Source: Gammaproteobacteria bacterium
GTDB taxonomy: Bacteria > Pseudomonadota > Gammaproteobacteria > Legionellales > Legionellaceae
NCBI GenBank assembly: GCA_026399205.1
Contig: JAPLRL010000007.1
Coordinates: 1 to 40,477, forward strand
Direction: 5' to 3'
Length of the DNA: 40,477 nt
Shown here: one piece after another, positions 1 through 40,477 of the stretch
How positions within the stretch are numbered: the stretch's first letter is position 1
How the letters are laid out: each line of letters begins with the position of its first letter
Made by a program: the position numbers and the translations under genes
Notes under the pieces: generated by a model
The model's database searches: none
The model's input: the letters and a program-made list of their open reading frames with translations, nothing else
What the model was told of the DNA's origin: nothing

Positions 1-57
1 CAGGATCACGTCAAACAGGAGGATTATAAATGGGGAAAAAATGCATGGGAGTTTTGA
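1..57 (+). other. Possible C-terminal tail of a truncated reading frame
   Basis: Frame 1 is open from the window edge to a TGA at 55-57 and would encode the last 18 residues of a protein ending in KWGKNAWEF. The composition is protein-like but the stretch is too short to assign. Because an istB remnant follows on the opposite strand, it could be debris of another mobile element. I cannot identify it. Confidence 0.2.
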
Positions 58-134
58 AAAAACTACCGAAAACCCTGTCAACCCCTAAATGCAAAAAAAT
101 TAAAAATATTTTTCTGCGCAGGCTTGCCGTAAGG

Positions 135-461
135 TCACGTTGAACCCGTGATCAGAACATTTTCTTTTTTCGAGATCCAAGTACACAGAGCCAATCGCGT
201 GATAACCATTTTAGAAAGTTGACGATCCTGTGAGTAATCAATGTCTTCTAAACAAGCTTGGTCTTTCAGCTTTGCTTGTCTGAGGCGATTTGTTAGTTTT
301 CTGTTTTCTCTGGCAAGACATTCCTGCTCAATCAGCATAGCAAATCGCTCATCAAATGATAAGCGGTTGATGTCTGGCGTTCTAAGTTGCTCTTGAAACG
401 CCTCTAACATGCCCTGACAGCGTAATGTTTTTAGCTGGTCGAATAATGGGTGTGTTAACAT
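135..461 (-). pseudogene. istB: Truncated IS21-type transposition helper IstB
   Basis: The 108 residues match the N-terminal part of IstB, the AAA+ ATPase that helps the IS21 transposase IstA. They include the helical region with DERFAMLIEQE and the approach to Walker A, NVLITGST. The frame stops exactly inside the Walker A loop, at a TGA where a glycine codon would be expected. After about 13 more bases the sequence no longer resembles IstB. A full IstB has roughly 250 residues, so the ATP-binding core is gone. The start is convincing, with AAGGAG about 8 bases upstream of the ATG. No istA gene is present upstream, so this is an inactive IS remnant next to the end of operon A. Confidence 0.75.
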
Positions 462-628
462 AATAGTCTCCTTGATAGTTGGTTAATGGTAGATAAAGGG
501 TTTTCTATTTTTCATATTTCCCCTCAAGGTGGATCCACGAGTTTATTCAATGTAAACGCAAATTTTACGCACTAGAAAGGCGAAGCCAACGTTGTCGATA
601 TCGTTGAAAATAAGGAGGACATCAATAC

Positions 629-1006
629 TTATGAGTCTTTAGTTGATACACAAAAATCCAGTATTCGCTATGAAACAATACGTGGGTCTGTCCCACTTAA
701 TTTCCTGGGTTGACCATCAGAGCGAATCTGTATCGATTTGATATCTTGCAATGGAATGGCAATGTTTTTAGAAAATACACCTGAAGCAATAGCTGATTTA
801 GGAATTTTAAAATAAATATGTCTCGCTTTTCTAGTTAAAATATCAATGGTCAACGTTTGCGGACTACGCAAACCATAACCAAACTCTATATGAGACCTTA
901 AATTTTTCGATGAGGGTAATGGCTTAAATTTATAGGTGACCTGATGATTAATCCATTGCCACCAATGACGCATCTTGTTCGCGTCCATAAGCCGCCTCAG
1001 ATGCAA
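629..1006 (-). pseudogene. Decayed second copy of the C-terminal HWWQW domain
   Basis: This stretch encodes a second copy of the domain that ends the gene at 948-2660. Conserved points are RHWWQWINHQV, PQTLTIDIL, KNIAIPLQDIKSI and DGQPRKLSGTDPR. It is out of frame with the preceding ORF. The parent frame reads ...YGREQ and then needs two more bases near 974 to continue as MRHWWQW. A second lesion lies at 668-670, where TAG stands in place of the tryptophan codon of the SWRILDF motif seen in the other copies; RILDF follows directly after the stop. Without both lesions the frame would run to a TAA at 629-631. I read this as a tandem domain copy that has been lost. Confidence 0.8.
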
Positions 1007-2660
1007 GTAGTTCAGCCAGAATTTCTTGATTATGTTTTCTGAGATTCATCGCAGGGACATTATTATTAAGCTTAAAATCCAGTATCCGCCAAGAAGTAAT
1101 CCGCGGATCAGTTGCACTTAATTTCCTAGGTTGAGCATCAGTACGTATCTGTACTGATTTTATTTCTTGCAGTGGAATAGCAATGTTTCTAGAAAAAACG
1201 CCCTCTGTTGCTCTGTTCTTAGGTATTTTGAATGAAATGCGAGTGTTTTTTGTAGTTAAAATACCAATAGTCAAAGTTTGTGGGTTACGCAAACCATAGC
1301 TAAATTCTATATGAGTCTTTAGATTCTTCGTTGAAGAAACCAATGGTTTAAATGTATAGGTTACCTGAGCGTTCACCCACTGCCACCAGTGCCGCCCATT
1401 TTCTTCCCTGTCATATGCGCCTGCAGATGAAGTCAATTCACGTTGAATGAATTCCCGACGAGAGTGAACGTTTTGTTTTGAAAGTGCCTGTTTCAGCTGA
1501 TTACCGTAATTAGAGAATCCATAAGAAAAGCGATTAACGTTGTAATCAACCATTTCAAGAATAATAATATCACTATTAACAATATCTCTTATAACTTGTT
1601 CTTGGATTGGCCGTGAATTTTTTTTAGGGATTTTTGAATTAACAATGTCTCTTTTTTGAAAGTAACTGGACATCACCATTTGATTGAATAGTTTAGTCTG
1701 CTCATACGCATAAAGGATTTGCGCTGAATAACTATCTCCAATAAATACAACATTTGGGTGCCAGCCAGTCTGTTTTTTTTCTAATGTGATGTGTGTCGGT
1801 TCTGTCGTTTTCTTTAATAGTCCAAAATCAGACCATAGGTTAAGTAATAAATAACCATCATTATTAACATTGTACAGAGGGGAATGAACTCGTTGAAAAG
1901 TGCCGCAGTTGAGTTGAGGAAGATTTGGAAGTACATGTTGAGCATTTACTATAATTCGACTTGCAATTATACAGCCAGCAGCAAAATTCCAATGTACGCC
2001 TGAAGCGGGATGTGTTTCTAATTTAATATTATGATTGAGTTGACGTAAAATTGGACCGGCATCTATTACATTAACACCAGTTGCTTTTAGAATATTCCCG
2101 AAGCTGACTGTTTTATTGAATAGGTGTTTATTTGTTCCTCCAAAAAGGTAGCGATTACCCAATTCTTCTGGATAAATGTAAGCTTTACTGCTTGCAATTA
2201 CAACTTGAAAAAACTTTCCTTGTGATGCTAGATATTTTTGTATTTCAAGTAATTTTTTGGCTTCAATTTCGTAGTTTTTTTCTAATTCACTTTTATGAGT
2301 AATCTCATAGTTGAGATAATCAATTGATAGGTTACTGTATAAACCGTGCTTGGGTGTCGTAACAATTTTAGTATTAGTGGTACGGAACAGCCGGTAATTG
2401 ATTTCATTGTAGGTTCGTACTAGTGTTGCTCTAAAGCCGAGATGGTGCTGGACGTATTTTTCAGACCAAGATTGCAAACTTTTATTAAAGAAGCCTTTCA
2501 AATAGTCATCCGGCTTATCTACAATAGGGGGCGTATAGCCATAAAGTGGTACTTCCGGACCAAACTCAAAAAGCCATTGTGCGCTTGGGATAAGCAACAT
2601 GATAATCAGAGAAGTTGAGAGCAGGACACCGACAATATGATTAAGTGAGCGCGCTATCAT
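948..2660 (-). CDS. AlgJ/AlgX-like SGNH O-acetyltransferase partner of MBOAT
   Basis: 570-residue protein with an N-terminal membrane anchor (about residues 9-30), which should place the rest in the periplasm. It has an SGNH/DHHW-type domain, with FIGDSYSAQI near residue 306 and GVHWN near 220 as the nucleophile and histidine regions. The residue two before that His is Gly, where AlgJ/AlgX usually have Asp. Such proteins work with an MBOAT acyltransferase to O-acylate exported polysaccharide. The MBOAT gene abuts directly upstream (TAA then ATG). Residues about 408-535 form an extra domain (HWWQWVN ... LSATDPR ... SWRILDF) also found on the GT2 enzyme at 4222-5526. After it the protein starts a second copy and then shifts frame, ending in an unrelated SLVAMD tail. 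A shorter paralogue lies at 26083-27270. Confidence 0.8.
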   Translation of the reverse strand: MIARSLNHIVGVLLSTSLIIMLLIPSAQWLFEFGPEVPLYGYTPPIVDKPDDYLKGFFNKSLQSWSEKYVQHHLGFRATLVRTYNEINYRLFRTTNTKIVTTPKHGLYSNLSIDYLNYEITHKSELEKNYEIEAKKLLEIQKYLASQGKFFQVVIASSKAYIYPEELGNRYLFGGTNKHLFNKTVSFGNILKATGVNVIDAGPILRQLNHNIKLETHPASGVHWNFAAGCIIASRIIVNAQHVLPNLPQLNCGTFQRVHSPLYNVNNDGYLLLNLWSDFGLLKKTTEPTHITLEKKQTGWHPNVVFIGDSYSAQILYAYEQTKLFNQMVMSSYFQKRDIVNSKIPKKNSRPIQEQVIRDIVNSDIIILEMVDYNVNRFSYGFSNYGNQLKQALSKQNVHSRREFIQRELTSSAGAYDREENGRHWWQWVNAQVTYTFKPLVSSTKNLKTHIEFSYGLRNPQTLTIGILTTKNTRISFKIPKNRATEGVFSRNIAIPLQEIKSVQIRTDAQPRKLSATDPRITSWRILDFKLNNNVPAMNLRKHNQEILAELLASEAAYGREQDASLVAMD

Positions 2661-4133
2661 TTAAAACCTAAAATAAAGGAAGGGTACGTCGTCAGAGCTA
2701 AAGATTGCCGCACATGACAGGATAAGTAAAGGAATGGTAAGTATAAAATGTAAGCTGAGAAATTTTACTCCTCCTGCATGAATGGTGTGCTGATTCCAAG
2801 CGGCGAGTATACTTTGCGGATGAGATATCGTGCTTTTTGAAGGGAGAGGTAAAGTGGCAAGTGATAAGGCGATGCATAAGGTAATGAGGGTTTGTGTGCT
2901 GAAAATCATTCCCCATGGGGTGATAGGTGATGTAGACGTGAGTCCAAATAAGAGAGATAGGTAGTTAATGGCATAGCTTAAGGATGGGGACCTAAAAAAC
3001 ACCCAACCAATCATGATGATGAAAAGGGTTAAAATTTGGCGAATGGCACTCGGCAGAATCAGTTTACTCAAGTGTTGAGATGCCATAAATAGGCGCTCTA
3101 TAGAAAGGAAAAAGCCATAGTAAGCCCCCCACACAACAAAACTCCAGCTGGCCCCGTGCCAAATCCCTGAAATTAAAAACACGATCCAAAGGTTAAGATA
3201 TGTTCGTGGAATGGAGACACGATTTCCACCGAGTGGGATATAAAGATAGATACGCATCCAGTTTGAGAGTGAAATATGCCAGCGATTCCAAAACTCTGTG
3301 ATGCTCTTTGAAGTGTAGGGGCGATTAAAGTTTTCAGGGAAACGAAACCCCATCATTCGACCTAAGCCAATAGCCATGTCGGAGTAGGCGGAAAAATCGA
3401 AATAAATTTGTAAAGTGTAGGAAAGTATTCCACCCCAAGCAAAAAGAGTAGAAATGTGATTGGGTGTAAAGCTAAAAATTTGGTCGGCGGCGCCACCTAA
3501 TGGATCAGCAATGAGGAGTTTTTTAATGAGGCCAATTGTAAAGCGAAAAAACCCGACCAGAAAGTCAGTTGCTGAGTGCTCTCGATAATGAATTTGTGTG
3601 CCAATGTCGTGATATCTAATAATAGGGCCAGCGATCAGCTGAGGAAAAAGAAAAATATAAAGCGCGCAATCAAAAAAGTGGCGAGGTGGAGTAGCTCGCC
3701 CCTTATAACTATCTACAAGATAGCTTATTTTATGGAAGGTAATAAAAGAAATACCTAAAATCAGTGGTAAATTTGGTGAAGTGATTTTGATATGAAGATA
3801 GGCCTCAAGAGGCAAAGTCAGTGCGGAGCAAATAAAGGTGAGGTATTTTGAAGAGATAAGTATGCCTGTGTTGATAATGATTGCAATTGATAAGACAAGA
3901 CATTTTGTTTTTTGTTTAAGTGCTGAATTGGGTGCGATGAGTAGAGAAATTCGATAGTCAATATAAGTGCTGATTATTAGTCCAAAAACAAATAAAGGCT
4001 CTCCCCATGCAAAAAATATGACGCTACCTAAGAGTGCCACACTATTTTTATAGGTATGACTTGGAAGCATGTAGTAGACCATGAAAAACAGTGGTAGAAA
4101 AAAGAATAAAAAAAGAGGGGTTGTGAATAGCAT
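2661..4133 (-). CDS. MBOAT family O-acyltransferase (AlgI-like)
   Basis: 490-residue polytopic inner-membrane protein of the membrane-bound O-acyltransferase family. Family landmarks are RYHDIG in the middle, WNRWHISLSNWMR, YIPLGGNR and the catalytic SGIWHGASW with its histidine near residue 326. The length matches AlgI. It should move acyl (usually acetyl) groups across the membrane for transfer to glycan by the SGNH protein encoded immediately downstream, whose ATG follows this stop codon with no gap. An 88-base gap separates it from the upstream GT2 gene. It is closely similar along its whole length to the MBOAT at 27271-28743, so the two are paralogues. The acyl group and the sugar acceptor cannot be told from sequence. 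Confidence 0.92.
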   Translation of the reverse strand: MLFTTPLFLFFFLPLFFMVYYMLPSHTYKNSVALLGSVIFFAWGEPLFVFGLIISTYIDYRISLLIAPNSALKQKTKCLVLSIAIIINTGILISSKYLTFICSALTLPLEAYLHIKITSPNLPLILGISFITFHKISYLVDSYKGRATPPRHFFDCALYIFLFPQLIAGPIIRYHDIGTQIHYREHSATDFLVGFFRFTIGLIKKLLIADPLGGAADQIFSFTPNHISTLFAWGGILSYTLQIYFDFSAYSDMAIGLGRMMGFRFPENFNRPYTSKSITEFWNRWHISLSNWMRIYLYIPLGGNRVSIPRTYLNLWIVFLISGIWHGASWSFVVWGAYYGFFLSIERLFMASQHLSKLILPSAIRQILTLFIIMIGWVFFRSPSLSYAINYLSLLFGLTSTSPITPWGMIFSTQTLITLCIALSLATLPLPSKSTISHPQSILAAWNQHTIHAGGVKFLSLHFILTIPLLILSCAAIFSSDDVPFLYFRF

Positions 4134-4221
4134 GCTTGAAATCTTATGACTATGTTTCTTGTATGTTTTGCAGCATAGCAGAGGAAATTGGACAATTCAA
4201 ACCATTATTTTGAATAGTGTT

Positions 4222-5526
4222 TTAATGAAGATCAAAATCCAATATCCGCCAAGATGCTACACGCGTATCTGCTATGCTCAACGGTGTAGATTGTCTGTCT
4301 GAGCTTATCGATATGGAAGATATGGTTCTCAGTGGAATAGCAAGGTGTTCAGAAAAAACACCTGCCAGTGCTTCCGAACTAGGAATGGTAAAGCTGATAC
4401 ATTCTGATTGCTCACTAAAGACATCAATTGTTAACGTTTGCGGATTACATAAACGATAACCAAATTCGATATGAGATTGATGATCCTGAGTCGAAATGGA
4501 GGATGGGGAAAATTCATATACCACCTTCTGATTTACCCACTGCCACCAATGATGCTCGTTTTGTTCACGGGGGTAAGCGCCTTCAGATGAAAGTAGCTCA
4601 AGCTGAGTCTTTTCACTACACTGATTGACAGTAGAATCATTTTTTTTCCAATGCCACGATGTGGAATAGAGCCATCCGCTGACTTGCTTTAAAACGGATA
4701 TGGGTATTTTTTTATTCCAATACAGTGAACTAATGATAGTTTGTAGAGATAGTTTTTTGATAAACAGAGCGGGGTTTTCTTCTCGATTTAATTTTTCCTC
4801 AACTACAGCATGGGCGTAATTATAAATCCATGTATGAGGTATATTTCCTAATTTATTTTTAATCATATCATTAATCTCAGCATGGGCTTTGATTCTAGCA
4901 TGTAGTGTTTTTGCTTCTGGGTATAATCTTGAGCCAGCTAGCTTTTTTGGTAAAAATGCAACTGATGCATCGGATTGGCTCAACCGTAGCCAATATTCAT
5001 AATCCATGCAGTATTGTAATGAGGCATCGAGCAGACCATGTTTTTCAAATACACGTCGCCTAAAGAACAAGGCTGGTTGAGAAATAAAGCAGACTTCAGG
5101 TAGACGTTTAGGGTTCCATGGCTCAGTTGGATAGGATTCAAAGGGGGTATTATGGACATCAATATGATCAGCTTCTCCATAAACGACATCAGTGTCTGGA
5201 TGGGTTTCAAAATAATCGAGCACCGTTTGTAGTGCACCGTGATAGTAGATGTCATCTGAATTGATCCAGCCGATGATGTCGCCACGGCTCGCTTCTATAC
5301 CTTTATTGACTGCGTGGGCTTGACCATTATCGGGTTCAGATGTCCAGTTGATGTGCGGCATCGTTTGAGCTGCAGTTTTTAGGATGTCAACGGTTTGGTC
5401 TTTGCTACCGCCATCCATCACAATGTGCTCCAAGTCTACGCTGATATTTTGGATGGCAACGCTTTGTAATGTTCGGAGAATATATGCACCTTGTTGATAT
5501 GATGGAGTGATGATACTAATTTTCAT
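4222..5526 (-). CDS. GT2 glycosyltransferase with C-terminal HWWQW domain
   Basis: 434 residues. Residues 1-230 are a GT-A fold family 2 glycosyltransferase, with ISIITPSYQQ at the start, VMDGGSKDQT near 37-46, and the nucleotide/metal site NSDD at 89-92. It should act in the cytoplasm on a nucleotide-sugar donor during chain assembly. Residues about 305-434 form an added domain (LSSEGAYPREQN, HWWQWVN, PQTLTIDV, SWRILDF) shared with the SGNH protein at 948-2660. The paralogue at 31051-31959 lacks this extension and is only about 300 residues, so the domain was gained here or lost there. The ATG has AAGGA upstream and overlaps the stop of the preceding GT4 gene by 11 bases, suggesting translational coupling. 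Confidence 0.88.
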   Translation of the reverse strand: MKISIITPSYQQGAYILRTLQSVAIQNISVDLEHIVMDGGSKDQTVDILKTAAQTMPHINWTSEPDNGQAHAVNKGIEASRGDIIGWINSDDIYYHGALQTVLDYFETHPDTDVVYGEADHIDVHNTPFESYPTEPWNPKRLPEVCFISQPALFFRRRVFEKHGLLDASLQYCMDYEYWLRLSQSDASVAFLPKKLAGSRLYPEAKTLHARIKAHAEINDMIKNKLGNIPHTWIYNYAHAVVEEKLNREENPALFIKKLSLQTIISSLYWNKKIPISVLKQVSGWLYSTSWHWKKNDSTVNQCSEKTQLELLSSEGAYPREQNEHHWWQWVNQKVVYEFSPSSISTQDHQSHIEFGYRLCNPQTLTIDVFSEQSECISFTIPSSEALAGVFSEHLAIPLRTISSISISSDRQSTPLSIADTRVASWRILDFDLH

Positions 5527-6748
5527 GTATTAATTCCTTGAAAACGGTGAGATATTCATTGGCCATTTTTGATGGGTTAGAAAAATCTGTTGCTCGTTTT
5601 TTCCCTGACTCAATACTCAAAAGTCGTTCGTCTGGAGAAAGCCGGGCAAGTTGGAGAATGGCCTCAGCAATGTCAGCTGGATTTTTAGGGTTAAATATAA
5701 TTGCTGCGGTTTGTGCAGCTTCAGGTAGTGCGCTGAGATTACTACAGGCAACAGGGATTTGATGCGCGAATGCTTCAATAACTGGAATACCAAAACCTTC
5801 ATATAGAGAGGGAAAAATCATGCCTTTGGCCTGCATTAACAAAGAGGCTAATTCGGTGTGAGACAGGTAACCTGTAAGCACGATATTATTGTCAAGTTTC
5901 ATGGCTTTAATTGAGTCTAACAGCCATTGAGAATGCGCATTTGGCGTACCTGTACAAACCAGTTTAATGGTTGGATCTAATTGTTGTTCTTTGGCTATGG
6001 CAAAGGCAGTAAAGAGCGCTTGATGATTTTTATGTTTCCAGAAATTAGCGGGATAAATGAGGTAACGTTGAGAGAAAAGGTTTAATTTTTTAAGAAGAGA
6101 ATGATTTTTTTTTGCAAGATTCGTTGTTCTTTGAACCATTTGCATATAAACGGTTTGAACGCGACTAGGGTCGACCTCTCCATGTTGTATCACGGTTTTT
6201 TTTGTATAATCTGAAATGGTAATGAGTTTTTTTGATTTTGAGCAAGCATCCAGAAAGAGTTGGTGACGATGTTGTTTTTCTTGCTGGGTAAAAAAATCGG
6301 GGTATGTTTGATATTGTAGATCATAAATAGTGCAAACAGTGGGGATGTTATCTTGATGGTAAGTAGGGGCTGAAAATGGACAAAATAGTAATTGCGTGTT
6401 TTTTAATTTCATCAAATTAAGTTCAGTCCGTTGATGACCAACCCACCATTTTTTCATGTTGCGTATATAATGCTGGGTTAGCGTTGTTAATGTTGATAAG
6501 CGTAATTTTAGGACTGGAGATTGCTCTTCAATAACAACCATTCTTTTGACGTTTCTGTTATCAAGAATACGAAGCTCTTGATGTGATCGTTCATGAGTCA
6601 GTAATAAAAATTGTATATCGGGTGCTTGTATTGAAAGGTGTTTAATGAGTTCGATAATAAAGATTTTCGCACCGCCATTTTCACCACCAGGTAGTATAGG
6701 GGTTAAATCAATTGCAATGGAGGTGGAGAACGATCTTTTCATATTCAT
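5516..6748 (-). CDS. GT4-type glycosyltransferase
   Basis: 410 residues with the GT-B two-domain architecture. The N-terminal part starts IAIDLTPILPGGENGGAK, a typical acceptor-side loop. The C-terminal Rossmann domain has YPANFWKHKN and the EX7E donor-binding motif EGFGIPVIE near residue 316. It should be a retaining glycosyltransferase working at the inner face of the membrane. The start overlaps the upstream GT4 stop as ATGA, and the end overlaps the GT2 start by 11 bases. The paralogue at 31949-33268 is about 29 residues longer, mainly in a variable segment between the start and the conserved LKNTQLLFCPF block. Sugar specificity is unknown. Confidence 0.88.
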   Translation of the reverse strand: MNMKRSFSTSIAIDLTPILPGGENGGAKIFIIELIKHLSIQAPDIQFLLLTHERSHQELRILDNRNVKRMVVIEEQSPVLKLRLSTLTTLTQHYIRNMKKWWVGHQRTELNLMKLKNTQLLFCPFSAPTYHQDNIPTVCTIYDLQYQTYPDFFTQQEKQHRHQLFLDACSKSKKLITISDYTKKTVIQHGEVDPSRVQTVYMQMVQRTTNLAKKNHSLLKKLNLFSQRYLIYPANFWKHKNHQALFTAFAIAKEQQLDPTIKLVCTGTPNAHSQWLLDSIKAMKLDNNIVLTGYLSHTELASLLMQAKGMIFPSLYEGFGIPVIEAFAHQIPVACSNLSALPEAAQTAAIIFNPKNPADIAEAILQLARLSPDERLLSIESGKKRATDFSNPSKMANEYLTVFKELIHEN

Positions 6749-7944
6749 TGAATGTCTCTTTTCGGGGTGATCCAGGCAGTGTGGTATAAGGACAATAGTT
6801 TTTCAACACTATGTTGCCAGTTAAATGTTAACGCTTGTTCTTGACCTGCTTTGGATAACTGATCTTTTAGTGTTGTAGATTGAGAGAGGGTGAGCATGGC
6901 TTGTGTCCATGCCTCTGGAACATTAGGTGATAAAAGCAAAGCCGCTTTTTTAGTGATTTCCGGCATGGAAGTGGTATTTGAACAGAGTGTTGGAGCGCCA
7001 AACTGCATGCTTTCTAATACGGGCAGACCAAATCCTTCAAAATGAGAAGGGTAGAGATGTGCATAGCAGTTTCGATATAACCAGATAAGGGTATCGTCAT
7101 CAATATAGCCGGTGAGGATAACGTGCTTTTGGATATTCAGTGAGGCTAAGTGTTGTTGAAAATCATCCATAAGCCAGCCTTCGCCACCAGCTAATATAAG
7201 TGGCATAGGTTTTCCACCTTGAGCAAGATATTCCGCATAGGCGGTAACAAGTAAATAGTGGTTTTTTCTGGGTTCAATTGTTCCGACACTAAGCCAAAAT
7301 TGCTGGGGCTCGAGTTGTTCTAACGCCTCAGGTTTCTTACCCAATAAAGAGGTATCAGTAAATCTAGTGCAAGGATAGATAACTTGAATACGATCTTCTG
7401 GAAAATAAGGAAAAAGGTTTAAAAAATGACGCTTTGTGTGCTCAGAAATGGCAACAATCCAGTCTGCGCAAATAGACGCTCGAAAGACGCCTTCAAAACA
7501 ACCGATGCGGTTGGCTTCTGTGGTCCACTGAGAATGGGAGAGAAAACCTAGATCATATAAGGTATAAATTAATTTAGTTTCTTTTAATCGTTGAGTAGGG
7601 CACCAAAAATTGTTGGCATGTAAAATATGTGTATTATTTAATTTTTTTTCTAATTGCGTATGGTTCCAAAAGGTTCTGGCTGATTCTTTAGTAGGAAGGT
7701 ATGGTCCAAGTGTGCCTTGTAAATAAGGATTAATTCGAGGAAATGTAGGGTCAAAAAAGAAATCACCAAAAGATGGGTACAAGGTATAGTTGTATTCGCT
7801 TGCAAGCGGCATGACGGATTGAATCATTGCATGAGCAAAATGACCGCATCCTGCCTTGAATTGACCTGTTTGTGAAATGTCATAGCCGATGTTGAGGCGT
7901 GGAAATGTTGTATGGTGGATTGATGGTTGATTTGGGTTGATCAT
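6745..7944 (-). CDS. GT4-type glycosyltransferase, first gene of operon A
   Basis: 399 residues, GT-B fold, family 4 type. LNIGYDIS lies near the start, ILHANNFWCP in the N-terminal domain, SVGTIEPRKNHYLL at the entry to the C-terminal domain, and EGFGLPVLE (EX7E) near residue 300. Similar enzymes add mannose or related sugars to O-chains. It leads a minus-strand operon of five genes with ATGA overlaps. No strong ribosome-binding site precedes the ATG at 7944, and the next possible start is well downstream, so I keep this one. The damaged gene at 33265-33867 is its paralogue and shares the same ends, including the tail YHTAWITPKR, which shows that this longer form is the ancestral one. Confidence 0.88.
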   Translation of the reverse strand: MINPNQPSIHHTTFPRLNIGYDISQTGQFKAGCGHFAHAMIQSVMPLASEYNYTLYPSFGDFFFDPTFPRINPYLQGTLGPYLPTKESARTFWNHTQLEKKLNNTHILHANNFWCPTQRLKETKLIYTLYDLGFLSHSQWTTEANRIGCFEGVFRASICADWIVAISEHTKRHFLNLFPYFPEDRIQVIYPCTRFTDTSLLGKKPEALEQLEPQQFWLSVGTIEPRKNHYLLVTAYAEYLAQGGKPMPLILAGGEGWLMDDFQQHLASLNIQKHVILTGYIDDDTLIWLYRNCYAHLYPSHFEGFGLPVLESMQFGAPTLCSNTTSMPEITKKAALLLSPNVPEAWTQAMLTLSQSTTLKDQLSKAGQEQALTFNWQHSVEKLLSLYHTAWITPKRDIQ

Positions 7945-8150
7945 TTTATATTTAAATGGATTAATGAAAAATTATTTGATACTGATGCTAAGTGATTTTT
8001 TATGGATAGGCAAGGACGATTGCAGCAGGGCGAAAGCATGCGTGGGTATACAGCGAGCTCAGTGTCATTTTTGTGAATGAAGTGAGTCAATTCGGAACGA
8101 TACTTGTGGGTGGCGCTGTCCTGGATTGTTGCGAATTAATTCATGGCCCG

Positions 8151-8193
8151 TGTATTCGGTTGATGTATTCGGTTGATGTATTCGGTTGATGTA
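8151..8193. repeat. 13-bp tandem repeat, three copies
   Basis: The unit tgtattcggttga occurs three times without mismatch (8151-8163, 8164-8176, 8177-8189) and is followed by four bases of a fourth copy. It lies in the divergent promoter region, about 200 bases before the wzm start. It could be a slippage product or a repeated protein-binding site; the sequence does not decide. Confidence 0.9.
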
Positions 8194-8317
8194 GAGAGCG
8201 AACTTTGATTGTGATAAAATAAACGCACGATAAGAAACGCTAGTCGAAGATACCGGATTATCGCGAGAGGTTGTGGCGGCGATTTAAACTTCACTGTACT
8301 TTCATGCTCAACGGATG

Positions 8318-8346
8318 GAGTTTCCTCGTTACGTTCGGGATGACGT
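8318..8346. repeat. Single arm of dispersed palindromic repeat (diverged)
   Basis: 29 bases resembling the repeat arm found at 9197, 11419, 39089 and 39299, ending in the hallmark cgggatgacgt. It is more diverged than the others. It lies upstream of the preferred wzm start. If the longer TTG-initiated frame were used, the arm would be translated in a different frame from the EIPRxARDDV reading seen elsewhere. Confidence 0.7.
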
Positions 8347-8387
8347 GCTTGGTTTACCTTGTAGTGATATTAATAACAGGAATAAAA

Positions 8388-9176
8388 GTGATTCAAACAG
8401 TTTGGCAGTACCGAGAATTTGTTTTAAGCAGCATTTTGAATGAATTAAAAATTCGTTTTTCTCGAAGCCGCTTAGGTTTTTTTTGGATGATTCTGCAACC
8501 TTTATTACAGGTTATGATTTATGCCTTTATTTTATCTAATGTTTTGAGCGCAAAATTACCTAATATGACGCATCAACATGCTTATGTGTTTTATCTCATG
8601 AGCGGTACAGTAGCATGGAGCTTGATTCAAGAGGTTGTGACGCGGTTTTTGACGTTGTTTATTGAGCAGGCTAATTTGATTAAAAAAATGTCTTTTCCAA
8701 AGTTGGTTTTGGTGGCGTCAGCTGCTGGGGTTGCTTTGTTAAATCATGTGATTTTATTTGTGGTGACAATTGGGATTTTGTTATTATTGGGGTTGCCGGT
8801 GGTGTGGCCGCTTTTGTTATTTATGCCTGTGCTGATGCTCATGTTGGCGGGGTTTGCGGTGGGGCTTGGGTTGGTGTTGGGTGTTTTAAATGTTTTTGTG
8901 CGTGATTTAGCTTATGTGGTGCCGATTTTGTTACAGCTTTTATTTTGGGCCACGCCGATTGTGTATCCTATCAGTATTTTGCCTCCTCAGTTGCAAGCGA
9001 TTGTGGCTTGGAACCCTATCTTGCCGATGATTCAGTCTTATCAGGATGTGATGTTGTATGGTCAGTTTCCTAGTGGGGTGGTTTTGTTGAAGTGTTTGGT
9101 GCTGAGTGTGATGTTTTTATCGATGGGGTGGATGGTGTTTCATCGGGCTAACGAAGAAATGGCGGATGTATTATGA
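8388..9176 (+). CDS. wzm: ABC-2 type polysaccharide export permease Wzm
   Basis: 262 residues with about six membrane segments and the ABC-2 permease layout of O-antigen exporters: an N-terminal cytoplasmic stretch with SRSRLGFFWMILQPL, then LSNVLSAKLP, and near the end LLQLLFWATPIVYPISILP. It forms the channel that exports lipid-linked polysaccharide together with Wzt. I chose the GTG at 8388 because ACAGGA precedes it by a few bases and the resulting protein begins like other Wzm proteins (IQTVWQYREFVL). The frame is open back to a TTG at 8271, but that extension is built on a dispersed repeat. The stop overlaps the wzt start as ATGA. Confidence 0.9.
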   Translation: MIQTVWQYREFVLSSILNELKIRFSRSRLGFFWMILQPLLQVMIYAFILSNVLSAKLPNMTHQHAYVFYLMSGTVAWSLIQEVVTRFLTLFIEQANLIKKMSFPKLVLVASAAGVALLNHVILFVVTIGILLLLGLPVVWPLLLFMPVLMLMLAGFAVGLGLVLGVLNVFVRDLAYVVPILLQLLFWATPIVYPISILPPQLQAIVAWNPILPMIQSYQDVMLYGQFPSGVVLLKCLVLSVMFLSMGWMVFHRANEEMADVL

Positions 9177-10504
9177 GGGATTGTTGCCAAATTGAGGAGA
9201 TCCCTCGCTGCGCTCGGGATGACGTGGAAGGCGCTATGATGACAGAGGATGGTGCCGTGATGATAGATGAAGTGGATACGATGCCGGTTTTAAAAGTAGA
9301 AAACCTCGGGAAATCTTATCCTGTTTACCGATATGATTGGCAGCGTGCGGCCCGTTGGTTTGGGGTTTCTTTTAAGCCTCTCAGACATCAATGGGTGTTA
9401 CGTCATTTGAATTTTGAAGTTAAGCGTGGTGAGGCCATTGGGGTTGTGGGGCAAAATGGTGCGGGTAAAAGCACTTTGCTGAAACTCTTAACAGGGGCAT
9501 TGAAGCCTAGTGAAGGCTGTGTCACTAAAGTGGGGCGTGTGTCAGCTATTTTAGAGCTGGGTATGGGGTTTAATTATGAATTGACTGGGCGACAAAATGC
9601 TTATTTTGCGACTCAGTTGATGGGGTTAAGTCGTCGTGAGGCGAAACGCCTCTTACCTGAAATTGCGGCGTTTTGTGAAATTGGGGATTATTTTGATCAG
9701 CCGATGCGAACCTACAGTAGTGGGATGCAGATTCGAGTTGCCTTTGCGGTGGCGACGGCTTATCGGCCTGATTTGTTGATTATCGATGAAGCGCTCTCTG
9801 TGGGGGATGCTTATTTTCAGCATAAGAGCTTTAGTCGGATTCGTGAATTTCACGAACAGGGGACGACATTGTTTTTTGTTTCTCATGATAAAGAATCTGT
9901 ACAAGCCCTTTGTGATCGAGCTATTTTTTTACAAGATGGCGGGATCATGTTGGATGGCACGCCTGAAGAAGTGTTTGACTATTATAATGCGGCTATTGCC
10001 GAGCGCGAGAACCAAACTGTGCGGTTGAGCCAGTTAGCCAATGGTAAAACTCAGACGGTGTCTGGGACGGGGCAGGCGCGTGTGCAAGAGATTAACTTAT
10101 TGAATAGTCTGGGTGAGGCGGTTGAGTGTATTGCTGTGGGTGAGGCGGTGACCTTGCGTGTTAAAGTGAAGGTTTTTGAACCCATTGAGACGTTGGTGCT
10201 GGGATATGGCATTAAAGATAATCTTGGTCAGATGATGTATGGAACAAATACTTGGTACACGGGTCAGATGATGAAACAGTTAGAGGCTGGACAAGTTTAT
10301 ACGTTTAGCGTTTCTTTTTCGGCAAACTTGGGTGTGGGTAGTTATTCTATTGTTACGGCTTTGGCTGCGAGTTATACCCATTTAAGTATTAATTATGAAT
10401 GGATTGATATGGCCCTTTTATTTAGTGTAATGAATAAGAATAAAATTACCTTTCAAGGAAACTGTTGGATTGATTCTCAAGTGGATATTGTTAGAGAGTT
10501 ATGA
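9173..10504 (+). CDS. wzt: ABC transporter ATPase Wzt with C-terminal glycan-binding domain
   Basis: 443 residues. An ABC ATPase domain covers about residues 40-270, with Walker A GQNGAGKST, signature YSSGMQIRVA and Walker B LLIIDEALSVGD, followed by the switch histidine in FVSHD. Residues about 295-443 look like the Wzt C-terminal beta-sandwich that recognises the non-reducing end of the O-chain, which links export to chain termination. The ATG at 9173 overlaps the wzm stop. The first 35 or so residues are odd: they include EIPRCARDDV, the translation of a dispersed repeat arm at 9197-9225, inserted between the coupled start and the real ATPase start. Internal ATGs at 9237, 9240 and 9261 are alternative starts. 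Its stop overlaps the next start as ATGA. Confidence 0.92.
   Translation: MRDCCQIEEIPRCARDDVEGAMMTEDGAVMIDEVDTMPVLKVENLGKSYPVYRYDWQRAARWFGVSFKPLRHQWVLRHLNFEVKRGEAIGVVGQNGAGKSTLLKLLTGALKPSEGCVTKVGRVSAILELGMGFNYELTGRQNAYFATQLMGLSRREAKRLLPEIAAFCEIGDYFDQPMRTYSSGMQIRVAFAVATAYRPDLLIIDEALSVGDAYFQHKSFSRIREFHEQGTTLFFVSHDKESVQALCDRAIFLQDGGIMLDGTPEEVFDYYNAAIAERENQTVRLSQLANGKTQTVSGTGQARVQEINLLNSLGEAVECIAVGEAVTLRVKVKVFEPIETLVLGYGIKDNLGQMMYGTNTWYTGQMMKQLEAGQVYTFSVSFSANLGVGSYSIVTALAASYTHLSINYEWIDMALLFSVMNKNKITFQGNCWIDSQVDIVREL
9197..9225. repeat. Repeat arm inside wzt 5' end
   Basis: 29-base arm ending ctcgggatgacgt, almost identical to the arms at 11419-11447 and 39299-39327. It lies within the translated 5' end of wzt and reads EIPRCARDDV in frame. 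No opposite arm is present nearby, so this is a solo half of the palindrome. Confidence 0.85.
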
Positions 10505-12051
10505 ATAAGAAATTTAAAAAACCGACAGACCTTGAGTTAGAGAAGCTCCTGCTTAAACGAGTTAGGCGCCAGCCGTTGGAGGCGGTTCAAGTTCTTGAGG
10601 ATATGCTGAATAGCAGCTCGTGGAAAATGACCAGGCCGTTGCGGGCGCTTAGAAGTAAAGTTGCTTTGTGTCAAGAGGGGATGCGGCGAGTTGCGTGCTG
10701 GTGTATAAAAATAGTTTATTATTTTAGAAGTTGGGTTCGCCGTTTTAATTCGCCGCGGGACGTAGGCATTCGAGGCGTTGATGCAAAACAGCTCCTAGTC
10801 GATATCTCTCTTTTAATCGAGCGTGATTTAAAAACAGGCATTCAGCGTGTTGTTAGGCAGTTATTGAGAGAGTTACTGAGCAATCCACCGGTTGGTTACC
10901 GTGTTGAGCCTGTTTATGCAGTGCGCAGAAAGCGGGGGTATCGTTATGCTAAACAATTTTTGGGAAGTGATGCGCCAGACCTTCCTGTACAAGTTGAAGA
11001 AGGCGATTTGTTCGTTGGATTAGATTTTACCCCGGAGCATACACTTGAACAAGAAGTGACATTGTATGATTATAAGTTGCGCGGCGTTAAGGTGTATTTT
11101 GTTGTTTATGATGTGTTGCCTTTGTTGTACCCGGAGAAGTTTTATTATCAGTTGAATCATCTTTATTTAAAATGGTTGTGGGTGATGACACAGGCGGATG
11201 GTGCGATTTGTATTTCGCAATCGGTTGCAATGGAATTAAGGCGTTGTTTAAGTGGTTATAGTCAGGCGCGGATGGAGCGTTTTAAGATTAGTCACTTTCA
11301 TTTGGGGGCGGATTTTGGTGGTACTTCAGAGTCGTCATCGCTCAGTCAATCCGTTACTCAAGCCGTCATCCCGAACGAGGTGAGGGATCTTCATGATGAG
11401 GTGCGGTGCAACAACGAGGAGATCCCTCGCTTCGCTCGGGATGACGTACGCGCTCGGGATGACGTACGCGCTCGGGATGACGTACGCGCTCGGGATGACG
11501 TACGCGCTCGGGATGACGGAAAAAAATTTTTAGCGGTCAGTACGCTCGAGCCTCGAAAAGGCTATGCTCAACTGCTTTCCGCTTTTGAAATCCTGTGGCA
11601 TCAAAATGAACCCGTTTCTCTTGTGATCGTCGGGAAAGAGGGGTGGTTAGTAGATGATCTAGCGGAGCGCCTGCGTACTCACCCTGAAAACGGCAAGCGG
11701 TTATTTTGGCTTAAATTTATAAGTGATCAGGCTCTAAAAGAGTTTTATCAAACCTCAACTTGCTTAATTGCGACTAGTGAGGCAGAGGGGTTTGGTTTGT
11801 CATTGGTTGAGGCTGCCTTTTATGACTTGCCGTTGATTGTGAGGGATATTCCTGTTTTTCGAGAAGTTGCGGGTGATCATGCCTATTATTTTGATAGCTT
11901 AGCTCCAGATGTGTTGGCGGAGACCATTCAAACTTGGTTGAGTCTGCATGATAAACAATTACATCCGCGATCTCGCCAGCTACCTTGGTTAACTTGGAAA
12001 CAAAGTGCTGAGCAATTAAAAGAAGCTTTATTGATAAAGTACATTGCCTAA
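10501..12051 (+). CDS. GT4-type glycosyltransferase carrying an in-frame repeat insertion
   Basis: 516 residues. The N-terminal segment has SSSWKMTRPLR, a short motif common in polysaccharide-cluster proteins. It is followed by a GT-B enzyme with LLVDISLLIERDLKTGIQRV near residue 100 and, in the C-terminal domain, STLEPRKGYAQLL and the EX7E motif EGFGLSLVE near 430. Between the two Rossmann domains (about residues 288-340) lies foreign sequence: a complete palindromic repeat at 11364-11447 followed by four 18-base units encoding RARDDV. The frame stays open, and the insertion falls at the hinge where extra length may be tolerated. The start overlaps the wzt stop (ATGA). The 3' end is duplicated downstream of the toxin-antitoxin genes, and the final residues (IKYIA) differ from the duplicate's IGQDSV. 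Confidence 0.85.
   Translation: MNKKFKKPTDLELEKLLLKRVRRQPLEAVQVLEDMLNSSSWKMTRPLRALRSKVALCQEGMRRVACWCIKIVYYFRSWVRRFNSPRDVGIRGVDAKQLLVDISLLIERDLKTGIQRVVRQLLRELLSNPPVGYRVEPVYAVRRKRGYRYAKQFLGSDAPDLPVQVEEGDLFVGLDFTPEHTLEQEVTLYDYKLRGVKVYFVVYDVLPLLYPEKFYYQLNHLYLKWLWVMTQADGAICISQSVAMELRRCLSGYSQARMERFKISHFHLGADFGGTSESSSLSQSVTQAVIPNEVRDLHDEVRCNNEEIPRFARDDVRARDDVRARDDVRARDDVRARDDGKKFLAVSTLEPRKGYAQLLSAFEILWHQNEPVSLVIVGKEGWLVDDLAERLRTHPENGKRLFWLKFISDQALKEFYQTSTCLIATSEAEGFGLSLVEAAFYDLPLIVRDIPVFREVAGDHAYYFDSLAPDVLAETIQTWLSLHDKQLHPRSRQLPWLTWKQSAEQLKEALLIKYIA
11364..11447. repeat. Complete palindromic repeat inside a glycosyltransferase gene
   Basis: The left arm (about 11364-11391, gtcatcccgaacgagg...) and right arm (11419-11447, ending ctcgggatgacgt) are imperfect inverted copies around a spacer of about 27 bases. 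The whole element is read through in frame, giving VIPNEVRDL from the left arm and EIPRFARDDV from the right arm. The same element family appears at 12782, 39027 and 40343 in non-coding DNA. Confidence 0.85.
11448..11519. repeat. 18-bp tandem array, four units, in frame
   Basis: Four consecutive copies of acgcgctcgggatgacgt (the last ends gg) follow the right arm of the palindrome. Each encodes six residues (RARDDV), so expansion or contraction keeps the glycosyltransferase frame. The unit copies the last part of the palindrome arm, so it looks like local amplification of the repeat end. Confidence 0.92.
11969..12035. repeat. 67-bp direct repeat, left copy (3' end of glycosyltransferase)
   Basis: This copy is coding and gives LPWLTWKQSAEQLKEALL at the end of the GT4 protein. 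The right copy at 12897-12963 differs at 6 of 67 positions by my hand alignment. The MntA/HepT genes lie between them. Confidence 0.85.
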
Positions 12052-12103
12052 CTGCTCATTGGCAGCTAAAATTAAATTAACAATTTCGAGCGGGTGTCAA
12101 TCA

Positions 12104-12394
12104 ATGTTACTTCAAGAGCTCCATGCAAAAAAAAAAGAAATTCTTTCGTTAGCAACTGAATATGGTGCCCGTAGAATACGAATTTTTGGTTCGGTTGCAA
12201 GAGGCGAGGAACACTCTGACAGTGATATTGATTTTCTCGTGGATTTCCCTCAAGGCTATGACCTCTTTACTCAACGTATGCCACTATGTGAACAATTGAT
12301 GAAACTAACTGGTAGAAAAGTAGATCTTGTCCCAGAGCATGAGTTAAATCGCCATCTTCGCGACGCAGTTTTGAAGGAAGCAAAGAGTCTATGA
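12104..12394 (+). CDS. mntA: MntA-like nucleotidyltransferase antitoxin
   Basis: 96 residues from the ATG at 12104. The core is a minimal nucleotidyltransferase with IFGSVARGEEHSDSDIDFLVDF, which carries the GSxxRG...SDxD pattern with both metal-binding aspartates. In MntA/HepT modules this protein neutralises the HEPN toxin by adding AMP to a tyrosine near the toxin's active site. The frame is open to an ATG at 12044, but those 20 residues overlap the glycosyltransferase stop and do not resemble the family, so I prefer the later start. The next ATG overlaps this stop (ATGA), giving the usual antitoxin-first order. It is unrelated to sugar metabolism and looks like an inserted module. Confidence 0.88.
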   Translation: MLLQELHAKKKEILSLATEYGARRIRIFGSVARGEEHSDSDIDFLVDFPQGYDLFTQRMPLCEQLMKLTGRKVDLVPEHELNRHLRDAVLKEAKSL

Positions 12395-12720
12395 AAAAAA
12401 ATTGGCATCTATATGCTCACCATATCATCGATTGTATAAACAAGATTAAATTGATTAAAGCCCGTGGTGACATCACAACGGATGATATGCTGTATGATGC
12501 CACACTAAGAAATTTGCAAACGCTTTCAGAGGCCACTCGACACTTGCCAGAGGAAAAGCTCAGACAATATCCTACCGTGCCCTGGAAAAACATTAGTGGA
12601 TTCAGAAACATATTGGTTCATGACTATCTCGGCGACATTGATTCACATACCGTACTGAAAATTATTGATCAGCATTTAGCTGCCTTAGAGGCCGCTGTTA
12701 TAGGTATGCTACAAACGTAA
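12391..12720 (+). CDS. hepT: HepT-like HEPN ribonuclease toxin
   Basis: 109 residues, all-helical, of the DUF86/HEPN family. The catalytic motif RX4HXY is intact as RNILVHDY near residue 71, and the preceding VPWKNISGFRN segment is typical. Such toxins cleave RNA (for example tRNA ends) and are kept silent by MntA. It overlaps mntA by four bases. The pair sits within a polysaccharide cluster between two copies of a 67-base glycosyltransferase fragment, which suggests it arrived by insertion or by a duplication event. Confidence 0.9.
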   Translation: MKKNWHLYAHHIIDCINKIKLIKARGDITTDDMLYDATLRNLQTLSEATRHLPEEKLRQYPTVPWKNISGFRNILVHDYLGDIDSHTVLKIIDQHLAALEAAVIGMLQT

Positions 12721-12781
12721 AATTAAAGGCACCATGATAAAAAAATAAAGGCAACTGTTCCGGTTGTCACCACAAGAGCTG

Positions 12782-12866
12782 ACGTCATCCCGAGCGCTAG
12801 CGAGGGATTTTCATTCGATTGGCACTCAACTAGCCTAAGGAGATCGCTGGCGATCAGGATGGCGTG
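12782..12866. repeat. Diverged palindromic repeat, intergenic
   Basis: The left arm 12782-12808 (acgtcatcccgagcg...) and the right arm 12839-12865 (ggagatcgctgg...) are degraded inverted copies of the same family found at 39027-39117. It lies between hepT and the glycosyltransferase remnant. Confidence 0.75.
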
Positions 12867-12896
12867 TTCGGTAGTTACAAGTAAAGTTACATCGGC

Positions 12897-12982
12897 GATC
12901 TCGCTACCTATCCTGGTTAACTTGAAAACAAAGTGGTGAGCAATTAAAAGAAGCTTTATTGATTGGGCAAGATTCTGTATGA
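12897..12982 (+). pseudogene. Remnant of glycosyltransferase 3' end (right copy of 67-bp repeat)
   Basis: In one frame this reads LSWLT, stop, KQSGEQLKEALLIGQDSV and then TGA at 12980-12982, matching the end of the GT4 at 10501-12051 (LPWLTWKQSAEQLKEALL). The tryptophan codon has become TGA. The tail IGQDSV probably preserves the original C-terminus, which the intact gene lost when the intervening DNA arrived. It sits directly ahead of gmd. Confidence 0.8.
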
Positions 12983-13014
12983 TATTTACTTTGTTTTAGC
13001 TAGGAGGAATGCAG

Positions 13015-14049
13015 GTGAAGCGAGCAATCGTTACAGGGATTACAGGACAAGATGGAGCCTATTTAGCCGAATTGCTTTTATCTAAAGGGTACGAAGTTTT
13101 TGGTACATACCGTCGGACCAGTTCAGTGAATTTTTGGCGAATTGAAGAGTTGGGCATTCAAAATCATCCTGCTTTACATTTGGTTGAGCATGATTTGACT
13201 GATTTGTCCGGTAGCATTCGCTTATTGCAGAATTCTAAAGCCAGTGAAATTTATAATTTAGCCGCACAAAGTTTTGTAGGGGTATCTTTTGATCAACCCA
13301 TTACGACTGCCGAAATTACAGGCATGGGTGGCGTTAACTTATTAGAAGCCATTCGAATTGTGAACCCTGAAGCTCGCTATTATCAAGCATCCACCTCAGA
13401 AATGTTTGGTAAAGTTCAAGCTATTCCACAAAGAGAAGACACGCCGTTTTATCCGCGGAGCCCATACGGGGTAGCGAAGCTGTTTGCTCATTGGATGACG
13501 GTGAATTATCGAGAGTCCTATAATATCTTTGCTTGCAGTGGTATTTTATTTAATCATGAGTCACCGTTACGTGGTCGGGAGTTTGTGACTCGAAAAATTA
13601 CAGATTCGGTTGCTAAAATCAAATTAGGTAAATTAGACACCTTGGAATTGGGAAATTTAGATTCAAAACGGGATTGGGGTTTTGCAAAAGAGTATGTTGA
13701 AGGCATGTGGTTGATGTTACAGGCCGAGCATCCTGATACTTACGTGTTGGCCATGAATCGCACTGAAACTGTTCGAGACTTTGTAACCTTGGCTTTTCAG
13801 GCTACTGATACGCAACTTGAATGGCAAGGGTGTGGTACGGACGAAATTGGGATAGATATTTCAACTGGCAAGACGTTGATAAAAATTAATCCGAAATATT
13901 ATCGACCATCTGAAGTTGATCTATTGATTGGTGACTCCGGAAAAGCAAAAAGAGAGTTAGGGTGGGAAGCAATAACGACTTTGGAGTCGTTGTGTTTAAT
14001 GATGGTTGAGGCTGATTTGAGACGGAATGCTGCTGGGTATTCGTTTTAG
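13015..14049 (+). CDS. gmd: GDP-mannose 4,6-dehydratase
   Basis: 344 residues, extended short-chain dehydrogenase. The NAD(P) motif is TGITGQDG at the N-terminus, followed by YRRTSS, the catalytic STSEMFG and Tyr/Lys in SPYGVAK near residue 150, then [15 protein letters not shown] and [17 protein letters not shown], all characteristic of Gmd. It converts GDP-D-mannose to GDP-4-keto-6-deoxy-D-mannose, the branch point for fucose, rhamnose, perosamine, colitose and virenose. A strong AGGAGG at 13002-13007 lies one base before an ATG at 13009 but seven bases before an in-frame GTG at 13015, so I chose the GTG ([10 protein letters not shown]). It could also act on GDP-heptose, given the heptose genes downstream. 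fcl follows. Confidence 0.93.
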
Positions 14050-14096
14050 TTTGGTTTGGACGTTTTATTAGATTTAATATACTAAGGATAGATTTT

Positions 14097-15083
14097 ATGA
14101 CGATGACTCAGATTAATCATACATCAAAAATTTTTGTAGCTGGACACCGCGGGATGGTCGGTTCTGCGATTGTGCGATGTTTACAACAAGCAAACTACAC
14201 CAATCTGATTCTTCGTGATAGAGCGGCGCTGGACTTAACTAACCAACAAGCGGTGGATGATTTTTTTCAAACAGAAAAACCAGACATGGTTTTTTTAGCT
14301 GCAGCGAGAGTTGGAGGCGTTTATGCAAATAACACATATCGTGCAGAATTTATTTATGAGAACCTCGCTATAGCGTTGAATGTGGTGAATGCTGCATGGA
14401 AAGCAGGTGTTGAACGTTTGGTGTTTTTAGGATCAAGTTGCATTTACCCACGTGAGTGCCCACAGCCAATTATAGAAGATTATTTATTGTCATCATCTTT
14501 AGAACAAACCAATGAACCCTACGCCATTGCTAAGATTGCCGGGATAAAACTATGTGAAAGTTATAATCGTCAATATGGCACAAGCTATGTTTCATTGATG
14601 CCTACGAATTTATACGGACCAAATGATAATTATGATTTAAAAACCAGCCATGTTTTACCTGCATTGATTCGTAAAGCGCATCAAGCGAAAATAAATGGGG
14701 AAAAAGAGCTGGTGGTTTGGGGATCGGGCAATCCAAAGCGCGAGTTTTTGCATGTCGATGATATGGCTGCTGCTTGTGTTTATGTCATGGAAAAAGGGGT
14801 GAGAGAAGGCGTTTATAATGTCGGCTGTGGCCAAGATACGTCTATCAAAGAAGTGGCTGAGCTTGTTATGAATGTAGTCGGTTGTGAAGCAAAGATTGTT
14901 TTTGATAGCTCGAAACCTGATGGCTCTCCGAGAAAATGGTTGAATATTGATAAAATGCGCAAACTCGGTTGGGCGCCTAAAGTTGATTTAGCGGTTGGGC
15001 TAAGTAACACCTACCAAGATTTCTTAAATCGAGAAGCTTATTATTGTGATAAGTCCCACACAGCTATACCAGCGTTAGCTTGA
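14097..15083 (+). CDS. fcl: GDP-L-fucose synthase or related GDP-4-keto-sugar epimerase/reductase
   Basis: 328 residues, short-chain dehydrogenase of the WcaG/Fcl type. It has [12 protein letters not shown] at the nucleotide site, AAARVGG, the catalytic SSCIYP, and Tyr/Lys in YAIAKIAG near residue 142, followed by LYGPNDNYD and the C-terminal GSPRKWL. In the classic pathway it epimerises C3 and C5 and reduces C4 of the Gmd product to GDP-L-fucose. The close relative ColC epimerises C5 and reduces C4 of a 3-deoxy intermediate to make GDP-colitose. Since a ColD-like dehydratase is encoded at 21391, the ColC role cannot be excluded. It lies 47 bases after gmd. Confidence 0.88.
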
Positions 15084-15104
15084 TATGAATAGGGAGCCAT
15101 ACAT

Positions 15105-16103
15105 ATGAGTGCCTGTTGGTGTGGTGGGTCTGAATTGATTTCTTTTAATGTTGAGTATGCGCGTTGTGGTGACTGCGGAACGTTAGTTTCATTACAAGGC
15201 TTAAGTTCAGATGCTTTACTCGTTAAAGATGATGAAACTGATTTTTATGGCAAGCAATATTGGTTGAAGCATCAATCTGAAGAGTTGCAATATCCTGATA
15301 TCTATCAACGAGCACGGTTGGATCTGACAGAAAGAAACCTGCATTGGTTGAAAACACTCATGCGATATATTGCTCCCCCTGCTAAAGTATTAGAAATAGG
15401 CTGTGCGCATGGAAGTTTTGTTGCCTTAATGCGTCATGTCGGTTATGACGCAACGGGGATTGAATTGAGTGCCTGGGTTGCTGAGTTTGGGAAGAACTCA
15501 TTTGATATTCCCGTATTGACGGGTTTAATCGAGGATCATCCTATACCCAATGAGCTATATGATGTGATTGTCATGATTGATGTATTGGAACATCTTCCCG
15601 ATCCGGTGAAGACCATGTCACATTGTATGAAGCTGTTGAAACCTAATGGGTTTTTGATGATTCAAACGCCAGAGTTTCAAGAAAACATGCAACATACTTC
15701 TTTGATTGAAATCAAAAGTCGATTTTTAGAGCAATTAAAATTTGATGAGCATCTCTATTTATTCAGCAAAAAGTCAGTGGAATCGTTGTTTAATCGACTG
15801 GGTGCGTCGAACATTCAATTTGAGCCGGCTATTTTTCATTATTATGATATGTTTTTTATGGTGAGTCGTCAGCCGATGGCGCCTTTATCGGCTGAAGATA
15901 GTCAGAAAAGATTGTTAACCTCGTTGTCAGGTCGGATGGTGTTAGCATTATTGGACATGCGTGAACGAGAGCAAGTGTGGTTACAACATTTAGAGAAATC
16001 TGAGGCGCTGAGTAAGGCGCGTTTGGATGTGATTGAGACATTCCGCTTAGATGGTTTATTGTTTAGAGTCGCACGTCATGTGTTGCGTGTATTGAGACCG
16101 TAG
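15105..16103 (+). CDS. SAM-dependent methyltransferase with N-terminal Cys cluster
   Basis: 332 residues. The N-terminus carries Cys residues (CWC...CGDCG) that look like a zinc-binding knuckle. A class I methyltransferase core follows, with motif I LEIGCAHGSFVALM near residue 97, an acidic residue after TGIEL, and DVIVMIDVLEHLPDP. The C-terminal 70 residues are helical and charged. A Cys-rich N-terminus ahead of a methyltransferase core recalls the sugar C-methyltransferases, so C-methylation of a GDP-keto-sugar is possible, but O-methylation cannot be excluded. It follows fcl by about 20 bases and probably shares its transcript. Confidence 0.8.
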   Translation: MSACWCGGSELISFNVEYARCGDCGTLVSLQGLSSDALLVKDDETDFYGKQYWLKHQSEELQYPDIYQRARLDLTERNLHWLKTLMRYIAPPAKVLEIGCAHGSFVALMRHVGYDATGIELSAWVAEFGKNSFDIPVLTGLIEDHPIPNELYDVIVMIDVLEHLPDPVKTMSHCMKLLKPNGFLMIQTPEFQENMQHTSLIEIKSRFLEQLKFDEHLYLFSKKSVESLFNRLGASNIQFEPAIFHYYDMFFMVSRQPMAPLSAEDSQKRLLTSLSGRMVLALLDMREREQVWLQHLEKSEALSKARLDVIETFRLDGLLFRVARHVLRVLRP

Positions 16104-16219
16104 GTACGCATTATGCTGTGCAAGATGGTAGAAGTAGGTTGCGCCAAGCCCCAACCTTTGAGATGGCAAGTCTAGGGCCTCGGTTGCGACGGAGCGGTTT
16201 GAAAAGTTAAGGACATCGT

Positions 16220-17029
16220 ATGGATATGCAGCATCAAGCCTCTGTGGCCATTTTAGTAGAGCAGTTACGCGAAAAAATAAAAGTAGATATGCCCAATAAT
16301 CCGTTGTTGTCAGGGTGGTCAACGTACGCTCAGTTTGATGAAGATGGTATTATTAATCATTGTTTAACCCACATCGCGAAGGTTCAAGATCTCTCCAGAA
16401 CCTTTATTGAAATAGGTTGTGGTAATGGATTAGAAAATAATACACATCAGCTGTTATTAGATGGCTATCGTGGTGTATGGGTTGACGGCAACGCACAGCA
16501 TATTACATCTATTGCAAACCAGTTGGGCGGTTTGCAGTTTGAGCGGTTGCTTGTTCAAGAAAGTAGGGTGACCCTGGATAATATTGTGGCGTTGATTGAA
16601 CAGGCCGCGCGATTTTTGTCTAACAGAAATGTAGATTTTCTTTCTTGTGATATTGATGGAAATGATATTCACTTTGTTCAGGCGATATTGACGGTATTGC
16701 AGCCCAAGTTAATTTGCGTAGAATATAATGCAAAATTTGTTCCTCCCATTAGACTTGCAATGGCTTATCATGAAAAACATGAGTGGGCTGGGGATGATTA
16801 TTTTGGTGTTTCGTTACAATCTTGGGTGGACGTTTTAGAACAGTATACGTTGGTGTGTTGTAATTTGAGTGGTGTGAATGCCTTTTTTATTAGAAACGAT
16901 CTATTGGGTGATCAACAGCTGTACCCAGTTGAACAACTCTTTCAACCTTGCCGTTATTATTTAACGCAAGATAATAAGGGACATGCCTGTAGTTTAAAGT
17001 GGTTAAAGCAGGTTCTATTGGGTAAATGA
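16220..17029 (+). CDS. FkbM-like putative methyltransferase
   Basis: 269 residues. SGWSTYAQFDEDGII near residue 30 precedes a glycine-rich FIEIGCGNGLENNT, then LSCDIDGNDIHFV and CVEYNA. These resemble the SAM site and the acidic core of FkbM-type methyltransferases of polysaccharide clusters, but the match is loose and a full motif set is not evident. The start has AAGGA nine bases upstream. It lies between a clear methyltransferase and the GtrA gene. The function is uncertain: sugar O-methylation is the most reasonable guess. Confidence 0.6.
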   Translation: MDMQHQASVAILVEQLREKIKVDMPNNPLLSGWSTYAQFDEDGIINHCLTHIAKVQDLSRTFIEIGCGNGLENNTHQLLLDGYRGVWVDGNAQHITSIANQLGGLQFERLLVQESRVTLDNIVALIEQAARFLSNRNVDFLSCDIDGNDIHFVQAILTVLQPKLICVEYNAKFVPPIRLAMAYHEKHEWAGDDYFGVSLQSWVDVLEQYTLVCCNLSGVNAFFIRNDLLGDQQLYPVEQLFQPCRYYLTQDNKGHACSLKWLKQVLLGK

Positions 17030-17033
17030 TAAA

Positions 17034-17414
17034 ATGACAACTCAGCAACAGCTGTTTAATTATATATTAGTTGGTGGCATAAATACCATCTTAGGTTATT
17101 TGGTATATGCATTTTGCATTTTTTTGGGTATGGATTACCCATTGGCCGCATTTTTTTCTACCGTTTTTGCCGTCATATTTAACTATAAGACAGTAGGTAA
17201 GTTTGTTTTTAAAAATACGGGTAATGGTATTTTTGTAAAATTCATGTTGATGTACTTGGTGATGTATTTGTTTAATATGGCATTCATTAAATTTATTTAT
17301 TTTTTTAATCAAAATCTTTATTTGGCAGGGTTCATTGCAATATGTCCAGCAGCAACACTCTCGTTTATTTTAAATAAATTTATTGTGTTTAGAGATGTGT
17401 GTGAGGCTAATTAG
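17034..17414 (+). CDS. GtrA family membrane protein
   Basis: 126 residues with four predicted membrane segments. It matches the GtrA family by its opening NYILVGGINTILGYLVYA, by YKTVGKFVFK and by the ending LNKFIVF. GtrA proteins are thought to flip undecaprenyl-phosphate-linked sugars to the periplasm, acting with a GtrB-type transferase. That partner follows 29 bases later at 17444. A third component, a periplasmic GT-C transferase, is not adjacent. Confidence 0.88.
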   Translation: MTTQQQLFNYILVGGINTILGYLVYAFCIFLGMDYPLAAFFSTVFAVIFNYKTVGKFVFKNTGNGIFVKFMLMYLVMYLFNMAFIKFIYFFNQNLYLAGFIAICPAATLSFILNKFIVFRDVCEAN

Positions 17415-17443
17415 AGTGTGTCTATGGAGCGGTTTGAAATAAA

Positions 17444-18415
17444 ATGAGTCAAAATTCAAGTGTCACCCTATCGGTCGTCTTGTCATTTTACAATGAAGCA
17501 AACGTATTACCTGAGCTCTTAAAACGCTTAAGATCAGTTGGTGAGCGGTTAGTAAAAGAACAGGACATTAAGAATTATGAACTCATTTTTGTAAATGACA
17601 ATTCTATGGATGAGTCTGAAGCCTATTTGCGTTCAGAACTTAAACACGGTGACATCGTGTTAGTTAATATGAGTCGGAATTTTGGGGTTTCAGAATGTGT
17701 GATGGCTGGGATGAAGTGTGCAAAAGGAGATGCGGTAGTCTACATGGATTCTGATTTGCAGGATCCGCCTGAAGTGATTATTGAGTTAATTCGAGCTTGG
17801 AAAAAAGATCCAGAAGTCGAAGTTGTCTATACGACGCGAACACGAAGAAAAGGTGAACATCCTCTTAAACTTTGGGTTACAAAGATGGGATATCGCTTGA
17901 TTAATGGTATTTCAGACATTCAATTGCCTGTAGATTCCGGCGATTTTAAATTGCTTTCTCGACGAGTTGTTGACCAGCTATTGGTCTTAAATGAAGATAA
18001 GCCTTATATTCGAGGATTAGTGAGTTGGATTGGATATAAGCAAACCCAAGTTTTTTATGAGCGAGATGCTCGCTTTGATGGTAGAGAAAACACTAAGATG
18101 CCGGTTTTTAGCAAGCGAGTGATTTACTATTGGCTGGATAGAGCCCTAATTTCTTTTTCTGATGCACCATTAAAAATTATTTTATTATTCGGATTTTTAT
18201 TATCGAGCGTGTCATTGCTTTATATTTTAATTGTATTAGCTCAAAAACTCCTTGGTTGGGCCGTGCCGGGTTGGGCCGCACTGATGTGTGCAGTTTTGTT
18301 GCTGGGCGGCACGCAGATGGTGATGTTGGGGTTTATTGGATTGTATATCGGGGCAATATTCCGCGAGACTAAAAAAAGACCTCAGTATTTAGTGAAGGAA
18401 GTGTTAAGAAAGTAA
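17444..18415 (+). CDS. GtrB/DPM-like polyprenyl-phosphate glycosyltransferase
   Basis: 323 residues. The GT2 domain has SVVLSFYNEANVL, FVNDNSMDES, MSRNFGVSE and the metal site DSDLQDPPE near residue 104. Two C-terminal membrane helices (about 240-265 and 275-305) are followed by FRETKKRPQY, as in GtrB and ArnC-type enzymes. It should transfer a sugar from a nucleotide donor to undecaprenyl phosphate, and GtrA would flip the product for periplasmic attachment to the O-chain. The donor is unknown. Confidence 0.9.
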   Translation: MSQNSSVTLSVVLSFYNEANVLPELLKRLRSVGERLVKEQDIKNYELIFVNDNSMDESEAYLRSELKHGDIVLVNMSRNFGVSECVMAGMKCAKGDAVVYMDSDLQDPPEVIIELIRAWKKDPEVEVVYTTRTRRKGEHPLKLWVTKMGYRLINGISDIQLPVDSGDFKLLSRRVVDQLLVLNEDKPYIRGLVSWIGYKQTQVFYERDARFDGRENTKMPVFSKRVIYYWLDRALISFSDAPLKIILLFGFLLSSVSLLYILIVLAQKLLGWAVPGWAALMCAVLLLGGTQMVMLGFIGLYIGAIFRETKKRPQYLVKEVLRK

Positions 18416-18497
18416 AGTTAGGTCAGTCAGGATAGTTTTGCTGAAGTGGCTTATGATATGATGGCACAGGTTTTTTAGACAGATGCACATCGCTGGA

Positions 18498-18518
18498 CCC
18501 CGCGGACAAGTCGCGGGG
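18498..18518. repeat. Short GC-rich hairpin, second repeat family
   Basis: Perfect 7-base arms (ccccgcg/cgcgggg) enclose gacaagt within the stretch starting ctggaccccgcg. The look is that of a dispersed genomic repeat rather than a terminator, since no T run follows. It lies in the 160-base gap before hddA. Confidence 0.6.
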
Positions 18519-18575
18519 CGACGGGCCTTAAAGGCAACTGTAACTACACTATTATAAAAGGATTTATGATTTAAA

Positions 18576-19577
18576 ATGATCATCGTACGAACCCCCTTTC
18601 GCATCTCACTTTTTGGTGGTGGAACTGACTATCCAGCCTGGTATCGAGAGCATGGTGGAGCGGTTCTAGCGACTACTATTGATAAATATTGTTACATCAG
18701 TTGCCGAAAACTACCCCCATTTTTTGAACACAAACACCGGATTGCCTATTCGCGAATCGAGGCGGTGAACCATGTGGATGATATTGAGCACCCGGCTGTG
18801 AAGGCGGTCTTAAACTGGTATGACTGCGATCATGGCCTGGAGATTCATCATGATGGTGACTTGCCCGCAAGATCTGGGTTGGGCTCTTCTTCTTCTTTTA
18901 CAGTGGGCCTGTTACATGCTTTATCAGCACTTCGCGGGCAATTAGTGTCAAAGGAGGATCTTGCAAAAAATGCAATTCATATTGAGCAAAATTTAATTAA
19001 AGAAAATGTAGGCTCACAAGATCAAATTTCAGCAGCATTTGGTGGTTTTAATCGAATTGAATTTAAGAAACAAGATGAATCGTTTCATGTTTCGCCGATG
19101 ATTATTGGTAAACGACGGTTAAAAGAACTAGAATCCCATTTAATGCTGTTTTTTACGGGATTTTCTAGAATAGCCTCTGAAATTGCGAAGTCTAAAATAG
19201 ATAATTTTAAAAATAGAGTGACCGAACTCACAAAAATGGGTGCGATGGTTGAAGAAGCTATACAAATTTTGCAAAGTCCAGAGACACCCATAGATGTATT
19301 TGGGGAGTTGCTACATCAAAGTTGGCTTTATAAACGTCAATTGTCAACACTGGTTTCTACACCACAAATCGATGTTTTTTATGAAGAGGCGATGGATGCA
19401 GGTGCAATTGGTGGAAAAATTTTAGGAGCGGGTGGAGGTGGTTTTTTATTATTGTTTGTGCCGCCAGAGAGACAAGAAAAAGTTCGTGAACGTTTAAAAA
19501 GCCTTATTCATGTCCCCTTTGCATTTGAAAGTTCGGGTAGCCGAGTTGTATTGTATCAACCCAATGGATTGTCTTAA
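18576..19577 (+). CDS. hddA: GHMP-type sugar kinase, HddA-like (heptose 7-phosphate kinase)
   Basis: 333 residues, GHMP kinase family. N-terminal RTPFRISLFGGGTDYP, ATP-binding loop SGLGSSSSFTVGLLHAL near residue 97, then VGSQDQISAAFGG, and GAIGGKILGAGGGGF near the C-terminus. HddA adds a phosphate at C1 of D-glycero-D-manno-heptose 7-phosphate in the GDP-heptose pathway. With GmhA (23302) and an HddC-like transferase (22584) in the same run, this assignment is consistent. No GmhB phosphatase is present in the window, so that step must be supplied elsewhere. The next gene follows after three bases. Confidence 0.85.
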   Translation: MIIVRTPFRISLFGGGTDYPAWYREHGGAVLATTIDKYCYISCRKLPPFFEHKHRIAYSRIEAVNHVDDIEHPAVKAVLNWYDCDHGLEIHHDGDLPARSGLGSSSSFTVGLLHALSALRGQLVSKEDLAKNAIHIEQNLIKENVGSQDQISAAFGGFNRIEFKKQDESFHVSPMIIGKRRLKELESHLMLFFTGFSRIASEIAKSKIDNFKNRVTELTKMGAMVEEAIQILQSPETPIDVFGELLHQSWLYKRQLSTLVSTPQIDVFYEEAMDAGAIGGKILGAGGGGFLLLFVPPERQEKVRERLKSLIHVPFAFESSGSRVVLYQPNGLS

Positions 19578-19580
19578 TTA

Positions 19581-20402
19581 ATGAACGTTGAACAGCAAAA
19601 TAAATTGAAAGAAAAGGCTAGATGGGTTTGGCGTGAAACATTAAAAATTCACAGACGGGCCCCAGAGACACGATTGGCGTCCTCTTTATCGGTGATTGAA
19701 ATTTTTGTTGCCTTGTATTATGGTCAAATATTGGCATTTTCTCCTCAAGAACCGTGGGTAGAATGGCGTGATCGTTGTATTATTAGTAAAGGCCATGGCT
19801 CGATTTGTATGTATCCTATCTTGGCAGATTTAGGTTTTTTTGCCATGGAGGAATTACAGCGAGTGTGTCAGACCGGCGGCTTTTTAGGTGGGATTCCAGA
19901 TCCCGTTATTCCGGGGTATGAAACAGTGAATGGTTCATTAGGGCATGGTTTGGGTGTTGGCACAGGCATGGCCCTTGGACTAAAAAATAAAAAAAGTGAT
20001 AGACAAGTGTTTGTGGTGACAGGGGATGGTGAGTTGCATGAAGGTGCGAATTGGGAAGCCATTATGTTTGCGTCGCATCAACGCTTAGACAATTTAAATT
20101 TAATTATTGATAACAATAAAATCAGCATGCTTGATCATACGGACAACATTGTTTCGCATCATTCTTTGAATGAACGATTGTCGGCCTTTGGCTGGGTCTG
20201 CACTGAAGTGGATGGGCATAACGTAATGGCTGTGCATACTGCCTTGACTCAAATGAAAGGTCAATTGAGTGGTCAGCCTAAGGCATTGATTGCGCATACT
20301 AGAAAGGGCGCAGGAGTCGCTTCTATTGAAAATGCGCCTTTATGTCACATTATGAATCCCAAACCCGAGGAGTTAGATGCCTTGTTAGAGAGTGGGATAT
20401 GA
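19581..20402 (+). CDS. Transketolase, N-terminal (ThDP-binding) subunit
   Basis: 273 residues covering only the pyrimidine-diphosphate half of transketolase: ISKGHGSICMYPILADLGFF, GSLGHGLGVGTGMALG, the ThDP/Mg motif GDGELHEGANWEA near residues 153-165, and LIIDNN. The partner half is encoded by the next gene, overlapping by four bases (ATGA), so the two form a split enzyme. In this setting it may supply sedoheptulose 7-phosphate for GmhA. Alternatively, it may transfer a two-carbon unit to a nucleotide-linked keto sugar to make a branched sugar. Its place between a sugar kinase and a ColD-like enzyme favours a dedicated biosynthetic role over central metabolism. Confidence 0.9.
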   Translation: MNVEQQNKLKEKARWVWRETLKIHRRAPETRLASSLSVIEIFVALYYGQILAFSPQEPWVEWRDRCIISKGHGSICMYPILADLGFFAMEELQRVCQTGGFLGGIPDPVIPGYETVNGSLGHGLGVGTGMALGLKNKKSDRQVFVVTGDGELHEGANWEAIMFASHQRLDNLNLIIDNNKISMLDHTDNIVSHHSLNERLSAFGWVCTEVDGHNVMAVHTALTQMKGQLSGQPKALIAHTRKGAGVASIENAPLCHIMNPKPEELDALLESGI

Positions 20403-21394
20403 GTGTCCGTCCTATTGCTATGCGTGATGCTTTTCTTGAGCGGATTTTTCAAGAGATGGCGCATGATGAGCGTATTTTCTTTTTGAGTGCGGATTTTGGA
20501 TCACCTGTATTAGATAAAATTAGATCGCAGTTTCCTACCCGTTTTGTCAATGTAGGTATTGCCGAGCAAAATCTAATCAATGTTGCTGCTGGGTTGGCGA
20601 TAGAGGGGTTTAAAGTATTCGCTTATGCCATTGCACCTTTTATCACGATGCGTTGTTACGAGCAGATTCGCGTGAGCTTAGCTTTGCTGTCTGAAGTAAG
20701 ACCCATGAACGTGACGTTGATTGGTGTCGGCGCTGGATACAGTTATGTCGTCTCAGGCCCAACACATCAATGTTATGAAGATTTAACGTTGATGCGCGCG
20801 ATGCCCAATATGGCGGTATACTCGCCCGCGGACCACGTCACCACCGCAGCGTTTTTTGATGTTTGTTTGGCAGAGCATGGGCCAAAATATTTGCGGCTTG
20901 ATGCACAGGTTTTACCGGTGATTTATGAACAAGATCCGCCGATGATAAAACGCGGTTTTCACGTCCATCGAGACGGCGAATCGCTTTGTTTGGTTGCGAC
21001 CGGATACATGTTGCATACCGCGTTTAAAATAGCTGAGCGACTTGAATGTCAAGGTATAGCCGTTGGTGTCATAGATTTATTTAGTCTCTCTCATTTTTCA
21101 GCAGAATTATTAGAATCCACCCTGAGTCGCTATCAGAAAATAGTGACGTTAGAAGAAGGGTTTAAAGGTCGAGGTGGGATGGACGCCCTGTTGTTTGATT
21201 TTATTGCGCGTCACCAGATCAAGTTGTCGATGCTAAATCTAGGTGTAGAAGGAACTTATCGGTTTGAACTAGGCAGTCGCTTCGAATTGCATGAACAAGT
21301 TGGCATTGGTGTTGAGGTAGCGTTAGCGCGTATTGTTCAGTTTAATCAGGCGGGTAGAGTCGTTATTGACGGATTAGTCAAGGAGTTGTCATGA
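20399..21394 (+). CDS. Transketolase, C-terminal subunit
   Basis: 331 residues covering the pyrimidine-binding and C-terminal domains. FVNVGIAEQNLINVAAGLAIEG contains the catalytic glutamate that activates ThDP. GVGAGYSYVVSGPTHQ and LEEGFKGRGGMDALL are typical of the family. I start it at the ATG overlapping the stop of the N-terminal subunit. An earlier in-frame ATG at 20342 would overlap the upstream gene by 60 bases and adds residues unlike the family. The next start overlaps this stop (ATGA), so the split transketolase and the PLP enzyme are likely made together. Confidence 0.9.
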   Translation: MSVRPIAMRDAFLERIFQEMAHDERIFFLSADFGSPVLDKIRSQFPTRFVNVGIAEQNLINVAAGLAIEGFKVFAYAIAPFITMRCYEQIRVSLALLSEVRPMNVTLIGVGAGYSYVVSGPTHQCYEDLTLMRAMPNMAVYSPADHVTTAAFFDVCLAEHGPKYLRLDAQVLPVIYEQDPPMIKRGFHVHRDGESLCLVATGYMLHTAFKIAERLECQGIAVGVIDLFSLSHFSAELLESTLSRYQKIVTLEEGFKGRGGMDALLFDFIARHQIKLSMLNLGVEGTYRFELGSRFELHEQVGIGVEVALARIVQFNQAGRVVIDGLVKELS

Positions 21395-22578
21395 AGTATC
21401 CATTAATGAGAAACAATATCTTAAGAGAAGATTTAGATCTCTTAATTGATTATTTAAAGCAAGATGATCCTATTTTAACGCATGGTGCAAATGTACGCGC
21501 TTTTGAAGAAGAGTGGTCTCAGTGGTTGGGTGTAAAATATAGTGTGTTTGTTAATTCGGGTGCATCAGCTAATTTATTGACTATGGCGATATTAAAAATT
21601 AAGCACCCTGAGGGTGGCGAAGTGATAACGCCGCCACTAGGCTGGGTTTCTGATGTTGCTTCCGTACTCCAAAATGGGTTTACACCGATATTTGCAGATA
21701 TTAATCCACAGACCTTAGCGATGGATTCTGAACAAATTTTATCTAAAATTACGGATAAAACGCGAGCTGTATTTTTAACTCATGTTCAGGGCTTTAATGG
21801 ATTAACCGATCATTTAATCGCTGAGTTGAAGCGTCGCAATATTCCACTGATTGAAGATGTTTGCGAATCACATGGCGCAACCCATCATGGGAGAAAATTG
21901 GGTGGATTTGGCTGGATTTCTAACTTTTCATATTACTATGCTCATCATATGAGTACGATTGAAGGCGGCATGATTTGCACGGACGATCCTGTTGTTTATC
22001 AACAGGCTAGAATGTTGCGTTCTCATGGCATGGTCAGAGAGGCAAATGATGCACAAACCAAGCAGCTCTATCAATCAGAAAATCCTGCGTTGAACCCTGA
22101 CTTTATTTTCGCATATCCTGCTTATAATGTGCGTAATAGCGAACTTGGTGGCATTTTAGGACGTAACCAACTAAAACGACTTGATGAGAACGTCAACCGT
22201 AGGACAGACAATTTAATGCGATTTTTAAATCAGATTAATCCAAATTATTATCGGACCGATTTTAAAGTAGAGGGTTCAAGTAATTATGCGTTTAATTTGA
22301 TCATGAAACATGCAGATGAAGACTTTGTTCAGTGTTTAATGAATCATATGAGGCAGTCTGGAATTGAGTTTCGTCGAGGGAGTGCTGGCGGAGGTAATCA
22401 AATTCGTCAACCTTACTTAAAGGGACTGGTTCCGGCAAATCATCATTTAGATTTTCCTGAAACAGAGCATGTGCATTTTTATGGATTTTATATTGGTAAT
22501 TTTCCAGACTTAGCCTTTCATGAAGTTGATGAGGTGTGTGATATTCTCAATTCAGTACCTGTTTTGGCTGAGGTCTAA
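21391..22578 (+). CDS. ColD-like PLP-dependent sugar 3-dehydratase (DegT/DnrJ fold)
   Basis: 395 residues of the DegT/DnrJ/EryC1/StrS family. NSGASANLL and IEDVCESHGA bind PLP, but the family lysine that forms the Schiff base is replaced by His 185 in YYYAHHMSTIEGG. The same Lys-to-His change defines ColD, which uses free PMP to remove the C3 hydroxyl of GDP-4-keto-6-deoxymannose. I therefore call it a 3-dehydratase rather than an aminotransferase. The substrate could be the Gmd product, giving a 3,6-dideoxy sugar, or the heptose equivalent. It is coupled by ATGA to the split transketolase, which might act on the 4-ketone of its product. Confidence 0.85.
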   Translation: MKYPLMRNNILREDLDLLIDYLKQDDPILTHGANVRAFEEEWSQWLGVKYSVFVNSGASANLLTMAILKIKHPEGGEVITPPLGWVSDVASVLQNGFTPIFADINPQTLAMDSEQILSKITDKTRAVFLTHVQGFNGLTDHLIAELKRRNIPLIEDVCESHGATHHGRKLGGFGWISNFSYYYAHHMSTIEGGMICTDDPVVYQQARMLRSHGMVREANDAQTKQLYQSENPALNPDFIFAYPAYNVRNSELGGILGRNQLKRLDENVNRRTDNLMRFLNQINPNYYRTDFKVEGSSNYAFNLIMKHADEDFVQCLMNHMRQSGIEFRRGSAGGGNQIRQPYLKGLVPANHHLDFPETEHVHFYGFYIGNFPDLAFHEVDEVCDILNSVPVLAEV

Positions 22579-22583
22579 ATCAA

Positions 22584-23285
22584 TTGGTAACCGCGATTGT
22601 TTTGGCAGGTGGATTAGGCTCGCGATTAAGAACAGTGGTTTCAGATGTTCCTAAACCGATGGCGCCTATTCGCGGGCGTCCTTTTCTTGCTTATCAACTT
22701 GAGTATTGGATAAACCAAGGGGTTTCTCGTTTTATTTTATCTGTTGGTTATAAACATGAAGTTATTTCAGACTATTTTGGTGAACAATACTTGGGCGCTA
22801 AAATAGAGTATGTGATTGAATCGATTCCACTGGGAACGGGTGGCGGGCTGCTGCTTGCTGCGCAACAGCTGAATCATGATGATTGTTTTTTACTTTTAAA
22901 TGGGGATACTTATTTTGAAGTGTCGTTACAGCATTTGATGACGTTTGCACAAGAAACAGATGCGGATTGGTGTTTTTCATTATTTTCAACCACTGATGTG
23001 AAGCGTTATATGGGGATGGACGTTGCTCCTAATGGAAGAATTCATGCGTTTCATGTGGAAAAAAAGCAGGAGTCAGTATTAGCGAATGGCGGTGTATATT
23101 GGATTCATCCACGGGTGTTTCAGTATATAAACATTGAGCAAGAAAAAAAATATTCGTTAGAAGAGGATATATTGCCAACGTTGCTCACGACTCAGTGTCG
23201 TTTTTTTGGGAAAGAATTTAGTGCGGCGTTTATTGATATAGGGATACCGGAAGATTACTGTCGGTCTGAGTTGTTATTAGCATGA
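22584..23285 (+). CDS. hddC: HddC-like sugar-1-phosphate nucleotidyltransferase
   Basis: 233 residues. It has the nucleotidyltransferase signature LAGGLGSRLRTVVSDVPKPM at the N-terminus, then IPLGTGGGLL and the metal site LNGDTYF near residue 108. The size fits HddC, which makes GDP-D-glycero-alpha-D-manno-heptose from the 1-phosphate. A role on another sugar 1-phosphate is possible. The start is a TTG with GAGG about 10 bases upstream; no ATG is available before the signature. Confidence 0.8.
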   Translation: MVTAIVLAGGLGSRLRTVVSDVPKPMAPIRGRPFLAYQLEYWINQGVSRFILSVGYKHEVISDYFGEQYLGAKIEYVIESIPLGTGGGLLLAAQQLNHDDCFLLLNGDTYFEVSLQHLMTFAQETDADWCFSLFSTTDVKRYMGMDVAPNGRIHAFHVEKKQESVLANGGVYWIHPRVFQYINIEQEKKYSLEEDILPTLLTTQCRFFGKEFSAAFIDIGIPEDYCRSELLLA

Positions 23286-23301
23286 GCGAATAGGTCACAC
23301 A

Positions 23302-23940
23302 ATGAATCCAAAAATGATACTCAAAAAAAATATTCAAGCATCGATTCAAGCAAAACATCAATTTCTTGAAGATGTAGAGGCCTTAACTGAATTTTCAGAA
23401 GCAGTAGACATGGTGGTGTCTCGTTATCAACAAGGCGGCTGCCTTTATATTGCAGGTAACGGTGGATCTGCGGCTGATGCACAACATTTAGCTGCTGAAT
23501 TTGTTAGTAAGTTAGCGAGAGATCGAGCTCCTTTACCGGCTGAGGCATTAACGGTGAATGGGTCTATTTTGACAGCAATAGCGAATGATTATGGTTATGA
23601 ATCCATTTTTTCACGTCAATTACTAGGCAACGCGACACCTAAAGATGTTTTTTTAGGTATAACAACATCAGGGATGTCTCCTAATATTCTTCATGCACTA
23701 GAAGCTTGTCGTTTGTTGAACATACCTAGTATCGTGTTTTGTGGTCGAGATGGGGGAAAGGCTAAAGTTTTAGCTGATTATTGTGTGATTGTGCCAGGCG
23801 TAGAAACCAGCACGATTCAGGAGTTACATATAGTGCTTGCTCATACCCTCTGTGAAAGTGTGGAGTCTGCGTTATTTAATGCAGGCGAAGAAAAAACAAT
23901 GGTGGGTATTGAAAAAATACTTCATTTAGATGTTGAATAA
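23302..23940 (+). CDS. gmhA: Sedoheptulose-7-phosphate isomerase GmhA
   Basis: 212 residues, SIS fold. Key motifs are IAGNGGSAADAQHLAAEF (substrate phosphate and catalytic Glu), ITTSGMSPN for the second phosphate loop, and QELHIVLAH with the catalytic His near residue 180. It converts sedoheptulose 7-phosphate to D-glycero-D-manno-heptose 7-phosphate, the substrate of HddA. It is about 15 residues longer than many GmhA proteins, at both ends. It supports a heptose-based sugar in the polysaccharide. Confidence 0.92.
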   Translation: MNPKMILKKNIQASIQAKHQFLEDVEALTEFSEAVDMVVSRYQQGGCLYIAGNGGSAADAQHLAAEFVSKLARDRAPLPAEALTVNGSILTAIANDYGYESIFSRQLLGNATPKDVFLGITTSGMSPNILHALEACRLLNIPSIVFCGRDGGKAKVLADYCVIVPGVETSTIQELHIVLAHTLCESVESALFNAGEEKTMVGIEKILHLDVE

Positions 23941-23952
23941 AAAGGAAAAATC

Positions 23953-24891
23953 ATGACTTATCACATCCTTGTGACAGGCGGAGCGGGTTATTTGGGATCA
24001 ACCATGGTACCTGATTTATTGAATGCGGGGCATCATGTGACCGTTTTAGATAATTTTATGTTTAAACAAACGAGTTTGCATCATGTCTGCCACCATCCGA
24101 ACTTTCAAGTGGTTAAAGGGGACATTCGAATTGAGAGTGTGGTTGCTCCTTTACTCAAAAAAGCGGACATCATCATCCCCTTGGCTGCTTTGGTCGGTGC
24201 GCCATTATGCAATTTTGATCCTGTGGGCGCGAGTACCATTAACCATGATGCCATTAGCATGATGTTGCGCTTAATATCGAAGGACCAAATTGTCTTGATG
24301 CCTACAACTAATAGTGCGTATGGGACGGGAGATGAGAATAATTTTTGCACAGAGGAGTCGCCTCTTCGGCCGATTTCTATTTATGCAAAAGAAAAAGTAA
24401 AAGTGGAAGAGGCGTTAATGCAACGCGAAAATGCCATTAGCTTTAGGTTGGCAACGGTGTTTGGGATGTCACCCAGAATGCGAATCGATTTATTAGTGAA
24501 TGATTTCACTTATCGCGCAGTTCATGACCGATTTGTTGTGTTATTTGAGGGATCATTTAAACGTAACTATGTGCATGTACGGGATGTTTCTCGTGTCTTT
24601 CAACATGCGATAGCTCAGTTTGATAGGATGAAAGGTCAAATTTATAACGTGGGTCTTTCTGAAGCTAATATTTCTAAGACGGGGCTTTGCGAGCGTATTC
24701 AAAAACATATTCCAGAATTTGTATTTGTAGATGCACCAGTTGGGAAAGATCCAGATCAACGCAATTATGTTGTTTCTAACGCTAAATTAGAAAAGACGGG
24801 ATTTCAAACTGCTGTGACGCTTGATGCTGGTATTGCTGAGTTAATTAAGGGCTATACTATGACGAAGAATACGATGTATGGCAATGTGTAG
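23953..24891 (+). CDS. NAD(P)-dependent nucleotide-sugar epimerase/dehydratase
   Basis: 312 residues, extended short-chain dehydrogenase. VTGGAGYLGS at the N-terminus binds the dinucleotide, D38 in VLDNF suggests NAD preference, and NSAYG and Tyr/Lys in SIYAKEK supply the catalytic residues. RNYVHVRDVSRV and the late QRNYVVSNAKLEKTGF are typical of sugar epimerases. The heptose genes upstream suggest a GDP-heptose or keto-sugar substrate, but the reaction (epimerase, reductase or dehydratase) cannot be told. AAGGAAAA precedes the ATG. Confidence 0.85.
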   Translation: MTYHILVTGGAGYLGSTMVPDLLNAGHHVTVLDNFMFKQTSLHHVCHHPNFQVVKGDIRIESVVAPLLKKADIIIPLAALVGAPLCNFDPVGASTINHDAISMMLRLISKDQIVLMPTTNSAYGTGDENNFCTEESPLRPISIYAKEKVKVEEALMQRENAISFRLATVFGMSPRMRIDLLVNDFTYRAVHDRFVVLFEGSFKRNYVHVRDVSRVFQHAIAQFDRMKGQIYNVGLSEANISKTGLCERIQKHIPEFVFVDAPVGKDPDQRNYVVSNAKLEKTGFQTAVTLDAGIAELIKGYTMTKNTMYGNV

Positions 24892-24901
24892 ACCCTGAAG
24901 C

Positions 24902-26110
24902 ATGAAAACATATGACTTTATAATTATAGGCGCCGGCATAGTTGGAATGACCGTGGCCTATGAATTACGTCAACGTTATCCTAAAGCCTCTATCGCAATA
25001 TTAGATAAAGAAGCTAAAGTCGGCGTTCACGCAAGCGGTCGTAATAGCGGCGTGTTGCACAGCGGTATTTATTATACAAACGATACCTTAAAAGCCAAAG
25101 TTTGTGCCACTGGTGCTGCGAAAATGATGGCTTTTGCGCAAACCCATCAAATTCCCTATGCCAAGTCAGGTAAAATTATTTTAGCGACGTCTGAACATCA
25201 ACTCCCCGTTCTTGATCGGTTGATGAAAAATGCGCGTGAAAATGGGATTAATGCAATAAAAATCAGTGGAGATGAGGCGTTAAAAATTGAGCCACATGCA
25301 GCACTGGGGCCTGCGGCTATATACTGCCCTGATACGGCTGTCATTGATAGTCTCGCTGCTTTAACAAAGCTGCAAGCCTTACTTGAGAAACAAGGGGTTT
25401 GTTTTCATTTTCAGTGTCAGATGACAGGGCTAAAGCAATTCAATCAACTAGAAACACGGCAGGGTCTATTTTCTTTTGGGTTTCTTTTTAATTGCGCAGG
25501 AGCATATGCAGATACCCTGGCTCGTTATTTTGGGCTGGCTCAGGATTATATGCTCATTCCTTTTAAGGGAATATATTGGAAGTTAAGCTCAGAGGCAAAC
25601 TCACTGATTCATTCAAATATTTATCCTGTTCCTGATGTTTCCTTGCCTTTTTTGGGTGTTCATCTCACAAGAGTGATCAATGGGGATGTTTACGTGGGTC
25701 CGACGGCTATCCCGGTTTTTGGAAGGGAAAATTATCATCACGTTAAGGGATTGAAACTGAAGGAAGCGTTCGGTATAGGGGCTACATTGGCGCGTTTGTA
25801 CATGGAAAACCAGAATAACTTTAGACTACTTGCGCATACAGAATTATTAAAATATCGAAAATCAGTTTTCTTGTCTTCAGCACAACAACTGTTACCTTCG
25901 TTGCGTGCGATAGATTTGATTCCTACCCCTAAAAGTGGTATTCGGCCTCAGTTGATGAATATTAAAACTAAGAAATTAGAAATGGATTATATTTTTCAAA
26001 AAACAGATTGTTCTGTGCATGTTTTAAATGCGATTTCGCCTGCGTTTACCAGTTCGTTTGAATTTGCTCGGATAATTGTAGATCAAAGTGAAGCATGTTT
26101 TAAAAAATAG
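24902..26110 (+). CDS. FAD-dependent oxidoreductase, LhgO-like
   Basis: 402 residues. FAD site IIGAGIVGMTVAYEL at the N-terminus, the family marker SGRNSGVLHSGIYY near residue 46, FNCAGAYAD in the middle, and a C-terminal substrate domain. It resembles L-2-hydroxyglutarate oxidase and related hydroxy-acid oxidases. In a nucleotide-sugar operon it may instead oxidise a sugar or branched-sugar hydroxyl, a guess based only on context. It starts 11 bases after the previous stop. Its 3' end overlaps the 3' end of the convergent minus-strand gene by 28 bases. Confidence 0.78.
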   Translation: MKTYDFIIIGAGIVGMTVAYELRQRYPKASIAILDKEAKVGVHASGRNSGVLHSGIYYTNDTLKAKVCATGAAKMMAFAQTHQIPYAKSGKIILATSEHQLPVLDRLMKNARENGINAIKISGDEALKIEPHAALGPAAIYCPDTAVIDSLAALTKLQALLEKQGVCFHFQCQMTGLKQFNQLETRQGLFSFGFLFNCAGAYADTLARYFGLAQDYMLIPFKGIYWKLSSEANSLIHSNIYPVPDVSLPFLGVHLTRVINGDVYVGPTAIPVFGRENYHHVKGLKLKEAFGIGATLARLYMENQNNFRLLAHTELLKYRKSVFLSSAQQLLPSLRAIDLIPTPKSGIRPQLMNIKTKKLEMDYIFQKTDCSVHVLNAISPAFTSSFEFARIIVDQSEACFKK

Positions 26111-27270
26111 TCTGCAAAGCCATAAGTTAACCAGCTGGTTACGTTATAATCAACCATTTCCAAGATAATGATATCGCTTTTTTCAATATCTTTTAATATG
26201 CTTTGTTGCACAGGGTTCTCTTTGTTGTTTTTTATTTGTAGACTGGGTATGACTGTGCGTGTTTTAAAATAACTAGATACAACTAACTTTTCTGGCATTT
26301 TTATTTGATTTAAGATGAATTGGATTTGATCGGAAAAACTATCTCCAATGAGGACTATTTTGGGATGCCAGGGAGAGTGTTTATCAATCGAAATCAGATG
26401 TGAGGGGTAGGGGGTGGGTCTTAATAATTTAGCGCTGGACCAGATATTTAATAATGAATATCCATCTACGTCGACATCATATCCTGGGGGCAGTCGTGGT
26501 TCGGAGTGACCGCAATCAAGTTTTGACATGTTTGAAAATTGCTGTGATGAATTTTCTATGATGTGTTGTGCAATAATACACGCAGCGTAGTAGTTCCAGT
26601 GTAGCCCTGATATTGGATGTGTTTCGATGTGAGATGTTCGAGTAAGATGCCGTAATAGAGGGCCAGCGTCTATGACATTGACGCCCGTGGCTTTTAAGAT
26701 ACGACCAAAATTGGCGGTTCTTTTAAAAACATGGTGAGCACCATGAACTAAATAACGTTTACCTAATTCCTTAGGATAAATATAAGCTTTGCTACTAGCT
26801 AAAACTACGATAAAAAATTTATTTTTTGAAGCAAGGTCATGCTGAATTTTTAGTAATTTGTTAGCTTCCAATGTGTACCGATTTTCAAGTGTTTCTTTTT
26901 GAATCATTTCTTGATTTAAGCTATCAATGGACAGGTTGCTATAAAGGCCATGATGCGGTGTGGTGGTTAGTTTTAACCTGGTATTATTCACTTCATGAAA
27001 GAGTCTAAAATTAAGTTCATTATAGGAGCGAATAAAATAGGCTCGAAACCCGAGGTGTGTATTAAAAAATTTCTCTATCCATTGTTGTAGACTTTTATCA
27101 AAAAAAGCAGAGCGGTAATGAATGGGCTTATTGGGGACGGGATCAGTATAGCCATATAATGTTTTTTCCCGAATAAGATGGGTTCGCCATTGAATCAATG
27201 GGGCAAGCAGGAATAACACGATGAGTATGGAATAGATGACACCTAAGTTTCGGCGAAGCAGGTTTATCAT
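26083..27270 (-). CDS. AlgJ/AlgX-like SGNH partner, C-terminally short
   Basis: 395 residues, paralogous to the first 390 or so residues of the protein at 948-2660. It has an N-terminal membrane anchor, LYGYTDPVPNKP, LYSNLSID, SGLHWNYYA as the His region and LIGDSFSDQI as the Ser region, ending EMVDYNVTSWLTYGFADYF. It lacks the extra C-terminal domain of its paralogue. The stop lies inside the convergent oxidoreductase gene, so the end probably was reset by a rearrangement. The MBOAT gene abuts upstream. It should complete O-acylation with that MBOAT. Confidence 0.82.
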   Translation of the reverse strand: MINLLRRNLGVIYSILIVLFLLAPLIQWRTHLIREKTLYGYTDPVPNKPIHYRSAFFDKSLQQWIEKFFNTHLGFRAYFIRSYNELNFRLFHEVNNTRLKLTTTPHHGLYSNLSIDSLNQEMIQKETLENRYTLEANKLLKIQHDLASKNKFFIVVLASSKAYIYPKELGKRYLVHGAHHVFKRTANFGRILKATGVNVIDAGPLLRHLTRTSHIETHPISGLHWNYYAACIIAQHIIENSSQQFSNMSKLDCGHSEPRLPPGYDVDVDGYSLLNIWSSAKLLRPTPYPSHLISIDKHSPWHPKIVLIGDSFSDQIQFILNQIKMPEKLVVSSYFKTRTVIPSLQIKNNKENPVQQSILKDIEKSDIIILEMVDYNVTSWLTYGFADYFLKHASL

Positions 27271-28743
27271 TTAGAACCTAAAATAAAGAAAGGGGACATA
27301 ATCCGAGCTGACTATAGCAGCGGCAGATAATGAGAGAAGAGAGAGAGTCAATATAAACTGATAGTTGAGTGCTTTGATGCCGCTGATTTCCATGTTTTCA
27401 GTCCATGCCGCTTGAATCTGAATGTTATTCATGATTTTGGGGAGGGGGATGGTAACGAACGCAAGGAGGGAGCCAAGCATCATTGTTGTAATGGCTTGGT
27501 TCGTAAAAATGCTGCCCCAGGGTAAGACCGGATGATCTGCATGAGCGAAACCACACAAGATGCTTATATAGTGAAGCGCCTCATGGAGCGTTGCGGCACG
27601 AAAAAAGACCCAGCCTATCATGATAATAAAAAGGGTGATGATTTGTTTCATGATGTGAGGTAAATAAAGTTTTTTCCCCCACCGACTGGTGTTAAACACC
27701 CGCTCCAGGCATAGAAAAAATCCATAATACCCCCCCCAAATAACAAAATTCCAGCTTGCACCATGCCAAAATCCTGAAATTAAAAATACAACCCAGAGGT
27801 TAAGATAGGTTTTGGGGATAGACACTCGGTTTCCACCCAGTGGGATATAGAGATAAAGCCGCATCCAATTAGAGAGTGAGATGTGCCAGCGACGCCAAAA
27901 GTCTGTGATACTACGAGCGGTATATGGGCGATTAAAATTTTCCGGGAAACGAAACCCAATCATGCGCCCCAAGCCAATAGCCATGTCAGAATAACCTGAA
28001 AAATCGAAGTAAATCTGTAGGGTATAGGCCAAAATACCCCCCCAGGCGAATAGAAAAGACAATTCATGGGTTGGAAGAGAGAAAACTTGATCAGCAATCA
28101 ATCCCAGTGGATCTGCAATGAATAGCTTCTTTAATAACCCAATGGAAAAGCGAGTGAAGCCAACAATAAAGCCATCAGCCGTATGCTTGCGATTTTGCAG
28201 TTGCATGCCAATGTCGTGATAGCGAATAATGGGGCCTGCGATGAGCTGTGGAAAAAGAAAGATATAAAGTGCGCAGTCAAAAAAATGTCGAGGTGGAGTG
28301 GCTCGACCTTTATAACTGTCAACGAGATAACTTATTTTATGAAAAGTAATAAAAGAAATCCCTAAAATAAGTGGGAAATTCGGTTGAGTCATTGTTAAGT
28401 TAAAATAAGTATGTAAGGGGCCGAAGCATTGGGCGTAGATAAAATTGAGATATTTTGAACCAATGAGGATGCAGGTATTGAGTACAATAGCGATGGATAA
28501 TAGTATTAATTTGATGTGTTGTTTAACAGAAGAATGGGGCTCGATGAATTTAGAGATGTGGTAATCAATATAGGTGGTTAAAACTAAGATAAATACAAAG
28601 ATAGGTTCGCCCCAAGCAAAAAATAAGATACTTCCCAAAAGTGCAACAGTATTTTTTGAGGAAGTATGGTTGGGCGCTAGATAATAAGCGGATAAAAACA
28701 CGGGTAGAAAAAAAAATATAAAAAAAGGTGATGTAAATAGCAT
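27271..28743 (-). CDS. MBOAT family O-acyltransferase, operon B copy
   Basis: 490 residues, the same length as the paralogue at 2661-4133 and alike throughout, including FRRWHISLSNWM-type and YIPLGGNRVSIP motifs and the catalytic GFWHGASWNF with His near 327. It is polytopic and resides in the inner membrane. Its stop abuts the ATG of the SGNH partner. A 28-base gap separates it from the 760-residue membrane protein upstream. Two MBOAT/SGNH pairs suggest either two acylation sites or redundancy. Confidence 0.92.
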   Translation of the reverse strand: MLFTSPFFIFFFLPVFLSAYYLAPNHTSSKNTVALLGSILFFAWGEPIFVFILVLTTYIDYHISKFIEPHSSVKQHIKLILLSIAIVLNTCILIGSKYLNFIYAQCFGPLHTYFNLTMTQPNFPLILGISFITFHKISYLVDSYKGRATPPRHFFDCALYIFLFPQLIAGPIIRYHDIGMQLQNRKHTADGFIVGFTRFSIGLLKKLFIADPLGLIADQVFSLPTHELSFLFAWGGILAYTLQIYFDFSGYSDMAIGLGRMIGFRFPENFNRPYTARSITDFWRRWHISLSNWMRLYLYIPLGGNRVSIPKTYLNLWVVFLISGFWHGASWNFVIWGGYYGFFLCLERVFNTSRWGKKLYLPHIMKQIITLFIIMIGWVFFRAATLHEALHYISILCGFAHADHPVLPWGSIFTNQAITTMMLGSLLAFVTIPLPKIMNNIQIQAAWTENMEISGIKALNYQFILTLSLLSLSAAAIVSSDYVPFLYFRF

Positions 28744-28771
28744 GGTGAGTTAGCTCAATTCAGTCGCGAAA

Positions 28772-31054
28772 TCATAGTTGATTGATGTCCTTTTGACAAA
28801 TCGTTGTCATGTTTGTAATAGAAAACTTAACTTCTCTGGGATCTCCTTTAGACAGTCTTTCAGGTTTTCCATCTGCTATCAGCTGTAATATATAATGATC
28901 TGATCGGGTCATGATCCATGGTGTTTCAAAGTGTTGCTCGCCAGCAATCGTGGGTAGCACATATTGCGCCATCAGTTTCCCTGAGCGATGCTTTAGGTTG
29001 ACCGTTATTTTTCTTGGGTAGGGGAAAGCAGTGATCTTAAAGGCAAATTTAATTTTTTTGGGTGTGCCTACACTAGAGTAGTAATAACTAATGGTGTTTG
29101 AAACCCAGGTCCGTCTTGGTTCTTCATTGTTTTTTACAGTAACGTAATCCCCCATTGTTTTTTGTAAATTAATAAAATTATAAGGGGCTGATTGTATTAA
29201 AAATGGTTTTAAGTGCATATTGAGATGACCACAAGCATTGCTTCGATAATCCATAGTGATTAACTTTTTGGCTTTATCTAGTGGCATGTGTTTATCTTTG
29301 ATCGGTAGCAACCTTATAATATATCCATCATCACGATAGTCACTGGATAGTTTTTTATCATATAGAATATAGGCCAGCATTTGTCGGAGTTTTTGGTGTT
29401 CCGATGTCAATGTGATGTGAATGATGTCCGAGTTTGGGGGCAGAGCTAACGCGTTACGTAATTGTAGTAATTGAGTAAAGGGGTTTTTCTGTTGTTCAGT
29501 ATCTTCAATAAATTGACGATTGAGCGTGCGCGAAACGAAAACGCATTGAAAAATGAGGCCAAGCAACATTGCACTGAGGTAAGTTATCAGTAAAAAAGAT
29601 CTTAATTTTTTATAATCTTTCCAGAGTACACTGATGCCGATGCCGACGAGTGCTAATGAAAACGGGGTGGCATAGTTGGAAATTTTATATTGCAAAAACG
29701 TATGGCCTACTTCGGTAGAATTGATACTGGGTATAAAATATCTTAATTTTATAAACACTAGTAATAAAATAAACTGAATACAAAAGATAAGTCGTAATAC
29801 TAAGTTTCTTTTTTGTTCGGAAAGAATGAAACGAAGAAGAATACAGCATAAGATAATCAATGCAACTGGAAATAGATAGCAACTCACAACGCTATCAAAT
29901 CGATAGGGCATATTCACAAAATCGCACTTCATTCCAAAAGTGTGTGCTAAATACTGGATGGGTGACCACGGCACAGTCCACCCGATTTTTACATGCGCAT
30001 TAGATATGAAGAGGGTGAGGAGAAAGCTTTTTATGATTCGAATGCCTTCATAATTAATTAAAATCAAGGTTTCGATGCTATAGAGTGCTAAAAAAAGAGA
30101 AAGTTGTTTTATTGCGTTTCTATTGGCTAATCCGGTAATGATAAAAAATATTCCTAAGGCTGCCGCAAACAGTGGGCATGGTTCGTTATAAGCAAATAAC
30201 AATGCTGCAGAGCAGATGGAGAGGGGGAGACAATAGATTGCCGTTTTTTGAAGCGAACATCGATGGTTAATCATCGATCGTGTCACTAAGGGAACAAGGG
30301 CGCACAGGCCAGTGGCTAATGCAAGACCCCAGGTTTGCGCGTAAAAACCCCATTGCGCACTATACAGATATCCGTTGAGTGAAAAAGCGGGTAAAGCCGC
30401 CAAAGACAAAATGACTGTTTTTGGTGCCGCAGTGACTTGCCGGATGATTCCCCCGATGGACAGACAGCCTGTGACAAAACCAAGAGCTATCGTTGGGATA
30501 TAGGCATAATAGGACCATTTCAATGAAAAAAGAGATTGTACAAATCCCAATAAAAAGCTCGCTCCCATGCGTAAGCCATGCACTTGATAAAGCATAATCT
30601 GAGTAAGATAAGGATGAAATCCTGAGGCAATTGCCTTTTCAGAAAAAGCATGTTCTTGTAGCCATTGTCCGTGTGCCAAATAAGTAAAGATATCAGTATA
30701 AGGACTGTATCCATGATAGAGGATAATGGGAGCAAGGATGGGGAGTGCACAAACAATCGAGAATAGGCAAATTTGAGCCCACGCCTGAAATGCGTGTACT
30801 CGGTTTTTTTCATACCAAATTGAAAGAAACATGATCGAAACGATGATCATCAGCGTGTAATGAAACTTGAATGGGGAAAACCATCCATATCCAGTCGAAA
30901 TTAAAATAAGAGCAGCTGCACCAAGGATGGGGGAGACATAAAATCCGATTGATTCACAGATGGCCTGGGGTAATAAATCAACAATTCGGCGGCCAATAAG
31001 GGTACAGATGAGTAACAGTAACCATAAATAAATCATGGTTGTTAAGTAATTCAA
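28772..31054 (-). CDS. Large polytopic membrane protein, GT-C-like, with C-terminal accessory domain
   Basis: 760 residues. Residues 1-500 hold about a dozen membrane helices, with an acidic loop YSPYTDIFTYLAHGQWL (Asp 121) between early helices, the layout of GT-C transferases that use polyprenyl-linked sugar donors. Residues about 640-755 form a soluble, probably periplasmic, tail that resembles the accessory domain of operon A: TWVSNTISYYY, PRKITVNL and DGKPERLSKGDPR match HWWQWVN..V.Y.F, PQTLTI and DGQPRKLSGTDPR. There is no operon A counterpart to this gene. Its start overlaps the GT2 stop (ATGA). A GT-C transferase is the best guess; a polymerase or other transporter is possible. Confidence 0.65.
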   Translation of the reverse strand: MNYLTTMIYLWLLLLICTLIGRRIVDLLPQAICESIGFYVSPILGAAALILISTGYGWFSPFKFHYTLMIIVSIMFLSIWYEKNRVHAFQAWAQICLFSIVCALPILAPIILYHGYSPYTDIFTYLAHGQWLQEHAFSEKAIASGFHPYLTQIMLYQVHGLRMGASFLLGFVQSLFSLKWSYYAYIPTIALGFVTGCLSIGGIIRQVTAAPKTVILSLAALPAFSLNGYLYSAQWGFYAQTWGLALATGLCALVPLVTRSMINHRCSLQKTAIYCLPLSICSAALLFAYNEPCPLFAAALGIFFIITGLANRNAIKQLSLFLALYSIETLILINYEGIRIIKSFLLTLFISNAHVKIGWTVPWSPIQYLAHTFGMKCDFVNMPYRFDSVVSCYLFPVALIILCCILLRFILSEQKRNLVLRLIFCIQFILLLVFIKLRYFIPSINSTEVGHTFLQYKISNYATPFSLALVGIGISVLWKDYKKLRSFLLITYLSAMLLGLIFQCVFVSRTLNRQFIEDTEQQKNPFTQLLQLRNALALPPNSDIIHITLTSEHQKLRQMLAYILYDKKLSSDYRDDGYIIRLLPIKDKHMPLDKAKKLITMDYRSNACGHLNMHLKPFLIQSAPYNFINLQKTMGDYVTVKNNEEPRRTWVSNTISYYYSSVGTPKKIKFAFKITAFPYPRKITVNLKHRSGKLMAQYVLPTIAGEQHFETPWIMTRSDHYILQLIADGKPERLSKGDPREVKFSITNMTTICQKDINQL

Positions 31055-31959
31055 GCGTCTCTCCTTAGATACATAAAGCGACTAGTCACAGGCGTTTTGA
31101 TCAGCCAATCATAGATTGTTTTTATTAAAGTGACAGAGAGCTTTCTATTCCAATAGATTGAGCTTAACAGTGTGTGGTAAGTTAACATGATCCGAAATAA
31201 ACAGGGATGTTGTTTTCCATCCATTTTTTGTTCAATGACAGCATGTGCATAATGATAAAGCCACTTGTCTGGTACGCTATTGAACTTTTCTTTCAGCATG
31301 TCATTAATTTCAGCATGCGCCTTGGCTTTTTGATGCATGGTTTTTGTTTCTGCATAAAGGCGAGATCCTGCAAGTTTTTTTTGAAGAAACATAACAGAAG
31401 CATTGGCTTTGCTTAAACGCAGCCAGTATTCATAGTCCATGCAGTATTGAAGGGAGTCGTTGAGTAGGCCATATTTTTCAAAGACACGTCGCCTAAAAAA
31501 GACAGCGGGTTGGCAGAAGTAACAGGTCTCAATGAGTCGCTCGTGGTCCCATGGTTCGGTCGGATAGGTCTCAAAAGGTAGGTCGTTTGTATTAATATGA
31601 TCGGCTTGGCCATAGACGACATCACAATCTGGATGGGCGTTAAAAAAGTCTAGGACACGTTGTAAAGTACCTTGATAGTAAATGTCGTCAGAATTTAGCC
31701 ATCCAATGATGTCACCACTGCTTGCTTGAATGCCTTTATTGACGGCATGGGCTTGACCGTTGTCGGGTTCAGATAGCCACTTGAGATGTGGCATGGATTG
31801 GGCGGCTTCTTTGAGAATAGAAACCGTTTGATCATGACTGCCTCCATCCATGACGATATGTTCTAGCTCGGCATCTACTTTTTGGAAAGCAACGCTTTGT
31901 AAAGTTCTGAGGATGTAGGGATCTTGTTGATACGATGGGGTGATGATACTAATTTTCAT
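31051..31959 (-). CDS. GT2 glycosyltransferase, operon B copy without accessory domain
   Basis: 302 residues from the ATG at 31959, which matches the paralogue's start (KISIITPSYQQ). It has VMDGGSHDQT and the site NSDD, then QPAVFFRRRVFEKYGLL. It parallels the first 300 residues of the protein at 4222-5526 but lacks the C-terminal HWWQW domain. The start overlaps the upstream GT4 stop by 11 bases, exactly as in operon A. An earlier in-frame ATG at 31992 is less likely. Confidence 0.88.
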   Translation of the reverse strand: MKISIITPSYQQDPYILRTLQSVAFQKVDAELEHIVMDGGSHDQTVSILKEAAQSMPHLKWLSEPDNGQAHAVNKGIQASSGDIIGWLNSDDIYYQGTLQRVLDFFNAHPDCDVVYGQADHINTNDLPFETYPTEPWDHERLIETCYFCQPAVFFRRRVFEKYGLLNDSLQYCMDYEYWLRLSKANASVMFLQKKLAGSRLYAETKTMHQKAKAHAEINDMLKEKFNSVPDKWLYHYAHAVIEQKMDGKQHPCLFRIMLTYHTLLSSIYWNRKLSVTLIKTIYDWLIKTPVTSRFMYLRRDA

Positions 31960-33268
31960 GAATGAGCTCCTTAAATACCGCAAGGTGCTCATCTGCCATG
32001 TGTTTCACTTGTGAAAAATCAGCAGCTCGCTTTAGTCCTGCCTGAATCCTAGTATTGCGCTCTTCAGTTGAGAGCATGACCAGTTGGTGAATGGCGTTGG
32101 CAATTTCAACAGGCCTTGTCGGGTCAAATAAAATAGCAGCGTTTTGCGCAATTTCAGGTAAAGAGGTGAGGTGACTACAGGCCACAGGGATTTGATAGGC
32201 AAAGGCTTCTATAATAGGAATCCCGAAACCTTCATAGAAAGAAGGGTATATCATGCCCTTGGCTTGGATGAGGATGGACGTTAATTCATCATTTGATAGG
32301 TAGCCAGGAAAAATAACATGTGCTTCTAATCCAAAAGTTTTTGTGGCTTGAATTAGCCATTGTTGGTGCTCATTTGGGGCACCTGTACAAACCAGTTTAA
32401 TGCTAGGATCTAGGTGTTGTTGTTTAGCTAAAGCAAATGCTGCTAGTAAGGTTTTGTGGTTTTTATGTTTCCAGAAGTTAGCCGGATAGAGTAAATAGTC
32501 TTGGGGAGACAGCCCTAGTCTTTTAAGAAGATCTGGATTTTCTTTAATTGTGCTTGATGTGCGTTGAGCCATTTGGAGGTAAATCGTTTGAACGAAGCTG
32601 TCATCTACTTGTCCGTGTTTGATGACAGTTTCTTTTGTATAGTTTGAAATGCTAATGAGTTTTTTTGCTTTTGCACAAGCGTTTACAAAAGTCTGATGTC
32701 GATGTTCTTGTTCAACAGGGGTAAAAAAATTGGGGAATGTTTGATACTGCAGGTCGTAAATAGTGCAAACAGTTGGAGTGCTGTCCTGGTGGTAGGTTGG
32801 GGCCGTGAATGGACAGAATAGCAATTGAGTGTTTTTTAATTTTAGTTTTGTTAATTGGTGGCTGTATCGTGAAAATAGGTTTTCTAATTTTGCGTTCAGT
32901 GTTTGTAGATAGAGCTGAAATGGATGAGACAAAAATCGGGCTTTAGTTTGAATTGTTTTGGGTAAATACTTGTTGACGGTCTTAATGAGTATTCTTATAG
33001 GATAAAATAAACAGTAAGCCAGAAAAAAAGAAATGTTAAGACAAAGAGAGATGACATAAGGCGGTGTTTTGATGGCCATCACTCTTTTAACATTATCACG
33101 TTCAAGTAAGGCTAGCTCTTGATGGGATCGTTGATGCGTAAGCAACGTAAACTGGGTGGTGGGGGCTTGGCTTGAGAGATGCTTGATGAGCTCTAAGATA
33201 AAAATTTTAGCGCCCCCATTCTCGCCGCCTGGTAAAATAGGGGTGAGGTCAATGGCAATGTTTTTCAT
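31949..33268 (-). CDS. GT4-type glycosyltransferase, operon B copy
   Basis: 439 residues from the ATG at 33268, which overlaps the previous stop (ATGA) and gives KNIAIDLTPILPGGENGGAK, as in the paralogue at 5516-6748. EX7E is EGFGIPIIE near residue 343. Compared with the paralogue, the region between residues about 75 and 155 is longer and contains a hydrophobic run (SLCLNISFFLAYCLFYP), which may help membrane association. The longer frame back to 33331 reads over the upstream gene and is not used. Confidence 0.87.
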   Translation of the reverse strand: MKNIAIDLTPILPGGENGGAKIFILELIKHLSSQAPTTQFTLLTHQRSHQELALLERDNVKRVMAIKTPPYVISLCLNISFFLAYCLFYPIRILIKTVNKYLPKTIQTKARFLSHPFQLYLQTLNAKLENLFSRYSHQLTKLKLKNTQLLFCPFTAPTYHQDSTPTVCTIYDLQYQTFPNFFTPVEQEHRHQTFVNACAKAKKLISISNYTKETVIKHGQVDDSFVQTIYLQMAQRTSSTIKENPDLLKRLGLSPQDYLLYPANFWKHKNHKTLLAAFALAKQQHLDPSIKLVCTGAPNEHQQWLIQATKTFGLEAHVIFPGYLSNDELTSILIQAKGMIYPSFYEGFGIPIIEAFAYQIPVACSHLTSLPEIAQNAAILFDPTRPVEIANAIHQLVMLSTEERNTRIQAGLKRAADFSQVKHMADEHLAVFKELIHEN

Positions 33269-33867
33269 GTGACACCTCTTTTGGGGGTGATCCATGCGGT
33301 GTGATAGAGCGCTAGGATGTTTTCTATACAATGTTTTGATGCGGGCGCAATGAGTTGAATACGATCGGTGGGGAAGTGAGGGAAAAGGGTGATGAAGTCA
33401 GTTTTAACTGAATCGGTCAGCACAATGATCCAATCTGCGCATAAGGATGCATTAAATATTCCGTCGAAACACTCAATAGCATTTAACTCACCTGTCTTGT
33501 TAGCGTTGGTCAGAAAGCTGAGATCAGATAGTGTATAAATCAATTTAGTTTCGTTTAGGGTGTGTGGCGGGCACCAAAAATTGTTGGAATGAAGAATATG
33601 GAGCTGATTTAATTCTTGAGGGTCATTCCAACAGTCGATAAAAGAGGGATAAAGTGTAAATTGATAGTCAGTTTCAACCGACAACAGCGTTTGAATGATG
33701 GTGTGAGCCAACTTACCATTCGTGGTTTGGCGGTTTTGGGGTTGTGCAATATCATATCCAATATGTAGACGCGGGAAAATATTACAGCGATTGGCTGCGG
33801 TCATTCGTTTTAACCTATGAAGACGCCAGTGGAAATTTCTAGGTGGGGATGGTATAAGATTTTTCAT
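33265..33867 (-). pseudogene. GT4 glycosyltransferase with internal deletion of the catalytic domain
   Basis: 200 residues that match both ends of the 399-residue enzyme at 6745-7944. LHIGYDIA, LHSNNFWCP, KLIYTLSDLSFL and CADWIIVLTD..DRIQLIAP cover the N-terminal domain. The sequence then jumps near 33325-33345 straight to ILALYHTAWITPKRGV, the C-terminal tail. About 155-160 residues are missing, including the EX7E donor-binding motif. The join is in frame, so an inert N-terminal domain may still be made. It also keeps the ATGA coupling to the next gene, which may be why the frame is preserved. The start may be 33867 or an internal ATG at 33804. Confidence 0.85.
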
Positions 33868-33909
33868 TGGTGGGCAAGGGATGAATACCAGGGTAACCGT
33901 ATCTTATAT

Positions 33910-33989
33910 CAAGAAATCCGAGCCGCGACCGTTAGGAAGCGGAAATTTTAAAACTTCCGCTTCCTAACGGTCGCGGCTCGGATTTCTTG
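33910..33989. repeat. Long perfect inverted repeat (35-bp arms)
   Basis: The left arm 33910-33944 and the right arm 33955-33989 are exact reverse complements, separated by attttaaaac. It lies between the divergent operon B and the glycosyltransferase at 34029. There is no T run after it and the arms are far longer than an ordinary terminator. The perfect match points to recent insertion or active maintenance of a mobile palindrome. Confidence 0.95.
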
Positions 33990-34028
33990 TATGACGAAGA
34001 CGGGATAAGCGCTGTTGAAGGGGGATGG

Positions 34029-35183
34029 GTGAGTCAAGAAAATACCACTGTAGCATTTGGTGTAACGGTATGGGGGCGTGGAGTATTAAATGGCCATTTT
34101 GATGGCATAGGCGTTTACACGCGTGAAATTTATCTTGCATTAAAAGCGTTGACAGTATCACTCAACATCACCATAGAGCCTGCGGGGTTTGGTAAGGCGA
34201 CGCTTGTTAACGGTGAAACAGTTCATTGTTTAGAGTCACGCTTTGTAACACACGTGTTAAAATCACTGTTTTTTAAAAAACGTATTGATTGTAAAAAAAT
34301 AGGATTGTCACCTGCACTATTTCATGCAACCGATCACCTTATTCCTGTAATTAAAGGCGTACCCGTCGTCGCCACAGTCATGGATATTATTCCTTTTTTG
34401 CATCCGGAGTGGGTTTCTTCTGAAAAGCGTTGGTTAAAAAATTGGTTGTTTAAACGAACCATTTTATCTGCGGATCATGTGATCACCATTTCGGAATATA
34501 GTAAACAAGACTTGATTCATCACTTTGGGATGCCCCCTGATAAAATCTCAGTGACCTCGTTAGGCGTGAATCCTGCTTATTTTGAAAGGATAGATGAGGT
34601 TCAAAAACAAGGTGTTTTAGATCAATATGGATTACAGGCGGGGTTTTTCTTGTTTGTGGGTACATTGCAGCCACGAAAAAATTTAGAAAAATTGCTAGAA
34701 GCTCATGCTTTACTGCCGGAAGCTTATCAGAAGGCACATCCTGTCATCATTGTCGGTAGCGTAGGGTGGCGAGTCGAGGCCTTGGTTGAGCAGATTGCGC
34801 AGTGTGAAAAAAATGGAACAGCGAAATGGTTGACATATTTGCCGGAAGACTCGGTGAAGTGCTTATTGCAATCAGCGCAAGCTTTACTATTTGTTTCGTT
34901 GTATGAAGGGTTTGGGTTGCCGATGTTAGAGGCATTTGCGTCAATGTGTCCGGTTATTGCTTCAAATACGACGTCTATTCCTGAGGTAGCAGGAGACGCG
35001 GCCTATTTAGTTGATCCGCAGGATGTACAGGCGATATCGAAAGCGATGCAATTGTTCATTGAAACGCCTGAGTTGTGTCGCCGACTAAGAGAAAAAGGGT
35101 TGGAAAGAGCGCGTTTGTATAGTTGGGAACGGTGTGCGAGGGAAACGTTGGCTGTTTATTTGAGGATGTTAGAAAGTCATTAA
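34029..35183 (+). CDS. GT4-type glycosyltransferase
   Basis: 384 residues from the GTG at 34029, which has AGGGGG about seven bases upstream. The frame is open to a TTG at 33987, but that lies inside the long palindrome. GT-B features are [16 protein letters not shown] near the start, [26 protein letters not shown] and EX7E as EGFGLPMLE near residue 292, with [14 protein letters not shown] after it. Mannosyl- or rhamnosyltransferases of O-chain assembly look like this. It stands alone, facing away from operon B. Confidence 0.88.
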
Positions 35184-35222
35184 CGTTAAGTGTCGCGTCT
35201 GATATATACGTGTCGCAATGTC

Positions 35223-35272
35223 GTCCCGGAATTTAGCGCGACTGGGCGAGCCTGCGCGCTTAATGTCCGGGA
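35223..35272. repeat. Imperfect hairpin repeat, third repeat family
   Basis: gtcccggaatttagcgcg at 35223-35240 pairs imperfectly with cgcgcttaatgtccggga at 35255-35272 around a 14-base loop. It sits in the gap between the glycosyltransferase and vapC. It has the look of a dispersed element and is different in sequence from the gatgacgt family. Confidence 0.75.
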
Positions 35273-35340
35273 TCCATCCTTAAAGTGGCACGGTGCAGTA
35301 TCATGGGATGTTAGATTGCAAACGATGAGTTATAATATGG

Positions 35341-35763
35341 CTACTTTCCAAAAACACTCCCGCCCGCGTCCTGCATAGCAGTACTTAACTTGCCATCAAA
35401 CGTAGCCAACACAGCATGATGTCGTAAAGCGAGATCGAGGTAGACGGCATCATATGCGCTTAGTTTATGTTGCCGCGCTAGAGACATCACACCATCTCGC
35501 CGTGTGCTTATTAACTCATTGTCGGTCACAATGGGTAAATCTGACAAAGTACTCAGATAGTTTAGCACTTGCGCTTCCGTGACGATGGATCGCCGTTCGC
35601 CGACTAATAACGCATTGCTGATTTCAATATGCCACAACGCCGGAACCAAGGTGTCCATATTTGCCAATTCTTGCAGTGCGCGGTTGGCACATTCAATTTC
35701 ATCTGTTTTTTGGCGCTCAAATATCCATGCTAAAGCCATGGATGCATCTAATACTAATTTCAT
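35341..35763 (-). CDS. vapC: VapC-like PIN-domain ribonuclease toxin
   Basis: 140 residues, PIN domain. The acidic residues of the metal site are visible: D6 in LVLDAS, E47 in HIEISNAL, the Asp in SAYDAVYLDLAL and the late Asp in LATFDGKL. VapC toxins cut RNA, often tRNA or rRNA, and are held inactive by the antitoxin encoded just upstream, whose stop overlaps this start (ATGA). It is a stability or stress module and has no evident link to the glycan genes. Confidence 0.9.
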   Translation of the reverse strand: MKLVLDASMALAWIFERQKTDEIECANRALQELANMDTLVPALWHIEISNALLVGERRSIVTEAQVLNYLSTLSDLPIVTDNELISTRRDGVMSLARQHKLSAYDAVYLDLALRHHAVLATFDGKLSTAMQDAGGSVFGK

Positions 35764-36002
35764 CGACGCCCCTCTGTGATCAGTTCAGATACGGTTGCTG
35801 GCGACACGCCCTTAATTTTATGTATCTGGCGCATGGCTTCAATAGCGGTGTGGGCGTTTTTTACTGTTGCCTGTTCACTGGGAATGAGATCGGCAACTGG
35901 GCGACCACGTAGTGTGATTGTATAACAACGCCCCAGCTGTACTTCATGTAGCAACTTAGAGAGCTGTGCTTTGGCATTGAATGATCCAATTTCTATATAC
36001 AT
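35760..36002 (-). CDS. vapB: VapB antitoxin, Phd/YefM type
   Basis: 80 residues. The N-terminal half is a Phd/YefM DNA-binding fold (IGSFNAKAQLSKLLHEVQLG, then ITLRGRPVADLIP). The C-terminal half would wrap the toxin. GGAGGGG precedes the ATG. It overlaps vapC by four bases. A promoter and an inverted repeat directly upstream fit autoregulation by the VapBC complex. Confidence 0.9.
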   Translation of the reverse strand: MYIEIGSFNAKAQLSKLLHEVQLGRCYTITLRGRPVADLIPSEQATVKNAHTAIEAMRQIHKIKGVSPATVSELITEGRR

Positions 36003-36019
36003 GGTGCCCCTCCATTTAC

Positions 36020-36041
36020 AAACTAGTTCACTATCTAGTTT
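36020..36041. promoter_or_regulatory. Probable VapBC operator (inverted repeat)
   Basis: aaactag (36020-36026) and ctagttt (36035-36041) form a perfect 7-base inverted repeat with an 8-base centre. It lies just downstream of the -10 box of the vapBC promoter, where a bound antitoxin complex would block transcription. The role is inferred from position and symmetry. Confidence 0.6.
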
Positions 36042-36070
36042 ATTATAGATGTATATTTTGATAAAATCAA
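36042..36070 (-). promoter_or_regulatory. Sigma-70 type promoter of vapBC
   Basis: On the minus strand TTGATT (36065-36070) and a perfect TATAAT (36042-36047) are separated by 17 bases, the ideal spacing. Transcription would start near the inverted repeat at 36020-36041, about 30 bases before the vapB ATG. Confidence 0.7.
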
Positions 36071-36165
36071 TACTTAACGCAGTAGAGGGGGGGAATCTGT
36101 TATGTTAAAATGGCCGTCAATTCCGCCAGGCCCCCACAAAACCTGCAGTTTAAAGAGTATGAGTA

Positions 36166-36984
36166 ATGAAAAAAATACATAAGTGGTTAACATCGAAAAA
36201 ACGACTTAAAGCTGCGAGTATCAAACCTTATCCCAAAGTCCATCATATTATTTCAGACATCATCACTGAAGGTCGAAGAAAGAACAACTTTTATGTTGTC
36301 TTTGATGCGGATTTGACCATCGCCACGCAATATATCAAGCAGTATGCAAAACAACATCGGACCCCTGTTCCCTTAATGACATATATTATTCAAACCTTTG
36401 CTAGAGCGGTGAATGAACATAAAGACATGCAAACGTACCGGCGGGGGCGTTCGAAATTGATGGTGTTTAATGAAGTGGATGTTGCGGTGACGGTGGAGCG
36501 GGAAGTTGAGGGGCATTTGATGCCTATTTTGCATATTGTCCGTAATGCTAATCAAGCGCCGCTTTCTCGAATTTCTGAGGAGATACAGTACAAAAAAACC
36601 GCACCTTTACACGCTAGACCCCGGCCGTTTTCTAGAACTATTCGTCATTTTAGTAAAATCCCTTATGGCTTACGTCGAATGGTTTGGGCGGTTATTCGGC
36701 GGACTCCTTATTTGATTAAACGCTATATGGGAACAGTTGCAGTGAGCTCAACCAGCAGTTTTTGTTCGGGAAGCATGGTTTTTATTTCTCCAAGCCCGAT
36801 TACCCTCTTGTCGATTGGTGGCGGGCGGATGCAAACGGTGATGGTTGATGATGTCGCGACTGAACGTTATATCGTGCAGATGGGGTTAACGGTTGATCAT
36901 GACGTGGTTGATGGAGCGCCGGTGTCTCGGTTTTTAGAGCGTTTTAAACAGTTGTTGCAACAGCCGGATGTGACTTGTGGATAA
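36166..36984 (+). CDS. E2-like (2-oxoacid dehydrogenase catalytic domain) acyltransferase
   Basis: 272 residues resembling the catalytic core of dihydrolipoyl acyltransferases (the chloramphenicol acetyltransferase fold). FYVVFDADLT, LMTYIIQTFARAVNEH, VDVAVTVEREVEGHLMPIL, SSTSSFCSGSMVF and the active-site TVDHDVVDGAPVSRFL near residue 245 are all recognisable. It lacks lipoyl and peripheral-subunit-binding domains, so it is not part of a standard dehydrogenase complex. It overlaps an FkbH-like gene by eight bases and an acyl carrier protein follows. That set recalls tetronate-type pathways, where a free E2-like enzyme handles acyl transfer beside glyceryl-ACP formation. I infer transfer of an acyl group to a sugar or to the ACP-bound unit. 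Confidence 0.8.
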   Translation: MKKIHKWLTSKKRLKAASIKPYPKVHHIISDIITEGRRKNNFYVVFDADLTIATQYIKQYAKQHRTPVPLMTYIIQTFARAVNEHKDMQTYRRGRSKLMVFNEVDVAVTVEREVEGHLMPILHIVRNANQAPLSRISEEIQYKKTAPLHARPRPFSRTIRHFSKIPYGLRRMVWAVIRRTPYLIKRYMGTVAVSSTSSFCSGSMVFISPSPITLLSIGGGRMQTVMVDDVATERYIVQMGLTVDHDVVDGAPVSRFLERFKQLLQQPDVTCG

Positions 36985-38725
36985 TGTAGATCTTCCTCAT
37001 GTGCGCGCCAAAAAAATATGGCGGGGATTTAATGCCGATGGGGTTGCTGATTTTAAAATTGGGATCAGTGCTTCATTTACCGTGGGTCATCTGGTCGATA
37101 TGCTGGGTTGTGCTTTACTGGATATGGATATTAAACCGGCGCTTTATCTCGGAGCCTATAATCAACTTATTCAGACTTGTTTGAATCATCAGGGGATGTT
37201 TGAGAATCAAGACTTAGATGTCATTGTGATGCTTTGGCGGATTGAAGATGTGATGCCGTTGGTGTTTGAGCGGTTTGTGATGGGGTGCGATGAAGGTTTA
37301 GACGCAATGAAGGCGCATATTGATGAATTAGTCAGCGCACTATTGCATCTACGCCAACAGTTCTCCGGACAAATCGTGATATCGATTCCGCCTTTTCCGC
37401 AAGGATCTATGGTTGAGTTGAGTGATCTGGATACGCCGCTTAATGCAGGTCGGTTTCATCGCGAAGTCATTCGCTACTTTTTAGATCGTACCTCTGATAT
37501 ACACCCATTGCATCTGCTTGATTTAGACGCATTGCAACGTGGGTTTGGAATGCAAGCCGCGTTTGATACGCGTAAATGGTATCTCTATAAACAGCCTTAT
37601 TCTGAGCCATTTTTGTGGACGGTGGGGCATGTGTTGGCGCGTATGATTCGTGCAAATACTGTTGCGCCTAAAAAATGTATTGTGCTTGATTGCGATAATA
37701 CCCTTTGGGGTGGCATTGTTGGAGAAGATGGTATTGAAGGTATTCAGCTGGGTCCCGAGGGGTTTCCGGGCTCTGCTTTTTACGACCTGCAAAAATACAT
37801 GGTGTATTTACATAGCAAGGGTATTTTATTAGCGCTGGCCAGTAAGAATAATGAAAATGATGTTTGGGCGGTGTTTGATAGTCATGATGGGATGGTGTTG
37901 AAACGCGAACACATTGCGGCTTGGCGTATTGATTGGCATGCTAAGTCTGCGAATATTCAAGCGATGGCTGATGAGTTAAATATTGGCGTTGATAGCATGG
38001 TGTTTATTGATGACAATCCTTTTGAAATTGAGCAGGTTCAAGTGGCATTACCTGGGGTGACTTTGATTCAGCTCGATAGTGAACCAGCGAATATGATTAA
38101 ACGGATTAAAGAAAAACACCTGTTTGATAGATTGAGCGTGACTGAGGAAGATCGCAACCGAACAGGGATGATTCATGCGGAACGTAGTCGCAAGCATCTC
38201 ATCAGTACAGTCAATTATTCGATGTTAAATCTAGAGGCAGACATCAAGCTTGCATCTTTAAGCCAACTAGAGCGGGTCACTCAGCTGATTAATAAAACCA
38301 ATCAGTTTAATCTCACCACGGTGCGTCGTACGCTAGATGAAGTGCGTCAGCTACACGATAGCCCTGATTGGGATATTTATACCATGCGGGTTTCCGATAA
38401 ATTTGGGGATTATGGCTTGGTGGGGGTCGCATTGATTGAGAAATTGCCGGATGCTTGGTATATTGACTCGTTTTTAATGAGTTGCCGGGCATTAGGGCGA
38501 CACGCAGAATCCGCCTTGCTTGCAAAGCTTGCTGGTTTTGCAAAACATCATGGAGTCGAGGTTGTGAAGGCGTCTTTTATTCCTACGAACAAAAATACGG
38601 TCGCGGCTGAGTTTTTGGTGTCTCATGGGTTTATTCAACACTCAGAACATGGTTTTGAAGCCGCTGTGAGTCAAATTCCCCCAGCACCGCCTGGTTTTAC
38701 AATTTATACCTCTCAAGGACAGTAA
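36977..38725 (+). CDS. FkbH-like protein (HAD superfamily, glyceryl-ACP forming type)
   Basis: 582 residues. An N-terminal SGNH-like part (FKIGISASFTVGHLVDML) is followed by the HAD domain with CIVLDCDNTLWGG near residue 235, ALASKNNENDV and FIDDNPFEIEQV. A C-terminal GNAT-like part has DKFGDYGLVGVALIE. FkbH enzymes take the glyceryl group from 1,3-bisphosphoglycerate, dephosphorylate it and load it onto an ACP; some relatives load other three-carbon units. The ACP gene overlaps the stop by one base. The start is a GTG overlapping the E2-like gene, with no ATG suitable before the FKIGISA segment. In a glycan cluster it could supply a glyceryl or similar acyl decoration. Confidence 0.9.
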   Translation: MDNVDLPHVRAKKIWRGFNADGVADFKIGISASFTVGHLVDMLGCALLDMDIKPALYLGAYNQLIQTCLNHQGMFENQDLDVIVMLWRIEDVMPLVFERFVMGCDEGLDAMKAHIDELVSALLHLRQQFSGQIVISIPPFPQGSMVELSDLDTPLNAGRFHREVIRYFLDRTSDIHPLHLLDLDALQRGFGMQAAFDTRKWYLYKQPYSEPFLWTVGHVLARMIRANTVAPKKCIVLDCDNTLWGGIVGEDGIEGIQLGPEGFPGSAFYDLQKYMVYLHSKGILLALASKNNENDVWAVFDSHDGMVLKREHIAAWRIDWHAKSANIQAMADELNIGVDSMVFIDDNPFEIEQVQVALPGVTLIQLDSEPANMIKRIKEKHLFDRLSVTEEDRNRTGMIHAERSRKHLISTVNYSMLNLEADIKLASLSQLERVTQLINKTNQFNLTTVRRTLDEVRQLHDSPDWDIYTMRVSDKFGDYGLVGVALIEKLPDAWYIDSFLMSCRALGRHAESALLAKLAGFAKHHGVEVVKASFIPTNKNTVAAEFLVSHGFIQHSEHGFEAAVSQIPPAPPGFTIYTSQGQ

Positions 38726-38958
38726 TGGATCACCTCACCACCCTTTTTTCTGAAGTGCTCGGTATAGAGGCTTCACAATTAAATGATGATACGTCGCCAG
38801 ATAATTTGTTTAACTGGGATAGCATGGCCGCTATGTCGCTAGTGATTGCGATTGAAGAGGCGTTTTCGGTGGAGCTGAGTACGTCGGAAATTGTAAATAT
38901 GCGATCGATTGGGTTTGCGCGCGCGGTGTTGCGGAAGAAGGGGGTTGAGGGGATTTGA
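38725..38958 (+). CDS. Acyl carrier protein
   Basis: 77 residues, all-helical ACP fold. The phosphopantetheine attachment serine is in NWDSMAAMSLV near residue 33, at the start of helix 2. Its ATG overlaps the FkbH stop by one base, so the two are a dedicated pair. It would carry the glyceryl or other acyl unit made by FkbH to the E2-like enzyme. About 70 bases after its stop a large palindromic repeat begins. Confidence 0.88.
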   Translation: MDHLTTLFSEVLGIEASQLNDDTSPDNLFNWDSMAAMSLVIAIEEAFSVELSTSEIVNMRSIGFARAVLRKKGVEGI

Positions 38959-39026
38959 AAGAGCGCCCGAATACCCCCTCTCCCTCGCTACGATTTTGAA
39001 CAATATGTTGATGTTCTGCAACCCCC

Positions 39027-39117
39027 CACGTCATCCTGAGCGTCAGCGAAGGATCTCCTACAAATTAGCACATTGTTTACTGAGTGGAGATCCTTCGCTG
39101 GCGCTCAGGATGACGTG
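39027..39117. repeat. Complete palindromic repeat, best-preserved copy
   Basis: 32-base arms (39027-39058 and 39086-39117) are reverse complements with one mismatch, around a 27-base loop. The outer ends read cacgtcatcctgagcg and cgctcaggatgacgtg. This is the clearest member of the family and can serve as its reference. It lies between the ACP gene and the epimerase. It could fold as a strong hairpin in RNA, but no T run marks it as a terminator. Confidence 0.92.
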
Positions 39118-39214
39118 TACCTGGGCAGTTACGATGTTCTTCGCGTGGGAGGGGCACAATCTGAGGATATATACACTTTAGAGACGATAATTTAGCGCAG
39201 CATGGGATCGTGCG

Positions 39215-40204
39215 ATGAAAAACCTTAAAAAAACCATTTTAATCACTGGTGCCACAGGATTTATAGGTAAACACTTAGCGCAGGCATTATTGACCACGGA
39301 GATCCCTCGCTTCGCTCGGGATGACGTGGGCGTTACATTACATCTTTCATCACGCTCAAAAATAGATTTCCCCCACCACCCCAACGCATCCATTTTTTCC
39401 CCCATCAACCTAGACCCAGAAGCCAACTGGTCACCAGCACTAGCCAACTGCGATGTCGTGATCCACACCGCCGCGCGCGTCCATGTGCTCAACGAAGCAG
39501 CAGACAATCCCTTGTATGAATTTAGACGCGTAAATGTTGACGGAACTTTAGCCTTAGCGCGCCAGGCGGTGGAACACGGGGTGAAACGCTTTATTTACTT
39601 AAGCTCAATTGGGGTAAATGGGGCGCGTACAGTGGGGGATGCACGCTTTTCTGCTGAGGATGTTCCGAGTCCTGAAAACGACTATGCGATGTCTAAATGG
39701 GAGGCGGAGCAAGGGTTACAACAGCTGGCGGCAGAAACCGGTATGGAAGTTGTGATCATTCGCCCGCCCTTGGTATATGGCCCTGATGCCAAAGGTAATT
39801 TTCAGCGCTTGATCTCATGGGTTAACCGAGGCCTGCCTTTACCTTTGGGCGCGATACATAATCGACGTAGTTTTGTGTCTATTGATAATTTGCTGAGTTT
39901 GTTAATGGTCTGTGTAGAAAGTCCACATGCAGCGAATCAGGTTTTTTTGGTGAGTGATGGGGATGATGTTTCTACAACGGAACTGTTAAGAAGGGTGGGG
40001 CTGGCTTTGAAAAAACCGGTGCGGTTATTGCCGATTTATCCTGCTATTTTAAAAATGGCCGCGACCGTGTTGGGTAAACAAGCGGATGTAGGGCGGTTAT
40101 GTGATTCGTTAGAGATTGATATTAGCAAGACTTCCTCGGTGTTGGGTTGGAAACCGCCTTTCAACATGCGTGATACTTTGGTTCGTATGGTTGACTGTAG
40201 TTAA
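39215..40204 (+). CDS. NAD-dependent sugar epimerase/dehydratase with repeat insertion
   Basis: 329 residues, extended SDR. ITGATGFIGKHLAQALL binds NAD, followed by VIHTAARVHVL, LSSIGVNG and Tyr/Lys in YAMSKWEAE. RPPLVYGPDAKGNF is typical of the UDP-sugar 4-epimerase-like proteins often encoded next to O-antigen initiating transferases. Between helix 1 and strand 2 (residues about 28-38) the protein carries EIPRFARDDV, the translation of a repeat arm at 39299-39327, not expected in the family. The frame is kept. It may make the sugar for the initiating enzyme, which could lie beyond the window. Confidence 0.88.
   Translation: MKNLKKTILITGATGFIGKHLAQALLTTEIPRFARDDVGVTLHLSSRSKIDFPHHPNASIFSPINLDPEANWSPALANCDVVIHTAARVHVLNEAADNPLYEFRRVNVDGTLALARQAVEHGVKRFIYLSSIGVNGARTVGDARFSAEDVPSPENDYAMSKWEAEQGLQQLAAETGMEVVIIRPPLVYGPDAKGNFQRLISWVNRGLPLPLGAIHNRRSFVSIDNLLSLLMVCVESPHAANQVFLVSDGDDVSTTELLRRVGLALKKPVRLLPIYPAILKMAATVLGKQADVGRLCDSLEIDISKTSSVLGWKPPFNMRDTLVRMVDCS
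39299..39327. repeat. Repeat arm inside the epimerase gene
   Basis: 29 bases ending ctcgggatgacgt, identical by eye to the arm at 11419-11447 in the glycosyltransferase. It is read in the same frame (EIPRFARDDV). It is a single arm without its partner. Confidence 0.88.
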
Positions 40205-40477
40205 CCATTTCTCAGGGTGGATGTTGCGAAGCTTTGCAAATCACCATGGAGGGGACAAAAGATTATTTATCTAAAGAGGGGATTCGAGTGACGAGTGCAT
40301 TAAAATTTTTAGCTACGTTAGTTTAACGGTAACTATCCAGGTACGTCATCCTGAGCGTAGCGAAGGATTGTAAGTCTAAAAATTGGTATATTAGGAAGTA
40401 AGAGGGTTGCCCATTGCATAAACAATGGGCACGGGCGTGAGCGACCGTCGAAGGATTGGTTTAACCAGCCGTTGAGA
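40205..40477. other. Non-coding 3' end of window with repeats
   Basis: No credible gene is seen after the epimerase stop. A single repeat arm (acgtcatcctgagcg...) occupies 40343-40369. A perfect hairpin (tgcccattg, loop cataaa, caatgggca) occupies 40408-40431, without a following T run. Confidence 0.6.

Follow-up and report, generated by a model that had tools for sequence, protein, structure and literature searches.

The stretch of DNA analysed here, called the window, is 40,477 nucleotides long and is contig C84 of a 2.3 Mb Legionellaceae genome. Its genes are predicted to encode ABC-type O-polysaccharide export, with Wzm and a Wzt that carries a Wzt_C domain. Two paralogous gene blocks can also be seen in the window: a left one, GT4-GT2-MBOAT-SGNH, and a right one, GT4-GT2-GT-C-MBOAT-SGNH. 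Their GT4 proteins are 57% identical (the other identities are given in Table 1). In the left block, a C-terminal module is found on the GT2 and the SGNH protein; in the right block, it is found on the GT-C protein only. Since Wzm, Wzt with Wzt_C, GtrA, and a GtrB-like GT2 are all present, synthesis of the O-polysaccharide probably takes place in the cytoplasm and is followed by export and then by decoration, probably by the GT-C protein and the MBOAT/SGNH pair. The GtrB-like GT2, which has two C-terminal transmembrane (TM) segments, is a candidate maker of the lipid-linked donor for the GT-C protein.

Table 1. Genes and module copies in the window (TM segments from a hydropathy scan, not a trained topology predictor)
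Feature	Position	Strand	Remarks
SGNH hydrolase-like (AlgX-like) protein, host 1	948..2660	-	one N-terminal TM segment
GT2 glycosyltransferase, host 2	4222..5526	-	Pfam Glycos_transf_2 E 7e-25; no TM segment
GT-C-like polytopic membrane protein, host 3	28772..31054	-	12 hydrophobic segments found; no Pfam family
MBOAT acyltransferase, partner of SGNH host	2661..4133	-	Pfam MBOAT E 1.4e-35
Paralogous SGNH protein without module	26083..27270	-	body 51% identical
Paralogous MBOAT	27271..28743	-	66% identical
Paralogous GT2 without module, directly upstream of GT-C host	31051..31992	-	body 67% identical
Wzm permease and Wzt ATPase with Wzt_C glycan-binding domain	8271..10504	+	Pfam ABC2_membrane E 3.3e-16; Wzt_C E 6.2e-33
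GtrA-like flippase and GtrB-like GT2	17034..18415	+	Pfam GtrA_DPMS_TM E 7e-15; Glycos_transf_2 E 3.8e-27
Module copy 1, C-terminal part of SGNH (AlgX-like) protein	1065..1451	-	SGNH residues about 405-532
Broken tandem module copy 2	about 641..1013	-	frame change and one TAG
Module copy, GT2 C-terminus	4225..4605	-	GT2 residues 308-434
Diverged module copy, end of GT-C-like protein	28793..29173	-	GT-C residues 628-754

The window has other features as well. The coding sequences of Wzt and of a GT4 contain, in frame, the interspersed repeat GAGATCCCTCGCTTCGCTCGGGATGAC (9197-9223, 11419-11445, 11433-11518, and 39299-39325), which in the GT4 gene continues into a perfect 18-bp tandem array of 4.8 units. 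The genome has 21 exact copies of the repeat, several of which form close inverted pairs, and 0 copies of the reversed control. Just upstream of Wzm is a perfect 13-bp tandem repeat of 3.3 units (8151-8193). At 12044-12720, what we take by eye to be a nucleotidyltransferase-like small gene is followed by a small gene that looks like its HEPN-type partner; the two may be a toxin-antitoxin pair within the O-antigen locus. The cluster at 18576-24891 presumably resembles a GDP-heptose-type pathway (kinase, isomerase, and nucleotidyltransferase), and its order is partly kept beside the module-bearing GT-C genes of loci L035 and L062.

The original prediction was that the SGNH protein, the GT2, and the GT-C-like protein end in one common segment. 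This is confirmed: the three carry a homologous C-terminal module of about 125 residues, as the profile searches below establish. A second copy after the SGNH protein had been described as broken, and it is interrupted by both a frame change and a stop codon. It starts within the last ~20 codons of ORF 948-2660, the frame shifts ahead of the HWWQW motif, and the remainder, with its one in-frame TAG, lies in ORF 668-1006. It is 72% identical to SGNH copy 1. The earlier finding, with its start at 1075, leaves out this copy because of where the copy lies. Just downstream, at 135-461, is an ORF that looks like the start of an IstB (IS21-type) helper ATPase, and the 3' end of the SGNH gene may have been damaged by transposition. 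A fourth intact copy ends a GT2 on contig C35 of the same genome. The usual Glu and the first Trp are missing from the GT-C copy of the window, whose identity to the SGNH and GT2 copies of its own genome is no higher than 15-18%.

A profile of the three own-genome SGNH and GT2 copies reaches the GT-C copy at just E 0.094, so relatives are needed to prove its homology. A profile made only of GT-C copies from other genomes, without window sequences, recovers all four window copies (GT-C at E 7.7e-31, SGNH at 8.8e-19, GT2 at 2.5e-16, and the broken copy at 2.7e-14), and the next window ORF follows only at E 1.1. In another run, a GT-C-only profile finds the SGNH copy at E 5.5e-8, the broken copy at 3.1e-8, and the GT2 copy at 1.3e-4. 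In the opposite direction, a profile of the SGNH, GT2, and single-TM copies alone reaches the window GT-C copy at E 3.7e-4, its sole above-noise match besides its own members and the broken copy. When the GT-C-type profile is aligned with the SGNH/GT2/single-TM-type profile by hhalign, the result is 96% (E 4.9e-9, 121 columns). The two sequence types are connected by the GT-C copies of relatives, chiefly that of G096, a GT-C tail with SGNH/GT2-like motifs. The claim of a diverged module on the 760-residue membrane protein is borne out by these last searches.

Outside this genome, the module is rare. The widest profile finds it in 7 of 112 genomes of the family and 1 of 398 genomes of the phylum, the latter being its own genome. 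An earlier profile matched 3 of 297 genomes in the phylum of a Bryobacterales genome, all with GT-C proteins bearing two tandem module copies each. It also matched 8 of 186 relatives, two of which (G042 and G090, partial, E 0.007-0.008) were dropped as chance, and 2 of 369 genomes of the class, one of which (G385, partial, E 0.0037) was dropped likewise. SGNH hosts occur in the window and G068; GT2 hosts in the window and on C35; and a first kind of GT-C host in the window, G001, G008, G093 (twice), G096, G477, and G719. The search for other hosts added a second kind of GT-C protein (G556 and G045) and a 196-residue single-TM protein in G068. The nearest named relatives of the window GT-C protein are from Legionella maceachernii and from Legionellaceae and Legionellales MAGs. 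A scan of genome contigs with domain patterns found no relative, and one with the GT-C family gave eight loci. Two of these GT-C relatives (L039 and L040) end before the module, and their genomes have no module at all; the C-terminus of a Planctomycetales relative (L042), read by eye, looks beta-rich. No plasmid sequence matched the SGNH protein, the G096 copy, or the Bryobacterales copies.

Most module copies lie in a glycan-locus setting. For example, judged by similarity to window proteins, the gene order in G719 is Wzm-Wzt-GT4-GT-C, Wzt and MBOAT are near the module in G068, and Wzt is near it in G045. One L. maceachernii copy (L036) adjoins methionine-metabolism genes, not a glycan locus. 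Upstream of the single-TM module protein, at L060:881-3334, is an 818-residue glycosyltransferase protein whose tail, of a different type, also looks beta-rich by eye.

The module had been described as beta-rich, and the AlphaFold2 models of the SGNH and GT-C copies (pLDDT 86.0 and 89.8) are nearly all beta-strand. Both predicted models resemble the beta-sandwiches of carbohydrate-binding modules (CBMs) and can be assigned to that fold, so the two modelled segments do not fall into different folds. The models were built from one set of nine aligned copies, and their agreement is therefore not independent. The best PDB chain for the SGNH model is 7t7y, a CBM8 (Z 9.4, rmsd 3.0, 117 aligned), and 25 of the 50 matches listed have carbohydrate- or xylan-binding titles, 10 of those 25 being one protein. 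For the GT-C model, the best chain is 8hhv (Z 11.5, rmsd 2.7, 118 aligned), and the porphyran CBM 8xmz scores Z 10.7 (rmsd 2.8, 110 aligned). Chains 7zvo, 7t7y, 2w5f, 3jxs, 2xom, and 8zqf are common to both match lists. Foldseek gave the SGNH model a best E of only 1.5e-3. The CBM-like fold is also found in non-sugar domains and in lectin-like receptor-binding domains, and lectin-like domains of other proteins reach similar scores, so that sugar binding is suggested by the fold but not proved by it. In a viral structure library, Foldseek found five matches at E < 0.001 (query TM-scores 0.35-0.52), namely a neck protein, a tail fibre, and three uncharacterised phage proteins. In a set of 17 copies, which come from two phyla and sit on several types of host, W25, D115, and R117 are invariant and Y13, E16, and W23 nearly so.

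No Pfam-A, NCBIfam, or PHROGs model covers the module. It had been said to belong to no named family, and in these three collections that is so; a distant link to DUF7024 (PF22895) had been missed. Several weak matches were rejected as chance because they fell under the cut-off or were inconsistent between members. These include bPH_2 and CDC24_OB1 in Pfam scans of the segments, Lipocalin_10 (E 0.0046) and others on further segments, SpvA and VanW-B (E 0.027-0.092), two PHROGs (E 0.012-0.094), and an unrelated RimP SH3 match on the ORF 668-1006 protein. Three matches in a PDB sequence search with the module (E 0.11-0.42) were also rejected, and the same search with the Bryobacterales copy gave none. 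Pfam CBM models matched no module segment. The literature searched, from which subscription journals were largely absent, contained no description of the module in titles or abstract starts, nor the name DUF7024.

By sequence comparison, the closest named relative of the module is DUF7024, a distant one with detectable common ancestry. DUF7024 is the C-terminal domain of OpgB/MdoB and other GT-C proteins, and the module shares with it the position at a GT-C C-terminus, a similar length, and a similar spacing of the G...E..W.W and D.R motifs. When bridging sequences are included, hhalign scores the module against DUF7024 at 83.9-93.2% (scores 36.7-44.3, permuted maxima 14.7-22.6). With all copies, the figures are 93.2% and 44.3, against at most 22.6 in 100 column permutations; without G556, they fall to 58.5% and 30.9 (permutations at most 23.0), and a first comparison with fewer sequences gave 3.8%. 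When the tails of G556 and G045 are left out of the module profile, it still matches them at E 7e-10 to 6e-9; a DUF7024 profile matches them at E 2.6e-4 to 0.07. The GT-C body of G556, a module bearer, is homologous to that of L028, a DUF7024 bearer (27.6% over 515 aa, E 4e-36). The Pfam DUF7024 model itself matches 7 of 112 family genomes, but it has no match in the module's own genome, nor at E 10 in the four own-genome segments and the further segments tried. As the profile comparison is positive and the Pfam model negative, the module is best described as a distant sister of DUF7024 and not a Pfam-defined member. DUF7024 also occurs on GT4-type enzymes (L033 and L075). A protein of 1739 residues at L075:4895-10111, in which two DUF7024 domains are combined with several GT4-like parts, adjoins a module-bearing GT-C gene. 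In G008, a DUF7024 GT-C adjoins a GT4 that by eye resembles that at window 6745-7944, and in a plasmid collection a DUF7024 query matches the C-terminus of opgB-annotated genes.

The module is detachable, since paralogues without it are present in the same window. It has also moved between hosts, because the SGNH copies do not form one clade (constraint rejected, AU p 5e-44). In a tree built from 18 copies, those of the window SGNH protein and GT2 and the broken one cluster with the C35 GT2 copy (92/99), and the SGNH and single-TM copies of G068 cluster together (94/98), neither branch being starred. In keeping with this, identity within a genome across hosts is 53% (window SGNH-GT2) and 62% (G068 SGNH-single-TM), and that between the SGNH copies of the window and G068 is 22%. 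The window GT-C copy clusters with GT-C copies of other genomes, which argues against a simple one-ligand rule; constraining the first-kind GT-C copies to one clade gives AU p 0.32. A candidate origin by fusion, in which the GT-C body was deleted between GT2 and module, fits the GT2-then-GT-C order of the right block and G096.

Known systems provide precedents for glycan binding. In the available part of the report on the GT136 enzyme ORF12 of Citrobacter youngae O1, a beta-domain after the last TM helix pulls down unmodified ABC-exported O-antigen, and the enzyme works without this CBM, which is dispensable under the conditions tested (PMC11127046). Compared by description, the GT136 CBM, at ORF12 residues 503-652, is like the GT-C module in being beta-rich, periplasmic, C-terminal, and on a GT-C that acts on ABC-exported O-antigen; unlike the module, it has no GT2 or SGNH hosts reported in that part (PMC11127046). 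AlgX, according to the portion available, is an SGNH domain followed by a C-terminal CBM (PMC4148444). The SGNH host has the same architecture, an SGNH domain and then a predicted beta-sandwich, and it matches Pfam ALGX at E 1.9e-5 (bits 24.9, under the cut-off of 26.5); however, a search of PDB sequences with the module profile recovers no AlgX chain at E 10. Wzt bears a cytoplasmic CBM, as the accessible text states (PMC11231755). This Wzt_C domain (PF14524), present on the window's own Wzt, is like the module a glycan-recognising domain in the same kind of locus, but module copies do not match its Pfam model.

With moderate confidence, the module can be seen as a detachable accessory beta-sandwich of the CBM type, a distant relation of DUF7024, that most likely binds the strain's O-polysaccharide and keeps its hosts on the polymer. 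The predicted shape is that of sugar-binding modules, and the module therefore probably holds enzymes on the sugar chain that they build or decorate. The original prediction called a glycan-binding or complex-forming role plausible. The former now has support from the predicted fold and from close precedents; the binding itself stays at the level of a suggestion. The conserved residues, the glycan-locus setting, and the within-genome likeness across hosts favour it as well. Against it are the non-sugar domains that share the fold, one L. maceachernii copy outside a glycan locus, and the relatives at L039 and L040 that lack the module.

If O-polysaccharide is the ligand, the module of the GT2 would hold this enzyme on the polymer in the cytoplasm during assembly. 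Wzm and Wzt would then export the polymer to the periplasm, where the module would keep the GT-C protein on it, as well as the SGNH O-acetyltransferase, which its MBOAT partner would feed. The prediction that the module is not tied to one compartment fits the hydropathy scan: the GT2 has no hydrophobic segment, the SGNH and G068 single-TM hosts have one N-terminal segment each, and the GT-C copy comes after the last such segment of its host, which would place it in the periplasm. As ABC-pathway O-polysaccharide is present on both faces of the inner membrane, a polymer-binding module could be used on both sides. One polymer may be the common ligand of the copies, although the loss of the conserved Glu and first Trp from the window GT-C copy, and its low identity to the SGNH and GT2 copies, count against this. 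A stronger version, which we hold only tentatively, is that the module is a strain-specific address tag, an O-polysaccharide-recognising domain copied among unrelated enzymes of one locus and evolving with the glycan of the strain and not with the host enzyme. If true, enzymes on both inner-membrane faces recognise the same polymer.

The module could instead be a docking domain that, by attaching to a common partner protein or to other copies of the module, brings GT2, SGNH/MBOAT, and GT-C together in a glycan-assembly complex. Its presence on unrelated hosts of one operon would suit this, as would the adaptor-like G068 protein, in which the module stands alone on a single-TM anchor, and within-genome likeness is also expected from a shared partner. 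However, with hosts on either side of the inner membrane, a single soluble partner cannot serve them all; among the close fold matches, many bind sugar; and related GT-C proteins and paralogous GT2 and SGNH proteins exist without the module. Docking is, on balance, rather unlikely. Less probable still is a passive role, in which the module caps its hosts for folding or stability, was passed on by gene fusion, and has no ligand of its own. That several relatives of the hosts lack the module, that the GT136 enzyme works without its CBM (PMC11127046, available part), and that the window has a broken copy and, on the GT-C protein, a degenerate one all agree with a cap, but three residues invariant across two phyla and several host types, as well as repeated tandem duplication, do not. 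Chance or convergence of beta-rich sequence, which the low identity of the GT-C copy and the E of 0.094 might have suggested, has next to no probability, as independent profiles reaching E 1e-16 to 1e-31 and the hhalign result refute it and the SGNH and GT-C copies share a predicted fold.

The finding extends the range of glycan-binding-like modules in bacterial surface-sugar synthesis by an unnamed family that is linked to the OpgB domain DUF7024. Since module-bearing copies stand beside module-free paralogues, the role of the module is testable within one genome. If its ligand is the O-polysaccharide, one domain family would bring the enzymes of cytoplasmic assembly and those of periplasmic decoration to the same polymer.
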